Shown here: positions 1-64,000 of the stretch, one piece after another
Numbering within the stretch: position 1 is the stretch's first letter
Layout of the letters: the number at the start of each line of letters is the position of its first letter
DNA from: Methanosphaera sp. BMS
GTDB lineage: Archaea; Methanobacteriota; Methanobacteria; Methanobacteriales; Methanobacteriaceae
Assembly: GCF_003268005.1 (NCBI RefSeq)
Contig: NZ_CP014213.1
Location: 2,067,501 to 2,131,500 of the forward strand
DNA: 64,000 nt
Reading direction: 5' to 3'
Made by a program: the position numbers and the translations under genes
Notes under the pieces: generated by a model
Told to the model about the DNA's origin: nothing
Databases searched by the model: none
What the model saw: only the letters and a program-made list of their open reading frames with translations

Positions 1-2285
<2,285 letters not shown>

Positions 2286-2488
2286 TTCACAATTTCATGA
2301 CTTACTTGGTTAATTTGTAAGATACAGGTTTTAGTTTTATAGTATACTACAAAAATCTATTAGTCATATTGTCTATGCATAACATTGAGTTGTGTTGTAA
2401 CTAACTTCTTTTATTCTAGTTAGGTGTATTCAGTATTTGGTTTAATACTAGTTTTTGCTTCTGGATATGCGTTTAAATGATTTTTTTG

Positions 2489-2611
2489 GTACGGCGACCA
2501 TAGCGATAGGGTCACATCTGATCTCGTCTCGATCTCAGTAATAAAGTCTATCTACGTTCTGCTTTGTACTATAGGTGGTAAGTCTATGGGAATTTCAGAA
2601 AGTTGCCGGCC
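2489..2611 (+). rRNA. 5S ribosomal RNA
   Basis: A 5S rRNA lies about 200 bases after the 23S gene, the usual archaeal operon order. The terminal helix is visible: CGGCGAC at 2492-2498 pairs with GTTGCCG at 2602-2608 with one G-U pair. The loop with the conserved CATAGCG and the central GATCTCGTCTCGATCTCAG segment fit an archaeal 5S. The exact ends are uncertain by a few bases. The spacer 2286-2488 holds no tRNA that I can see, only a weak CTAAC/GTTAG hairpin near 2400-2425. Confidence 0.93.
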
Positions 2612-2734
2612 TTTTATATATTCTTAACCTGATAGTTTTTATTATGTGGCTTTTTTTGTGGCAAGTTGGTATTTTTGAGTTTATTATGTAGTTTGACTTT
2701 TTTTTGTAGTAGATTCGTGATTCTTATTTTTACT

Positions 2735-2772
2735 GGAGTTTGGATTTATTCCAATCTCCTTTTTATTATTTA
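2735..2772 (+). terminator. hairpin plus T-run after the rRNA operon
   Basis: GGAG..TGGA at 2735 onward pairs with TCCA..CTCC ending at 2759 around a short loop, followed by TTTTTATTATTT. It lies downstream of the 5S gene and before the next gene. It is a plausible transcription end for the rRNA operon; archaeal termination is mainly driven by the T-run. The rest of 2612-2967 is A+T-rich, with a TATA-like stretch near 2908-2928 that could serve the next gene. Confidence 0.5.
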
Positions 2773-2967
2773 ATTCATTGTCTTAGTTTTTCAATCATGT
2801 CGTTTAAGATTTTTGATTAGTTATATTTTTTGTCATGGCTTATTTATTTTACCAACCATTTAGTTATATTATTATTTTTATTATTTTTAGATATGTTTAT
2901 TAATAATTTAATATATATTATATATTATTGTAATTTTGTTTAGTTATTATGCTAATTATTGTATATT

Positions 2968-3882
2968 ATGAAAATTATTGAAGATAATCATGCTTATGTA
3001 AACAGTCTGCTTGTAGTAATAATCTTAATGCCCATATTTCTAATAATCATATTTACCATTTCATTCTCATTTACATTGGCAAATGACTCGGCTGGTGATC
3101 TTTCTGCTGATATGTTAAAGGATTCAAGCCGTGATGTGGAAAATCAGCTAAATAGAATATCATCTGAGGCTATGCATAACCTGTCAAGGATTTTGCTTGA
3201 AAATAAGCATCCATGTACTAACTCTACCAAAACGTTGAGGGTCATGATACAAGATGCGGTGGATAATCTTACAGGCAAGTATATTCAAAGGGGCATTATG
3301 ATAAACTGCACTATTATAAACATATATCCATCAGATGATCCCTATTGTTTTGATGTTTATTATAGAATAAATTCAACATTTATCAACGATTCATCAAAGA
3401 ACATAGTGAATAAAGAGAAAATAACAGTCAGCATGGTGGACTCGGCTTATCCGGTTTATGATGTATATCCATTGTTTCGGGTAAATGTGGATATTGCTAA
3501 TGACAGCTACGTTTATAGGGTTGATGACGTGGCCTATCATAACGCCACCAGTGGACTTATATTTAAAAGATGTCCATATGAGGATTACACCGGGCATGCT
3601 CACAGTAACCTTACCATGCTTGACTGTTTGAATAATCATTACTATCACTTCAGTCATGATGGATTATGTGTCTTCTGCAGGTTGGAAAATCGGTCCACAT
3701 GTCCACATGCTGGTCTTGAAACATTTATAATACCTACACATAGACTTAATGAGTCGACTTCATCGGTGGATCACGTCTATTTTAACGAGTCAGCGAGTGG
3801 TCATTATAACGGTACTATCAGGGATTTTAACGAGTCGTTTATCTATCTGGATAATGCTCATGGAGGTAAGTATGGCTTTTGA
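2968..3882 (+). CDS. membrane-anchored extracytoplasmic hypothetical protein
   Basis: I do not recognise the family. A 304-residue protein with one hydrophobic helix at about residues 10-40 (LLVVIILMPIFLIIIFTISF), followed by a hydrophilic domain rich in Asn, Ser, Asp and Cys with many N-x-S/T sequons. This topology, a short charged head, a long N-terminal helix and an exported body, resembles pseudopilins and class III signal-peptide proteins. Start chosen at ATG 2968; an in-frame TTG at 2959 would add three residues. No ribosome binding site is visible, so the message may be leaderless from the TATA-like stretch near 2908-2928. The 3' end overlaps the next gene by 11 bases, which suggests one operon and a shared complex. 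Confidence 0.7.
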   Translation: MKIIEDNHAYVNSLLVVIILMPIFLIIIFTISFSFTLANDSAGDLSADMLKDSSRDVENQLNRISSEAMHNLSRILLENKHPCTNSTKTLRVMIQDAVDNLTGKYIQRGIMINCTIINIYPSDDPYCFDVYYRINSTFINDSSKNIVNKEKITVSMVDSAYPVYDVYPLFRVNVDIANDSYVYRVDDVAYHNATSGLIFKRCPYEDYTGHAHSNLTMLDCLNNHYYHFSHDGLCVFCRLENRSTCPHAGLETFIIPTHRLNESTSSVDHVYFNESASGHYNGTIRDFNESFIYLDNAHGGKYGF

Positions 3883-4726
3883 TAGTGATGGTCAACTGCT
3901 TAGTTTGGACTTGTTGCTGTACTTGGTGGCATTGTCCATTGTAATGTTTTTATCGCTTTATATTTATTTGTCATTTGATGCTTCAGGCAGTGATATGATA
4001 ATTACCGGTTTAAATGACAAGCACATGGACAGCCTGGAGGATGCATTATTTAAGACTCCGGGTATGCCCGATAATTGGCATCTGCTGGATGATGCTCATG
4101 TATCTATGGTGGGCTTATGTGTGGATAATGATTCGTATCTTGTATCATATGATAAGCTTCTTAAGTTAAGGGATAATCCAGGCCTTATTTACACGGTCTT
4201 TCCATCCGAGTATAGATGCAACGTAATGTTGGAGCCACGCGACAATCCGACAAATCGAATAAATATCATCCGGTCATATAGCTATGGCGGTAATGAAAAT
4301 GTACTGACCCGTCGTATACCAATAATAATTGATTATGGATATAATATTTCATCATTTGATTCTGATAATGATAATTATAATTGTCCATATAATCATTTAA
4401 ATGATGATGGTAATTGGAGGTGCAAATCCTTTAATATTTCCCGTTCAAGCCTTGTGGCAAACAGGTATTACATATTATCAGATAATGCCAATGTCATACT
4501 TTCAAATACGTATGGCCAAAACATGAGCTTAAATATAAAAGATAGCACGGACATAACAGATAAGTTGAATACGTTAATTACCGATGATGAAGACACCATT
4601 TATATTCACGTACGCTCCGATAATCATGATAGTTACATGGTATGTGATAAGAATAACAGGCCCGAACACTTGGATAGTGTCATCAACCCCGAAGAATACA
4701 TGGCAATAATAGAAATATCCACATAA
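3872..4726 (+). CDS. second membrane-anchored pseudopilin-like hypothetical protein
   Basis: I do not recognise the family. The start is ATG 3872, placed by a strong GGAGGT at 3862-3867 inside the end of the preceding gene; the open frame itself extends further upstream. The product has 284 residues and begins with DGQLLSLDLLLYLVALSIVMF. This resembles, but does not exactly fit, the euryarchaeal prepilin pattern Q-x-S-x-E before a hydrophobic helix (one extra residue, Asp for Glu). The rest is an exported hydrophilic domain rich in Asp, Asn and Tyr. Translational overlap with the upstream gene argues that the two proteins act together at the cell surface. Confidence 0.7.
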   Translation: MAFDSDGQLLSLDLLLYLVALSIVMFLSLYIYLSFDASGSDMIITGLNDKHMDSLEDALFKTPGMPDNWHLLDDAHVSMVGLCVDNDSYLVSYDKLLKLRDNPGLIYTVFPSEYRCNVMLEPRDNPTNRINIIRSYSYGGNENVLTRRIPIIIDYGYNISSFDSDNDNYNCPYNHLNDDGNWRCKSFNISRSSLVANRYYILSDNANVILSNTYGQNMSLNIKDSTDITDKLNTLITDDEDTIYIHVRSDNHDSYMVCDKNNRPEHLDSVINPEEYMAIIEIST

Positions 4727-4812
4727 TAAACAATCAAATCAATAATATTATAAAAAATTATATACTCCACCAAAAAAATAAATAACTATACAGATAAGAC
4801 AATGGTGTAACG

Positions 4813-5493
4813 ATGGAAAATAAAGAAGTAAAAACAGCCTTCAACAACGCGGCAGATAATTACGATACAAACAGAAAAGAAATAATACCCCATATGGACG
4901 TGTATTACCAGACAGCCGTAGAGCTAACAAAAATATTCAACAATCCAAGCATACTGGATTTAGGGGCAGGAACCGGAATACTCACGGAATTATTACATCA
5001 AATACATCCACGAAGCAGAATAACCCTCGTTGACATGTCAGCCAATATGCTGGATAAGGCCAAAAACAAATTCAACAACATCGATAATTTCACATACATA
5101 GAAGACAACTACCTGACGATGGACTTTAAGGAAAACTATGATATCATCATATCCTCACTATCAATACACCACTTAAACGACAAGGAAAAATACACACTAT
5201 ACAGGAAGATATATCAACACTTAAACAATCAGGGAGTATTCATAAACGCCGATGAAGTCATAGCACCAACAGACACGCTTGAAAAGTTATATGTTGAAAA
5301 AGAAACAACCCACCTGTTAAAGCAGGATTTAACCAATGATGAAAAAGAGGAAATACTCTACAGAAGAACCCTTGACACGCCATCAACTCTCAAAGATAAT
5401 CTCACATGGCTGGATGATATCGGCTATGAAAATGTGGATGTAATCTACAAATACTACAGATACTTCGTATTATACGGTCAAAAAATAGAATAA
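4813..5493 (+). CDS. class I SAM-dependent methyltransferase
   Basis: A 226-residue cytoplasmic methyltransferase. The SAM-binding motif I is LDLGAGTGILTE at about residues 48-59, followed by an acidic strand end (LVDMSANML) and SSLSIHHL as motif IV/post-II, the pattern of the Methyltransf_11/25 group used on small molecules. The substrate cannot be read from sequence. It begins with a plain ATG after GTGTAACG and stands alone between the pseudopilin-like pair and a membrane protein gene 50 bases downstream, with which it could be co-transcribed. Its coding strand is richer in A and C at third positions than the two genes before it, a hint of different origin or expression level. Confidence 0.85.
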   Translation: MENKEVKTAFNNAADNYDTNRKEIIPHMDVYYQTAVELTKIFNNPSILDLGAGTGILTELLHQIHPRSRITLVDMSANMLDKAKNKFNNIDNFTYIEDNYLTMDFKENYDIIISSLSIHHLNDKEKYTLYRKIYQHLNNQGVFINADEVIAPTDTLEKLYVEKETTHLLKQDLTNDEKEEILYRRTLDTPSTLKDNLTWLDDIGYENVDVIYKYYRYFVLYGQKIE

Positions 5494-5545
5494 CAACCCT
5501 CCCTTTTTTCAATTTTTTTGTAAATGCCCTTTATTGGATGATAAC

Positions 5546-6211
5546 ATGACAGATAATACTATATTTTCAAGGATAAAATCAGGTATACTCTACAACTATC
5601 TTGTATTGGTGGTAGGCTTATTTATCATGTCCTTCGGCGTAGCCCTATCGGTAATCAGTGACCTTGGAACAACACCAATATCCTGCATACCCAACGTGTT
5701 AAAGTATGCCGTTCCATTATCACTTGGAACGATAACGATTATATTCAACTTCATACTGATAGTAATACAATACGTTATTCTAAGGGGTGACTTTGACCAT
5801 AAGCAATGGCTGCAGATAATAATAACGATAATCTTCGGCTACTTCATAGACTTTAGTCTGTACATATTAAATCCGATCATCGCTCCGAAGACATACCTAT
5901 CCCAATGGATAATCTGTATGATAAGTACCTTTATCATAGCCTTCGGAGTATACCTTGAGGTAAAATCCGACGCCATAGTACTTCCGGGAGAGGGAGTTAT
6001 ACTTGCGGTAAGATACAAGACAAAAAGGGACTTTGGAAAGATAAAATCAATCTTCGATTCATCCAATGTAATAATCGGGGCAATACTATCCATATTATTA
6101 TACTCTTCCTTTAGGGGGATAGGATTAGGAACGATATATGCAGGAATTGTTGTTGGTTATATTGTAAGGGGATATTCATTGTTTATTGACAGGTGTATTC
6201 TTAAAAAATAG
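5546..6211 (+). CDS. YczE/YitT-like multi-spanning membrane protein
   Basis: A 221-residue integral membrane protein with about six hydrophobic segments. The sequence FGVALSVISDLGTTPISCIP near residues 30-50 and the later GVYLEVKSDAIVLPGEG resemble the internal repeat of the YczE family (a relative of YitT/DUF161), whose function is unclear; some members are linked to export or peptide production. Start set at ATG 5546; an in-frame TTG at 5534 would add four residues. The preceding methyltransferase ends 50 bases upstream on the same strand. The function is not assigned; family membership is judged by eye. Confidence 0.7.
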   Translation: MTDNTIFSRIKSGILYNYLVLVVGLFIMSFGVALSVISDLGTTPISCIPNVLKYAVPLSLGTITIIFNFILIVIQYVILRGDFDHKQWLQIIITIIFGYFIDFSLYILNPIIAPKTYLSQWIICMISTFIIAFGVYLEVKSDAIVLPGEGVILAVRYKTKRDFGKIKSIFDSSNVIIGAILSILLYSSFRGIGLGTIYAGIVVGYIVRGYSLFIDRCILKK

Positions 6212-6739
6212 TCATGATATTGCCTTTAAAAATGGCTAAGATGCATCTGTGAGTTCATAGTCACTGGATATGAATACTGCTGTTATTGTTGTTGTCTTTA
6301 GATTTCATCTCATCTACAGGGATATTCAAAGCTTAGTGTAAATCATGTTATGGATTTATATTTTCAATGATTTATCATATTCTTGAAATCATTAACTTCA
6401 TTGAAGATCCCACATATAAAGCCTAGACTATTTCAGTAGATGTATTATTGTTTCTTATGTTCTTGATTGACAGTCTCGTTGAAATGGTGTCGTTGTATTT
6501 AAATCGGATAAAAAATTACTATTTTCTTTCATGCCCTAGGCATTTAATCAGCATATCTTCATTAGCAATGATAATGTCTTTTCCATGTTTACCAAAAAAT
6601 TAAATATAATAAGGCTTTAAAAAAGAGTATTTTAAAAATTAAAGACAAAGAAAAATCACTAATAAAAAAAAATGTAGGATAAAAGGTTTTATAATAAATA
6701 AAACGTTTCTCCTATTATATTTAAACAATAAATGTATGT
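6212..6739. other. intergenic region with probable gene debris
   Basis: About 530 bases without an intact gene. On the minus strand a short frame near 6530-6600 reads FFGKHGKDIIIANEDMLIKC and then stops, and another reads NIPVDEMKSKDNNNNSSIH near 6270-6320. They look like protein tails but have no starts. With the broken genes that follow, this is best seen as a decaying stretch. Confidence 0.4.
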
Positions 6740-7078
6740 TTATGCTGTTACGGTCAGGGTTTTGGTATCTTCCGGGCGTTCATAGTATGGTGAGATAAAT
6801 ACTGCTGTGATGTTGTATGTACATGTAGCGTATTCTTCTGGTATTGTGTATTCTATGCTTCCAGTTTCGTTTATTCCTTTATCATAGATTACTTTACCGT
6901 TGGCGTCTTTTACTGTTTTTCCGTTTATTTTGAATACTATTTTACCGGTTTTTACGGTTGTGTCGGTGTTTATTGTTGCTTTGAGTGTGATTGTAGCTCC
7001 GGCTTGAGTGGTTATGTCTTCTGTTGTGATTGTTGGCTTTGATGCTGTTATTGTGATTTCTGTTTTTTCTCTTGACAT
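6740..7078 (-). pseudogene. orphan C-terminal Ig-like module of an adhesin-like protein
   Basis: The 112-residue frame is a single Ig-like module with the signature GKIVFKINGKTVKDANGKV and a terminal strand KTLTVTA. Closely similar modules end the 2315-residue adhesin at 8912-15859 and the surface protein at 34702-39591 (which ends with RVEDTKTLTV). There is no signal peptide, no ribosome binding site and no upstream domain, so this is a left-over 3' end of a third adhesin gene rather than a working cytoplasmic protein. It could still act as donor DNA for recombination with the other two copies. Confidence 0.75.
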
Positions 7079-7219
7079 TTTTTCAAGGTCTGTTGATTAT
7101 GAGTATATGGCTTGTATTGTAGTGTTTTTATTCTATTATTTTGGTGTTTCATGGTTTTTTTTATTTAATGAAATCTCCAATATTTATATAATTATTCAAT
7201 TTAAAATTAACTTACTGAA

Positions 7220-7499
7220 TTATATTAATTTTTTTAGATATATTTTAAGTTCTGGAAGTTCTGTTTTCATAGTTTCCCAGACAAGGTGGTTCAATTACAC
7301 TTTCGTAGTCATGTGCATGGATATTTCTCATAGCTTTTAAACTATTCCATGCAATATCAGGGTGTTGACTCTTAAATTCATCAGATAATCTGCCAATATA
7401 TTCTCCAATTTGAATAATATTAAATGCACAAGCTCGTTGATAATGAGTATTAGATAAATATTCACCAAAATCATCCCCAAAATATTCTATATCATTGAC
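7220..7499 (-). pseudogene. broken HepT-type RNase toxin gene
   Basis: Reading the minus strand from 7499 gives a HepT/DUF86-like body: VNDIEYFGDDFGEYLSNTHY, then RACAFNIIQIGEYIGRLS, then DIAWNSLKAMRNIHAHDYES. The segment RNIHAHDY fits the R-x4-H-x-Y active-site motif of HepT RNases of MntA/HepT toxin-antitoxin pairs. After VIEPP the frame shifts; the second frame restores the expected tail VWETMKTELPELKIYLKKLI and a stop at 7220-7222. The first 20 or so residues are missing, because the reading abuts a transposase remnant at about 7500. No MntA nucleotidyltransferase partner is present next to it. The gene is dead through truncation and frameshift. Confidence 0.75.
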
Positions 7500-8577
7500 C
7501 CACAGGCTTATGTTGATATAAATGAGGATTTATTAAAAAGAATATATGGGGAACCAGAATTAAAAACCTATAAAGGCTATTATTTGACTGTACATGATGG
7601 TTCAATATTTGATTTACCTAATTATCCTACTATACGAGAAGATTTTGGCATTGAAGAAAATATTAATCATTCTAAACATACCCTACAGCCAGAGTATCCA
7701 CAATGGTTGATGTATTAAACGAATTTATTCTAAGTTCAACCATTACCAGCAGAAAGTCCAGTGAAAGTAATCTTGCCATAGACCATTTAGAAGATGTTAA
7801 AAACAGGATTGACCTTCATAAAACAATATCTATCTGTGATAGAGGTTATGTTTCTAAAAAATTAATGTTAAAAATTATGCAACTAAAGTCATATTTTGTA
7901 ATAAGACTAAAAAAAGACACATTCATAGATCAAAGATATAAACTAACACAAGATGATGAAAATAATTGAAGTACCACTTACTAAATCATTCATAAAAACA
8001 ATACCTGATGAAAAATTAAGAAAATTCGCAAAAAAAGAACAAAAACTCAAACTAAGAATAATAAACATAGAATTGCCAACATGAGAAATAGAAACACTTG
8101 CAACCAACTTATTTGATAAATCAATGACAATAGATGATTTTAAAGAAATATACAACAAAAGATGGACAATAGAAACCAATTACGACAAACTAAAAAACAA
8201 ATTAGAAACAGAAAACTTCTCTGGTCGAAGAAAAATAATCATAGAACAAGACTTCTACTTTAGACGTATATGTATTTAACATAGCAACAGTAATCAAACA
8301 CGACGTAAATGAAATAATAACACGACAACCACGAAAAAACAACAAACACAGATACAAAGAATACTCGGCAAACTTCAATATAGCAGTAGGACTAGTAAAA
8401 AAAGAATTACTCAATCTTTTATCCCCTGATGAAGAAAAACAACAACAAGCAATATCCAAAATATTCAAAATACTGCAGAAAAACTTAATATATGTAAAAG
8501 AAGAAACAGAAACAACAACTCGCGAACCGACCGATTACGGACACAAATTTCACGACAACAACAGAAGATCATTCTAA
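7500..8577 (+). pseudogene. decayed IS4-type DDE transposase
   Basis: Pieces in several frames together spell one transposase. They are PQAYVDINEDLLKRIYGEPE and YYLTVHDGSIFDLPNYPTI (first D) from 7500, then ISICDRGYVSKKLMLKIM (second D, DRG-type) around 7830-7880, then EIYNKRWTIETNYDKLKNK (the Y-x2-R-x3-E-x6-K motif of IS4-like enzymes) near 8150-8205, and a tail to the stop at 8577. At least three frameshifts and an in-frame TGA near 8081 break it. The 5' part of the gene is absent. I could not find terminal inverted repeats. It lies exactly against the truncated HepT gene, suggesting that its insertion or a later deletion destroyed that locus. Confidence 0.8.
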
Positions 8578-8911
8578 AAAAAATATACACGATACAAAAA
8601 AATGTCACACAAAAAATACCTTAACTTGACAGCATTGAAATTTTAAAGAATTTTAATAGATTTTTTTTCATTATTTTTTATTTTAATTGGATAATTCGAT
8701 GATTTTCCGTATATATATTATTTTTTTGGTTAATAAAGAAAAATTCGAGTGATGGAAGGAGTATTGGTGGAATAGAAGATAATCATAGGAAGGTTATGTA
8801 ATATGAGGGCTGATTATTATAAAAAAACAGTATCCGTTAGATCTGCTTAAGAAATAGGGGTATATTAGTAAAAAAAGTTAAAAGGAGTTAAAAAAGTAAT
8901 TTTAACTCAAT
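8578..8911. other. intergenic, no gene seen
   Basis: About 330 bases of A+T-rich DNA between the transposase remnant and the end of the large adhesin gene. A segment around 8735-8820 is less A+T-rich and could be the end of the IS or other debris. No open frame with a start signal is visible. Confidence 0.4.
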
Positions 8912-11900
8912 TTAATTTGTAATTTTTATTTCATTGGTTGCCTCTAGGCGGTCATACTCATCAGCAAGTAGTACTGCGGTTAAATTGTATATTTTAGCCT
9001 TCATATTCTCTGGTATGGTGTATTCGATAGTGGCGACATTGTTGACGATTCTGGCATAGATTACTTTGCCGTTATCATCTTTTAATGTTTTACCATTGAT
9101 TTTAAATACAACTTTACCGTTGTTTACAACTTTGTTATCATTAATTGTAGCGGTAAATGTAGCAGTTGAACCTACTTGAACTTCTTCCGGGCTGGTCAAT
9201 GTAAGTGAAGCCCCTTTAGTATTGACTGTCGTGGTAATTGTAGTATTGGCTCCAGGGATTTTACTGTTACCGGAGTATGTTGCAGTTATGTTAATTTCTG
9301 CTCCTGCAAGTTCATCAGGTACCGTGTATTCTATTGTGGCAGTACCGTTAACTACTTTTGCATATAGTACTTTACCGTTAGCATCTTTTAATGTTTTACC
9401 ATTGATTTTAAATACTACCTTACCAACACTTATGTTGTTTCCTGCTTCATCAAATACTCTGGCTGTCAGGTTGACAGTTTGACCGGCTATAAGTTCAACA
9501 TCATCTATTTCTATGACGGTATTTGCTTTTCTGACAGTCAATGTAGCAGTTGTTTCACTATCTGTAATGTATTCAGAACCACTGGTGTAAGTGGCAGTTA
9601 CTTGTGTTGTTAACTCTTTGGTATATAATACATCAATGCTTGCAACACCATTTTCTACATTGGCTTGACCTAATATGTTACCTTCACCGTCAATAAATTC
9701 AACAATACCTGTGTCGATGTCATTTCCATCAATATCCGTTACGGTTGCACTAATGGTACATGTATTGTTTACAAATGCGGTAAGCTCATCCAACGTTACA
9801 ACTGATTCCTGATAGTTTCCTTTGACTTCTATTATTACAAAGTATTCATCAGGTGTTTCTAATGCTGATTGGTTAATGTAAATACTTGGCAGGTACATGT
9901 CATTTTCAAGGTATTCTACCATGATTTTAATCTGTCCTTCAGCATTTGCCGGTACGTTGATTATTGCTGTTTCACCATCTAATTCAACAGTTAACAGTAG
10001 GTTTTCATCAGCATCTTTAACTGTTATGGTACCATGTGTTAAAGGATTATCCAATTCATCATATACATTAACGGCTATTGTTACATTGCCAAGGGTTGTA
10101 TTTAGGATGTTTACATCTAATGATGTTGCTATTTTATTTATGTAGCTTGTCAATTCACTTTGTGCTTCTAGATAATCATCATCTTCAGCACTTGTTATGT
10201 TTACCTGGATTGTACCAAGTACACTGGCATTGAAGCTTGCAGTAAATACTCCATCAGAATCTGTCGTTGCGGTTATTGTTTTTGATGAACCGTCATAGTA
10301 TGCAATTGTAATGTCAACATTTTTACCTTCAACAGGTGTTTGTTCATCTTCAACAGATAAGATACCGCTTACAACTATTTCTTCACCGATGGCATATTCA
10401 TCTAAGATTAAACAGTCCATCACGACATTCTTTTTAACTTTAACTATTTCAACAGCAGAACTGTCACTTGAAGAGCGATAATCATAATCACCTTCAAAGA
10501 TTAGTTCCACAATCGCATTACCGGTTATGCCGGTGGTGTCGAATTGGTATGATATCATTCCTTCATTGTCTGTTGTGACTGTGGTTTCTAGTGTAATCAC
10601 ATCATCGATTGTTATTTTCAGGATGACAGGAACACCAGCTAGTGCGTATTCGTCAACTTCATCACTGTATAATAGAATTCCATCAATTTGCATAATATCA
10701 CCGGAGTTGACAGTACTTTCGACATCAACGGTAAGCAAGGTCTCAAATGTCTCATGTGTAATTTCAGTTTCTGCTTCGGTTGTTGATTCAAGGTAAAGGT
10801 CGCTTTCTTCAATTGAAGCCAGGATATGTACATTACCAACAACAAGTTTGTCCTTGGATACTGTTATGATAAATGATCCCTCATTATCAGTTACAGGAGT
10901 ATATGTTTCTACACTATCATCATCAAATGTAACTGTAATGTAGACTACTGTATCGATAACAGGTAGTTCATTATCATCTGCAGTGTATGCTATACCGGAT
11001 AAAATCATATCATCATTATCCGGGTATGATTCATCACATTCAAGGAGTATTGTTACCTCTTTTCTTGCAGGTTTTATAAGCACTTCCTGGTTATCGGAAC
11101 TTGCCATATAATCCTCATTTCCTTCAAAGATTAACTCTACAAGTGCATTTCCGTCTATTCCTGTGGTGTCGAATTGGTATGATATCATTCCTTCATTGTC
11201 TGTTGTGACTGTGGTTTCCAGTGTTATCACGTCATCGATTGTTATTTTCAGGATGACTGGTGCGTTTGCTAGTGCGTATTCGTTGTCTTCGTTATCTGTG
11301 TATATTATCATTCCGTCTATTTCTAGTGTGTCTCCGGAGTATATGGTGCTTTCTGTGTCGACTGTCATGCTTGTTTCCAATGGTGTTTTGACGATTTCTG
11401 TTGTTGTAGTGTCTGATGCATCATTATATTGTTCATTGTCGCTTATGCTTGCTGTTATGCTTGCTTGTCCTATAACGTTTGCTGGTAATGTTGCCGTGAA
11501 GTATCCTTCTTCGTCTGTTGGCGTACTTTCTACTGTTAGGCTTGTACCATCGCTGTATGTGATTGTCACAGTTATTGTTTGACCAACTACTGGTGTATCA
11601 TCATCGTTTAATGATAGTATACCGTATACTTCTATCTCATCGCCCTCTGTATATTCATCATCGATTTCAACCATAATCATCACATCCTTCTTGGATGGCA
11701 GGATTTCTACAATATCACTGGCACTGCTTTCAAGGTAGTCATAATTGCCATCAAATATTATTTCCACATTTGCAATACCTTCAAAGCCTGTCGTGTCAAA
11801 GGTGCATGTTATAGTACCATCCTGATTGGTTGTAATAATTTCTTCACTTACTATTTCATCGTCAATGCTTATTCTTACAGTAACCGGAACATTGGCTATG

Positions 11901-14900
11901 GCCGTATCATCAGCATCATATAATAATGCAGTGATTTCCAGTTCTTCACCTGAGAATATTGAATCTTCAAATGAGTAAGATATGAACGTTTCTAATTGTT
12001 CATGTATGACTTCTGTTGTTACTTCTGTTGTTGCCTCGTTATATTCTTCACTTTCTTCTGTTGTGGCTGTGATTGTCACACTGCCTAATACTAGTTGTTC
12101 TTGAGGTATGGTTATGGTAAATGATCCATCATCTTCAGTTACACCTGAAAGTTCCAATGTTGTTTCGTCACTGAATGTGACCATAACTGTTATTGTTTTG
12201 TCTGTTAGTGGGGTATTGTCTTCATCGATTACTTCACCGGTTAGTGTAATGGTCTCGTTATCAGGGTATGACTCATCTGGTTCTAGTAGGATTATCACAT
12301 CTTTCTTGTCAGGTATGATTTCTACTTCTTGAGTGGCTGAACTTCCAGCATAGTAGCTATTTCCATCATAGTTTAAGTCAATCAGGAAAGTTCCTTTTTG
12401 ATCTGTCGTGTCATATTCATAGTATATGCTACCATCAGCACCGGTAGTTACGTTTACCGTTAATATTGTAATGTAGCTTACTCCACCGCCGATTGCAATG
12501 TTTATGCTTACTTGTTCACCAGAGATTACTGCTTCTTCATCATCTGCCTCATGAAGTACTGCATTGATGATTATTCCTTCACTGGATTTTATTGGACTTT
12601 CTGCTTCATAGTCAATTGCCGTTTCCACATATTCATGGATGACTTCTGTTGTTGCTTCTGTTGTTGCCTCGTTATATTCTTCACTTTCTTCTGTTGTGGC
12701 TGTGATTGTCACACTGCCTAATACTAGTTGTTCTTGAGGTATGGTTATGGTAAATGATCCATCATCTTCAGTTACACCTGAAAGTTCCAATGTTGTTTCG
12801 TCACTGAATGTGACCATAACTGTTATTGTTTTGTCTGTTAGTGGGGTATTGTCTTCATCGATTACTTCACCGGTTAGTGTAATGGTCTCGTTATCAGGGT
12901 ATGACTCATCTGGTTCTAGTAGGATTATCACGTCTTTCTTGGCAGGTAGTATTTCTACTTCTTGGCTGGCACTGGCTTCAAGATAATCATCTGTTCCATC
13001 AAATGTTAATGTAACCATACCTGTTCCTACATTACCGGTCGTGTCATAGGTGTATTGTAGTATACCTTCTTGATCCGTGGTAACATCTTCTTCTAGTATG
13101 AATTCGTTGCCAATCGTGATTTTCACATTTATATTGGCACCTGTTATGGCATGTTCATCCTGATTTTCATCATAGTATACCAGCTGACCTGCTATTTCCA
13201 GTGTTTCGCCACTGTATACTGGGCTTTCTGCGTCAATTACGAGTAGTGTTGGCACTGCCGGTTTCTGGATAATCTCGGTTGTTTCTGATGCATTCGCAGT
13301 ATTGTATAAGTCATTTTCAGCTATGCTTGCCGTTATTGTAGCTTCACCAAGTACATTTGCAGGCAGTTGGGCAGTAAATGAACCTTCATCATCTGTTGTA
13401 ACGGTGGTGGATGTTGATGTTCCATCTGAGTATGTTACATTGATAGTTATGTCTAATCCTGTAACTGCTTCTTCATCATCCATCGTAAATACGGTACCGT
13501 CAACTGTGATGTCTTCTCCTTCAACGTATTCATCATCAACACTAAGCATGATTATAACGTCTTGCTTGTTTCCGATTATTTCTATTTCTTCAGATGTATA
13601 TATTTCCTTGTAATGGTTATTACCTTCAAAGATTAACTCTACCTTTGCAAGGCCGCTAAGTCCTGTAGTGTCAAATGAATATAGTATCCAGCCCTCTTCG
13701 TCGGTAATGGTTTGATTTTCATGCACTACCTCGTCATTAATAATTACTTTTATTAATACGATCGCATCACTTATTGGCGTTTCATCGTCATCAACAGCAT
13801 ACATTAATGCACTTATTTCTAGTTCTTCACCGGACTCCACAGAATCATCTAAACTAAAATCAATGAAACTGTCCTTTTTTTCGTCAGGGTCGTATACATT
13901 GAATAATAGGATACGTTCTGTTTCCATGTGGGTATCATTACCATTGAATACGAATGAAAGTTCATGTTCGCCTACTTCTTCAACATCATATGTGTAGTAT
14001 ATTCCACCTTCTGAGTCCCATGATTCTATCACTTCAAGAGATCCGCCATTGTCAAATATTTCAATTGAGTCAAAGTTACATTTTACTCCATTTGCCGTGA
14101 AGTATCCTTCAATGTCAAGTAAATCATATAGCTCAACTTCTTCCGGAATCTCTGTCGTTATGGTTATTTCAGTTTCAATCAACTCAGGCAGCGGCATGTT
14201 ATTTTCGATAGTGTTTGTCTGTGTATTTGTTAACACGGCATTATCTCCTACTTCTTCATTAGCCACCAGGTAGTTGTTTGTGACGGTAGTGTAGTTACAT
14301 GACTGTAATTTTATAGCATAATCACCGGTACAGGTTATTATATTGTCTTCAATAATGTCATTTATTTCACCCGTATTGAAAATACCTGAAAATGTTGAGG
14401 AAATGGTATTCTCTGTTATTCTGGCATTAAATCCTCTTGTAGTTACAATTCCGGCAGTTTTAGCAGTTAAATAATCAACTGTAACACCTGTTTCCTTGGT
14501 ACCGGTAACGGTTATGTCATTATTTGATATAATGCTGTTTGCACCGATTATACCAATACCCATTGCGGTCTCACCGGTGCTTTCCATGGTGTTATTGATG
14601 ATGGTGGTGTTGTCTCCACCAAACTGTTCTATTGCATACATGTTGTTGGCGGTACATGTAATCTGGTTATTTGAGATGGTGTTGTTAGCAACATGACCTA
14701 ATCCTTCACGGTAAGTAGCACCCGTATATGCATAGTTTTCCAGTACTATTCCATATGTTACAGGTTCGGTATTGGCTCCTTCTACTCTTTCTACATCAGC
14801 TTCCAATGTGATTGTATTGTTATCCACGAGGTTATAGCTGTGATCTTGTATGAAAATACCGCCAGTATAATTTGTACCGGTTACAATTATTTCATTGTTT

Positions 14901-15859
14901 GTCACGTTACAGTAGTCTGCCTTGATGTTTATGGCATATAACCATCCATTTCCGTGAATTTCCATATAATTGTTGGATATTATGGAATATGGTGTTTCAA
15001 ATGTTATACCGTATAATGTTGGAAATTGGGTATTATTATTAGTTGCATTAATGTATACTCTATTGTTTTTGAAATTAACGCTGGATTCACCACGTGTTCT
15101 AATCGGCATAATCTGATTAGTACCATAGTATTCTGAACCTTGAGTCCAGTCAACTTCACTGGAATATGTCTCAATTATAAACTCCGAATCAATGATTTCG
15201 GCACCAGATTGTATGTCCAATACATTAAAACGGAAAGGTAGGTCTGTAGTTGGAGGTAAAATACAGTTCATATGAACATTGTCTATCGTTGTAGAAGTGG
15301 ATTCACTGTCAACATGGATAATGTTTGGATTATAAATCCATGTATATACGTAATTCTCATCAATGTCGATTTTCAAGTCTTTTAATGTAACATTGTTTGT
15401 ATTTTCTAGGGTAAATGCAATGTTATTGAATTCAACATCAGGGTTAGCTGTTATGGCAGTGTTATTTGTGTTAAGAAGGGCAATTGAATTTAAATTTTCA
15501 TCTATTGTATCTTCAAATATGAATGTAACATTGCCTGGATTTTGTTCTCCATTGTAGCTTAATGCATATTTTCCTTCATCGTTTTCCTTAATCCATCCAT
15601 GTTCTCGGTAGTTGTCCTTGTTAATTGAAATCGTATTGTCTGTATCTGTTTTAATACTCTTAGGAGTGGATTGTTCTATATTATTATCCTGTGTATCTGA
15701 CACAAGATTCTCATTTGTAATGCTTTCACTTGTCGTGTGAACATTGCTGTTATCCATATCGGATGTGCTGGTATCATCAGCTGCTGATATAGCACCAATG
15801 GATAGTATTAATGTCATAACGAGTACTGTGAAAACAATAAGTTTTCTATGTTTAAACAT
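8912..15859 (-). CDS. giant adhesin-like surface protein (beta-helix plus Ig-like array)
   Basis: A 2315-residue secreted protein of the adhesin-like class expanded in gut Methanobacteriales. The N-terminus (KHRKLIVFTVLVMTLILSIGAISAA) is a signal peptide of about 27 residues. Residues of about 110-560 are Asn/Thr/Ile-rich with recurring NNTI-type turns, as in right-handed parallel beta-helices (NosD/pectate-lyase-like). From about 570 to 1900 there are tandem Ig-like domains arranged in pairs with a period near 210 residues (units starting KKDVIILLEPDESYPDNETI and the like). The last 300 residues hold related modules, two with the FKINGKTLKD signature. No membrane anchor or sorting motif follows. 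The likely role is binding to host, partner microbe or cell wall; the ligand is unknown. ATG 15859 is preceded by an A+T-rich promoter region. Confidence 0.9.
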   Translation of the reverse strand: MFKHRKLIVFTVLVMTLILSIGAISAADDTSTSDMDNSNVHTTSESITNENLVSDTQDNNIEQSTPKSIKTDTDNTISINKDNYREHGWIKENDEGKYALSYNGEQNPGNVTFIFEDTIDENLNSIALLNTNNTAITANPDVEFNNIAFTLENTNNVTLKDLKIDIDENYVYTWIYNPNIIHVDSESTSTTIDNVHMNCILPPTTDLPFRFNVLDIQSGAEIIDSEFIIETYSSEVDWTQGSEYYGTNQIMPIRTRGESSVNFKNNRVYINATNNNTQFPTLYGITFETPYSIISNNYMEIHGNGWLYAINIKADYCNVTNNEIIVTGTNYTGGIFIQDHSYNLVDNNTITLEADVERVEGANTEPVTYGIVLENYAYTGATYREGLGHVANNTISNNQITCTANNMYAIEQFGGDNTTIINNTMESTGETAMGIGIIGANSIISNNDITVTGTKETGVTVDYLTAKTAGIVTTRGFNARITENTISSTFSGIFNTGEINDIIEDNIITCTGDYAIKLQSCNYTTVTNNYLVANEEVGDNAVLTNTQTNTIENNMPLPELIETEITITTEIPEEVELYDLLDIEGYFTANGVKCNFDSIEIFDNGGSLEVIESWDSEGGIYYTYDVEEVGEHELSFVFNGNDTHMETERILLFNVYDPDEKKDSFIDFSLDDSVESGEELEISALMYAVDDDETPISDAIVLIKVIINDEVVHENQTITDEEGWILYSFDTTGLSGLAKVELIFEGNNHYKEIYTSEEIEIIGNKQDVIIMLSVDDEYVEGEDITVDGTVFTMDDEEAVTGLDITINVTYSDGTSTSTTVTTDDEGSFTAQLPANVLGEATITASIAENDLYNTANASETTEIIQKPAVPTLLVIDAESPVYSGETLEIAGQLVYYDENQDEHAITGANINVKITIGNEFILEEDVTTDQEGILQYTYDTTGNVGTGMVTLTFDGTDDYLEASASQEVEILPAKKDVIILLEPDESYPDNETITLTGEVIDEDNTPLTDKTITVMVTFSDETTLELSGVTEDDGSFTITIPQEQLVLGSVTITATTEESEEYNEATTEATTEVIHEYVETAIDYEAESPIKSSEGIIINAVLHEADDEEAVISGEQVSINIAIGGGVSYITILTVNVTTGADGSIYYEYDTTDQKGTFLIDLNYDGNSYYAGSSATQEVEIIPDKKDVIILLEPDESYPDNETITLTGEVIDEDNTPLTDKTITVMVTFSDETTLELSGVTEDDGSFTITIPQEQLVLGSVTITATTEESEEYNEATTEVTTEVIHEQLETFISYSFEDSIFSGEELEITALLYDADDTAIANVPVTVRISIDDEIVSEEIITTNQDGTITCTFDTTGFEGIANVEIIFDGNYDYLESSASDIVEILPSKKDVMIMVEIDDEYTEGDEIEVYGILSLNDDDTPVVGQTITVTITYSDGTSLTVESTPTDEEGYFTATLPANVIGQASITASISDNEQYNDASDTTTTEIVKTPLETSMTVDTESTIYSGDTLEIDGMIIYTDNEDNEYALANAPVILKITIDDVITLETTVTTDNEGMISYQFDTTGIDGNALVELIFEGNEDYMASSDNQEVLIKPARKEVTILLECDESYPDNDDMILSGIAYTADDNELPVIDTVVYITVTFDDDSVETYTPVTDNEGSFIITVSKDKLVVGNVHILASIEESDLYLESTTEAETEITHETFETLLTVDVESTVNSGDIMQIDGILLYSDEVDEYALAGVPVILKITIDDVITLETTVTTDNEGMISYQFDTTGITGNAIVELIFEGDYDYRSSSDSSAVEIVKVKKNVVMDCLILDEYAIGEEIVVSGILSVEDEQTPVEGKNVDITIAYYDGSSKTITATTDSDGVFTASFNASVLGTIQVNITSAEDDDYLEAQSELTSYINKIATSLDVNILNTTLGNVTIAVNVYDELDNPLTHGTITVKDADENLLLTVELDGETAIINVPANAEGQIKIMVEYLENDMYLPSIYINQSALETPDEYFVIIEVKGNYQESVVTLDELTAFVNNTCTISATVTDIDGNDIDTGIVEFIDGEGNILGQANVENGVASIDVLYTKELTTQVTATYTSGSEYITDSETTATLTVRKANTVIEIDDVELIAGQTVNLTARVFDEAGNNISVGKVVFKINGKTLKDANGKVLYAKVVNGTATIEYTVPDELAGAEINITATYSGNSKIPGANTTITTTVNTKGASLTLTSPEEVQVGSTATFTATINDNKVVNNGKVVFKINGKTLKDDNGKVIYARIVNNVATIEYTIPENMKAKIYNLTAVLLADEYDRLEATNEIKITN
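12008..12969. repeat. two near-identical 329-bp direct repeats, 633 bp apart
   Basis: 12008-12336 and 12641-12969 are almost the same at DNA level, with a handful of substitutions. Both encode the same Ig-like half-unit (LEPDESYPDNETITLTGEVI and what follows) of the adhesin. A shorter pair, about 10529-10628 and 11160-11258, has a similar 630-bp offset. The common period of 630-633 bp equals two Ig domains, so the array grew by duplication of domain pairs, some of it recent. Confidence 0.9.
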
Positions 15860-16250
15860 ATTATCGCCTTGATATTCTAAAAATACATAATCAATACTGA
15901 TAATTTGATATTTATCTAAAATTATTGATTAATAATTGGTATTATATCATTGTGAGTATAAAAATTTTATTATAATTTTTTTAACGGGTGATTAATTATA
16001 AGTTATTTTTAATAATTTTGTAAAAAAAGATTTAAATATTATATATGGGCTATTTCTATGCAATATTAATATTATCCTCGTTGTTTTTATTATCATATGA
16101 TATTTGTCGGATATGTAATGTGGTATATGAAAATTCTCTTTTTGTCAATTCTTTAAATTATTTACGTGTGGGTCATTTTTCTAATAGTAATGTGATGTAA
16201 TGTTTTCTTTCTAAATATCTTTAAGAAATAGTATGACAAGGGAGGTTATC
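15860..16250 (-). promoter_or_regulatory. upstream region of the adhesin gene
   Basis: A 390-base region between the adhesin start and the end of the barstar-like gene, both on the minus strand. Read on the minus strand it contains TATA-like runs near 16020-16050 and 15940-15990. The sequence just before the ATG includes AAGGCGATAAT, a weak ribosome binding site. No gene is seen. Confidence 0.4.
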
Positions 16251-16493
16251 CTAATCGTCAATCAGTACTGTTAGGTTGTCTGATTTTTCACCGGCTGATA
16301 TAAAAACATCAAGCAATGCCCCTGCGATGCATTTTGTGTTAATAAAATGTATCTCACAGGCTTCATCAATATTTTCCAGGAATTGTTCAATCTTATCATA
16401 GCTTCCATCATATTCAGGGTATTCAAGAACATCCTGCAAGTAGTATACAGGATCCTTTCTAATCATTTTGCCGTTAATCTCAAGGTATTTCAT
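16251..16493 (-). CDS. barstar-like small protein
   Basis: An 80-residue protein. DPVYYLQDVLEYPEYDGSYDKIEQFLENI resembles the core of the barstar (ribonuclease inhibitor) family, in which a helix containing L-x-F-P-x-Y-y-G is followed by a conserved helix and a strand; the C-terminus ends with NLTVLIDD. Barstar-like proteins bind and block guanyl-specific RNases. A good GGTGAT sits just before ATG 16493. It lies 76 bases after the HemK-like methyltransferase on the same strand and may be its last operon partner. No barnase-like RNase is visible nearby, so its target is unknown. The family call is by eye and could be wrong. Confidence 0.55.
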   Translation of the reverse strand: MKYLEINGKMIRKDPVYYLQDVLEYPEYDGSYDKIEQFLENIDEACEIHFINTKCIAGALLDVFISAGEKSDNLTVLIDD

Positions 16494-16569
16494 ATAATCA
16501 CCTTTTTTAGGAAATTTGCTATGAAGTCATTTATTTTCAAATATAAGTGTCTTTCACAATATTATTTTT

Positions 16570-17154
16570 TCATAACCTGGCACTTATCAGGGTTATGTCT
16601 TCGAAGAATATGTGTTCTGTTGCCGTAATTTCTGCCTGAAATCCTTCAGTTGTTAGCATTTGGAGTGTTTTGTCATTGTCTGATAATGATGATTGCACCA
16701 GCTGTATCATGCCACCATCCTTCAGGTATCTTTTGGCCTCTTTAATGAATCTGTCAATAACCTTTCTGCCATCGACTCCTCCGTCCCATGCCTTGCTGTA
16801 TTCATCATCAACATGTTCATCCTCAGCTACAGGTAGATATGGAGTGTTAAAGAGTATTAGATCATAGAATCCTTCGATATTTTCAAACAGGTCACTTTCA
16901 ATAACATTAATGTTGTTGCTAGCGTTTAGTTTAACGTTGGCTTCTATGCATTTAATCGCATGTGGATTTATGTCACATACGCATACGCTATTTGCGTGTT
17001 TTGAAGCAAATATGCTTACAAGTCCACTTCCCCCACCGATTTCAAGCACGTCCATATTCTCATCCAATATTAAGTTGTCAATCAGAAGGAATGTGTCCTC
17101 AGCCGGTGGATATACCTCGTCACATTCAATGTATTCAACATCCCTGTATTCCAT
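16570..17154 (-). CDS. HemK2/Mtq2-like protein methyltransferase
   Basis: A class I methyltransferase of the HemK/PrmC superfamily, 194 residues from ATG 17154 (a GTG at 17161-17163 lies within the GGTGAG ribosome binding site and is not favoured). It has AEDTFLLID near the N-terminus, SAM motif LEIGGGSGLVS, and NTPYLPVAED. The last replaces the usual NPPY with NTPY, the segment that binds the glutamine amide. Archaeal members correspond to eukaryotic Mtq2/N6AMT1, which methylates the GGQ glutamine of release factor 1 with Trm112 as partner. It follows ksgA closely, the common archaeal order. Confidence 0.85.
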   Translation of the reverse strand: MEYRDVEYIECDEVYPPAEDTFLLIDNLILDENMDVLEIGGGSGLVSIFASKHANSVCVCDINPHAIKCIEANVKLNASNNINVIESDLFENIEGFYDLILFNTPYLPVAEDEHVDDEYSKAWDGGVDGRKVIDRFIKEAKRYLKDGGMIQLVQSSLSDNDKTLQMLTTEGFQAEITATEHIFFEDITLISARL

Positions 17155-17177
17155 AATACTCACCTACACGATTAATT

Positions 17178-17993
17178 TTATAATATTTCTTCTATTATCT
17201 TTGATATTTCAAGTATTTCATCAGGCGTTAACTTAAATACCTTTTCATCAAGTAAATAATTATCAACCATACCTAATTTATCTTTTAACACTTTTTTATC
17301 CTGTTTTAACTCATGTGCTGACTGTATGAGTGCTTTTCTGGCTTTTTTGTTCCGATGCTGGAATAACGCTCTTGTTACATCATCAAAGTACTCCGGTAAT
17401 TCCACATAATCCTTAGGAATCAATTCTATCACGGCACTGTCAACCTTTGGCTGTGGAACAAAACAGGAAGGCTTAAGCGTCTCTATAATTTTAACGTCAC
17501 ATCTATAGTGTAGTGCCACGGATAATCGTGAGTATTGCTTTGTGTCAGCTTCGGCGTTCATCCGTCGTGCAAATTCATATTGATACATAAGCACAGCCTT
17601 CTTGAATTTACAGCATAAAAGTTTAAATGTAATTGGACTTGATATTTGATATGGAAGATTGCTTACTACTTTATCGAAGGCCGGAAAATCCATCTTCAAG
17701 GCATCATCATTTATTAGCTCCACGTTAGTTATATGTTCCTGTATCAGTATTTGTCTGAGTATGTCTGCTATCACAGGATCCTTTTCTATTGCTATTACCT
17801 TTTTAGCCCTTTTTGCCATTGCTATGGTAAGTGTACCAATACCTGCACCTATTTCCAGTATTGTTTCATCCTCTTTAATATCGGCTGCAGAAAGTATCTT
17901 TTCTACTTTGTTGTTGTCAATGAGGTAGTTTTGACTTTTGTTTTTATCCAAGCGTATATTGTATTTTTTAAGTAATTTTTTAGTATTTAGCAT
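17178..17993 (-). CDS. ksgA: 16S rRNA dimethyladenosine transferase
   Basis: RsmA/KsgA/Dim1, which dimethylates two adjacent adenosines in the 3' hairpin of 16S rRNA late in small-subunit assembly. Visible features are KSQNYLIDNNKVEKIL at the N-terminus, SAM motif LEIGAGIGTLT, the acidic strand end AIEKDP and the catalytic NLPYQIS. The archaeal C-terminal helical domain follows. I chose ATG 17993, giving 271 residues (MLNTKKLLKKYNIRLDKNKS), because the family begins here; the open frame extends to a TTG at 18035 without a ribosome binding site. It lies 24 bases before the HemK2-like gene. In many archaea a DUF655 gene sits between rpo4 and ksgA; none is present here. Confidence 0.95.
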   Translation of the reverse strand: MLNTKKLLKKYNIRLDKNKSQNYLIDNNKVEKILSAADIKEDETILEIGAGIGTLTIAMAKRAKKVIAIEKDPVIADILRQILIQEHITNVELINDDALKMDFPAFDKVVSNLPYQISSPITFKLLCCKFKKAVLMYQYEFARRMNAEADTKQYSRLSVALHYRCDVKIIETLKPSCFVPQPKVDSAVIELIPKDYVELPEYFDDVTRALFQHRNKKARKALIQSAHELKQDKKVLKDKLGMVDNYLLDEKVFKLTPDEILEISKIIEEIL

Positions 17994-18074
17994 AGAATAT
18001 GATTCCTTATTCAGTTTTAAAAATAGTCTCTTCAATTGTTGGTGGTTAGATAAGTAAAAAATAGAAGAGTGGAA

Positions 18075-18437
18075 TTATCGGTATTGATCCACTAAGTCAA
18101 GGATACTCTGTAATGTTTCTGTTTCAATAATTCCTCTTTCTTTTGCAAATATTAAGCGAAGATCATCAAGATCTTCTGGCATGATATCTACTACTTTAAC
18201 TGCTTGGGCAGGTGTAAGATACTCTTCTAATTTGCCTCTTAACTCTTTTGCATCTTCAGCATCTAAGAGTGCGAAGTTATTCACGTACTCGATTGTTAGT
18301 GTTTGTTCATATGTGAATTGGTGACCATCGACTTCATTATTTTCATCAGCTTTTTCCTCTACCTTTTCATTTAGAAGAGCTCTTGCTTCTGATACTGTTA
18401 TAGGTTCACTATCGATGACTTTTTTTCCAATCATCAT
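18075..18437 (-). CDS. rpo4: RNA polymerase subunit Rpo4 (RpoF)
   Basis: The archaeal homologue of Rpb4, which forms the stalk of RNA polymerase with Rpo7 and helps in open-complex formation and termination. The protein has about 120 residues. It shows SEPITVSEARALLNEK at the N-terminus and the HRDC-like C-terminal part YLTPAQAVKVVDIMPEDLDDLRL. The start is ATG 18437 or ATG 18434, behind GAGTGAT at the very end of the L21e gene (stop at 18440-18442), so the two genes are translationally coupled. Confidence 0.95.
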   Translation of the reverse strand: MMIGKKVIDSEPITVSEARALLNEKVEEKADENNEVDGHQFTYEQTLTIEYVNNFALLDAEDAKELRGKLEEYLTPAQAVKVVDIMPEDLDDLRLIFAKERGIIETETLQSILDLVDQYR

Positions 18438-18439
18438 AA

Positions 18440-18736
18440 TCACTCTTGTTCTTGTAATTTAAGATGTTCAGGTCTTATAATTAATTCTTTTGCTTTGTTA
18501 CCATCTTTAATAGCAACAAGGTATGCTTTTCCTTTTGTACCTACAACTTCACCGGTTAATCCGTGGAATCTTGGGTGTGGTTGTCCTTTTTGGAAACTAG
18601 AATCGGTTATTATATGAACTTTCTGACCTTTTTCAAATACTTGAATTTTTTTACTTATAATGTTAGCTCGTTTTGGTCTGATACTTTTTTTAAGTTTGTA
18701 TCTTGATCGACTTTTAAATCCTTTTGATTTTTTCAT
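18440..18736 (-). CDS. rpl21e: large-subunit ribosomal protein L21e
   Basis: A 98-residue basic protein with [20 protein letters not shown] at the N-terminus and [20 protein letters not shown], the SH3-like core of L21e. It binds 23S rRNA in the archaeal and eukaryotic large subunit. It precedes rpo4 with coupled translation. ATG 18736 follows a GAGATGAT ribosome binding site. It is probably expressed from a promoter in the 420 bases upstream, separate from pus10. Confidence 0.96.
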
Positions 18737-19156
18737 CTTATCATCTCGTTTTTTTAATAGAATTTATTTTTTTTATAGGTTTGTTGATGCCGTGATTATT
18801 GTTATAGGTTTTTAGGTTAATCACATGCTCATATAGGTTTTTATTAGCTACATTAATTAGCACTAATTATTATCTAATTCCATAAAATGTTATTTCTTCT
18901 ATTACTATTCTTTAGAGCTAGAAAAGAATATTTAAAATTAAACATAGTTTTCCCTTATAATCTTCATAAATGAATATCACTTTTTTTCCATAATTAATAA
19001 TAGGTTTCTTTAGGAAAATTTCTCGCGATAAAACAAGATTATGGTCTATGTTTTAATACTGTATAATATATATCATTTTTATAGTTTATAAGTATATCTA
19101 TTTTTTATGGATGAAAAAAATAGGATTATATTTATTAAAATAAATATAAATGGGGT
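18737..19156 (-). promoter_or_regulatory. leader/promoter region of rpl21e-rpo4
   Basis: A 420-base A+T-rich stretch between pus10 and rpl21e, both on the minus strand. TATA-like sequences occur on the minus strand near 18920-18960 and 19060-19080. No open frame with a start signal is visible. It probably contains the end of the pus10 transcript and the L21e promoter. Confidence 0.4.
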
Positions 19157-20356
19157 TTATTCGGGAATATGAACTTCCAACACATCCAATTGACTGCATA
19201 TTGCCGGATTATTGGTAATACTACTTATACTCGGGATTGTACGTCCATTATCTCCAGATATCAGTTCTTTAATATATAGTCCACCCTGACATTTAATTGT
19301 TAACTTAAGATTTTTACTGTCTATCCGTTCTGCTTCAAGTTTATCGATGCTTCTAGTTCTAACCAAATCCGCCCGTCTTTTCTGGACTCTAACGGGTGTT
19401 CTCTGATTAATCACGTGAAGACTTTCAATTTTTCTAATGTCCTCACTTGTAACGCCATTGTCAAATGTTGCTATTGCCCGATATATCTTGTAGCTTTCGG
19501 TTGAACTATTTTTAATACTTGCAATACGTTCTCTTGTGGTAAACTTCAAATCATTAACTTCAATTTTTCCATCACTATGGCTGTTTATCAGTCTTCTTAA
19601 AAACTTAAGATTGATATTTCTCTTAAACGGGTGTTTAACTTCCATTACAAAGGGTCTTCCATCACCCAGCATCAATACGTCAATATCCTCCCTACCGGAG
19701 CCGTGAAACTTGGTATCGTTTCCTCTAGTCATTGGCAGTATTTGACCGGCTATCAGTCCCTCGACGGTATCATTGTATTGCTGACCGGTATGATTACATT
19801 CCGGACATCCCCTGCCCTTACAATTGCTGCATGGCCATTTTGTCTGTGGGATGCCACGCTGCAGTTTACGATATTTTCCCTCAATAAACAATGGATTGGT
19901 ATCAACAAATACGTTAACGTTTGATACTTCGGGATATGGACTATTGTCAAATGGGGAATCCTTTATCTTAAGCATTATGACAACATCCGGCTGTTGAAAT
20001 TCAATTTTCTTGTTTAGTCTTTTAGCCACCAGTACACCTATGTCCCGTTTAATATGGTGATTAATGTCATCATGACCCTTATAGTTCAGGTGTTTATATG
20101 CCTTTTTTTCTCTCTTTAATATTTTTTTACTATTGATTTGGCAAGCCATGATAAAGGAGTCAAATTCAAGTCCCAATATTCTTATTTTATGTTTTACAAG
20201 AGAAAGTATCTGTTCTTCCTTTAACAGAAGGTTATCACAGATGCTGCAACGCTGGTTGTTATGTATAAGTTTAACATCCGCGGATTGTCTTTTCTTGGGA
20301 TTTTTATAGATTCTTGAACGACACTTGTGGCATATGGCAAAATCATCTTCTTTCAT
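19157..20356 (-). CDS. pus10: tRNA pseudouridine synthase Pus10
   Basis: A 399-residue enzyme that makes pseudouridine 54 and 55 in the T-loop of archaeal tRNA, replacing bacterial TruB for this site. The N-terminal THUMP-like domain carries two zinc-binding cysteine pairs, CHKCRSRI near residue 9 and CSICDNLL near 37. A further CSNCKGRGCPEC knuckle lies near residue 176-187. The catalytic aspartate is in GSGREDIDVLMLGDGRPF. ATG 20356 is followed by MKEDDFAICHKC, a typical start. It sits upstream of rpl21e-rpo4 in the same direction, a widespread archaeal neighbourhood. The upstream border is about 160 bases from an insertion element. Confidence 0.95.
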   Translation of the reverse strand: MKEDDFAICHKCRSRIYKNPKKRQSADVKLIHNNQRCSICDNLLLKEEQILSLVKHKIRILGLEFDSFIMACQINSKKILKREKKAYKHLNYKGHDDINHHIKRDIGVLVAKRLNKKIEFQQPDVVIMLKIKDSPFDNSPYPEVSNVNVFVDTNPLFIEGKYRKLQRGIPQTKWPCSNCKGRGCPECNHTGQQYNDTVEGLIAGQILPMTRGNDTKFHGSGREDIDVLMLGDGRPFVMEVKHPFKRNINLKFLRRLINSHSDGKIEVNDLKFTTRERIASIKNSSTESYKIYRAIATFDNGVTSEDIRKIESLHVINQRTPVRVQKRRADLVRTRSIDKLEAERIDSKNLKLTIKCQGGLYIKELISGDNGRTIPSISSITNNPAICSQLDVLEVHIPE

Positions 20357-20517
20357 AATATGGCCCCAGTTATTGATAATATAATATATTGGTATAATCT
20401 CTAATTAACTATTCTATTAAAATTGTGTTGTAAAATTATATGGGCTCTTTATCAAATATTATGAAAGAGAAATGAATGGAGTTTAATGATTTGGATATTT
20501 GTATCAAAATATTTATT

Positions 20518-20525
20518 GTTATTTA
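20518..20525. repeat. left target-site duplication GTTATTTA
   Basis: Exact 8-bp match to 22430-22437 on the other side of the element, immediately adjacent to both terminal inverted repeats. Confidence 0.85.
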
Positions 20526-20630
20526 GGCTTTGTAGAAAACATATATTGAAACGAAAAAAAAGTCACCAAAACTCTTTTTTAAATAATTAAAATGATAAAA
20601 TACAGAAAGTATACACTTGAAATTTATATG

Positions 20631-20651
20631 TTACACTTGCAACAAGTGTAA
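20631..20651 (+). promoter_or_regulatory. perfect hairpin in the IS leader
   Basis: TTACACTTG-CAA-CAAGTGTAA is a 9-bp perfect inverted repeat with a 3-base loop, about 85 bases before the transposase ATG and inside the element. A related half, ACACTTGA, lies at 20613. It could bind the transposase, fold in the message to limit transposase synthesis, or block read-through transcription from outside. Confidence 0.6.
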
Positions 20652-20735
20652 ACATGATTTTATAGAATAATTATAGTTATAATAGTAATACACGAAAGAA
20701 TAAGTATTTATAGTAAAAATAGAATAGATATTATT

Positions 20736-21713
20736 ATGAAAACAGGAAATACCTATTCTATAAATAAGTATATGAATTCTATACAACTTAAACTTTTCGA
20801 TTTTGGAATGCAAAGACATAAAACTCCTTCGTTATTTCAATTATCAAAAATTGAAAAAGTCGATTTAACTGGCAATATGATGTTAGATTTTGTTTTAACA
20901 GCATATAATTATGCTAAACTAACCTTTAAAAAGTATTCTTCACAATATTCTAAACAAAAATACACACAACCACAATTATTTGCAATTTTAGCATACAAAA
21001 CATACAATAAATACGATTATAGGAATACAATAGAAAATTTAAAGGTATCTACTAAATTACAAAAGGCTTTAAATCTTAAAACAATACCTCATTATACAAC
21101 TATCCAAAAATTCTTCAAAAAACTACCAGTTAAAAAATTAAATCAAATTAACACATTACTTTTACAACATTTCCCTGTATCTGAATGTTATTTCAGTTTA
21201 GATGGAACAGGATTCACTAATTCATATTCCGACATATATTACAACAACAGAACTAAAAAAACACGTCGTAGCTATATCAAAAATCACATTACAGTGGATT
21301 CAAAATATATGTTAATAAGACATCACAATGCTACAAAAGGACCAAAATATGATACAAACTTTGCAATAAGTGCAATACGAGCAATACGATGTTATAAACC
21401 AACATACATATTAGCAGATAAAGCATACGATACAGAAATTATTAAACAAACAATTACTGAAGAAACAACCGCATTAACCCCGATACCTGTAAAAACAAGA
21501 CAAAAAAGTGGTACATATAGAAGCAAATGTAGGGCAATATTCAGACCTCAGGTATATAGATTCAGAAACCAAGTTGAAGGAGTAAATAGTGTTGAAAAAA
21601 GAAAATTTAGTGGAATAAACAACAGTAGAAGCACTAATTTACAAATAAAAGAAACAAAAATGAAAAATGTGTTTTATAACATTTACCGATCAATTCAAAT
21701 TGTACAAAAATAG
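20736..21713 (+). CDS. IS5-family (ISH1-like) DDE transposase
   Basis: A 325-residue transposase that appears intact. The catalytic triad is visible as D in CYFSLDGTGF, D in ILADKAYD and E in RNQVEGVNSVEKRKF, the order and spacing of IS5-type enzymes. The N-terminal part has a helix-turn-helix-like segment, HYTTIQKFFKKLPVKKL. ATG 20736 opens the frame; there is no strong ribosome binding site, as is common for transposases. The stop TAG at 21711-21713 directly touches the inner copy of the right terminal repeat, so this gene plus 20526-21729 would make a normal-sized 1.2-kb IS. Confidence 0.85.
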   Translation: MKTGNTYSINKYMNSIQLKLFDFGMQRHKTPSLFQLSKIEKVDLTGNMMLDFVLTAYNYAKLTFKKYSSQYSKQKYTQPQLFAILAYKTYNKYDYRNTIENLKVSTKLQKALNLKTIPHYTTIQKFFKKLPVKKLNQINTLLLQHFPVSECYFSLDGTGFTNSYSDIYYNNRTKKTRRSYIKNHITVDSKYMLIRHHNATKGPKYDTNFAISAIRAIRCYKPTYILADKAYDTEIIKQTITEETTALTPIPVKTRQKSGTYRSKCRAIFRPQVYRFRNQVEGVNSVEKRKFSGINNSRSTNLQIKETKMKNVFYNIYRSIQIVQK

Positions 21714-21715
21714 GG

Positions 21716-21729
21716 ATTTCTACAGAGCC
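21716..21729 (-). repeat. internal copy of the right terminal inverted repeat
   Basis: ATTTCTACAGAGCC matches the outer right end TTTTCTACAGAGCC (22416-22429) at 13 of 14 bases. It marks what was probably the original right end of the IS before the tnpB fragment became part of the mobile unit. Confidence 0.8.
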
Positions 21730-22194
21730 AGAAAACTATCCAAAAAAGAAATTGGCAGCAAAAACTACAATAAAATCAAAAAGAAGATAGCCCTAGCATA
21801 TGAAAAAAGACATAACATACTAGACTATCATTTCTATAAGATAGCACAACGATTAACAGAAAAATATCACATAATCTCTATGGAAACACTAAACATCAAA
21901 GGCATGCTAAAAAACAGCAGACTATCACGAAGTATACAAGAAAAATCATGGCACATGTTCACCAAAATACTAGAACAAAAAGCATACGAACACGGACGAA
22001 AACTAATACACATAGACCAATGGTACCCATCCAGCAAAACATGCAACAACTGCCAATACCACAAAGAAGACCTAACACTAAACAACCGAACATGGACATG
22101 CCCCCATTGTGGTAATAGACATGATAGGGACATTAATGCTGCTAAAAATATACATCATGAAGGATTAAAAATAATTAATCAAATACAATATTGA
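21730..22194 (+). pseudogene. TnpB C-terminal fragment (IS200/IS605-type)
   Basis: About 155 residues matching the C-terminal half of TnpB, the RNA-guided nuclease ancestral to Cas12. It keeps the RuvC-II glutamate region (IISMETLNIKGMLKNSRL), the helical IQEKSWHMFTKILEQKA, the zinc ribbon CNNC..CPHC and RuvC-III DRDINAAKNI. The N-terminal half with the RuvC-I aspartate is absent, so it cannot cleave DNA. The frame is open through the inner IS end from 21667, so a hybrid peptide is possible but unlikely to matter. It ends with TGA at 22192-22194, just before a G+C-rich segment that fits an omega-RNA. Confidence 0.85.
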
Positions 22195-22214
22195 TTACTA
22201 TATTTATTTATATG

Positions 22215-22285
22215 AACCGAGGGTTTCCCGGGGATCGCCTGTACCACTTACTATGCTGCGTTGGCGGCAATTAGGCAGGAATCAA
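22215..22285 (+). ncRNA. omega-RNA-like tail of the tnpB fragment
   Basis: Directly after the TnpB stop codon lies a 70-base segment that is over half G+C in a genome of roughly 30%. Short pairings are visible, such as GGG-TTT-CCC at 22221-22229 and GCCT 22237-22240 with AGGC 22273-22276. In IS605-type elements the omega-RNA that guides TnpB is made from the 3' end of tnpB and the right end of the element. Position and composition fit; the fold and expression are not shown. Confidence 0.5.
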
Positions 22286-22429
22286 ATGACAAATACAATT
22301 ACTCAATATGAGTGAGAATTGTATATTGATGAAGAAAGGATAATATTGAAATAGAATATTTCCCTCTGTAAAAAATTATATTTGAGTTATTACTCATACT
22401 TCACTCAAAGCAAGGTTTTCTACAGAGCC

Positions 22430-22437
22430 GTTATTTA
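22430..22437. repeat. right target-site duplication GTTATTTA
   Basis: Partner of 20518-20525. Together they mark the insertion site upstream of pus10. Confidence 0.85.
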
Positions 22438-22733
22438 AAGAAAATGGGAGAATTTTAATCGAAAATTAGGGAAAACGGGTCATGTCAATCGGGATGTAAA
22501 AAGCCACTTTTATAAAGCAAGAAGCTTTATACATAAATAATTAAAAAAAGAATGAGGGAATGTGCAGACAATTCTCAATTGGGTGTATCCTGTATCATTT
22601 ATAGAATATTAAAGTTGAAAATATTCCCAGTTGGATAAATAATCATTTGGTTTTCATGACACGAAGGATTGTCGCACACCTCATTTAAATCCCTTGGGTG
22701 TTGAATATTTCTGGATTATAGGGAAGTAATTTC
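22438..22733. other. intergenic, no gene seen
   Basis: About 300 bases between the insertion element and the 3' end of the ABC1 kinase gene. It is less A+T-rich around 22650-22710 but holds no convincing frame or RNA. TAAAGCAAGAAGCTTTAT at about 22513-22530 can form a small hairpin. Confidence 0.4.
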
Positions 22734-24350
22734 TTATCTGCCGTATAAATAATTTATAACGGATATCATACCTAAAATGAACGTTACTATATAACCTAAG
22801 ACTGCAATTAATGGCATGTCAAATAGCATTGGGCCCCTGTTTATTGTCATAACTATTGAAGAACTCATTAAAAGTGCGGCAATAATCACAACCAATGAAA
22901 ATTTGCTTACAAGACGATCAAGTCTATCAATTTCAAATTTAAGCTTCATATCTCCATTATTTATTTTATGGACTATGTTTGTTAAAAGAGAAGGTAATGT
23001 TTTCAGCATATTTTTATAGTAAATTATACTGCCCTTCTTGTTCATAAGGCTATCTTTGATGTTGGTTTTTTCTTCCATTACTTCTTTGACTATAGGTTCA
23101 ATTATAGCCATGAAGTCCATATTGGAATCCAGTGAAGAGGCATCAGATTCAATCATTGATATTCCCCTGGACATTGAAACAAATTCATTAGGAAGTATTA
23201 CCCCATAATCTTGCATAAGATCAAGCAATTTGTCCAATATTTCATTTAATTTGGAGGAATTTCCTTCAAAGTATCTGAAGAACATTTCACGAAGGTCACG
23301 TTTTAAATTTGTGGTATCCATATTATAGCTTATAATGCCCATGTACATGAACTGATTGATTAAACCATTAACATCCTTGTCTGCAAGCAGCATTAACAAT
23401 TCACAGAGATCATTTCTAAAGTCGTCATCAAGAATTCCGACTGATCCTAAGTCAAGATAACATACAATATTGTCCTTTAATATCATTATATTTCCTGCAT
23501 GGGGGTCAGCATGGAAATATCCATCAATCAAGACTTGTTTCATAAAGGATTCAACGGCACGTTTGGCCAGAAGCGGTTTGTCAAATTCTTCGCTGTCACT
23601 TTCATATACTTCATGTAATGGAGTGCCCTCAATAAATTCCATTGTAAGAACTTTTGGCGTGCAATAGTTTGAATATGCGATTGGAATATGTATTGTTTCA
23701 TCTTCCGAGAAATTTTCGGCCATGTGTCTCATGTTTATCAGTTCATTGGTAAAGTCAAGTTCTATATGTATTGAATGGTCAAATTCATCAATCATACCCG
23801 GCAAGTTATATTTTCTAAAATTCTCATTATGCTTATGAATTTGAGATACTAAGTGTTTCATGATGGCCAGGTCATATTCAAGTGAATCGGCTATACCTTC
23901 CTTTTGAACCTTAACGGCAACTTTTTCACCTGTGATTAATTTTGCTACGTGAACTTGACCGATTGATGCGGTCGCAAGACTTTTTTCTGAAAATTCTGCA
24001 AACAAATCCTCGATATTACTGTTTAGTTCCCCTTCAATTATTCTTTTTACTTCATCAAAACTGATGGGTGGATTGTCATCTTGCAGCTTTTCAAATTCAG
24101 TTGCAATTCGTTCTCCCACCATATCGGGTCTGGTACTTAATAGTTGACCTAATTTAATAAAACTTGTTCCCAATTCCTGAAACATCAGTCTTAAATTCAC
24201 GGGAAGTTCCGGGTCTAATAATATATCGTATTCGTCATCTTTTGAAGGAAGAATCTTTTCTTTTATTGTTCTTTTTAATAGGTTTCCAAAACCATATTTT
24301 CGCATTGCAGCAGTTATTTCACGTATACGTTTTTTCATTTCTTTATCCAT
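22734..24350 (-). CDS. ABC1/UbiB-family atypical kinase, membrane-anchored
   Basis: A 538-residue member of the ABC1/AarF/UbiB family. Family motifs are clear: FIKLGQLLSTRPDM (KxGQ) near residues 63-76, the alanine-rich nucleotide loop ATASIGQVHVAKL near 125, the lysine strand VAVKVQ, and HADPHAGNIMILKDN with LDLGS as catalytic and metal-binding parts. Two hydrophobic segments at the C-terminus (about 490-535) anchor it. In bacteria and mitochondria these proteins support quinone synthesis; methanogens of this group lack ubiquinone, so here it may act in isoprenoid lipid handling or membrane homeostasis. It stands alone, with A+T-rich DNA on both sides. The start is ATG 24350. Confidence 0.92.
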   Translation of the reverse strand: MDKEMKKRIREITAAMRKYGFGNLLKRTIKEKILPSKDDEYDILLDPELPVNLRLMFQELGTSFIKLGQLLSTRPDMVGERIATEFEKLQDDNPPISFDEVKRIIEGELNSNIEDLFAEFSEKSLATASIGQVHVAKLITGEKVAVKVQKEGIADSLEYDLAIMKHLVSQIHKHNENFRKYNLPGMIDEFDHSIHIELDFTNELINMRHMAENFSEDETIHIPIAYSNYCTPKVLTMEFIEGTPLHEVYESDSEEFDKPLLAKRAVESFMKQVLIDGYFHADPHAGNIMILKDNIVCYLDLGSVGILDDDFRNDLCELLMLLADKDVNGLINQFMYMGIISYNMDTTNLKRDLREMFFRYFEGNSSKLNEILDKLLDLMQDYGVILPNEFVSMSRGISMIESDASSLDSNMDFMAIIEPIVKEVMEEKTNIKDSLMNKKGSIIYYKNMLKTLPSLLTNIVHKINNGDMKLKFEIDRLDRLVSKFSLVVIIAALLMSSSIVMTINRGPMLFDMPLIAVLGYIVTFILGMISVINYLYGR

Positions 24351-25091
24351 TTTAAATCACACAGAATTTTTAGATAATTTTTAAAAATTTTATTGTTATA
24401 ATATATTTTCTTTAAAAGATATATATTTTTTTTAAAAAAATAAAGGATACTGTAAAAATGTATAGGTTTTTTTCAAAAAAAGTTTACATATCTGAAATTC
24501 ATATCTTTCTTTAAAATTATTATTTTCATGTTTGAAGTTAATTTTTATATCACAAAAAAGGGTAATATATAAATTAAATTTGATGAAATTCCAGAAGTAT
24601 TATAACAATTTATGGAAAAACAGGTACTCAATTTTATAGACAGATCTTAATATGCCTAAATAATCCATTAATAGAAAAACATCAAATTAGAGAATTGCTA
24701 TAGAAACATTAATTATAAAATAATAAAAAACGATACAAAACTAGAAATGGAATATTAATTTATTTATATTATCAATGGTGGATTTCACTGATAAAAAGAG
24801 AATATGATTTAAGCCTATAAAAGTTTACATCTTCATATTTTCTTGAAAAAGGCTAATGGATTTTCATAAATGGCATTTTTTTATTCTAGTTACTACTTTT
24901 TTTACAATTAAAGGTAGTTTTATGAATATTTTGGACAAATTATTTTTTTATGTACTTAAACACTCATTTTTATCTAATTTCCATTACTTTTATTTTTAAT
25001 ACATATTTCTATTTTTGGCAGATTTCTTTTGAATAAATTCATTTAAAAAAAATTATATTAATATAGTATTTCTAATATATAATATAACAAT
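24351..25091. other. long A+T-rich intergenic region
   Basis: About 740 bases between the divergent ABC1 kinase and the DUF2162 operon, very A+T-rich with many A and T runs. No frame with a start signal and no RNA fold stands out. TATA-like runs are plentiful, for example at 24540-24580 and 25050-25090. It should contain the promoters of both flanking units. Confidence 0.5.
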
Positions 25092-25119
25092 GTATGATGA
25101 ATTTTAAAAAAAGTATTAC
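25092..25119 (+). promoter_or_regulatory. candidate operator, GTATGA-N16-TATTAC
   Basis: GTATGA at 25092-25097 is followed after exactly 16 bases by TATTAC at 25114-25119. The left half equals, and the spacing equals, the bacterial NikR consensus GTATGA-N16-TCATAC; the right half matches at 4 of 6. The site lies about 50 bases before ATG 25167, next to a TATA-like TTTAATATAAATA. A similar arrangement precedes the surface protein at 34702. It is suggestive only in DNA this rich in A and T. Confidence 0.35.
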
Positions 25120-25166
25120 AAATTATTTTTTAATATAAATACATGTAATAATTAGGTGTGTTAGAA

Positions 25167-25868
25167 ATGTTAGAAATGTTATGGCAATTGGGCGTGTTAT
25201 CTGCAGTTCTAATTTTTGGAGTAAAAATTGGTATGGCCATGGGTTTTGCAGGCTTGACAAAAAAACAGGTTCTTTTGATATCATTAATCAATGCAATTAG
25301 CATAATAATTTTATCAAAACTTTGTGAACCTTACACGGATCAATTGTATCAAGTAATAAATCAATATAGTTATGTTCTTTTTGGATTAATGGCTATAATT
25401 ATTTTAATAACGGGCATTCATACAGTTAAAGAGTGGAAAATAAATCATAAAAGTCATGCTACGGCAACATGTTTGGCATTGGTGGTACCATGTCCTTGTT
25501 GTATAGCTGCAATAATCGGTTCAATAATAATTGTAGCACCAATAATCAGTATATCCACAGTATTATTGGGAAGTCTATCTGCATTTTTATTGGTATTAAC
25601 TATTGTGATTGTTTATCTGTTTTCTGAGAAAATAGTCCGATTAATTAACAAACCATTTCCGATTGTACTTGGCAATTTCATGATTTTTGTAGGTTTATAT
25701 TTCTTAATAGCTATGAGTATTTTACCAAATTTAAGTAGGGTGTTATTGGATAACTATGATTCATTCTCCATCAGTATACCCTATGAGTTATTGAGGGTAT
25801 TTTCAGTACTTTCATTGGTAATTATTATAGCATTTATTGTCAAATCCAAAAGTAATTATTTAAATTAG
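25167..25868 (+). CDS. DUF2162-type predicted transporter
   Basis: A 233-residue integral membrane protein with about seven hydrophobic segments. The loop ALVVPCPCCIAAIIGS, with a Cys-Pro-Cys-Cys cluster in the membrane, and the glycine-rich FGVKIGMAMGFAGLT near the start fit the DUF2162 family of predicted archaeal transporters, which commonly sits beside ExbB-like and CobN-like genes. The cysteines could bind or pass a metal ion. The start is ATG 25167 with AGGTG eight bases upstream; an in-frame GTG at 25158 overlaps that site. The next gene follows after 10 bases, so this is the first gene of a four-gene operon. Confidence 0.8.
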   Translation: MLEMLWQLGVLSAVLIFGVKIGMAMGFAGLTKKQVLLISLINAISIIILSKLCEPYTDQLYQVINQYSYVLFGLMAIIILITGIHTVKEWKINHKSHATATCLALVVPCPCCIAAIIGSIIIVAPIISISTVLLGSLSAFLLVLTIVIVYLFSEKIVRLINKPFPIVLGNFMIFVGLYFLIAMSILPNLSRVLLDNYDSFSISIPYELLRVFSVLSLVIIIAFIVKSKSNYLN

Positions 25869-25878
25869 TGGTGATATT

Positions 25879-26526
25879 ATGTCTACAATGACGGCAACGG
25901 GATTATTAACTACAATCATAAATGTAGTGGCTGGAAGTTTGATTATACCTGTTTTAATATTATTGGTAATATTCATATTACTTGTTTTAATTCAGATAGG
26001 TGGACTTTTGGCCGAATATTCACATAGGGTAAAAATATCGGATGAGGAATTAAATTCAATAATTAATCAGATTAATGATTCACAAAACTCCGAGGAGATA
26101 CTTGATATAATTCAACAAAGTAAACTGAATAAAAACATTAAGGAAACATTAATAAAGGTACTCAATACTGACAATCTTAAACCAAATACAAAAGAGGCAT
26201 ATGTTCGTAAAATCATTGAAAATGAAGAGTACAACTATGCACAAACCTTGAGAAAAACCGAAATAATTACAAGGGTCAGTTCCGGTTGCGGATTATTGGG
26301 AACACTGATTCCATTAGGACCGGGACTTGCATCATTAGGTACGGGAGATGTTGCAACATTGTCCACGCAGTTAATAATAGCATTTAACACTACAACTGTG
26401 GGTTTAAGCTGTTCATTGGTCGCATATGTAATCTCAAAAATTAGAAAGATGTGGTATGGTGATGATATTGGCTTAATATACACCATAAGTGAAGCTATAA
26501 TGGAGGAGAACAATGCTAAGAGATAA
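25879..26526 (+). CDS. MotA/TolQ/ExbB-type proton channel protein
   Basis: A 215-residue protein with an N-terminal helix (about 15-45), a cytoplasmic middle domain, and two C-terminal helices. The signature GCGLLGTLIPLGPGLASLGTGDVATLSTQLIIAFNTTTVG corresponds to the pore region of ExbB/TolQ, with its Gly-rich turn and the conserved polar Thr residues. ExbB-like pentamers with ExbD-like dimers use the proton or sodium gradient to drive work in the envelope. Here the partner is the overlapping DUF2149 gene. ATG 25879 follows GTGATATT. It belongs to one operon with the DUF2162 and CobN-like genes. Confidence 0.88.
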   Translation: MSTMTATGLLTTIINVVAGSLIIPVLILLVIFILLVLIQIGGLLAEYSHRVKISDEELNSIINQINDSQNSEEILDIIQQSKLNKNIKETLIKVLNTDNLKPNTKEAYVRKIIENEEYNYAQTLRKTEIITRVSSGCGLLGTLIPLGPGLASLGTGDVATLSTQLIIAFNTTTVGLSCSLVAYVISKIRKMWYGDDIGLIYTISEAIMEENNAKR

Positions 26527-26821
26527 CAGCAGGTCTTTTATTGATGATGAAGAGGAAGATCCTACGGCTAGTCTTGTTAATATGGTTGATATAATGCTGG
26601 TATTGGCGGTGGGATTTTTAATATTGGCCATAACCGCAACAGGAGTTATGGACATGTCCTCGAATACTCAACAGTCCCATTCGCAGATGGTGGATGTGGA
26701 GGAAGGACAGGAAATACCGAATGATATAGAACAAAGTGACAGTTCAGGTTCAGGCTACTCTCAGGTAGGAACGGTTTACAAGGATCCAAAAACTGGAAAG
26801 CTGGTAATGGTGGACAGTTAA
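26513..26821 (+). CDS. DUF2149 protein, ExbD/TolR-like
   Basis: A 102-residue protein with a single membrane helix, DPTASLVNMVDIMLVLAVGFLILAITATG. The Asp in NMVDIMLVL lies where ExbD/TolR carry the ion-binding aspartate, so it should pair with the ExbB-like protein whose gene it overlaps by 14 bases. The outer part is short (about 60 residues), acidic and Ser-rich, ending in TVYKDPKTGKLVMV. That outer tail is where an ExbD-like protein would contact its client, here probably the CobN-like protein encoded 20 bases downstream. Confidence 0.82.
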   Translation: MLRDNSRSFIDDEEEDPTASLVNMVDIMLVLAVGFLILAITATGVMDMSSNTQQSHSQMVDVEEGQEIPNDIEQSDSSGSGYSQVGTVYKDPKTGKLVMVDS

Positions 26822-26840
26822 TATATGGTGGAGTGATATT

Positions 26841-29800
26841 TTGAATAGAAACATATTCGCGGATAAAAGAATCATTTTATTGTCCTTCACATGTATCCTT
26901 ATCTTTTCATGCATGGTCACGGTATCTGCAGATTCCGAATATCATAGTAAAGAGTTGGAAACAATAGATAATGGAACGGTCAGTGGAGGATTATATTCCG
27001 ATTCATACTTTGGTTATGATGATAAGCATATAAATGTAAACTATTCCAATACAATAAATCGGGTAAATACATATTCATCAACGGGGGATACTCCTTCATC
27101 AGCAGATAGGGATAATTCACAAACATCAACAGATTCCTCAATAAACACCAATTCAAATTCGGCAAATGCCCAAACAAGTACTCGGGACAATGATATTGAA
27201 GTCAAATTTGATGATAAGAACGTAACATACATCTATAAACCATTGGATTCCAATGCAAAGATAAAATCAGCACATCTGATGGTTGCAGTTTATATGGCAA
27301 ATATGAATAGGAACTATCCTGTTGACATGGAATTAACGTTCAATGGAAAGACATATGTGAACGAAACATTAAGCAGCACATACTCTAATTCAGAGGGTCC
27401 GGTAATAATCAATGATAATATTAACAGAGTTACAAGTGACTATCTGATACATTTCAATGTAACAGATAACATGGCATTAACAGGAAACTATATACACATC
27501 GACTTGACGAAATCGGAATCAGCTGTCGTTAAAATGGCTACATTGCTTGTAGCATATGATGACGATGATTATGACCTATATTACTATACGATAAATTATG
27601 GACATGATGTTGTAAATATCGAGGATTATACTTCTTCAACAAGATTCCAAGGAGTATACTCTGGTTCAAGGGTATATTATGCTAATTTAACATCATATTA
27701 TTTGGCAAGCGTAAATGCCGCATATAAATTCAATGGTAAAACTTTGGAAAATTATCCACCTCAAGGAGGATATGATGGGGTTTGCAGTTGGAACGTTACA
27801 AATAAATATCATGTGGGAACTAATAATAATGTCCTTGAATATTCAAGGTTAGGTTCATACTTTAAAATATTCGCTTCAACAATGCTTGTCAAATATTATA
27901 ACTCCAAAATGCTACCTGATTTAACTGTTGACAGTGTATATGTAAATCCAAATGATTATAAATATAATAATTCAGTATTTTTGGATGATGAAAATGAAAT
28001 AGTTGTAAATATAAAAAATACTGGTGCAAGAAAGGCAAATAAATTCAACGTATCCTTAAAATTAGATAATAATAAGTATACAAAAACATTATCTTCTTTG
28101 GATACCTTTGAAGATGCGGCCGTGGTATTCAATGTTGGATACAATAAAAATGTCAGCAACGTTAATCTGTCGGTCATAATCGATGAGGAAATGATAGTTT
28201 CAGAGGTATCACGGGTAAATAATATCTACAATGCATCATTCAACACTACATATACAAAATTCGCTGATCTAAACATTAGTGATATTGTACTTGAAGATAA
28301 TATAATACTCAAAAACAAGACTAGAATTAAGGTAAACATTACAAATAACGGTCTTAGAAAATCAGATGAATCAACTGTAAAAATATACATATCCGATGAT
28401 GTAACGAGAATATTAATAAAAACAGTTAATCTTGAAAAGTTGGATATAAACGAGTCACAGATTATAGATGTGGATTGGACTCCCAACGATTATGGATTGT
28501 TCGTACTTGAAGTTGTTGTGGATGAGAATATCGAGGAAATAGATTATGACAACAATCAATTGAATTACACCATAATAGTAAATAATCCTAATTTGCTATC
28601 CATATTTATAATAAGTGATAATTCAGGTACAAATTCCTATAATCAGGCAAGTAAAACTTTACTTGAAGACTATGCCGGATTGATAAATATACAAATCAGA
28701 ACGGATAACCAAGCCGTTACAATGTCAAATCAAGAATTAAGTACATATCTTGAATCTGCAGATATAGTAATAGCCGATTGGCTAAGTTCTGGAGTATATG
28801 AAAAGATTAATGCCATAATTAAGGATAATCCCAACATAATAAAAAATAAAAATAACAAAATATTCCTAATACTCGAACCGCCTGTATCTACAACGGCAAG
28901 TTCTGTAGAAATCATAAAGAATTCAACATTCTACATTAAAGGGGTAAACAAGTTATCCTCTTTAGCAAATGTGGGTATTGATGTATTATATGATTACTAC
29001 TTCAATACAACGAGGGGATTGAGCTATTCAAGTGTTTATGACTACATAAGCAATGTCCATGAAATACCTGCAATATACAATCAGGCAACATTATATAAGG
29101 ATTTAAGCAGTGTCGACGCCGATAGAAACATGATTTTATGGTTATTGAATTCCATAAATTCAAAAATGTTCAACAAGTCATACACCTTGCCTCCGGACAG
29201 GCTAAACACTCCCGTTTATGGTATTTATCGTGAAAAATGGTATTCCTCCTTGGATGATGAGGCTAACTGGATTGATGGTTATGAAGAATATGCAAGAGAT
29301 TATATCAATTCATCAAGACCTACAATCGGAATTATTGAAAGTAAAATGTATGTTGATTCACAACAACTACAACCATATTACGCCATAATATCAAGACTAG
29401 AATCATTGGGATTAAATGTCATACCAATAGTGGCATATGGTGGAACAAATGAACAACTGGAGGTAATGTTAAAAACATTTACAAATGCAAGCACACTTGA
29501 AGAATTGAATTCCGGAAAATGCAATATACGAATAGATGCAATGGTAAATATGGTGGCATATGGTTTGGGCGGAACGGACTTTGATAAGGTAACGCCATTT
29601 TTCAGCAAGTTAAACATACCTATACTCAAGGCAGTTCACTCCGATTACGTGTCAAATACAGAGTATACATTAGGAACAACGGGATTGGGTGCACTTGGAG
29701 GAGATAAATGGTGGCATATAGCAATAAGTGAAGCTCAAGGGGCCGTCACTCCAACATTTGTTGGAGGATATGCCTATACGATAGACGAAAATACCGGGGC

Positions 29801-32800
29801 ATCCATCAGCGGATATGTACCGCATGACGGTAATATAGAGGTACTGGCTAACAGTCTTTATAACTGGGCATTGTTGAAATACTTGTCTAATGAAGATAAG
29901 AAAATAGCAATATTGTACTATAATTATCCTCCGGGAAAACAGAACATAGCCGCAAGTTATATGGATCCGGTTGAAAGTACATTGAACTTACTGAACGTAT
30001 TGCAAGAAAACGGCTATGATGTAAAAAACATACCTAAAAACTCAACAATACTATTGGCACAGATGTTATCACAGGGAACAAATGTGGCCAATTGGGCTAA
30101 TGGACTTGTAGAGGTAATGGTAGACTTCAGAAATTCATCCTATGATGAGATATACGGTTATCAGTACAACAATACCTATAAAATAGATTTGGAAAACATG
30201 ACCGAAGAGGAGATAAATGCTCTAAAAGACACCCCTGGAGTACTGTTATATCCTGTAGCCGAATTTAAAAAATGGTACGATAAGTTGGATGATATTAGTA
30301 AATTGACAATATCCGAAGGACCTGTGGCATATATAGGTGAATACTCAAGAATTGCAGTATCACTCAACTATACCAACTTTACAGAAAACATCGACGACTG
30401 GTACAATGGGGTAAAGGAATTAATACCATCAGCAAAGATTAACTTGGTTCTTCCATTGATAAATAATATCACATCCCTTCTGAAGTCATATGTAAAAACG
30501 GCTAACCAGTCATACTATGAGGAATACCTACAACTTAAAGAGGAATTCCTATCATATAATATTGAAGGATTATCCGGTTGGGGAGAGTTTCCTGGAAATA
30601 TAATGGTAGTTGAAAGGGAAGGCATAAAGTACTTCGTGCTTCCTGGTATACAATATGGAAATGTATTCATCACGCCAGAACCTCAGAGGGGATGGGAAGG
30701 TAATGCTGAACAGTTATACCACAATACCATAGTTCCACCACACTACCAGTACCTGGCATTGTATTCATATCTACAAGAACAGGGCTATAATGCAATGGTA
30801 TTCATGGGAAGACATGGAACTCACGAATGGCTATCAGGTAAGGAAGTACTATGTTCCGATACGGATTTCACCACAATCATGACGGGTTCAATTCCGCAGA
30901 TATACTTCTATATTACCGATGGCTTATCTGAAGGATTAACGGCTAAACGCAGAGCATCAGCAGTCATAATAGATCATTTAACTCCACCGATGACACTGAC
31001 CAATCTTTATGGTAATCTTTCATATATCCATACATTGACTGAGGAATATGAAGTGGGGGATAATGATAAAAGATTAGAACTGGCTCAGCAGATGCGGCAA
31101 ATAATAATCGACGAAGAATACGATAAGGACATGCAGATTAACGTGTCTGCATTGGACGATGATGAATTGGTAGCACAGGTCAATGACTATATAAATAGCC
31201 TAACAAGTACATTATATCCTTATGGAGTACATGTAATCGGACAAAACTGGTCTGATGAAGAAATAGGATTGCTGGTTACATCCATGTTGTCCTCTGAATA
31301 TGAATATAATGAAGCTGGGGATACAACATCACTGTTAAATGAGATGGCTTATCTATTGGATGGTAAAGACTATGCTAGCTTAACGAATTCGAAAAAATCC
31401 ATAGCACAAACAAATAGTTTAAACTTTATAAACAGTTTGATTGTCAATGGCATGGCTGAAACACTAAGTAACATAACGGATAATCCATCAGAAGGTCTTA
31501 ATAAAACCTGTCAATTGGCATTAAAATACATCAATACATTAAAAGAAAGTACGATAAATGAGGTACAGAGCTTTTTAAATGCTTTAAATGCTGGTTATAT
31601 TGAACCTGGAAGTGGTGGAGATCCAATAAATAACCCTAAAGCAATTCAAACAGGTAAAAACTTCTATCAGGATCAATCCTCAGAAGTACCAACAAAATCG
31701 GCATATGAAAAGTCAAAAGACCTGCTGGACGTAACATTGGAACACATAGATAATGAAACAAATAAGATCGTGCTTGGAATATGGGATACAGAAACAGCAC
31801 GTGATGATGGACAGTTAATATCCCTCGTACTTAGATTATTGGGTATGAAACCGACATGGTCCTCTTCACCAAGTGCAGGAGCAGATGGTAAAAAATTAAG
31901 GGAAACTCCCGAATATGAAAAATTGGAGGACATGTACAGACCTGAAGGATATAATAAAACACGATTGGATGTTGTAATAGTACTTGATGGAAACTTCAGA
32001 GACTTATACAGTCGTCAAGTAGGATTACTAGATAAGGCATTTAGAATAGCACTGGCACGTTCATATGACACTATCGTGAATAATCAGACATTGATTGATG
32101 AATACGGGGATGATTTGTTTAAAGCCATAAATCCAATAATGGAAAATATCGGATATTATGGAGTATCATCAGAGTCCCTGGAAGAAAATGCAGTAGCGTC
32201 AAATTGGATTAGGGACTTTAAGCATTATATGGCCTTGAACATGACACCGGAACAGGCGGGCGAATTTGCCATAAGCAGAATCTTCGCTCCCCCTGAAAGT
32301 GACTATGGGGCATTAATCAGTCAGGCCGTAAGACAAAGTTGGACATTTAACGATACAAAGGATTTGGCATTAAAATACATAAATCGTATGGGTTATATCT
32401 ATTCAAGCACAAACTGGGGAACATATAACTCTAATGTATTGGAACAATTGCTCAACGGCACTACTTCATTATTCACAAGCAGAAACACAAACCTTTATGG
32501 TGTAATTGATAACGACGATTACTTCGATTACTGGGGTGGTTTATACAATGCTATGGGTTATATAAACAATAAGGACATCTCATTCAATGTTATCCGTTAC
32601 GGTGAAAATATAAACACATCAATAACGGAAATTGGTCAATTCTTGAAACGTGAAATGAACTCAAGGTACTACAACCCTCAATGGATTAAATCAATGATGG
32701 AACAAGATTATGCCGGATCAAGTTACATGTCTAAATTCGCCTCAAACCTTTATGGATGGGCATCCGTAACAGATAAAGTAACTAATAAGGATTGGGATAA

Positions 32801-34502
32801 CCTTGTAGGTGTTTATATTGATGATAAATATGGATTGGGTGTTAACAAGTTCTTAACGAATGGATATAATTCATATGCTATGATATCCATTACCGGAACC
32901 TTGCTAACTGCCGCTTATGAAAATAAATGGCAGACTGATGATGATACATTGAGAAAAGTTGCAGATATATGGGCTCAAAGTGTCATAGACAATGGTGTGG
33001 CCTGTTGTGACTGTAGTTGTGGTAATGTATTGATGATGGACTGGTCACTCAAATACATTAATCCCGACTTGATGAGCAGATTAAAGGCTAAGTTATATCA
33101 GGCAACACAAGATAAAAGATTTTATGAAGACGGATATGGTGAAACTGATAATCCTAACGGAAACATGAATGGTACAAGTGATGCTGATACGAACAATACA
33201 AATGATGAAGGTACAAATAGTACCGGTAACGCTACCGGTAACACCACCAACAACAGTACTGGAAACGGTACCGGAAATGCAACGGGCAATATGACTGATG
33301 TTACCGGAAACAGTACCGGTAATAGCACGTCATCTACAAATACTACTGATACTAATAGTAACACAAATGGCACTACCAACACCAATAGCACTACACATAC
33401 CAATGGCACTACCAACACCAATAGCACTACACATACCAATAGCACTACCAATACCAACAATACAAATACTCCGGATAATGGTAATTCCACCACTAATCCT
33501 ACACAAAATAACACAAATACAAATACGACAAATACAAATGCCACAAATTCAAGTGCACCCATAACTAATGACACGGTTCCGGCCGTAAATACTACAAATA
33601 TTACAAGCAACATCACAAATATAACAGATGTGAACATGACAAATGTAACGAATTCTACCATCAACACGACTAATACTACAGCACCAGTAGTCAATGTGAC
33701 AAATACCACCGTTCCAACTATCAATGATACAAACAGTACAAATGAATTCATCAATGTAAGCGATGTGGATATTACCAATGCAACTAATTCAAGTACAAAT
33801 GTAACCAATAATACAGGTCCAACAAGCAATATTACAAACACAACACCTACAAATACTACAAATCCAAATGAAAACAATGTAAATGTTACTGATAATGAAA
33901 ATAACACGGAAGTGGCAAATCAGACTACTGAAGTTGTCAACGATACTGTCGATGAAAAAGATGATGAAAACGTTAAGACTCCTGATACAAATATAACAAA
34001 CAACAATACAGTGGAAAATCAAAGTGTCGTTGAGAATACCACAGTACGAAATGATACTCAAACATCATCAATAAACAACACACACAACAGCACATTGGAA
34101 AATAGAAATAATACGGATGAGGTTTCATCAAAAAACAATGATGTAGATAATTCAGAAAGTAATCAAAATAGTATACCACCCGAATCATCAGAAAATGAGC
34201 AGCAAAATCAGCAAACAGATCAACCAGTTGACAATCAGCAAAATTCGGTTAATGATAATTCAGTTAAAGAAACGCCTAGTCCAAAGGTTTCTGAATTGAC
34301 AATCACCAGCCAGAATAAAATGGATTCTGAAGGCAGTACAACTGCCGCTACTGCTACTGTAGGTAAGATGCATGAGTTAATTACTTCAAAAAAAGGATCA
34401 GCCATAACGGATTCGGCTATGTCTGCTCTGTCAATAATCTTTGTATTGAGTTTATTAGTTGCAATAGCATATGGTTATTATAACAAAAGGAATTTAAACT
34501 AA
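26841..34502 (+). CDS. giant secreted, membrane-anchored CobN-like chelatase protein
   Basis: A 2553-residue protein starting at TTG 26841 behind GGAGTGAT. It has a signal peptide (KRIILLSFTCILIFSCMVTVSA), then a DUF3344-like surface domain (TIDNGTVSGGLYSDS; residues 40-350), then CARDB-like domains (LPDLTVDSVYVNP; 360-580). The CobN/magnesium-chelatase-H-like core spans about 585-2100 and contains FMGRHGTHEWLSGKEV, TPPMTLTNLYG and APPESDYGALISQAVR. A 370-residue Asn/Thr linker full of N-x-T/S sequons and a C-terminal helix (SALSIIFVLSLLVAIAYGYY) with basic tail follow. CobN inserts cobalt into a corrin precursor using CobS/T ATPases in the aerobic pathway; methanogens use other chelatases. 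An exported copy beside ExbB/ExbD-like genes points to capture, insertion or removal of a metal outside the cell. Confidence 0.88.
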   Translation: MNRNIFADKRIILLSFTCILIFSCMVTVSADSEYHSKELETIDNGTVSGGLYSDSYFGYDDKHINVNYSNTINRVNTYSSTGDTPSSADRDNSQTSTDSSINTNSNSANAQTSTRDNDIEVKFDDKNVTYIYKPLDSNAKIKSAHLMVAVYMANMNRNYPVDMELTFNGKTYVNETLSSTYSNSEGPVIINDNINRVTSDYLIHFNVTDNMALTGNYIHIDLTKSESAVVKMATLLVAYDDDDYDLYYYTINYGHDVVNIEDYTSSTRFQGVYSGSRVYYANLTSYYLASVNAAYKFNGKTLENYPPQGGYDGVCSWNVTNKYHVGTNNNVLEYSRLGSYFKIFASTMLVKYYNSKMLPDLTVDSVYVNPNDYKYNNSVFLDDENEIVVNIKNTGARKANKFNVSLKLDNNKYTKTLSSLDTFEDAAVVFNVGYNKNVSNVNLSVIIDEEMIVSEVSRVNNIYNASFNTTYTKFADLNISDIVLEDNIILKNKTRIKVNITNNGLRKSDESTVKIYISDDVTRILIKTVNLEKLDINESQIIDVDWTPNDYGLFVLEVVVDENIEEIDYDNNQLNYTIIVNNPNLLSIFIISDNSGTNSYNQASKTLLEDYAGLINIQIRTDNQAVTMSNQELSTYLESADIVIADWLSSGVYEKINAIIKDNPNIIKNKNNKIFLILEPPVSTTASSVEIIKNSTFYIKGVNKLSSLANVGIDVLYDYYFNTTRGLSYSSVYDYISNVHEIPAIYNQATLYKDLSSVDADRNMILWLLNSINSKMFNKSYTLPPDRLNTPVYGIYREKWYSSLDDEANWIDGYEEYARDYINSSRPTIGIIESKMYVDSQQLQPYYAIISRLESLGLNVIPIVAYGGTNEQLEVMLKTFTNASTLEELNSGKCNIRIDAMVNMVAYGLGGTDFDKVTPFFSKLNIPILKAVHSDYVSNTEYTLGTTGLGALGGDKWWHIAISEAQGAVTPTFVGGYAYTIDENTGASISGYVPHDGNIEVLANSLYNWALLKYLSNEDKKIAILYYNYPPGKQNIAASYMDPVESTLNLLNVLQENGYDVKNIPKNSTILLAQMLSQGTNVANWANGLVEVMVDFRNSSYDEIYGYQYNNTYKIDLENMTEEEINALKDTPGVLLYPVAEFKKWYDKLDDISKLTISEGPVAYIGEYSRIAVSLNYTNFTENIDDWYNGVKELIPSAKINLVLPLINNITSLLKSYVKTANQSYYEEYLQLKEEFLSYNIEGLSGWGEFPGNIMVVEREGIKYFVLPGIQYGNVFITPEPQRGWEGNAEQLYHNTIVPPHYQYLALYSYLQEQGYNAMVFMGRHGTHEWLSGKEVLCSDTDFTTIMTGSIPQIYFYITDGLSEGLTAKRRASAVIIDHLTPPMTLTNLYGNLSYIHTLTEEYEVGDNDKRLELAQQMRQIIIDEEYDKDMQINVSALDDDELVAQVNDYINSLTSTLYPYGVHVIGQNWSDEEIGLLVTSMLSSEYEYNEAGDTTSLLNEMAYLLDGKDYASLTNSKKSIAQTNSLNFINSLIVNGMAETLSNITDNPSEGLNKTCQLALKYINTLKESTINEVQSFLNALNAGYIEPGSGGDPINNPKAIQTGKNFYQDQSSEVPTKSAYEKSKDLLDVTLEHIDNETNKIVLGIWDTETARDDGQLISLVLRLLGMKPTWSSSPSAGADGKKLRETPEYEKLEDMYRPEGYNKTRLDVVIVLDGNFRDLYSRQVGLLDKAFRIALARSYDTIVNNQTLIDEYGDDLFKAINPIMENIGYYGVSSESLEENAVASNWIRDFKHYMALNMTPEQAGEFAISRIFAPPESDYGALISQAVRQSWTFNDTKDLALKYINRMGYIYSSTNWGTYNSNVLEQLLNGTTSLFTSRNTNLYGVIDNDDYFDYWGGLYNAMGYINNKDISFNVIRYGENINTSITEIGQFLKREMNSRYYNPQWIKSMMEQDYAGSSYMSKFASNLYGWASVTDKVTNKDWDNLVGVYIDDKYGLGVNKFLTNGYNSYAMISITGTLLTAAYENKWQTDDDTLRKVADIWAQSVIDNGVACCDCSCGNVLMMDWSLKYINPDLMSRLKAKLYQATQDKRFYEDGYGETDNPNGNMNGTSDADTNNTNDEGTNSTGNATGNTTNNSTGNGTGNATGNMTDVTGNSTGNSTSSTNTTDTNSNTNGTTNTNSTTHTNGTTNTNSTTHTNSTTNTNNTNTPDNGNSTTNPTQNNTNTNTTNTNATNSSAPITNDTVPAVNTTNITSNITNITDVNMTNVTNSTINTTNTTAPVVNVTNTTVPTINDTNSTNEFINVSDVDITNATNSSTNVTNNTGPTSNITNTTPTNTTNPNENNVNVTDNENNTEVANQTTEVVNDTVDEKDDENVKTPDTNITNNNTVENQSVVENTTVRNDTQTSSINNTHNSTLENRNNTDEVSSKNNDVDNSESNQNSIPPESSENEQQNQQTDQPVDNQQNSVNDNSVKETPSPKVSELTITSQNKMDSEGSTTAATATVGKMHELITSKKGSAITDSAMSALSIIFVLSLLVAIAYGYYNKRNLN

Positions 34503-34701
34503 ATTTTCCTTTAAATCCCTATTTTTTTTATTACTTTTTTTTCAAAAATACTCTAAAAAGTAATACTTTTTTTTAAATAAATATTAAATATTTATAAAAT
34601 CAACTACCATATATAATTTTAGAAGTGATAATTTTTCGTAATTTGGTATTACTTTTTCACTTCTACTTTAATAATATAACTTTAGAATAAAAGGTGAAAT
34701 A
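34503..34701 (+). promoter_or_regulatory. intergenic control region with palindrome and dyad
   Basis: The region before the 34702 gene holds AAAAAGTAATACTTTTT (34555-34571), a palindrome whose right half continues as GTAATACTTTTTTT and recurs inverted at 25106-25119. It also holds AGAAGTGA (34621-34628) repeated inverted as TCACTTCT (34657-34664), and GTGATA-N16-TATTAC (34625-34652). A TATA-like CATATATAATTTT lies at 34608-34620, so the dyad sits at the expected transcription start. GGTGA precedes ATG 34702. The upstream part also ends the CobN transcript with a T-run near 34521-34542. Confidence 0.5.
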
Positions 34702-37700
34702 ATGAATAAAAAGATACTGATGGTACTTTTTATTTCACTGACATTGATTATGTGTTCGGCAGTAGCCGCAGAAAACTTGACTACTACAGAACAAGGTGAA
34801 GTAAACGGTGGTGTTTATTCACATGCCGTTCAAAAAACACCCTATGGTAATCAACAAGCTGGTGGCAATTTAGAAGAAGTATCATTTAATATAACAAATA
34901 AGGAAGAATCGAACATAAACCCACAAAAAAGTGCAGATACGGGCACTCCCACAAATTCTTACAATACGGGAAGTGTTACGGAAACCACTCAAACAATCAA
35001 AGACATACAAAATGCAAGATTATACACTATGGTTTATGTACAAAGTACTAACAATAGATATGGGGCAGTAGTAAACATCTCTCTTGATGGAGATAATGAC
35101 GGATCATATGAAACTGTACTAGAAAACAATAGAGTTTTACAGATTGCATCCAGCCAGGATGCTACGGTTTACACAGTTAATGAAAACATCACTCGTGTAT
35201 ATTCCGACTATTTATTATCCTATGACATTGCAAACTATATCCATGCAGATACATTAAATGTCAAGGTACAGACATATAGTGGTCAAGATATGGGAGTAGC
35301 GGATGCAAAAATAAAATGTGTCGGATTGTTGGCCGCATACAATGTTGATTCATCAAATGAAAGATACACATACTGGTTCAATACTGGTCATTCATGGACT
35401 AATGAAAAATCAGAAACGACATTTGCAACAACTGGCAAACCTCTTCCAGAAACGGCAACATTAATACAAGTAGCAACATCATCAGCTAAGTCAGACGTAT
35501 ATGTAAACGGCATATCATTTGAATCTGAAAATCCTTCAGGTTACTTTAGTGAAAGTGTATGGGATGTATTGGATGTATATGATAATGAATCAGATGTTGT
35601 TCTTGAAAATGAGGCAACAGGTGGTTTGTATGGAGCTACATTTAAAACAATCGCCGCTACACTAGTACTTACCTATACGGAAACTAATCCTGAGCCGGTT
35701 GTTAAAGTAGATAAGGTTAAAGTGTCATCTAACGGTGGAGATGCATTGGTATATGTAACCAACAATATTCAAGCAACCCTAAGTAATGAAGGTTCACAAC
35801 TTGATAGTGCAAAATTAACATTAAATGTTGGGGACTTCTCACAGTCAGTCGATATAAGTAATTTGGATAATAATCCACAAACATTCACATTCAATTACAC
35901 TACTGATGAAAAAAATGATTATGAATTGTTCTTGGTATTGGATTACCTGAATGGTACGGTTGAAACAATCTATTCTGATAACTTAGTTGTCAAATACAAT
36001 GGTTATATGGGTAAATCATTCACCGGTGGAGAAAATTTCACTGAAAAACGTGAATACGAAGGATTAAACACATTGGTGATAATACCCGTACATGATTATC
36101 AATCCGCAGATTGGCAAATGGTCACAAGCACTATTAATGCTAGCAAATACGGATTGGATGATATGGAAAAAATTGTAGATATACTGTATTATCAACCATA
36201 TAACTGGGACTATGGTTATGTGATGAATACATATCAACTCTCAATAAATGATTTGGAAATCTCACCAATAGCCCAATATAATGATACAAAAGGATTTGGA
36301 AATCAATGGAACTTCCCATCAGGATTATTGGTATATAATATTTCAAATTACTTTAAAGCAGGACAAAACAATGTATTTAATATAACAAGACTCAATGATG
36401 ATAAATTAGCATTATACACTGGCTACATAGTGGCAGTATATGAAAACGCTACACAACCATCAATAATAAAAATTACAGAGGAAACCGACTTATTAAATAC
36501 CGAAAGTTCCGGTTATGGAACAAACAGTACAACAGCAATATCATATGCCGTATATGAAAACATAGATACAAAATACCTAAATTCAACAAAATTATGCGTA
36601 ATAACCGGTGCTGCTAACTGGCCGGACAGTAACATATTCCTAAATGATAAAAAATATGGTTCAATGTCTGATAACTGGAATACAACTCAACAAATGTCAT
36701 TTAGTACATATGACGTTGATAATTTGGTCAACGGAGAGAATATTGTTACATTACAAAGCGTAGAGGATAATCTAGTAATATTCAGTACAATATTGACAAT
36801 GACCTATAATGAACCATTAATAAATGTAACAAATCTTGGAGTAACATCCAACAGTAATAATTTCTTTGTCAACGTAAATAACACTGTTGAAGTAACCCTT
36901 AAAGCAGAAGGCAGACATTCACCAATTGAATTAACGTTAAAAATTGATGATGATGAATTAACACAGACTGTTGATGATATAAATGACATTAAAACAGTTG
37001 ACTTTACATATATTCCTACAAGCAACGGTACCAAGAACGTGGAAGTAATCATCAAATACCTAAATGACAGCAGCGTAAGTGCTTATACAGGTACATTAAC
37101 TGCTTATTATAACGGTTACATGGGTAAGTCATTTACTGGTGGTGAGAATTTCACTACTAAACGTGTTTATGAAGGTAAGAATACTTTGATTCTTGAGCAG
37201 TTTGATTATTATAATTGGAATGATAATTCTAGGGCGGTTTATGATGCTTCAGCTTTGGATGCTGGTAAGATTGTTGATGTCTTGTATTATCAGGGTTATA
37301 ATTGGGATAAGTATTTGAATTTTACTTTGATGGTTAATGGTGTTGAAAGTCCTCTTATTGCTAGTTATAGTGATGCTAAGGGATTTGGTACTTATAATTA
37401 TCCTAGTGGTGTGATGGTCTTTAATGTTACTGGTCAGTTTGTTGCTGGTCAGTCTAATGAGATTGTTCCTATGCAGGGTGTTAATAATTCCAATATACTT
37501 TATGGTGGTATTTTAGTTGTTGTTTATGCTAATAATACTGATATGACTAGTATTATGATTAATGAGGGTTCTGATTTGTTAAATCCTGAAGCTAGTGGAT
37601 TGACTTCTAGTGATTATACTGTTGCGTATGCTAATTATGAGGGTGTTGAATCTGGTGATGGTGTATTGTATGTGATTTCTGCTGCCAGTGATAAGGCTGA

Positions 37701-39591
37701 TGGTAGTAAGATTTTGTTCAATGGTGAAGATGTTGGATGTATGGCTGATAGTTATGATTCGGTTTCAAAACTCAGTATTGTGAAATCTGAAGTCGGTAAT
37801 GTTGTTGATGGTGATAATCTTGTAACTTTACAGAGTATTAATGATAACCTCTTTGCAATGGGAACAATACTTGTATTAAGTTATGAAGTGCCTAATGTTG
37901 TCGTCACTGACGTTAATGTCACTGCAAGTAAAGGTGATTTGCTTGTAGATACTGATAACATTGTCAGTATTGGCATTTCCAATGATGGTGCACCGTTTAC
38001 TGGTACTTTGAATGTTGATGTTGACGGAAGTGTTTCCAGTGTGGTTCTTGAGGACTTCGTTGGTTATAAAGTTGTTGACGTGACTGTCAATCCAAGTACT
38101 GTCGGTGCTAAAGATGTTAAAGTGGATCTTATAGTTGATGATGAAAGTCAAACATTATATGAAGGCACTCTTATGGCATATTATAACGGTTATAGGGGTA
38201 AGTCATTTACTGGTGGTGAGAATTTCACTACTAAACGTGTTTATGTAGGTAAGAATACTTTGATTCTTGAGCAGTTTGATTATTATAATTGGAATGATAA
38301 TTCTAGGGCGGTTTATGATGCTTCAGCTTTGGATGCTGGTAAGATTGTTGATGTCTTGTATTATCAGGGTTATAATTGGGATAAGTATTTGAATTTTACT
38401 TTGATGGTTAATGGTGTTGAAAGTCCTCTTATTGCTAGTTATAGTGATGCTAAGGGATTTGGTACTTATAATTATCCTAGTGGTGTGATGGTCTTTAATG
38501 TTACTGGTCAGTTTGTTGCTGGTCAGTCTAATGAGATTGTTCCTATGCAGGGTGTTAATAATTCCAATATACTTTATGGTGGTATTTTAGTTGTTGTTTA
38601 TGCTAATAATACTGATATGACTAGTATTATGATTAATGAGGGTTCTGATTTGTTAAATCCTGAAGCTAGTGGATTAACTTCTAGTGATTATACTGTTGCG
38701 TATGCTAATTATGAGGGTGTTGAATCTGGTGATGGTGTATTGTATGTGATTTCTGCTGCCAGTGATAAGGCTGATGGTAGTAAGATTTTGTTCAATGGTG
38801 AGGATGTTGGATGTATGGCTGATAGTTATGATTCGGTTTCAAAACTCAGTATTGTGAAATCTGAAGTCGGTAATGTTGTTGATGGTGATAATCTTGTAAC
38901 TTTACAGAGTATTAATGATAACCTCTTTGCAATGGGAACAATACTTGTAGTATCCAACCCAATCGAAACAACACTCAAAGTAGATACAACCGAATTCACA
39001 GCAGGTGAAAAAGCAACAATCCAAGCAAGCATATACTACGGTAACGCAGTATTAAGTAACCTTAACAAAGGTAAAGTATCCTTCAAAGTAAACGGCAAAA
39101 CACTTAAAGATGAAAATGGTAAAGTAATCTATGCAAAAGTGGTAAACGGTACTGCCAAAATAGAAAATTATGCTATACCGGATTCATGGATAGGTTCTAA
39201 CGCTGAAATACAAGCAATATACTCAGGATCTGTAGATTTGGATTCATTAAAAAGCGAAAAAGTATCACTTAATGTTACAACTGCCGCTCTAACAATCACA
39301 ACCAATGATGTAACTGCAACAGCAGGAGAAGATGTTAAACTAACAGCAACAGTAACGGCCGGAAATTCCATAATCAACAATGGAAAAATAGTCTTTAAAA
39401 TCAACGGTAAAACGGTTAAAGATGAAAATGGTAAAGTAATCTATGCTAAAGTAGTAAACAATCAAGTAACAGTAAATTACACATTGCCTGAAGATATGAA
39501 AGTTGGGGACTATAAACTAACTGCAGTATTCTTGGCTACTGGATATGATAGGGTTGAAGATACTAAAACGTTAACAGTAGTAGAAAATTAA
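34702..39591 (+). CDS. repeat-rich DUF3344-like secreted surface protein
   Basis: A 1629-residue secreted protein. A signal peptide (KKILMVLFISLTLIMCSAVAA) is followed by QGEVNGGVYSHAV, the same entry motif as the CobN-like protein next door, so both carry a DUF3344-like domain. Three long repeats begin NGYMGKSFTGGENFT or NGYRGKSFTGGENFT near residues 433, 803 and 1161; the last two are almost identical. The C-terminus has two Ig-like modules with FKVNGKTLKDENGK and FKINGKTVKDENGK, as in the adhesin at 8912-15859. There is no membrane anchor. Position and the shared domain suggest a partner or substrate scaffold of the CobN-like machine. Codon use changes sharply inside the repeats. Confidence 0.85.
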   Translation: MNKKILMVLFISLTLIMCSAVAAENLTTTEQGEVNGGVYSHAVQKTPYGNQQAGGNLEEVSFNITNKEESNINPQKSADTGTPTNSYNTGSVTETTQTIKDIQNARLYTMVYVQSTNNRYGAVVNISLDGDNDGSYETVLENNRVLQIASSQDATVYTVNENITRVYSDYLLSYDIANYIHADTLNVKVQTYSGQDMGVADAKIKCVGLLAAYNVDSSNERYTYWFNTGHSWTNEKSETTFATTGKPLPETATLIQVATSSAKSDVYVNGISFESENPSGYFSESVWDVLDVYDNESDVVLENEATGGLYGATFKTIAATLVLTYTETNPEPVVKVDKVKVSSNGGDALVYVTNNIQATLSNEGSQLDSAKLTLNVGDFSQSVDISNLDNNPQTFTFNYTTDEKNDYELFLVLDYLNGTVETIYSDNLVVKYNGYMGKSFTGGENFTEKREYEGLNTLVIIPVHDYQSADWQMVTSTINASKYGLDDMEKIVDILYYQPYNWDYGYVMNTYQLSINDLEISPIAQYNDTKGFGNQWNFPSGLLVYNISNYFKAGQNNVFNITRLNDDKLALYTGYIVAVYENATQPSIIKITEETDLLNTESSGYGTNSTTAISYAVYENIDTKYLNSTKLCVITGAANWPDSNIFLNDKKYGSMSDNWNTTQQMSFSTYDVDNLVNGENIVTLQSVEDNLVIFSTILTMTYNEPLINVTNLGVTSNSNNFFVNVNNTVEVTLKAEGRHSPIELTLKIDDDELTQTVDDINDIKTVDFTYIPTSNGTKNVEVIIKYLNDSSVSAYTGTLTAYYNGYMGKSFTGGENFTTKRVYEGKNTLILEQFDYYNWNDNSRAVYDASALDAGKIVDVLYYQGYNWDKYLNFTLMVNGVESPLIASYSDAKGFGTYNYPSGVMVFNVTGQFVAGQSNEIVPMQGVNNSNILYGGILVVVYANNTDMTSIMINEGSDLLNPEASGLTSSDYTVAYANYEGVESGDGVLYVISAASDKADGSKILFNGEDVGCMADSYDSVSKLSIVKSEVGNVVDGDNLVTLQSINDNLFAMGTILVLSYEVPNVVVTDVNVTASKGDLLVDTDNIVSIGISNDGAPFTGTLNVDVDGSVSSVVLEDFVGYKVVDVTVNPSTVGAKDVKVDLIVDDESQTLYEGTLMAYYNGYRGKSFTGGENFTTKRVYVGKNTLILEQFDYYNWNDNSRAVYDASALDAGKIVDVLYYQGYNWDKYLNFTLMVNGVESPLIASYSDAKGFGTYNYPSGVMVFNVTGQFVAGQSNEIVPMQGVNNSNILYGGILVVVYANNTDMTSIMINEGSDLLNPEASGLTSSDYTVAYANYEGVESGDGVLYVISAASDKADGSKILFNGEDVGCMADSYDSVSKLSIVKSEVGNVVDGDNLVTLQSINDNLFAMGTILVVSNPIETTLKVDTTEFTAGEKATIQASIYYGNAVLSNLNKGKVSFKVNGKTLKDENGKVIYAKVVNGTAKIENYAIPDSWIGSNAEIQAIYSGSVDLDSLKSEKVSLNVTTAALTITTNDVTATAGEDVKLTATVTAGNSIINNGKIVFKINGKTVKDENGKVIYAKVVNNQVTVNYTLPEDMKVGDYKLTAVFLATGYDRVEDTKTLTVVEN
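37105..38949 (+). repeat. two 771-bp direct repeats, 1074 bp apart
   Basis: 37105-37875 and 38179-38949 differ at only a few bases. They encode the same 257-residue segment. Codons within them end mostly in T (GGT, ACT, GAT, GTT), whereas flanking parts of the same gene prefer A-ending codons (ACA, GTA, GGA). The third, older repeat near 36000-36800 has flanking-type codons. The pair thus looks copied in from another gene and then duplicated, or homogenised by conversion. Confidence 0.93.
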
Positions 39592-40004
39592 ATAATTAAC
39601 TTATTTTCCTTTTTTTTCTTTTTTTAATAATTTATTATCTTGATGATAATGTATTTTAGCCATTTTTGAATATATTCTATTTGAAATTATTTGTTGGAGT
39701 TTATCCACATCATGATTATGCAAATAAATTTTAGAAAAATAATCCTCAAGAAATAAATGTAATTTAATTATGCCTGGCCATCAAAATATTGCCGGTTGTT
39801 GAAATTACTCCGATAATCATGAATGTGTTTTGACGTTAAATTAACTTACATTATTTTATATTTAAATTTTATTAATCCCATCTATATATTTCAACATCCA
39901 CCATTCATTTTTTTTATTTTCTATTATTTCTCCTCCTTTTTAAAATGTTATATATTATTTTAGATAAATAATCAATTATTATAAACCAATAGGTAGTGTC
40001 AACA
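39592..40004 (+). promoter_or_regulatory. intergenic region before the glycosyltransferase
   Basis: About 410 bases, A+T-rich, with a T-run at 39606-39626 that may end the preceding transcript and TATA-like runs near 39850-39890 and 39950-39970. No open frame with a start signal is visible. Confidence 0.4.
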
Positions 40005-43000
40005 TTGTTAAAGGAATTACTCAAAGATAAAATTAATAGTAAAAAACAGCAGGATGCAAGAAGACTGATAGTTGAAGGGAATCTATTCGACTATGAATAT
40101 TATATCAATCAATATCCACAAGTAACACAAGAGAACATGGATTTGCTGGATCATTACTTGGAAATAGGATATAAGGATGGTTTAAATCCATCAGAAGACT
40201 TTGATACAAAATACTATCTTAAGATGTATGGGGACGTACGCGTATCAAACATTAATCCACTCGTCCATTACGTATTGTATGGAGCCAAAGAGGGACGTAA
40301 ATGCAGCAGTAAATTAACTGATGATGAAATAAACACATATAAACAACTGATATATGACAATAACCTTTTCGATGAGGAATACTATTATACGCAATATCCG
40401 GAACTTAAAGACACTAACCTTGATTGCTTCACCCATTACTTGCTTGTTGGAGCAGATGAAGGGGCCAACCCCTCAAAACAATTCGACACTGTATACTATC
40501 AGATAAATAACGAGAACAAGATAAACGATGACATGAACCCACTGATACACTATGTAGTCAAGGGGATGGATGAACAGTTAAAAACACACCTGGAATTAAC
40601 TCAGGAGCAGGTGGATGCATGTGTACGTATAATCGATGACTCAAATACATTCGATGAGGAATATTACGTATCACAAAAAGAAGAATTAAAAAATCAAAAC
40701 ATCAACCTCATAGAACACTACGTTAAAGAAGGGGCATTCGATAGGTTAAATCCATCCAAATCATTTGACACATCAGTATATCTTGAATATAACCCTGATG
40801 TAAGGGCAAAGGCAAATAACCCATATGTTCACTACCTGCAAAGCGGTAAAAAGGAAAACCGTGTACCATTAAAGACAAAGAAAATGCAAAGACATGACCG
40901 TGACTATGAAAATTACATAGCCCACCAGGTGGATATCATCGAAAAGTCCGGATTATTCGACAAGGAATATTATCTTGAAAAATATGATGATGTAAAATAC
41001 TACCTAATAAATCCTATAGAGCATTACGTGACCAAAGGTGCATATGAGGGGAAAAATCCTTCAAAAGACTTTAATTCAAACTATTATCTTTATTATAACC
41101 CTGATGTCAAGGAAAACGAACAAAATCCATTGGTTCATTATATTACAGTTGGTAAAAAGGAAGGAAGAGGACGAACAATAAGTCATATTGTAAATAAGGA
41201 TGAAAAATACTATGAAAGGGAAATCTATGAAAAAACACGGGAATTCGGATACACCCAATACACCAATGCACCGATGGTATCCATAATACTCTTGAACAGG
41301 GATGGGGCACATCACCTAAGAAGACTATTCAAGACATTCAAACAAAGAACCACCTATCCCAATTATGAGATGATCATCGTGGATAACAATTCCACAGATG
41401 AATCAATCGACATAATCAACGAATACGCGGATGAATTAAACATCACACTAATACAAAACGAGGTAAACAGGAGCTTTTCATACGCCAATAATCAGGCAGT
41501 TGAAATAGCTAAGGGCAGCTATTTGCTGTTTTTAAACAATGACATGGAGGTATGTCCCGGATGGCTAAACCACCTTATGGACACGGCACTATCAGACAGC
41601 AACATAGCGGCGGTAGGTTCAAAGTTGATATATCCTGATGCATCATCATCAGTTTACAATACTGAAAAATCATATACCATCCAGCATGCGGGCATAGTGT
41701 TTAATCAGAAGGATGGATATGTGCGTCCATATAACAAGGATAACGGCATGCCATATGAATTTGAAGACAACACACCAAAAGAAAGGGTGGCAGTAACAGC
41801 AGCTACGCTATTGGTGGAAAAATCCAAGTATATGGAAGTCGGTGGATTTGACAATGAATATGAATACGGATTTGAGGATGTGGATTTATGTTTAAAGCTA
41901 TACAGGAAGGGATATAAAAATTACTATAATCCAAAATCAGTACTCTTCCACTATGAATTCGGTACACAGGAATCAAATGAACAGGACATTGTAAGAAATC
42001 GCAGAATAAGAAATAAGGAAGTATTTACTAAAAAATGGAACACATGGCTTAAAAAAGAAGTATTCCTCGATAAAATCAACAACAATCAATTATTCACTGA
42101 CAATCCATTAAAGGTGGGATTGGTCGTATCACAAAGGGGAAGAAATGTACAGGCAGGAGATTTCTTCACTGCACTGGGATTATCCGACAGTCTTGTAAAA
42201 CTTGGCTATAAAACAGAATTTCTGGCCATAAATCATAGTGAATATGAAAGCAGTGCCTACGAGGTCGACAGCGACATTGACGTTGTCATATCACTTTTGG
42301 ATAAATATGACATTAACCAGATAGAATCAGAAAACACAATGCTTGTAAAGATTGCATGGGTAAGAAATTGGATAGAAAGATGGGTAGAACAGGACTTCTT
42401 TGAGGACTTTGACTTGGTACTGGCCTCAAGTAAAAAAGCAATGGAATACATTAAAGAACATACAGGATTCAACCCAATACTATTTCCTATAGCAACGGAT
42501 ACCTCAATGTTCAACACAGATATCAAAGCCGTTGATGAGTACAGGTGTGACTACTGCTTCACGGGTAGTTTCTGGAATGCCGACCGTGATATAATCAACT
42601 GTTTAAGTCCTGATGATTTGGAGTATAGCTTTAATCTATACGGGGCCAATTGGGAAAAACTGCCTCATTTGAGAAAGTATCATAAGGGCTTTATCAACTA
42701 TGAACAAATGCCCCGGTTATATGCATCAACAAAGATAGTGATAGATGATGCAAATCACGTGACAAAGGAGTATGGATCAGTAAACAGTCGGGTATTTGAT
42801 GCATTGGCATCAGGAAGACTGGTAATTACAAACGGGGTGCTGGGAAATAATGAATTGTTCAAGGGACTTCTACCGGAATACCACTCCAAGGAAGATTTAA
42901 ATAAAAAGATAGAGTATTATCTTCAAAATGACGATAAACGTGATGAGTTGGTACTTAAATTACAGAATATGGTACTCAGTAATCATACATATGACATAAG

Positions 43001-43919
43001 AGCAAATCAATTCGTGTCAATACTTGCAGATTACGTCAGTCATCCTAAGGTATTAATCAAGGCACCAATACCTAGAAGCAAGAATAAATTCGAGTGGGGG
43101 GATTACTTCTTCGGAAGAAACCTACAAAGAGAATTCAACAACAAGTCATACTACTCAAAGATACAACTGCTTGATGACTGGGACAATCTTAACGATGGAT
43201 TATATGACATAATACTCGTACTTCGTGGATTATCCGTCTATACTCCAAAGTCCCAGCACTATAATATAATGTGGAACATATCACACCCGGATGACATAAC
43301 ACTGGGTGAATACAATAGCTTTGACAAGGTATATGTGGCCTCAGCATACTGGGCGGACAAATTAAATGAATTGCTTGATGTTGATGTGGAAAGTCTACTT
43401 CAATGTACCGATATAAATAGGTTCAAAAATCAATATGATGAGGAGTATGATACGGAATTATTGTTTGTTGGAAACTCAAGATTGGTCTATAGAAAGATTC
43501 TAAAGGATTTGCTTCCTACTAAACACCAGTTAAGGGTATATGGTGCCATGTGGGAGTCAATCATTGATGAAAAATATCTATATGGTGAATACATCTCCAA
43601 TGATGAGTTATACAGGGCATATTCATCTACCAAAATACTGCTCAATGATCACTGGGATGACATGAGAGAACGTGGATTCATATCAAACAGGATATTTGAT
43701 GCAATAGCATGTGGAAGTGTCATACTGACAGATCACGTAAAGGGTATAGAGGACTTGTTCCCGGAGGCAGTGGTATACTATGATAAGCCGGAAGAACTTG
43801 AAGATAAGATTCAGGAAGCATTGAAAATCAAATCAGTCAATCCTGATCTTGTCAAGGAACATACATATGAAAGAAGAGTAGAAAAGATCATATCCGATTA
43901 TGAAGAGTTATCTATTTAA
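40005..43919 (+). CDS. multidomain glycosyltransferase with N-terminal tandem repeats
   Basis: A protein of about 1304 residues, cytoplasmic as no signal or helix is seen. Residues 15-400 are eight repeats of the pattern FD-x2-YY-x6-D-x5-NPL-x-HY-x3-G-x3-GR, arranged as four pairs, a motif known in front of polysaccharide-making transferases. Residues of about 420-680 are a GT2 domain: MVSIILLNRDG, VDNNSTDESI, the DxD-like LLFLNNDMEV and GFEDVDLCLKLYRKG. The C-terminal 600 residues contain two GT-B-like halves ending in FDALASGRLVITNG and FDAIACGSVILTDH. It probably builds a repeating surface glycan or decorates the large exported proteins. I prefer TTG 40005; GTG 39996 is only one base from its AGGT. 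Confidence 0.85.
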   Translation: MLKELLKDKINSKKQQDARRLIVEGNLFDYEYYINQYPQVTQENMDLLDHYLEIGYKDGLNPSEDFDTKYYLKMYGDVRVSNINPLVHYVLYGAKEGRKCSSKLTDDEINTYKQLIYDNNLFDEEYYYTQYPELKDTNLDCFTHYLLVGADEGANPSKQFDTVYYQINNENKINDDMNPLIHYVVKGMDEQLKTHLELTQEQVDACVRIIDDSNTFDEEYYVSQKEELKNQNINLIEHYVKEGAFDRLNPSKSFDTSVYLEYNPDVRAKANNPYVHYLQSGKKENRVPLKTKKMQRHDRDYENYIAHQVDIIEKSGLFDKEYYLEKYDDVKYYLINPIEHYVTKGAYEGKNPSKDFNSNYYLYYNPDVKENEQNPLVHYITVGKKEGRGRTISHIVNKDEKYYEREIYEKTREFGYTQYTNAPMVSIILLNRDGAHHLRRLFKTFKQRTTYPNYEMIIVDNNSTDESIDIINEYADELNITLIQNEVNRSFSYANNQAVEIAKGSYLLFLNNDMEVCPGWLNHLMDTALSDSNIAAVGSKLIYPDASSSVYNTEKSYTIQHAGIVFNQKDGYVRPYNKDNGMPYEFEDNTPKERVAVTAATLLVEKSKYMEVGGFDNEYEYGFEDVDLCLKLYRKGYKNYYNPKSVLFHYEFGTQESNEQDIVRNRRIRNKEVFTKKWNTWLKKEVFLDKINNNQLFTDNPLKVGLVVSQRGRNVQAGDFFTALGLSDSLVKLGYKTEFLAINHSEYESSAYEVDSDIDVVISLLDKYDINQIESENTMLVKIAWVRNWIERWVEQDFFEDFDLVLASSKKAMEYIKEHTGFNPILFPIATDTSMFNTDIKAVDEYRCDYCFTGSFWNADRDIINCLSPDDLEYSFNLYGANWEKLPHLRKYHKGFINYEQMPRLYASTKIVIDDANHVTKEYGSVNSRVFDALASGRLVITNGVLGNNELFKGLLPEYHSKEDLNKKIEYYLQNDDKRDELVLKLQNMVLSNHTYDIRANQFVSILADYVSHPKVLIKAPIPRSKNKFEWGDYFFGRNLQREFNNKSYYSKIQLLDDWDNLNDGLYDIILVLRGLSVYTPKSQHYNIMWNISHPDDITLGEYNSFDKVYVASAYWADKLNELLDVDVESLLQCTDINRFKNQYDEEYDTELLFVGNSRLVYRKILKDLLPTKHQLRVYGAMWESIIDEKYLYGEYISNDELYRAYSSTKILLNDHWDDMRERGFISNRIFDAIACGSVILTDHVKGIEDLFPEAVVYYDKPEELEDKIQEALKIKSVNPDLVKEHTYERRVEKIISDYEELSI

Positions 43920-44485
43920 TTGTTGAAGGTTATTTAATATCTTTTTATCTTTAATTTTTTTGTAATAAATGGGTTTTTCCGGATTGTCTTACTCCCGTTA
44001 TTATTTTTATTTCTTTTGTATCCTTTAATTTATTGAGCTTGTTTAGATATGAAATTCGTTTAACCATAATTAAATCATCTTCATACATTTTTTTAGTTAT
44101 ATAAAATATTTTATTTAATAAAGTTTTTGCATTTGAACGAATAAACTTTAAATTTTTAAGAATTTTAATTTTTCATCATAAGAAAATGGGTTACTTATGA
44201 AAAAGTATAATGTTGGACATTAAATTTATCTGCTATGTTATTTAATAAGGCAATATTATAAATGACAATGGTTCATATTCCATAACTAGATTGAATTCAA
44301 TTCCCGAATCTTTAACTTAAAATAAAATGTAATACTTTTCAATTTTAACTATAGCATCAATAAATTCTATGTTGTCCTTAATGTTAAATATGTTTACCGG
44401 CATTTCTTCAATCGTTAAGCCGACCAATGGCTTTGATTTACAATAAGATTACGGGATGTCTGACAAAAAAAATAATATTGGGGGG
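43920..44485. other. intergenic region between convergent genes
   Basis: About 565 bases between the 3' ends of the glycosyltransferase and SRP54 genes. On the minus strand near 44318-44440 a frame reads SKPLVGLTIEEMPVNIFNIK and continues to a stop, like the tail of a lost protein, but with a stop just upstream and no start. Otherwise only T- and A-runs that could end both transcripts. Confidence 0.4.
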
Positions 44486-45820
44486 TTATCGGGACATATG
44501 TCTCATGAGTTTACCCATAGGTCCGCCCATGTTACGTTTTCCCATTCCTTTTAGTGCTTTTTTGGTTATTGAGTAATATCTGAGTAAATCCTTCACGTCA
44601 TCGTTTGTTAATCCGGCACCACGACTTATACGTTGAATACGTGATTTCTTGATTACTTCAGGATTTTCCAGTTCATAATCAGTCATTGATTGCATTAATA
44701 TCTTGTACATTCCAAGTTTTTCTTCGGTAATCTTGGATGCATTTGCAGGTAACTGATTACCTATACCCGGAATAAGTTTCATTATCTGCTGAACGGGTCC
44801 CATCTTGTTCATCATTGTAAGTTGGTTTTCCATGTCCTTAAGGGTGAACTTACCGCTTACAATGGAGTCAAGCATCTCCTGTTCACTTTTGGCTGATGTT
44901 ACTTCCTCGGCCTTTTCTATTAATGTTTCAATATCACCCATACCAAGAAGTCTGGATATGAATCTTTCAGGGTCAAATGCTTCAAAGTCATCTACACGTT
45001 CACCTGTACCTATGAACTTAATAGGTGCCTTAATTTCAGCTACCGCTGATAGTGCACCCCCACCTTTTGCTGAACCATCTAATTTACTTACGATAATGGA
45101 TCCTATGTCTGTTGTGTGTTTGAATGTTTCAGCTTGGCTACGTGCTTGCTGACCGATGGTACCGTCAATTACAAGTATTACCTCATCAGGCTCAACAACC
45201 TGACTTAATTCGCTCATTTCATCAAGCAAGTCCTGTTCCTCTTTATGACGACCGGCTGTATCTACAAGTATCACGTCATATTTGTCTTCACATTCTGCCA
45301 GTCCTTTCTTAGCCAAGTCAATAGCGTCCTTGTTTTCCGGGTCTCCGAATACGGGTACGTCCATAGGTTCGGTAAGTTGCCTTAACTGTTCATATGCGGC
45401 TGGTCTCCATGTGTCTGTACATATTATTGCAGAGTTATATCCTTTCTTTTTAAGGTGTCTTGCTAACTTGGCTGTGGTGGTTGTTTTACCACTACCCTGA
45501 AGTCCCAGCATCATTATAATGTATGGTTTGTGCGTAATCTCTAGTTTTTCTGGTTTTTCACCGATTAGATTTACTAGTTCTTGGTATACAATACGCATTA
45601 CATGTTCTTTTGGACTTAATCCTTTAGGCAGTTCTTCTTCCAGGGCTCTTTTTTCTATCTTCTTGGATAATGCAAATACAACTTTAATGTTTACATCCGA
45701 TTGTATGAGTGCTTTTTGAATATCCTTATTTACTTCTTTGAGTGTTTTCTTATCAATTACTGACATTCCAGCTAATTTTTTCATTGTTTTTGTTAGACTG
45801 TCACTTAATCCTTCAAGCAT
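44486..45820 (-). CDS. srp54: signal recognition particle protein SRP54
   Basis: The 444-residue GTPase that binds signal sequences and 7S RNA and delivers ribosomes to FtsY. It has an N-terminal helical bundle, G domain with P-loop [25 protein letters not shown] and the guanine-specificity [13 protein letters not shown], and a methionine-rich M domain from about residue 300 ([35 protein letters not shown]) with [11 protein letters not shown] for RNA binding. ATG 45820 follows a strong AAGGAGGT with six bases between; a GTG at 45823 is less likely. It stands alone. Confidence 0.97.
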
Positions 45821-45995
45821 CACTTGACCTCCTTTTAATTAATGGTTATTGTATTAAAATAATTTTAGTCTTACTTTTATAATTGTTAGTCTATAACTGT
45901 ATAATATATAAGTTTTAAATATTTAATAAAATTTTTCTTTTGTATTTTTAAAGCAATTATACTAATCATTATAATGGAATATCATCCTAACATAT

Positions 45996-46592
45996 TTACT
46001 TAAGTATATATACATCCAATTTAGCGGGATTTACATCATTTATAATGTTTTCTTCAAATTCTATCGATTGAATTAATTCCAATCTCTTTTCTGTTGGCAG
46101 ATACATTTTGTATTCGATTGTAGAGTAATAAAAAAATATTAAAATCTCTCTTGGATTATTCTTTTTAGATTCTTCTATTTTTTTCAATACTTGCCTAAAT
46201 ATTTTGCTGGAAAATGGGTTGAATAGATAAAAACAATTCGCTTCATCCGGCACGTATTCTTCTGCCTTGGAGTAAACAAATTTGATATCATCTGTATAAC
46301 CATAGTTTTCCAGGTTATTTTTTGCCTTTTTAATCAATCTTTTATTATGGTCTATGCCTATAACTTTACAGCCTACCTGGTTGTTTAAAAAAAATCCTAT
46401 TCTTCCTTTTCCACATCCATAGTCAACGATTATATCATCCTTTTTTATCAAATCTAATTTTACAAGTTCTTCTAATACAACATATGGCGTTGGATCATAA
46501 CCATAATTTTGATAGTCCTCCTGACTATAGTCATATACGCAGGTATTCACATTTAGTTTCATGTCCCATTTTTCTTCATCCGATGCTTTCAT
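45996..46592 (-). CDS. class I SAM-dependent methyltransferase
   Basis: A 198-residue protein. The SAM site is IVDYGCGKGRIGFFLN at about residues 57-72, with the acidic loop VIGIDHNKRLIKKA and FYLFNPFS in place of the usual motif IV. The N-terminal QNYGYDPTPYVVLEELV resembles methyltransferases acting on small molecules or proteins that share the SAM fold only. The substrate is unknown. It follows the divergent-looking gap upstream of SRP54 on the same strand but is 175 bases away, so it is probably a separate unit. The A+T-rich codon use is like that of accessory genes here. Confidence 0.8.
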   Translation of the reverse strand: MKASDEEKWDMKLNVNTCVYDYSQEDYQNYGYDPTPYVVLEELVKLDLIKKDDIIVDYGCGKGRIGFFLNNQVGCKVIGIDHNKRLIKKAKNNLENYGYTDDIKFVYSKAEEYVPDEANCFYLFNPFSSKIFRQVLKKIEESKKNNPREILIFFYYSTIEYKMYLPTEKRLELIQSIEFEENIINDVNPAKLDVYILK

Positions 46593-46881
46593 ATTTATTC
46601 CACAATATAATCCGTTTCTTATTTAATTATTTATCATTAATGAATTTATATAATTGTTAAATTGTATGTGCTATTTTATTATTAATACTCCTTAAATTTA
46701 AATGTATATGTTATAAATGAAAAAATCATTAATTATGAACATATTGTTTGATACTGGTTAATATAATATTTTCACAGAGAGTTTAAACATTAGCTTTGTA
46801 GCTTTCTTTTGTTATTTAGTTAATTATTAATCCTATAATTATAATAGTATAATATAAGTAAATATTTTAGGAGCATGTCCA

Positions 46882-47445
46882 ATGTTAAATAAGTTAGAAA
46901 AATCATTAATAGAGTGTCCTGTTGTTAAAAAAGGGGATTATTTTTATTTTGTACATCCAATAAGTGATGGTGTACCGTTAGTTGAAGCGGAGTTATTGGA
47001 TAGTGTTATGGATTACATTACGGATAACTTCGACTTGAGTAATGTTGAGAAGATTGTCGGAGTGGAAGCTATGGGAATACCACTGGCCACGGCATTATCA
47101 TTAAAAACAAACATACCCTTTGTAGTAGTCAGAAAAAGGTCATATGGTCTTGAAGGAGAAAAACAGGTTAATCAAAAAACAGGTTATGGAAAAAGTAAAC
47201 TGTATATCAATGGACTAAAAAAGGATGATAATGTCCTGCTTATAGATGATGTTGTAAGTACCGGCGGAACGTTAACCAGTGTCATCACAGCCCTTGATGA
47301 GATTGGAGTAAACATTATTCACATAATAGTACCTATAGAGAAGGATGATGGTAAGATGATTGTTGAAAGAAACACCAATCATAAACTCGAAACATTGGTT
47401 AAAATCAAGATGGTGGATGGAAAAGTAACGATTGTTGACAAATAG
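46882..47445 (+). CDS. hpt: hypoxanthine/adenine phosphoribosyltransferase
   Basis: A 187-residue purine-salvage enzyme that joins hypoxanthine or guanine (or adenine) to PRPP. The PRPP-binding motif is [14 protein letters not shown] near residue 118-131. The upstream hood and flexible loop [25 protein letters not shown] match the archaeal HPRT/APRT type. ATG 46882 follows TTAGGAGCATGT. It is 12 bases upstream of dph2 and likely in one operon with it. The exact base preference cannot be read from sequence. Confidence 0.88.
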
Positions 47446-47457
47446 AGGTAATCAGGG

Positions 47458-48471
47458 ATGCCAGTTATTGAATATGATTATAAAATAGGACAGATAAAAT
47501 CAGAGATTGAAAGGTTGGATGCTAAAAATATAATTCTTCAATTTCCGGAAGGATTAAAGACGGATGCTATTGATGTATCAAACAGTATACAGGAAGTTGT
47601 GCCATATGTTAACATTATCATAGATGCAGATCCATGTTTTGGTGCATGTGACTTGGCGGATAATAAGGTCAATCATCACATTGACCTGGTTGTTCATTTC
47701 GCACACACTCCTCTTCCTATCAAAACGGATTGTCCTGTTTTATTTATCGAGGCATCAAGCAGCAGTGACGTGGTAAGTCCAATTGAGGATGCCATGGATA
47801 AACTGGATGAATCCACGAATACAGTGGGTCTTATAACAACAGCTCAACATATGCATAAGCTTGGTCAGATGAAGGAAATTATAGAGTCCCATGGATATGA
47901 AGTGAAAGTCGACAGCGGAAAGGGCACTTCCGTAGCCCAGGTACTTGGATGCAACTTCACTTCCATAAAGAATCTTGATGTTGATGAGATAATATATGTC
48001 GGCAGCGGTGACTTCCATGCTCTGGGCGTAAGATTATTTACCAAGAAAAAGGTCATACTTGCGGACCCGTTCACGGGAAAAAGTAGGGATATTGAAGAGT
48101 TCTATGATAGAATACTGAGGATAAGATTTGCCAGAATAACCAAGGCAAAAAAAGCAAAAAGCTTTGGTATAGTACTATCATCCAAGAAAGGACAGCTACG
48201 ATTTGATTTGGCAATACGTCTTAAGAAGATAATTAATGAATATGGATTTGAAGCTCAAATACTTAATATGGACTTTATAAGTCCTGATAGAATGTTGCCG
48301 TTTAATCTGGATGCATATGTCATGACGGCATGTCCAAGAATAGCAATAGATGACAGTGCAATGTATAAGAAACCTGTACTTACACCGCAGGAGCTTCAGA
48401 TTGTTTTGGGTATTAGAGACTGGGATGATTACCTAATGGATGAAATCATTATCCATGATCAACAGTTATAG
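47458..48471 (+). CDS. dph2: diphthamide synthesis radical enzyme Dph2
   Basis: A 337-residue 4Fe-4S enzyme that transfers the 3-amino-3-carboxypropyl group of SAM to a histidine of elongation factor 2, the first step of diphthamide formation. The three cluster cysteines come from three domains: DPCFGACDLAD near residue 60 (with a second nearby Cys), LGCNFTS near 162 and TACPRIAIDD near 291. The basic IILQFPEGLK near residue 26 is typical. ATG 47458 follows GAGGTAATC. Archaea use one Dph2 as homodimer where eukaryotes use Dph1-Dph2. Confidence 0.95.
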   Translation: MPVIEYDYKIGQIKSEIERLDAKNIILQFPEGLKTDAIDVSNSIQEVVPYVNIIIDADPCFGACDLADNKVNHHIDLVVHFAHTPLPIKTDCPVLFIEASSSSDVVSPIEDAMDKLDESTNTVGLITTAQHMHKLGQMKEIIESHGYEVKVDSGKGTSVAQVLGCNFTSIKNLDVDEIIYVGSGDFHALGVRLFTKKKVILADPFTGKSRDIEEFYDRILRIRFARITKAKKAKSFGIVLSSKKGQLRFDLAIRLKKIINEYGFEAQILNMDFISPDRMLPFNLDAYVMTACPRIAIDDSAMYKKPVLTPQELQIVLGIRDWDDYLMDEIIIHDQQL

Positions 48472-48720
48472 GTCAAATCTATAAGTAAAATGAACCTAGT
48501 CTAATCCACCCTTTTTATTCTTTTTGAAAGTGGGATATTGCTCTAACCCTTTTTTCCAACCGATAAAAACGAATTATTATTTTTTTTCAATAGATGTCTG
48601 GAGTTACATATATCCGATTTTTTTGCAAATCTTTATAATTAATAAAAAGCAAATATTAATATAATATTAATTGTTGAAAAATTAGATTTATAAATCCTTT
48701 TTTATGATAAGGTAGTAATT

Positions 48721-49296
48721 ATGAATCATAAAGAAAATGAATATGTATTTCCCGGAGAGGTCTTATGTGCCTATGAAGAGTATATGCCATCTGACTGGAC
48801 CTATGTGGATGATGGTTATGTTAAAGCCAGTATCGCTGGAAAAATATCCATTGACGAAAAGAACAAGTCAATAAAAATAAAGGCAGATAATGCACCCAGG
48901 TCATTGAAAAAGAATGATTTGGTGATAGGTTACATAACAGAAGTCAAATCGTCCAAGGCATTGGTCACCATTAAAAAAATCATAGGTACCGATAGGGACT
49001 TGATAACTGGATATAAGGGTTATATACATATTTCTAAGGCTACAAGTGATTATATTCAAACATTACATTACCTATTCAAGATAGGGGATATTATAAAGGC
49101 AAGAGTTGCAAACGTATACAGTAATGATTATATTGAATTAACAACATCCAATAATGATTTGGGTGTCATTAAGGCAATGTGTGTCAATTGCCGTAAATTC
49201 ATGAAACTGGATAAGAAAACCCATACACTCGAATGTGAATGTGGACATAAGGATACGCGTAAGATATCAGTAAATTATGGAGGATTAAAAGAATGA
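48721..49296 (+). CDS. csl4: exosome RNA-binding subunit Csl4
   Basis: A 191-residue cap subunit of the archaeal RNA exosome. An N-terminal domain with FPGEVLCAYEEYMP is followed by an S1 domain (about 65-145; LVIGYITEVKSSKALVTIKK and FKIGDIIKARV) and a C-terminal zinc ribbon, CVNC..CECGH. It recruits DnaG and RNA substrates to the Rrp41-Rrp42 ring. The next gene, rpo11, starts inside its stop codon (ATGA overlap), so the two are translated together, a frequent archaeal pairing. Confidence 0.95.
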   Translation: MNHKENEYVFPGEVLCAYEEYMPSDWTYVDDGYVKASIAGKISIDEKNKSIKIKADNAPRSLKKNDLVIGYITEVKSSKALVTIKKIIGTDRDLITGYKGYIHISKATSDYIQTLHYLFKIGDIIKARVANVYSNDYIELTTSNNDLGVIKAMCVNCRKFMKLDKKTHTLECECGHKDTRKISVNYGGLKE

Positions 49297-49556
49297 AAGT
49301 TGTAGAAGAACAAGATAATAGATTAGTATTTGAAGTAACAGGGGAAAGTCATACAATCTGTAACATATTAAGAAAAAGATTGATGTCACAGGATGAGGTG
49401 ACAGCCGCAGCATATGATATAACTCACCCATTAGTTGGACAGCCTGAATTTGAAGTAGACAGTCCAAATCCAAGGGAATCTATTAAAACTGCATCTGAAA
49501 CCATTAAAGAGGAAGCCAGTGAATTCAAGGATGCCGTAGCAAAAGCATTCAAATAA
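49293..49556 (+). CDS. rpo11: RNA polymerase subunit Rpo11 (RpoL)
   Basis: An 87-residue subunit homologous to Rpb11 and to the alpha N-terminal domain. GESHTICNILRKRLMSQDEVTAAAYDITHPLVGQPEFEV is the conserved dimerisation core that joins Rpo3. The ATG overlaps the csl4 stop. The C-terminal tail (SETIKEEASEFKDAVAKAFK) is helical and acidic. Confidence 0.96.
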   Translation: MKVVEEQDNRLVFEVTGESHTICNILRKRLMSQDEVTAAAYDITHPLVGQPEFEVDSPNPRESIKTASETIKEEASEFKDAVAKAFK

Positions 49557-49758
49557 ATATATTTCAGTCATTGACTCTTTTTACATTAACTTTTTTTATT
49601 ATTTTTAAGGGATTGTTATCCAATACTTTTTTTCCTGATTTCGATATATTTTCAAATACATAACTTCTTTTGATTTTATCTGGCACATTACCTTTTAAGC
49701 TATGTTTTTTGCATGATTTAGCCTAATTATATTAATCAGATTGAATATATTTATTTTT

Positions 49759-50163
49759 ATGAAAGAATATAGAAATCCCGCGTTGACTGTAGATGCAATA
49801 ATAATGGATGATGAAAAACTGCTTCTTATCAAGAGGTTAAATAATCCCTATAAGGATTCATGGGCACTTCCCGGTGGATTTGTCGAGTATGGGGAGTGTG
49901 TGGAGGATGCTTGTATTCGTGAGGCAAAAGAAGAAACTAATCTTGACATATCCATTGATGAATTGGTTGGTGTTTATTCCGATCCCGCTAGGGATCCTCG
50001 CGGACATACCGTGACAGTTGCATATAAATGCAGTATCATGGGCAGTACTCTTGAATCAAGTTCTGATGCCAAGGATGCCAGGTTTTTTACATTGGATGAA
50101 CTTAAAATGCTTTGTCTGGCATTTGATCATGAGAAAATTCTTGAAGATGCGGGAATATTGTAA
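49759..50163 (+). CDS. Nudix hydrolase, ADP-ribose pyrophosphatase-like
   Basis: A 134-residue enzyme from ATG 49759; a TTG at 49741 would add six residues. The Nudix box is complete: GGFVEYGECVEDACIREAKE plus ET, with the REAKEE metal-binding part. SDPARDPRGHTVTVAY after it is the pattern of ADP-ribose-type Nudix enzymes. No ribosome binding site precedes the ATG and a TATA-like run lies near 49725, so the message may be leaderless. It would clean up ADP-ribose or other nucleoside diphosphate derivatives. Confidence 0.88.
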   Translation: MKEYRNPALTVDAIIMDDEKLLLIKRLNNPYKDSWALPGGFVEYGECVEDACIREAKEETNLDISIDELVGVYSDPARDPRGHTVTVAYKCSIMGSTLESSSDAKDARFFTLDELKMLCLAFDHEKILEDAGIL

Positions 50164-50272
50164 TTTCGTTACTTGTTGTTTAATTTATTCTAAGTCAATT
50201 TTTTCAATTAATTATATTGTATAGTAATTACAAATATATTATTATATTAACAATTTAGGAGAAAGGATATCA

Positions 50273-50590
50273 ATGGAGTTTTGTCCAGAATGTGGAAAAG
50301 TACTGTTTCCAAAGGATGGTATTTTTGCATGCGATAGTTGCGGATATGAAAAGAAAGTAACAGAAGAGTCTAAAAAACAGTATGAAGTCAGTGAAAAGGT
50401 TAATGCAGAAGATACAGTTATTGTAACAGATGACAATGTAAAAACATTACCAACCATTAAGGTGATTTGTCCAAAATGTCAGAATAAACTTGCATTTTGG
50501 TGGTTACAGCAAACACGTAGTGCAGATGAATCCGAAACAAGATTCTTTAGATGTACTGACTGTGACTACACTTGGAGAGAGTATGATTAA
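50273..50590 (+). CDS. tfs: transcription factor S (TFS), RNA cleavage factor
   Basis: A 105-residue two-zinc protein that stimulates transcript cleavage by backtracked RNA polymerase, like TFIIS and Rpb9/RpoM. The N-terminal ribbon is [20 protein letters not shown]; the C-terminal ribbon is [20 protein letters not shown] continuing [12 protein letters not shown]. The Asp-Glu pair at the tip of the second ribbon (RSADESETR) supplies the cleavage-stimulating acidic residues. ATG 50273 follows AGGAGAAAGGATATC. It starts the replication/transcription block that continues with PCNA. Confidence 0.94.
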
Positions 50591-50734
50591 GCATCATATT
50601 TCTTATAATTTTTATGATTTTTACATGCTTTAATAGTAATTTATTTAATTAAAAAGAATAATAATATATTAATAAGGTTAAACTCTTTTCATAATGTATT
50701 ATGATTTTAGTATTTTTAATCTATAAAAAAATTT

Positions 50735-51724
50735 ATGACAGTGATTATGGTGTCTAAAAAGAACAATAAAAAGGTTAACGATTCATTAGTTGATGATCCT
50801 TTGGATGAACTTAATGAAATGGAAGATACTACTTTCACCATTGAACGTGAAAATGATGTCTTTGATGAATTGGAAATAAGGGATGCTGAATCAATACCTG
50901 AATATAATTCTGAATCCGGTATGTTTATTGAAACAGATGAAGGATTGGAAAAATTTGTTAATGAAGAGTCCTCTGATGATTCAGATTCTGCTAATGATGG
51001 CTCTAAAAAGAATAGTCAGGATGCCGTAAAAATCATGGATGTCATAGATGAAGTGGATATTAATAATCCTGATAATTCCGATAAATTGAATACTAAACGG
51101 GTTGAACAGGAGGCCGTCAAAGCATCACAAGAAGCCGATAGGATTGCCGAAAAGTCCGATGAACTTTCAAAGTTATCTGAGAGTCATTCTAAGGTGGAAT
51201 CATCAGGTCTAAAAGACAAGGTTAAAAAATCAGTTTCATCCAAAGTTAAATCTTCTGATGAACTTGTTATAACAAAGGATAGTAAAAAAACCCCTAAAAT
51301 CAGAGTTAAACCTAAATTAACTCATGGAAATAAGAAATCCGATACAAAAGTCGTTGACAATGTTAAAGTTGATGAAGATGGTGTACCTCTATTGAATCAA
51401 TTTGACACCGAAAAGATAAAGAATACTTCATTTTATCATAAACTGCATTTAAATAAACGAAACTTAACACAGATAGCATTAATATTGGCCGGATTTTTAA
51501 TAATTATATATGGTATCATCCAGGCATTTGAGGAAGTTGCAAAAATATCCGATAATGTTATGTATGGAGAACATGCTTCACTATCAATAGGAATAATATT
51601 TATAGGAATGATTATAATAGTGTTGGCATTTTATAAGGAAATCATTAACTTATTTGGATTAGGAAATATGTACAATACTATGGACTCAAATAATTCGAAG
51701 AAAGATGACAAAAAACATAAATAA
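50735..51724 (+). CDS. acidic protein with two C-terminal membrane helices
   Basis: I do not recognise the family. Of 329 residues, the first 240 are highly charged and acidic (Asp, Glu, Ser, Lys) and probably disordered or coiled, with KRVEQEAVKASQEADRIAEK as likely helix. Two membrane segments follow at about 247-267 (LTQIALILAGFLIIIYGIIQ) and 283-306 (SIGIIFIGMIIIVLAFY), then a basic tail. So a long cytoplasmic arm is anchored by a hairpin. It lies between TFS and PCNA. In a core-gene region this could tether something to the membrane, but no role can be assigned. The start may be ATG 50735 or GTG 50750. Confidence 0.75.
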   Translation: MTVIMVSKKNNKKVNDSLVDDPLDELNEMEDTTFTIERENDVFDELEIRDAESIPEYNSESGMFIETDEGLEKFVNEESSDDSDSANDGSKKNSQDAVKIMDVIDEVDINNPDNSDKLNTKRVEQEAVKASQEADRIAEKSDELSKLSESHSKVESSGLKDKVKKSVSSKVKSSDELVITKDSKKTPKIRVKPKLTHGNKKSDTKVVDNVKVDEDGVPLLNQFDTEKIKNTSFYHKLHLNKRNLTQIALILAGFLIIIYGIIQAFEEVAKISDNVMYGEHASLSIGIIFIGMIIIVLAFYKEIINLFGLGNMYNTMDSNNSKKDDKKHK

Positions 51725-51934
51725 CGAATATTTTTCAATATGAATATGTAATAATGTCTTTTAATAAATATTTCCCTCAATAATCCATCATAACCCCAAA
51801 TAACCTTATTATATGAACTTTTTTTATTTTGATAATTTAACAATCATTAACTATATTATTTATTATTGTCAAAAATTTAATTATAATGAAAAGAAATTTT
51901 TCAAATAATTTATATTTAAGGAGAGTATTACATC

Positions 51935-52666
51935 GTGTTTAAACTAGTATTAAGTGATCCAAGTATTTTTAAAACGAGTTTTGATGCAATATCATCAATA
52001 GTCGATGAAGTACAAATAGAAGTAGACTCAGATGGTCTAAGACTAAATGCAATAGACAGAAGCCACATTACATATGTACACCTGGAACTAAAAGAAAGCT
52101 TATTCGATATATATGAATGTGACAAACCAATAAAATTAAACCTTGATACCGAAGAATTAATGAAAGTACTCAAAAGATCAAAATCTGATGATGTAATGGA
52201 ATTAACAGTCGATGCAGGTAGTTTAGTTATAACATTTGAAGGTGCCGTTAAAAAAACATTCAAAGTCAAGCTCATAGATTTGGAGTATGATGCACCAACA
52301 CCACCACAAATAGAATACCCTGTGGAAATATCAATGCCTATAGCAACACTCAAGGAAACAATACAGGATATAGAAATTGTAGCGGATCGTGTAGCATTTG
52401 CAGTTGACCCTGATAATTTAACATTAACTGCAGTCGGGGATTTTGCAGATGCAGAAGTGGAATATTTGCATGGTGAACAAGTGGAAGAAAACGTACGTTC
52501 AATATTTGCTATAGAAAACATTAAAGAAATGTTAAAAGCAGAAAAATTTGCTGACAGTACATTTATAGCATTAGGTAACGACATGCCATTAACATTATCA
52601 TTAAAACTATTAAATGATGAAGGGGAATTAACCTTCTTATTAGCACCAAGAATAGAAGAAGAATAA
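51935..52666 (+). CDS. pcn: DNA polymerase sliding clamp PCNA
   Basis: A 243-residue clamp subunit; three copies encircle DNA and tether polymerases, Fen1, ligase and other factors. It begins at GTG 51935 behind AAGGAGAGT. Typical parts are [17 protein letters not shown], the interdomain connector region [17 protein letters not shown], and the C-terminal [11 protein letters not shown] with the patch that receives PIP boxes. It is followed after 78 bases by the GINS gene, the usual archaeal neighbour. Confidence 0.97.
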
Positions 52667-52744
52667 CTTTCAATCTATAATAAAATAGAGAAATTATACT
52701 CTCTTTTTTAATTTTTTTTAATAATATACAAAGGGGTATTTTAG

Positions 52745-53944
52745 TTGGATACTTTTTTTCAAACATTAAGAGATATACAAAAAAAGGAAAGGGCAACGGG
52801 AACATTATCTGAAGTTGACGAAGGATTCTATGGAGATGCTTCAAAATATCTTCAGGATTTGTTAAAAATTGTCAATGATAACCCTCTTTCTTTGGAAGCA
52901 TATCAATTAAGGGATGCACAGAGAATCACAAGTGAAATCTGTGAACGAAGAGAAGTAAAAATCATAACTTCCGCTATTACCAATGTTCAAAGATCCCATA
53001 ATCTCTTCAAGGGTCATGATAAGAATTCTCAATTGTATGATGAAATTCCATATAATACCACACCCGAGGAAGAACAGTTATATCGTGAAGTAGTGGATAA
53101 ATTAATCTCCTATCGTGAAGGTCTAATAACAAACATCACCCCACAAAAGAAAAAGACCAACAAAATCGGTTTCAAACCAATAAAACCTGACAATGAAACT
53201 GTTGTACGGGAAGATATTCTAGAAGAGAGTGCCCGGGATGATATTGCCGAGACTTCAAACTCTGATGATACAGAATCCAATGATAATCTGATGGATATTG
53301 CCGATGTCAGTAGTGTGGATTCTTCAATTGACAGCAAAGTTAAAAATATAAGGCCTAAAAAGCTTGATGCTAGTCAGGTAGCGGCAATGTTTGGTCAAGC
53401 ACCGGATGACGTATTATTGGATGAAGATAACAATCCGGTCAGACAAAAAGCTACAGGCAGTATGACAGCACCGATTGAAGGGCCAAAAGTACCTGACAAT
53501 GATAGTGTAACTCTTCAGAATAATGAAAATGCGGAAATATCCGATGAGATTAACGCGTCTTCGGATGCGGCCGCCGATTCAAACTCATCAACGTCTCAAG
53601 TTGAAGAGATTTTAACGAACTCTGTTGATGACAAAACAACCTTGTCTGCTTCAGACGAGGATAATCAAGTCGACGCACCCGTTTTGGCCGATGAATCTCA
53701 AAATCATCCTGAAATGAAAGATGACGATGACTCTGCAGATGGCAATGTAGGGGGTTATGATTCAGTTATTGAAGATTCATTTGATGATGAAGTATTGGTT
53801 GAATTTGTCAATATTTTGCCTACCGATGTATTGGATGAAGATGAAAAGACATATGGTCCATTTGACATACAGGATGTGGCATTGTTGCCTAAATCTATTG
53901 TCGAAATATTAAAAAACAACAATGTGGTCAACATTATCAAATAA
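52745..53944 (+). CDS. GINS replication complex subunit with long acidic linker
   Basis: An archaeal GINS51/15-type protein of 399 residues, part of the CMG-like helicase complex with MCM and GAN/Cdc45. The N-terminal helical A domain covers about 1-125 (FFQTLRDIQKKERATGTLSE; SLEAYQLRDAQRITSEICER). The small C-terminal B domain is 350-399 with EFVNILPTDVLDEDEKTYGP and LLPKSIVEILKNNNVVNIIK. Between them lie about 215 Asp/Ser/Asn-rich residues, much longer than the few tens in most archaeal homologues. It starts at TTG 52745, with AAGGGGTAT upstream; no better start is present. It forms a unit with PCNA. Confidence 0.85.
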   Translation: MDTFFQTLRDIQKKERATGTLSEVDEGFYGDASKYLQDLLKIVNDNPLSLEAYQLRDAQRITSEICERREVKIITSAITNVQRSHNLFKGHDKNSQLYDEIPYNTTPEEEQLYREVVDKLISYREGLITNITPQKKKTNKIGFKPIKPDNETVVREDILEESARDDIAETSNSDDTESNDNLMDIADVSSVDSSIDSKVKNIRPKKLDASQVAAMFGQAPDDVLLDEDNNPVRQKATGSMTAPIEGPKVPDNDSVTLQNNENAEISDEINASSDAAADSNSSTSQVEEILTNSVDDKTTLSASDEDNQVDAPVLADESQNHPEMKDDDDSADGNVGGYDSVIEDSFDDEVLVEFVNILPTDVLDEDEKTYGPFDIQDVALLPKSIVEILKNNNVVNIIK

Positions 53945-54438
53945 TTTCCTCTTTTTTAACATAACTTTCCATTTTTGGATTATTATCTGGGATTGGCTAC
54001 ATTTTTACATTACTCATTTTTCAATATTTCAAACAAATTCCATAACTATAAATATAGATAGTTATCATAATATAATATAGATAAATCATTGGTTGTTCTA
54101 TCTTTATAGAATAATTAGGATTTAGTAATAAATATTATATACATTGGAAAAAACTGGTTGTAATATCATTAAAAACGATTTAAATGGGATATATTACATT
54201 ATTTTTTAAAACTAGTTTTATTATTCATCGTAGAATTAAAAAACATAATATTAGTTAATTTTGTATATAATTAAAATTTTATATAAATAATTCCAAGGAT
54301 TAAAAACGGAATTTTTATCAGTATCTATAATGGATATTTTGAAGTAAGACTTGTTGTTATTACTTTAAGAAAATATAATAGAAGAATTATTTATTCAAAG
54401 GATAATTTTTTAGTCACAAATAAAATGAGGTGAATTAG
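53945..54438 (+). promoter_or_regulatory. promoter/leader region of rpl44e
   Basis: About 490 A+T-rich bases after GINS. TATA-like elements occur at 54060-54085, 54135-54150 and 54270-54290, the last followed by about 150 bases to GTG 54439. A GAGGTGA ribosome binding site is at 54426-54432. No gene or structured RNA is evident. Confidence 0.45.
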
Positions 54439-54720
54439 GTGAAAATACCAAAAGAAAGAAGGACTTACTGTCCAAAATGTAAAAGACACACAGTACATGA
54501 AGTACAAACAGCTAAAAGAAGAAAAGCAAGTGAATTAAAATGGGGTCAACGTCAGTTCAGGCGTGTAACCGCTGGTTACAGAGGTTATCCAAGGCCGTTA
54601 CCATCAGGTAGTAAACCTGTTAAAAAATTAGATTTAAGATACAAATGTAAAGAATGTGGAAAAGCTCACATTAAAGGTTCAGGATTCCGTGCAGGAAAAG
54701 TTGAATTCGTATCAGAATAG
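54439..54720 (+). CDS. rpl44e: large-subunit ribosomal protein L44e
   Basis: A 93-residue zinc protein of the large subunit E-site. CPKC near residue 11 and CKEC near 74 form the zinc site, and the [20 protein letters not shown] stretch is typical. It starts at GTG 54439 behind GAGGTGA. It is followed by S27e and aIF2-alpha, the standard archaeal order. Confidence 0.96.
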
Positions 54721-54814
54721 ATATCGACAAATAATGTTATAAGACTCTTTGACAGATGATTATAGCATTATTTTTTTTAATGGATATTCAATTAAAAAAA
54801 TAGGAGGGCTATTA

Positions 54815-54994
54815 ATGGCTAAACAGGAAAGTAATTTTTTAAAAGTTAAATGTGGAGATTGCGAAAGCCATCAAATCATATTCGACCACGCAGCAAGTAC
54901 AGTTAAATGTAATATCTGCGGTAAAACATTAGTTGAACCAAAAGGTGGACGTTCCAAAATCTATGCACAAATCGTAGAAGTTTTAGAACATTAA
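54815..54994 (+). CDS. rps27e: small-subunit ribosomal protein S27e
   Basis: A 59-residue zinc-ribbon protein: [20 protein letters not shown] followed by [10 protein letters not shown], giving C-x2-C ... C-x2-C. The start is ATG 54815 (MAKQESNF) behind TAGGAGGG; the open frame extends upstream to 54749 but those residues are not part of the family. It sits between L44e and aIF2-alpha and is presumably co-transcribed with them. Confidence 0.95.
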
Positions 54995-55031
54995 ATAATT
55001 TGATTTATGGATTGCTAAATCAGGTGATATT

Positions 55032-55817
55032 ATGGTACGAGTAAATAAGGAATGGCCTGAAGAAGGTGATCTAATTGTTGGAACAATCCATAAAGTATTA
55101 AATTATGGGGCATTTGCAAAGTTAGAGGAATATGAAGGTAAAGAAGCATTCATTCACATTTCCGAAGTATCTTCCGGATGGGTCAAAAATATTCGTGACT
55201 ATGTTCGTGAAAATCAGAAAATCGTGGCACGTGTATTAAGAGTAAATCCAAAGAAAGGTCATGTGGATGCATCTTTAAAACGTATTCGTGAAGATCAAAG
55301 AACACGTAGAATTCAGCAATGGAAGATAGAACAAAAAGCCGAAAAATTATTGGAAATATCCGCTAAGGAATTAAACAAGTCATTGGATGAGGCATATGAT
55401 GAAGTGGGTTATCTGATAATGGAGGAATTCGGAGACTTATATGAAGGATTTGAATTAGCCTCTGACGATGGTGAAAGTGTACTTTTGGATATTGACGTCG
55501 ATGAAGATTGGGCTAGAGTCATAACCGACGTTGCCAAGAAGAATATTTCAACTCCTGAGGTTCAAATAACAGGTTATGTGGATATTACATCCTATAAATC
55601 CAATGGTGTTGAAGTAATCATAGAAGCACTTCAATCTATTGAAAACGATAATGTTGAAGTTCAATGTGTTGGAGCTCCTAAATATAGGATTATGGTAACA
55701 GCACAGGATTACCCTTCAGCTGAAAAGATATTGCGAGAATCAGCTGATAAATGTATAAGTATTGTTGAAGAAAATGATGGGGAAGGTACTTTCCATCGTG
55801 AACTGGATGATAATTAA
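55032..55817 (+). CDS. eif2a: translation initiation factor aIF2, alpha subunit
   Basis: A 261-residue subunit of the factor that brings initiator tRNA to the small subunit. Residues 1-85 are an S1 domain ([51 protein letters not shown]). A helical domain and the alpha-beta C-terminal domain ([20 protein letters not shown]) follow. ATG 55032 has GGTGATATT before it. In most methanogens nop10 comes next; here a hydrolase gene is placed between. Confidence 0.96.
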
Positions 55818-55897
55818 GTTATCATCTCTCTTTTTAAACTATTTTTTTTATTATTAACTACAAATTTTATTTTTTAAAATAATTGGATTTGATTATT

Positions 55898-56878
55898 ATG
55901 GATATTGAATCGATTGAAGCTAAATATTATATATTAGATGAATTTGAATTTCTCTGTGGTCGAAAACTTGAAGCACAGAAGGTGGAATATTTAACGTTGG
56001 GAACTCCAATATATGATGATGAAGGTCATATAACCAATGCAGTGGTATATTTCCATGGTACCAGCGGAAATTATGCGTCCATTAAGAGAATCAGCAGCTT
56101 AATAGGTAAGGACATGGCCTTTGATACCGATAAACTATTTTTCGTATCTCTGTCCACTCTCGGAACCGCCGGCAGCAGTAGTCCCAGCGTATCAGGATTG
56201 CATTCCGATTATCCCGAGTACGGTATATTGGACATGGTAAACTTCAATAGGAAATTCTTAAAGGATGCATTGAATATCGTTCATCCCAGGGGTTTAATCG
56301 GTAATTCAATGGGTGGATTCGAGGCCATATGCTGGGCTGCAGTATACCCGGACACCATCGATTTTTTAATATCTCTTGTCAGCAGTTATAGAGTCGGTGG
56401 ACAAAATTATATTCTGGCCAAGGTAATGAATGACATAATAGAATCAGACCCTGATTTTAACAACAGGGACGTGAAATCGGATTTGAACAGATCCCTAATG
56501 TTGTCAAGTAAGGCAATGTATTCCTTTGGATTGTCAAGACAATTCTATATGGATCAACCCATAGACCAAATCAACAAGTATATGGATGAATTTGCACAAG
56601 AGGATGCTCAGGAGGACGTATTGGATGCATATTACAGAAACATCGCTACGCTTAACTATGATTTGACATCCATCGTCGGTGACATAACCGCCGATACATT
56701 GATAATAGCAATATACGAGGATCAATATTTCCCGCCGGAACTGGATGCCATACCAATGCATGCACTCATAGAGAATTCAAAGCTGGTATGCTACAATTCA
56801 TACCTTGGTCATGTAGGCTCATCACAGCTATATAAAATCAGTGATGAAGTTGAAAGCTTCATGGCCAATCATAAATAA
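55898..56878 (+). CDS. MetX-like alpha/beta hydrolase
   Basis: A 326-residue protein of the homoserine O-acetyltransferase-like alpha/beta-hydrolase group. The nucleophile elbow is GLIGNSMGGFEAICWAAVYP near residue 135. The acid is probably D in AIYEDQYFPPE and the catalytic His is in SYLGHVGSS near the C-terminus. The N-terminal VVYFHGTSGNYASIKRI holds the oxyanion region. MetX itself acetylates homoserine; this protein keeps the triad but lacks several motifs I would expect near the active site, so it may act on another acyl substrate. ATG 55898 is preferred over TTG 55883. It interrupts the aIF2-alpha to Nop10 order. Confidence 0.75.
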   Translation: MDIESIEAKYYILDEFEFLCGRKLEAQKVEYLTLGTPIYDDEGHITNAVVYFHGTSGNYASIKRISSLIGKDMAFDTDKLFFVSLSTLGTAGSSSPSVSGLHSDYPEYGILDMVNFNRKFLKDALNIVHPRGLIGNSMGGFEAICWAAVYPDTIDFLISLVSSYRVGGQNYILAKVMNDIIESDPDFNNRDVKSDLNRSLMLSSKAMYSFGLSRQFYMDQPIDQINKYMDEFAQEDAQEDVLDAYYRNIATLNYDLTSIVGDITADTLIIAIYEDQYFPPELDAIPMHALIENSKLVCYNSYLGHVGSSQLYKISDEVESFMANHK

Positions 56879-57062
56879 ACTATTCATTCAATAAGCATCC
56901 AGACATATATTTCAAGTGTAAAATTTCATTCAAGCAAATTACTGACATCTGGCCAGCACAATAATCATATTGGATAAAGACGATGATTCTGGAAGTGATA
57001 AGATACTTATGCAATTTCACGACTACTAAATATATAAGTAATTCTAAATGTAATATAATAGT

Positions 57063-57248
57063 ATGAAATTCCGTATGAAGAAATGTAAAGAATGTGGACA
57101 ATACACTCTCAAAGAAATATGTCCTCAATGTAATCATAAAGTAGGTGTTATATTCCCTCCAAGATACTCTCCACAGGATAAATATGGAAAATACAGAAGA
57201 AAAATAAAACAGGAAGAATGGAATATACAGAACTTTAATCAAAAATAA
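57063..57248 (+). CDS. nop10: H/ACA ribonucleoprotein Nop10
   Basis: A 61-residue protein of the box H/ACA pseudouridylation particle, which stabilises Cbf5. The zinc ribbon is KKCKECGQYTLKEICPQCNH, followed by FPPRYSPQDKYGKYRRK, the conserved extended tail. ATG 57063 or ATG 57075 (MKKCKEC) may be used; the first has no ribosome binding site and may be leaderless from the TATA-like run near 57026-57035. The PAC2 gene follows 17 bases downstream. Confidence 0.95.
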   Translation: MKFRMKKCKECGQYTLKEICPQCNHKVGVIFPPRYSPQDKYGKYRRKIKQEEWNIQNFNQK

Positions 57249-57265
57249 GAAAATGGAGCAATAAG

Positions 57266-58045
57266 ATGGAATTAGAAACCAAAATTAAAGAAATAGAAGA
57301 AGTGGAACTTGAAAATCCCATAGTACTTGAAGGATTACCTGGAATAGGATTCGTAGGTAAAATAGTGGTAGATCAAATAATTAAACAGCTCGATGCAACG
57401 AAGTTTGCAGAATTGGAATCCGATTATTTCCCCCCACAGGTGACCATGAAGAAAAATGGGTTAATAGAACACATGAAAAACGAATTTTACTATTTGAAGG
57501 ATGTTGGAAAATATAACCAGGATCTAATCTTACTTACAGGTAATTCACAGGCATCAGACTTTGAAGGTCAAATAATAATCTCAAAAATACTTGCAAACTA
57601 CTTTGAAGATAAGAAAGCCAAGAAGATATTTACACTCGGCGGACTTGGAACAGGTGAAATGATTGAAAAAAGTAGAATTTGCATAGCAGGAAATAACAAG
57701 GAATTAATCGATGAAGTGCTTGAAATTGAAAACACCACAATCAGAAAAGATGAGGGTGGAGCAATAATAGGGGCTAGCGGATTATTATTATACTATGCTG
57801 AAAAGATGGGCATAGATGCGGTATGTTTAATGGGAGAAACTCCTGGCTTTTATATAGATCCTAGTGCCGCTAAGGAAATGTTGCTGGTATTGTTTGAAAT
57901 ATTGCAATTTGAAATAGACCTTGAGGAAATCAATGAACAGGTGGAAGACACACTTAAAAAATTGGCAAATACTGCCCAGTTAGGTCCGCTAGGTGTAGAA
58001 CCACAAGTTAACAAACCAAATGATGATTTAAGATATATTGGTTAA
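57266..58045 (+). CDS. PAC2-family proteasome assembly chaperone-like protein
   Basis: A 259-residue member of the archaeal PAC2/PbaA-PbaB family. LEGLPGIGFVGKIVVDQIIK at residues 22-41 and FTLGGLGTGEMIE near 120 are its glycine-rich hallmarks; GASGLLLYYAEKMGIDAVCL and MGETPGFYIDPSAAK follow. Relatives bind to the proteasome core or form rings with unknown clients. It follows nop10 closely, the usual archaeal position, and probably shares its transcript. The C-terminal tail (NKPNDDLRYIG) is of the type that can dock on the proteasome alpha ring (hydrophobic, Tyr, short end). Confidence 0.85.
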   Translation: MELETKIKEIEEVELENPIVLEGLPGIGFVGKIVVDQIIKQLDATKFAELESDYFPPQVTMKKNGLIEHMKNEFYYLKDVGKYNQDLILLTGNSQASDFEGQIIISKILANYFEDKKAKKIFTLGGLGTGEMIEKSRICIAGNNKELIDEVLEIENTTIRKDEGGAIIGASGLLLYYAEKMGIDAVCLMGETPGFYIDPSAAKEMLLVLFEILQFEIDLEEINEQVEDTLKKLANTAQLGPLGVEPQVNKPNDDLRYIG

Positions 58046-58075
58046 ATCCATCATTTTACTTTTTTTTAGATTTTT

Positions 58076-59236
58076 ATGATTATCAACACTGATTTACATA
58101 TCCACAGCAAATATTCCATGGCCACCTCAAAAAACATGATAATTCCAACGATTGCAGCGGAGTGTCAGAAAAAGGGAATAGACTTGATAGCTACAGGGGA
58201 TGCATTTCATTCTGCATGGTTAAACCACATGGAAAATCATTTAACGCAAATTAACAATACTGGAATATACGCAATTAATCAATCCATTGGCGACTTTTCC
58301 ACTAATTTTATAACGACAGTTGAAGTTGAAGACAATCATCGTATTCATCATCTTATTATCATACCATCAATTGATGTGGCATGGTCTATGAGAGATGAAT
58401 TTGTTACAAAAAATATGGATGCCGATGGAAGGCCCAAAATAAGAATGGATGCTAGTCAAATAATTGAAATTGCACAGGATTATAACTGTATAATGGGACC
58501 GGCACATGTATTTACGCCATGGACTGGTCTATTTAAGGAGTATGATTCTATTTTAGATTGCTATAATACAAAACCTGATTTTGTGGAGCTTGGTCTTTCG
58601 GCAGACACGTATCTGGCCGATAGGATAGGACAACTTAATGACTATACATTTTTAACAAACTCCGATAGCCATTCACCATGGTCACACAGGATAGCAAGGG
58701 AGTTTAATAGGATATGCCTGGATGAACTGTCCTACGATGGAGTGGTAAGTGCCATTAAGAATAACAGGATTATTGAAAATTATGGTTTGGATCCGCGAAT
58801 GGGAAAGTATCATCAAACGGGCTGCTCATCATGCTATAAAATATATTCAACAAGTGATGCGTCCAAGTTAAACATGAGGTGTAGTTGTGGTGGTAGAATT
58901 AAAAAGGGAGTACTTGCCAGAATTGATGAGTTGGCTGATGAGGATAAGGCTCATAATCAGGGTAATCATCCACCGTACAGGTATATTGTGCCGCTTGCCG
59001 AGCTTTTAAGTGCAATATATGATAAGGGTGTTACTACGAAGTTTGTCAAGACAAGGTATGACAAGTTAATAGAATTATTTGGCGATGAGATTAGCGTACT
59101 TGTTGATGCCGATGTTGATGAAATAGCAAAACATGATAAATTGTTGGCGGGTGTTATCAAGCAGTATCGGATGAATGAATTAAATGTAATTGTTGGTCGT
59201 GGGGGACGCTACGGCCAGGTTGATTATTCTACTTAA
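58076..59236 (+). CDS. endoQ: endonuclease Q (PHP-domain DNA repair nuclease)
   Basis: A 386-residue enzyme that nicks DNA 5' of deaminated bases (uracil, hypoxanthine) and abasic sites. The PHP metal site is visible: NTDLHIHSKYSMATSKNM at the N-terminus, ATGDAFHSAWL, GPAHVFTPW and LTNSDSHSPWSHRIAREFNR. A zinc-finger insertion with TGCSSCYK and MRCSCGGRIKKG lies at about 252-285. EndoQ is limited to Thermococcales, some methanogens and a few bacteria. I see no clear PIP box in the C-terminus, although EndoQ can work with PCNA, encoded 6 kb upstream. ATG 58076 opens the gene. Confidence 0.88.
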   Translation: MIINTDLHIHSKYSMATSKNMIIPTIAAECQKKGIDLIATGDAFHSAWLNHMENHLTQINNTGIYAINQSIGDFSTNFITTVEVEDNHRIHHLIIIPSIDVAWSMRDEFVTKNMDADGRPKIRMDASQIIEIAQDYNCIMGPAHVFTPWTGLFKEYDSILDCYNTKPDFVELGLSADTYLADRIGQLNDYTFLTNSDSHSPWSHRIAREFNRICLDELSYDGVVSAIKNNRIIENYGLDPRMGKYHQTGCSSCYKIYSTSDASKLNMRCSCGGRIKKGVLARIDELADEDKAHNQGNHPPYRYIVPLAELLSAIYDKGVTTKFVKTRYDKLIELFGDEISVLVDADVDEIAKHDKLLAGVIKQYRMNELNVIVGRGGRYGQVDYST

Positions 59237-59388
59237 AAATGATTAAAATTGTTAATTTTCATCTGATTATCTGTTTTGATTATTTCGTGCGAAATTATAA
59301 ATAATATATTGATTAAATATTTATATGTTAACAAAAGGTTTAAACCAAAATTAAGGAATTTTATTTATAAATAAATGAGGTAAATAAT

Positions 59389-59490
59389 ATGGAAATAGCT
59401 ATTGACTTTCTACCTATTGTAATGTATGTAATCTTTGGATTTATTGTATTTACATTAATCGGTCATATTTTAGGTAGAACAATCGAATAA
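59389..59490 (+). CDS. 33-residue single-helix membrane peptide
   Basis: A tiny gene reading MEIAIDFLPIVMYVIFGFIV continuing FTLIGHILGRTIE then TAA. GAGGT lies 8-12 bases before ATG 59389, and TATA-like runs lie near 59300-59330. Residues 6-27 form one membrane helix; the short ends are charged. It stands alone between EndoQ and the tRNA genes. Spacing, ribosome binding site and amphipathic ends suggest a real small protein, perhaps a subunit or regulator of a membrane complex. I know no family for it. Confidence 0.6.
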   Translation: MEIAIDFLPIVMYVIFGFIVFTLIGHILGRTIE

Positions 59491-59725
59491 ATTAATTAGT
59501 TAATATATAACTAATTATTAAAAATTTTTAAACTTAATCTCCTCTATAACAATTTCTTTTATTAAAGTTATTTACTATAAACTGTTTTTTCACATCAATA
59601 TGGATGTTTGTTTGTGATGATTAATTATCCGGACACCTGATTGATGAATAAGCTTAAACTTATAAAGCATTTTTTTTCGATAAAGGATAAAACAAGCGTT
59701 ATATTTAAAAATAAGTGTATTTAAG

Positions 59726-59800
<75 letters not shown>

Positions 59801-59860
59801 ATCAAATAAGTAAAATTAATATTTGAATAATGATTTTTTAAAAATAGTTATAAAATATAG

Positions 59861-59935
59861 CGGACCTGGGGGGATTTGAACCCCCGGCCTTTGGATTAGA
59901 AGTCCAACGCCCTATCCAGTCTAGGCTACAGGCCC
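59861..59935 (-). tRNA. tRNA-Arg (anticodon UCU)
   Basis: Minus-strand cloverleaf with acceptor GGGCCTG/CAGGTCC, anticodon arm TTGGA-CTTCTAA-TCCAA, anticodon TCT (plus-strand complement at 59898-59900), and T arm GGGGGTTCAAATCCCCC. It reads AGA, the favoured Arg codon in this A+T-rich genome. No CCA is encoded. The near identity with the upstream tRNA suggests an old duplication; both could be one transcript. Confidence 0.93.
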
Positions 59936-60188
59936 ATATAAAAATAGTATACAAATACTATATAATGTTATATTCATTATCCTTATTATACTTTACTATG
60001 TTTTGGTCATTTTCTATATTTAATAATTGTCTCAATTCAATTATTTTTTAAAATTTTTCATCAAATCATTTTTTCAAAAAAAGAAATAACTTGAGAATTA
60101 TTCTTCTCAAATATTTTTTTAATTTTCTTAATTAACTCTAATGAAATAGTTTAAACTACCTGCTTGAAATAATTTTTTCAGTTTCGGA

Positions 60189-61004
60189 TTAATAACCTGC
60201 TCCTGAGTTGTCCATTATTTCAATTGTCTGATTTCTTAGGTTGTATGAAGCCTGACCTTCTGTTACTCCATTGTCATTGATCATGTTATAAATGTAACAT
60301 TTATCTCCATAATCGTTGATTACAGTTGTACCGTAACTTAGGGTCACTTTGTTTCCAGCCCATTTTTCAAGTATGAACTGTTCAACTAAGCTTCTTGCAG
60401 CGTCAATGCTTATTTCGCCGTTGTTGTCAGAACTTCCTTGTGAGTCTGTTTGTGGCGTGGTGGAAGGTGCGTTTCCAGTGGCCGGTTGTACGTGAACTGT
60501 AGTTTGTGGTGATGAACCTTGATTTGAAGAATCTGATCCTGAACCGGATTGACCTTCGGTCACACTACCTGTATCTCCAGCTGATTGTACATTTACGTTA
60601 GGACCACTACCCGTGCTTGATGCGTTAGCGGTTGGATTGTTGTTTCCACTTGCATTTGCATTAGGGTTGTTGTTTCCACTTGCATTAGCGGTCGTGTTTG
60701 CATTTGCATCACTGCCGCTTGTGTTGGCAGCGGTACTGGTTGCATTCACGGGTTCTGAATTTTCAACTTCAGTGTCACCTGCTTTTGCCTTGTCTTTGTT
60801 ATTGTTTGCATCGTTACCTGCCAGAGTATTCAAATCTGTTGCTGCTTCAGCTGGTGCTTCTAATGTTTCAGTTACGGGAGTGTCTTCTATTTCCACATTT
60901 GATAATGGGTTTAAAATGTCCACTCCATTGTTAATCTGATAGGTAGCTGCTACTATTCCAATAAGGGCTACAACTAAGAGAGATAATATAATTTTTTTAT
61001 CCAT
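60189..61004 (-). CDS. membrane-anchored extracellular protein with low-complexity stalk
   Basis: A 271-residue protein from ATG 61004, behind GGTGA. It has an N-terminal helix (KKIILSLLVVALIGIVAATY), then about 165 residues of Ala/Asn/Ser/Thr/Gly repeats with N-x-S/T sequons (ANASGNNNPNANASGNNNPT), and a small C-terminal domain (EISIDAARSLVEQFILEKWA ... YLINDNG-type end with QASYNLRNQTIEIMD). The terminal domain resembles PepSY-like folds, which bind or inhibit partners. It may stand on the cell surface at the end of a stalk. The function is unknown. The regulator gene upstream is on the same strand, 100 bases away. Confidence 0.75.
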   Translation of the reverse strand: MDKKIILSLLVVALIGIVAATYQINNGVDILNPLSNVEIEDTPVTETLEAPAEAATDLNTLAGNDANNNKDKAKAGDTEVENSEPVNATSTAANTSGSDANANTTANASGNNNPNANASGNNNPTANASSTGSGPNVNVQSAGDTGSVTEGQSGSGSDSSNQGSSPQTTVHVQPATGNAPSTTPQTDSQGSSDNNGEISIDAARSLVEQFILEKWAGNKVTLSYGTTVINDYGDKCYIYNMINDNGVTEGQASYNLRNQTIEIMDNSGAGY

Positions 61005-61106
61005 TAATTTCACCATTATCTATTTTTTAGCAGTTTATCATAACTTGTCGTTATGTAGTTTCTATCATTATATTATATTTAGTAGTTTGGTATTATTATA
61101 CCTTTA

Positions 61107-61613
61107 TTAATTTTTCACATTAAATTCGGGAATTGCCTTGGTTTTTCTGATGTCTGTTATTATCGTTTTTGACTTTTGCTTTTCGGGATTTTCAACTTGG
61201 CTTAGTATGTCTTCAGCATATCGTTGTGCATTTTTGTACTTTGTAATTAATATTTTCAAGTCATCTATTGCATCTTCATCTCCACCTATCAGGCGTTCTT
61301 CTATGTTGTATAGTTCCGTGAATTCTTCACCGACCATGTGCATTTTTATTGTATCGGGCTTTATGAAGATTTTTATTTCAACTCCCTGTGATATTTCATA
61401 GTATTTTCTTGGTCTGCCTCGTTCTATTTTTTGGTATGTCGGATTGATTAGTCCTAGTTCTTCCATTGCCTTAAGATGACCTATGATTGCTTTTTGACCT
61501 ACATTTAATTGTTCTGATAATTGACTAACAAATCGTGGTTCCTCTGTTAGTAATGCAAGTATGTCCCTTCTTGTTTTACAGCCTATCACATCTAATACGG
61601 CTTCTAAATTCAT
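61107..61613 (-). CDS. ArsR-like winged-helix transcription regulator
   Basis: A 168-residue regulator. The N-terminal winged helix reads MNLEAVLDVIGCKTRRDILA then FVSQLSEQLNVGQKAIIGHL as recognition helix and RGRPRKYYEIS as wing. The C-terminal half (IKPDTIKMHMVGEEFTELYN onward) is helical and probably dimerises. It is divergent from grpE-dnaK, with a 290-base region between that is packed with repeats of GGTAACTAAAATAT. It is therefore a good candidate for the regulator of the GrpE/DnaK heat-shock operon and of itself. ATG 61613 has GATGATATT before it. Confidence 0.82.
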   Translation of the reverse strand: MNLEAVLDVIGCKTRRDILALLTEEPRFVSQLSEQLNVGQKAIIGHLKAMEELGLINPTYQKIERGRPRKYYEISQGVEIKIFIKPDTIKMHMVGEEFTELYNIEERLIGGDEDAIDDLKILITKYKNAQRYAEDILSQVENPEKQKSKTIITDIRKTKAIPEFNVKN

Positions 61614-61694
61614 AATATCATCTTCTTTTATTTTATTCGTGCTCTTTTTTTATAATATATATTATGTTGCAGAATATATATAAATATTACCAAA

Positions 61695-61870
61695 GGTTAC
61701 TAAAATATAGTAAAGTATAAATACTATTTAACATCAACTTAGTAATAGCAAAAAAATATTATTATAACTAATGGTAACTAAAATATCATAAAGTATATAT
61801 AACAAAATGTAACTAAAATATTAAATAGAAAATAAATGTTTTATAACTCAGGGTAACTATAATAATTAAG
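61695..61870. promoter_or_regulatory. four operator-like repeats between regulator and grpE
   Basis: The repeats are at 61695-61719 (GGTTACTAAAATATAGTAAAG and on), 61773-61797 (GGTAACTAAAATATCATAAAG and on), 61808-61828 (TGTAACTAAAATATTAAATAG) and 61852-61870 (GGTAACTATAATAATTAAG). The first contains the perfect inverted repeat TTACT-N7-AGTAA. The first lies close to the regulator's TATA-like box (near 61672-61688, minus strand); the last overlaps the grpE promoter region (TTTTATAAC at 61839). The layout fits binding of one regulator to both promoters. Confidence 0.7.
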
Positions 61871-61906
61871 CCCTTTAAAACAAACAAAGGAGTTAAGGGT
61901 GAATGA

Positions 61907-62509
61907 ATGACAAAAGAAAAGAAAGAAAAAATCAATAAGGAAGATGAAGAAGTTCAAGAAGAAAAACAAACAAAGGAATCTGAAAAAACAGATGACAATG
62001 AAGACAAACTTCAAAAAAATGAAAAAACAGATGACAATGACAAACAGGAAGAAAAAGAAACAACACCTGATGAAATCATAGAACAACTTGAAAACCAAGT
62101 ACAGGAATACAGGGACAAACTTCAAAGATCACAAGCAGACTTCGAAAACTTCAAAAAACGTTCAATAAAAGAAAAGCAGGAATTCGTCAAGTATGCCAAT
62201 GAAGGTTTAATACTTAAAGTACTGGAGGCTTATGAAGACTTAGGACGAGCATTAGAGGTAAAAGAAGATAAAGATCTGCGTGAAGGAGTAGAATTAATCT
62301 ATAAGAAAATGGATAAAATACTCAAGGATGAAGGAGTAGAGGAAATCGAAACAGAACATCAAAAATTCGATCCATACAAGCACGAAGCTCTAATGACACA
62401 GAAAAATGATGATTATGAAAACAATGAAATCATCCAAGACTTACAAAAAGGATATACATTAAACTCAAAAGTTATAAGATATTCAAAAGTAATAGTATGT
62501 AAAAAATAG
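61907..62509 (+). CDS. grpE: GrpE nucleotide exchange factor
   Basis: The 200-residue partner of DnaK that releases ADP and acts as thermosensor. The first 60 residues are charged and disordered (Lys/Glu/Asp). Then comes the coiled-coil dimerisation helix ([24 protein letters not shown]), the helical bundle, and the beta wing ending [23 protein letters not shown] and GGGTGAATG precede ATG 61907. It is followed after 74 bases by dnaK, presumably in one operon. The DnaK system in archaea is thought to come from bacteria. Confidence 0.95.
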
Positions 62510-62583
62510 ATATAACAAAACAAAAATTTTTAAGCTAACAACATAATTCAAAAATAAAAATAAAAAAAATATAAGGTGATAAT

Positions 62584-64000
62584 ATGGCACAAGAAAAAGT
62601 AATAGGAATAGACCTTGGAACAAGTAACTCAGCAGCAGCTGCATTAATCAGTGGAAAACCAACAATCATACCAAGTGCAGAGGGAGCAACCCAATACGGT
62701 AAATCATTCCCAAGTTACGTGGCATTTACCGATGAAGGTGAAGTACTTGTAGGGGAACCAGCTAGAAGACAGGCAGTAACAAACCCTGAAAAAACAATAA
62801 GTGCAATAAAAAGACACATGGGTTCAGACTACAAAGTAAACATCAACGGTAAAGATTACACACCACAGGAAATCTCAGCATTAATCCTACAGAAAATCAA
62901 AAAAGATGCAGAAGCATTCCTCGGAGAACCAGTTAAAAAAGCAGTAATTACCGTACCTGCATACTTCGATGACAACCAAAGGACAGCAACAAAAGATGCA
63001 GGTAAAATTGCAGGACTCGAAGTGTTAAGACTCGTAAACGAACCTACCGCAGCAAGCTTAGCATACGGATTAGACAAAACAGATGAAGAAGATGTAAACA
63101 TATTAGTATTCGACCTCGGTGGAGGAACACTCGATGTTACAATCATGGAATTCGGAGAAGGAATCTTCGAAGTAAAATCCACAAGCGGAGACACAAACCT
63201 CGGTGGAACAGACATGGATACAGCATTGATGAAATACATAGCCGACGAGTTCAAAAAAGAAAACGGTGTAGACCTACTCAACGATGACCAGGCAGCACAA
63301 AGATTAAGAGAAGCTGCAGAAAAAGCAAAAATTGAGTTGTCAACAACACTCACAACAGACATAAACCTTCCATTCATCACAGCAACACAAGCAGGACCAT
63401 TACACTTAAACATGAACCTGTCACGTGCAAAACTTGAAGAAATCGTAGATCCAATCATCAAAAAATGTGGAGGACCAATCCAACAGGCAATATCCGATGC
63501 AAAAATGCAAAACAGTGACATAGACAAAATAATCCTCGTAGGTGGACCAACAAGAATGCCATCAATACAAAAATATGTTGAAGGGGTAGTAGGTCAAAAA
63601 GTAGAACGTGGAATAGACCCAATGGAATGTGTAGCAAGCGGAGCATCCATCCAAGGTGGAGTACTTGCAGGTGAAATAGATGACCTTGTACTTTTAGATG
63701 TAACACCATTATCATTAGGTATCGAAACAATGGGTGGAGTAGCAACAAAACTCATAGACAGAAACACAACCATACCTACCAAGAAAAGTCAAATCTTCAC
63801 AACAGCAGCAGACAACCAGCCAAGCGTAGACATTCACGTAATTCAAGGTGAAAGACCAATGGCAAACGACAACACCACACTTGGAAGATTCCAACTTGTT
63901 GGTATCCCACCAGCACCAAGAGGAACACCACAAATTGAGGTAACATTCGACATAGACGCCAACGGTATAATAAACGTAACAGCAACAGATAAAGGTACAG
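62584..64000 (+). CDS. dnaK: molecular chaperone DnaK (Hsp70), 5' part
   Basis: ATG 62584 with AAGGTGATAAT before it. The visible 472 residues cover the whole ATPase domain and the start of the substrate-binding domain: [83 protein letters not shown]. The gene continues beyond the window. It is the bacterial type of DnaK, with a GrpE partner; a dnaJ gene would be expected next. Expression is probably governed by the repeats upstream of grpE. Confidence 0.97.

Follow-up and report, generated by a model that had tools for sequence, protein, structure and literature searches.

In hmuSTUV of Bacteroidota and PA1922-1925 of Pseudomonas, CobN homologues bound to the membrane are already known to have ExbB/DUF2149-type partners (PMC12583661, PMC10434189, PMC9431628, PMC4542158), so the novelty that an initial annotation of the present locus proposed does not extend to this kind of system. 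HmuS of Bacteroidota, whose partners are of the ExbB/DUF2149 type, is a catalytic heme de-chelatase of the periplasm with an essential His538, and is the only exported relative that has been tested (PMC12583661). The hmuSTUV genes are under iron/heme control (PMC10434189), and PA1922-1925 are under zinc control (PMC4542158, PMC9431628). The CobN of a Trichlorobacter (Geobacter) lovleyi plasmid has no CobS/CobT and, as was stated in 2012, must do something else (PMC3403914). No function is known for the CobN-like proteins that methanogens encode (PMC12583661), and the production of CobN1 by Methanothermobacter when nickel is limiting has gone unexplained (PMC12350162).

The window studied here is a 64,000-nt stretch of DNA from a genome consisting of one contig of 2.87 Mb, for which the closest relatives found were Methanosphaera. 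Five ORFs are present at 25167-39591, with the place, order and domains that the initial annotation had given them, and Pfam searches agree (Table 1). The start of the DUF2162 gene at ATG 25167 is backed by alignment with two Methanosphaera relatives; translation might also begin earlier, from the GTG at 25158. The first four genes are tightly packed (10 nt between DUF2162 and ExbB, a 14-nt overlap of ExbB and DUF2149, and 19 nt between DUF2149 and cobN), whereas 199 nt separate cobN from the DUF3344 gene. The latter has its own operator-like site and is probably a separate transcription unit, which would reduce the five-gene operon first envisaged to its first four genes. The same genome encodes two CobN proteins, each with a signal peptide and a C-terminal transmembrane (TM) segment, and no cytosolic CobN. 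It also has four ExbB-DUF2149 pairs, of which one accompanies DUF2162 and NosD-like proteins and another a secreted FmdE protein, CbiM and DUF2162. A third pair has an Ig-like stalked protein as its partner instead of CobN, an observation counted against the explanation favoured below.

Table 1 Features of the CobN-ExbB-DUF2149 locus in the window
Feature	Position	Strand	Remarks
Operator-like palindrome GTATTAC-N25-GTAATAA	25113..25151		1 mismatch; 15 bp before DUF2162 ATG
DUF2162 membrane protein	25167..25868	+	233 aa from ATG; Pfam 5.5e-57
CPCC motif of DUF2162	25491..25502	+	residues 109-112
ExbB/MotA-like channel protein	25879..26526	+	215 aa; Pfam MotA_ExbB 2.2e-8
DUF2149 ExbD-like protein	26513..26821	+	102 aa; single TM, invariant Asp26; Pfam 2.8e-15
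Secreted, C-anchored CobN-like chelatase homologue	26841..34502	+	2553 aa, TTG start; Pfam CobN-Mg_chel 7.2e-209
GRHGTHE motif of CobN-like protein	30807..30827	+	His1325 aligns with essential His538 of HmuS
DNDDYFDYWGG motif of CobN-like protein	32508..32540	+	Asp1893, Asp1896 replace HmuS His1209, Glu1212
ACCDCSCGN cysteine cluster	33000..33026	+	directly past CobN domain; absent from HmuS and cytosolic CobN
Asn/Thr-rich stalk of CobN-like protein	33150..34190	+	
Second operator-like palindrome	34528..34566		1 mismatch; before DUF3344 gene
Secreted DUF3344 repeat protein	34702..39591	+	1629 aa; Pfam DUF3344 1e-98, 4 stretches

The sequence of the CobN-like protein bears out the reported signal peptide, the C-terminal TM anchor and, at roughly residues 2100-2450, the Asn/Thr-rich stalk; the CPCC motif of DUF2162 is likewise present, and homology predicts a CobN body held outside the cell on an anchored stalk. 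Searching solved structures with its sequence retrieved CobN (9uk9, 2.9e-79), HmuS (9d26, 3.5e-77) and ChlH (4zhj, 1.7e-75), and its score against the NCBIfam equivalog TIGR02257 was 410 bits, below the cut-off of 822. The core His motif and the cleft motifs are kept. The NDD/SDD pattern at Asp1893/Asp1896 is that of cytosolic, metal-inserting CobN; this presence of Asp at the second His of HmuS was likewise counted against the favoured explanation. Pfam searches detected no domain in the N-terminal portion of the window protein, and the entry domain that it was thought to share with the fifth protein was recovered with a home-made profile only in the relatives at loci L017, L109 and L115. In a tree of 47 rows, cytosolic CobNs clustered together (support 100), whereas the window protein fell in a 20-row group (support 100) with Methanothermobacteraceae-type rows and one bacterial member, L039; the tree was built with a quick method, and the long branches of HmuS and ChlH make their exact places unsure. 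The cysteine cluster reads CCDCSC in the group of the window protein and CCHHTC or CCDHTC in other groups. Cytosolic CobNST cobaltochelatase and ChlHID share the CobN-Mg_chel fold and the HG motif, but they are AAA+ driven and biosynthetic and belong to a separate clade.

The window system shares with hmuSTUV an exported, membrane-anchored CobN-family body with the catalytic His, a ~230-aa multi-TM protein and an ExbB-like protein with DUF2149, all in one operon without CobST. However, the TonB receptor, TonB and hemophore of hmuSTUV are missing from the window system, and no HmuY/HmuR partners occur among the ORFs neighbouring the operon. HmuS lacks the cysteine cluster and carries LSLDHxxEFMGG in place of NDDYFDYWGG, and heme/iron control contrasts with nickel-type control in the window. 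HmuT did not match DUF2162, nor did the window contain an HmuT homologue (one HmuT sequence used), which leaves HmuT as a DUF2162 member unsupported. By the tests made, comparative sequence analysis relates the window system to the hmu family without making it a member. The pSZ77/pGLOV01 cobN cluster of T. lovleyi has the same DUF2162-ExbB-DUF2149-CobN order, a cysteine cluster, CPxC and no CobS/T, but differs in its cobalamin riboswitches, TonB receptors and adjoining ExbB-ExbD-TonB set. As described in the papers, PA1922-1925 of the Zur regulon likewise combine CobN-like, ExbB/D-like and DUF2149 proteins under metal-starvation control, whereas zinc control and a TonB receptor set them apart.

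The description of an extracytoplasmic CobN without CobST or ChlID is supported by the genome. A search of it with the PF01078 profile alone gave no recognisable CobS/CobT or ChlI/ChlD, the only matches being LonB, MCM and one 281-aa MoxR-like AAA protein. The ExbB of the window has a GTLIPxGPGL and AFxTT core conserved across four paralogues, and DUF2149 matched Pfam ExbD at E 0.018 (15.5 bits, below the cut-off of 25.4); by homology, the two are predicted to form an ion-driven stator-type pair. An ExbB-like channel and a one-TM partner with a conserved Asp are also found in ExbB-ExbD-TonB, but in the window DUF2149 takes the place of the ExbD domain and TonB is absent. A TonB_C search of the whole genome likewise gave no TonB, while the E. 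coli, Caulobacter and Bacteroides control genomes were positive. The chief reason for thinking that the motor probably acts on the CobN-like body itself is that TonB and an outer membrane are both absent, and we give about an even chance to the idea that it does so as a substitute for the AAA+ ATPases of CobNST. On the T. lovleyi plasmid, a TonB receptor-DUF2162-ExbB-DUF2149-CobN series is followed by a separate ExbB-ExbD-TonB-receptor set, indicating that even a Gram-negative bacterium keeps the DUF2149 motor apart from the TonB motor. The occurrence of ExbB-DUF2149 with CobN in TonB-less organisms calls into question whether HmuU/HmuV serve solely to energise the outer-membrane receptor.

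DUF2149 was present in 89 of 96 genomes of the phylum; a DUF2149 query against plasmids gave no matches. A scan with an ExbB alignment yielded 581 relatives, the best 80 of which came mostly from Methanobacteriaceae together with some monoderm Firmicutes and Actinomycetota, and ExbB adjoined DUF2149 in all of these 80. Among 20 DUF2149-centred regions of complete genomes, 17 contained DUF2162 and nine CobN, compared with none of 20 random regions of the same genomes for either, and the gene arrangement is thus not due to chance. The partners of ExbB-DUF2149 in relatives were CobN, CbiM, secreted FmdE, FecBCD-type ABC importers and other secreted anchored proteins.

Of 29 DUF2162 copies near CobN, 27 retained the CPCC motif, whereas none of ten near FecCD had it; the motif therefore tracks the CobN partner, which suggests a joint action with the CobN body. 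An AF2 model of DUF2162 (pLDDT 81) was all helical and had no significant match among PDB folds, so that its transport role is putative and a CcdA/LysE-type fold is not supported. The AF2 model of one DUF3344 domain was a beta fold with weak carbohydrate-binding-like matches only, at low TM scores, and the idea of a NEAT-like heme domain was dropped.

An inverted repeat with the consensus GTATTAC-N25-GTAATAC was first seen in an alignment of the sequences that precede three Methanosphaera loci, and a pattern with free spacing of 20-32 recovered it mostly at the same spacing, with a peak at 25. With at most one mismatch and a spacing of 25, all 24 sites in archaeal DUF2149 loci lay 11-221 nt before a cluster gene (cobN 12, DUF3344 eight, DUF2162 two, FmdE two), and 400 kb of random control regions contained none. 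Six complete relatives had 39 sites against three for the reversed control pattern. In each of the six, the palindrome preceded nikA-like and cbiM-like genes; hmd, hmdC and a heavy-metal P-type ATPase gene were also among the genes downstream of it. The host genome itself had nine sites with at most one mismatch, two of them in the window and two by nikA- and nikE-like genes, while cfbA had two weaker sites (2 mismatches). It should be noted that weak single sites in this genome mean little, because 30 sites with two mismatches allowed are no better than the 27 of the control. The nikA-like proteins scored 151 bits against NCBIfam NikA, below the cut-off of 393, so their nickel specificity is presumptive; the CbiM-like proteins may transport either Ni or Co. 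One NikR gene is present in the host genome, and NikR occurred in all eight genomes tested; we infer that NikR is the regulator at the palindrome. The window operon thus has an operator in common with genes for nickel transport and genes of nickel limitation in Methanobacteriaceae.

In a genome with three NikR genes (G088), which we take to be that of Methanothermobacter marburgensis, the order FmdE-CobN-CobN-DUF2162-ExbB-DUF2149 (locus L110) occurs near 0.98 Mb; FmdE, CobN and DUF2162 are preceded there by operator-like sites with 2 mismatches. The CobN-like genes of M. marburgensis are MTBMA_c10550-10570 (PMC3087415), close to MTBMA_c10530, and CobN1, NikR1 and the transporter MTBMA_c10530 were raised in its proteome under nickel limitation (PMC12350162). 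Gene order and numbering suggest that CobN1 is the CobN of the G088 locus and that MTBMA_c10530 is its ExbB or DUF2162. Metal-independent expression would have spoken against the initial annotation, and the best-studied relative behaves in the opposite way. Nickel is likelier than cobalt because hmd is induced by nickel limitation (PMC3087415) and because of cfbA and the proteomics. The cobalt, nickel or tetrapyrrole setting first proposed, which the riboswitches of relatives (see below) also fit, can be sharpened accordingly, with nickel as the most likely metal for the window clade. The initial annotation had the parts right and came close with its overall idea.

Methane-forming enzymes are limited by nickel supply. 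On balance we favour the explanation that the window genes form a nickel-starvation surface system of methanogens, and a role in nickel as such appears fairly probable. In the proposed mechanism, the ExbB-DUF2149 motor would open and close the CobN-like body so that it could extract Ni2+ from a nickel complex outside the cell; this complex may be a tetrapyrrole, F430 or one of its degradation products being candidates. From there nickel would travel inward by way of the CobN cysteine cluster and the CPCC motif of DUF2162, either directly or through delivery to the NikA-like and CbiM-like importers under the same control, and DUF3344 may help in capture. We would class the system as an archaeal variant, regulated by nickel, of modules that combine an exported CobN with ExbB-DUF2149. 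With their control elsewhere by cobalamin riboswitches, iron/heme or zinc, these modules may represent one kind of machine used for different metals. The place of the operon in a nickel regulon, together with ExbB-DUF2149 and CobN in TonB-less organisms, allows a direct test of function.

What the CobN body does with nickel is a separate matter. CobN and ChlH bodies can bind macrocycles without ATPases, and the window protein could be an extracellular binder with a CobN fold but no chelatase chemistry, capturing Ni2+ or a nickel complex while the motor gates its release. This alternative overlaps the favoured explanation and fits the added cysteine cluster and DUF3344 repeats that could be capture domains, but the conserved core His and cleft motifs and the catalytic nature of HmuS (PMC12583661) argue for chemistry, and we hold it possible, at somewhat less than an even chance. 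That nickel is stripped from a tetrapyrrole is doubtful. Rather unlikely is the bolder form of this idea, an ion-gradient-driven class I chelatase in which ExbB-DUF2149 directly powers the extracellular CobN body to strip nickel from tetrapyrroles such as F430 of dead methanogens; if true, nickel would be recycled by a machine whose range, with a switch of metal, extends from archaea to the Bacteroidota of the gut.

Cobalt has its own case in bacteria, where cobalamin riboswitches head 11 of 12 DUF2162-ExbB-DUF2149-CobN operons, including that of the T. lovleyi plasmid; eight of the 11 came from an unselected DUF2162 search of 299 genomes. One such operon lies inside a B12 gene cluster and one includes a FecBCD-type ABC importer, while no ExbB-DUF2149 locus without CobN had a cobalamin riboswitch. 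Two FecBCD-type ExbB-DUF2149 loci had a molybdenum riboswitch in the scanned region. These operons, and the CbiM-type genes adjoining DUF2162 triads, would suit a machine whose CobN body handles cobalt or cobamides outside the cell for import by the motor and DUF2162, and cobalt or a corrinoid is possible for the wider family. However, the CobNs of the riboswitch operons belong to other clades with CCHHTC- or CCDHTC-type motifs, and L039, the sole bacterial member of the window clade, has no riboswitch. None occurs within the window either, and the window clade has the nickel-type operator, which was not found near the second CobN of the same genome (CCHHTC). Cobalt or corrinoid uptake is therefore an unlikely reading of the window system.

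The ExbB-DUF2149 pair could also supply force to large surface proteins in general, for adhesion or wall remodelling, with CobN as just one client, as the pair with the Ig-like stalked protein (L014) and the triad followed by NosD-like adhesins (L012) might suggest. Since most pairs adjoin CobN, CbiM, FmdE or FecBCD metal genes and regulation is by metals or metal cofactors, we regard this as quite improbable. A nickel chelatase of F430 synthesis, once proposed for the Methanothermobacter CobN-like proteins (PMC3087415) and compatible with the nickel-type operator, was rejected as scarcely credible, given that the protein is secreted and anchored, that no ATPase partner was found and that the genome encodes CfbA (NCBIfam 2e-81), the known sirohydrochlorin nickelochelatase.

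The genome of Methanosphaera sp. BMS encodes a second CobN, whose Cys cluster after the CobN domain is of the CCHHTC type, and a further triad of DUF2162, ExbB and DUF2149 genes, in the same orientation, lies ~25 kb from it. Genes for giant surface proteins separate the two. No nickel-type operator was found near this CobN or the triad, and together the two may represent a cobalt counterpart. Another ExbB-DUF2149 pair of the same genome (L014) has neither CobN nor DUF2162 at its locus. In the window, a glycosyltransferase-like gene lies just downstream of the five studied genes.

Features in the window and at compared loci (L numbers).
Feature	Location	Position
Transposase-like ORF (325 aa), then overlapping TnpB-like zinc-ribbon fragment (175 aa)	window	20736-22194
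Glycosyltransferase-like protein (1307 aa), N-terminal modules repeated	window	39996-43919
Second CobN, CCHHTC type	L004	9651-15251
DUF2162-ExbB-DUF2149 triad	L012	10245-11971
ExbB-DUF2149 pair, then Ig-like, Asn/Thr-stalked, C-anchored protein	L014	5906-11235
Perfect operator copy before acetolactate synthase gene	L175	5251-5289

The operator copy at L175 may be a remnant, since a site of the same kind in the relative G075 stands between an acetolactate synthase gene and a nikA-like gene. A GNAT acetyltransferase gene with a nickel-type operator also recurs near nikA-like genes (L174, 4174-4310; L202; L208; L215).

Molybdenum riboswitches were observed at two Firmicutes loci where ExbB-DUF2149 lies beside a FecBCD-type importer (L078, 3896-4021; L075, 11515-11634). 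A molybdenum or tungsten variant of the ExbB-DUF2149 machine is possible; at L078, the riboswitch is upstream of genes that run into the importer.
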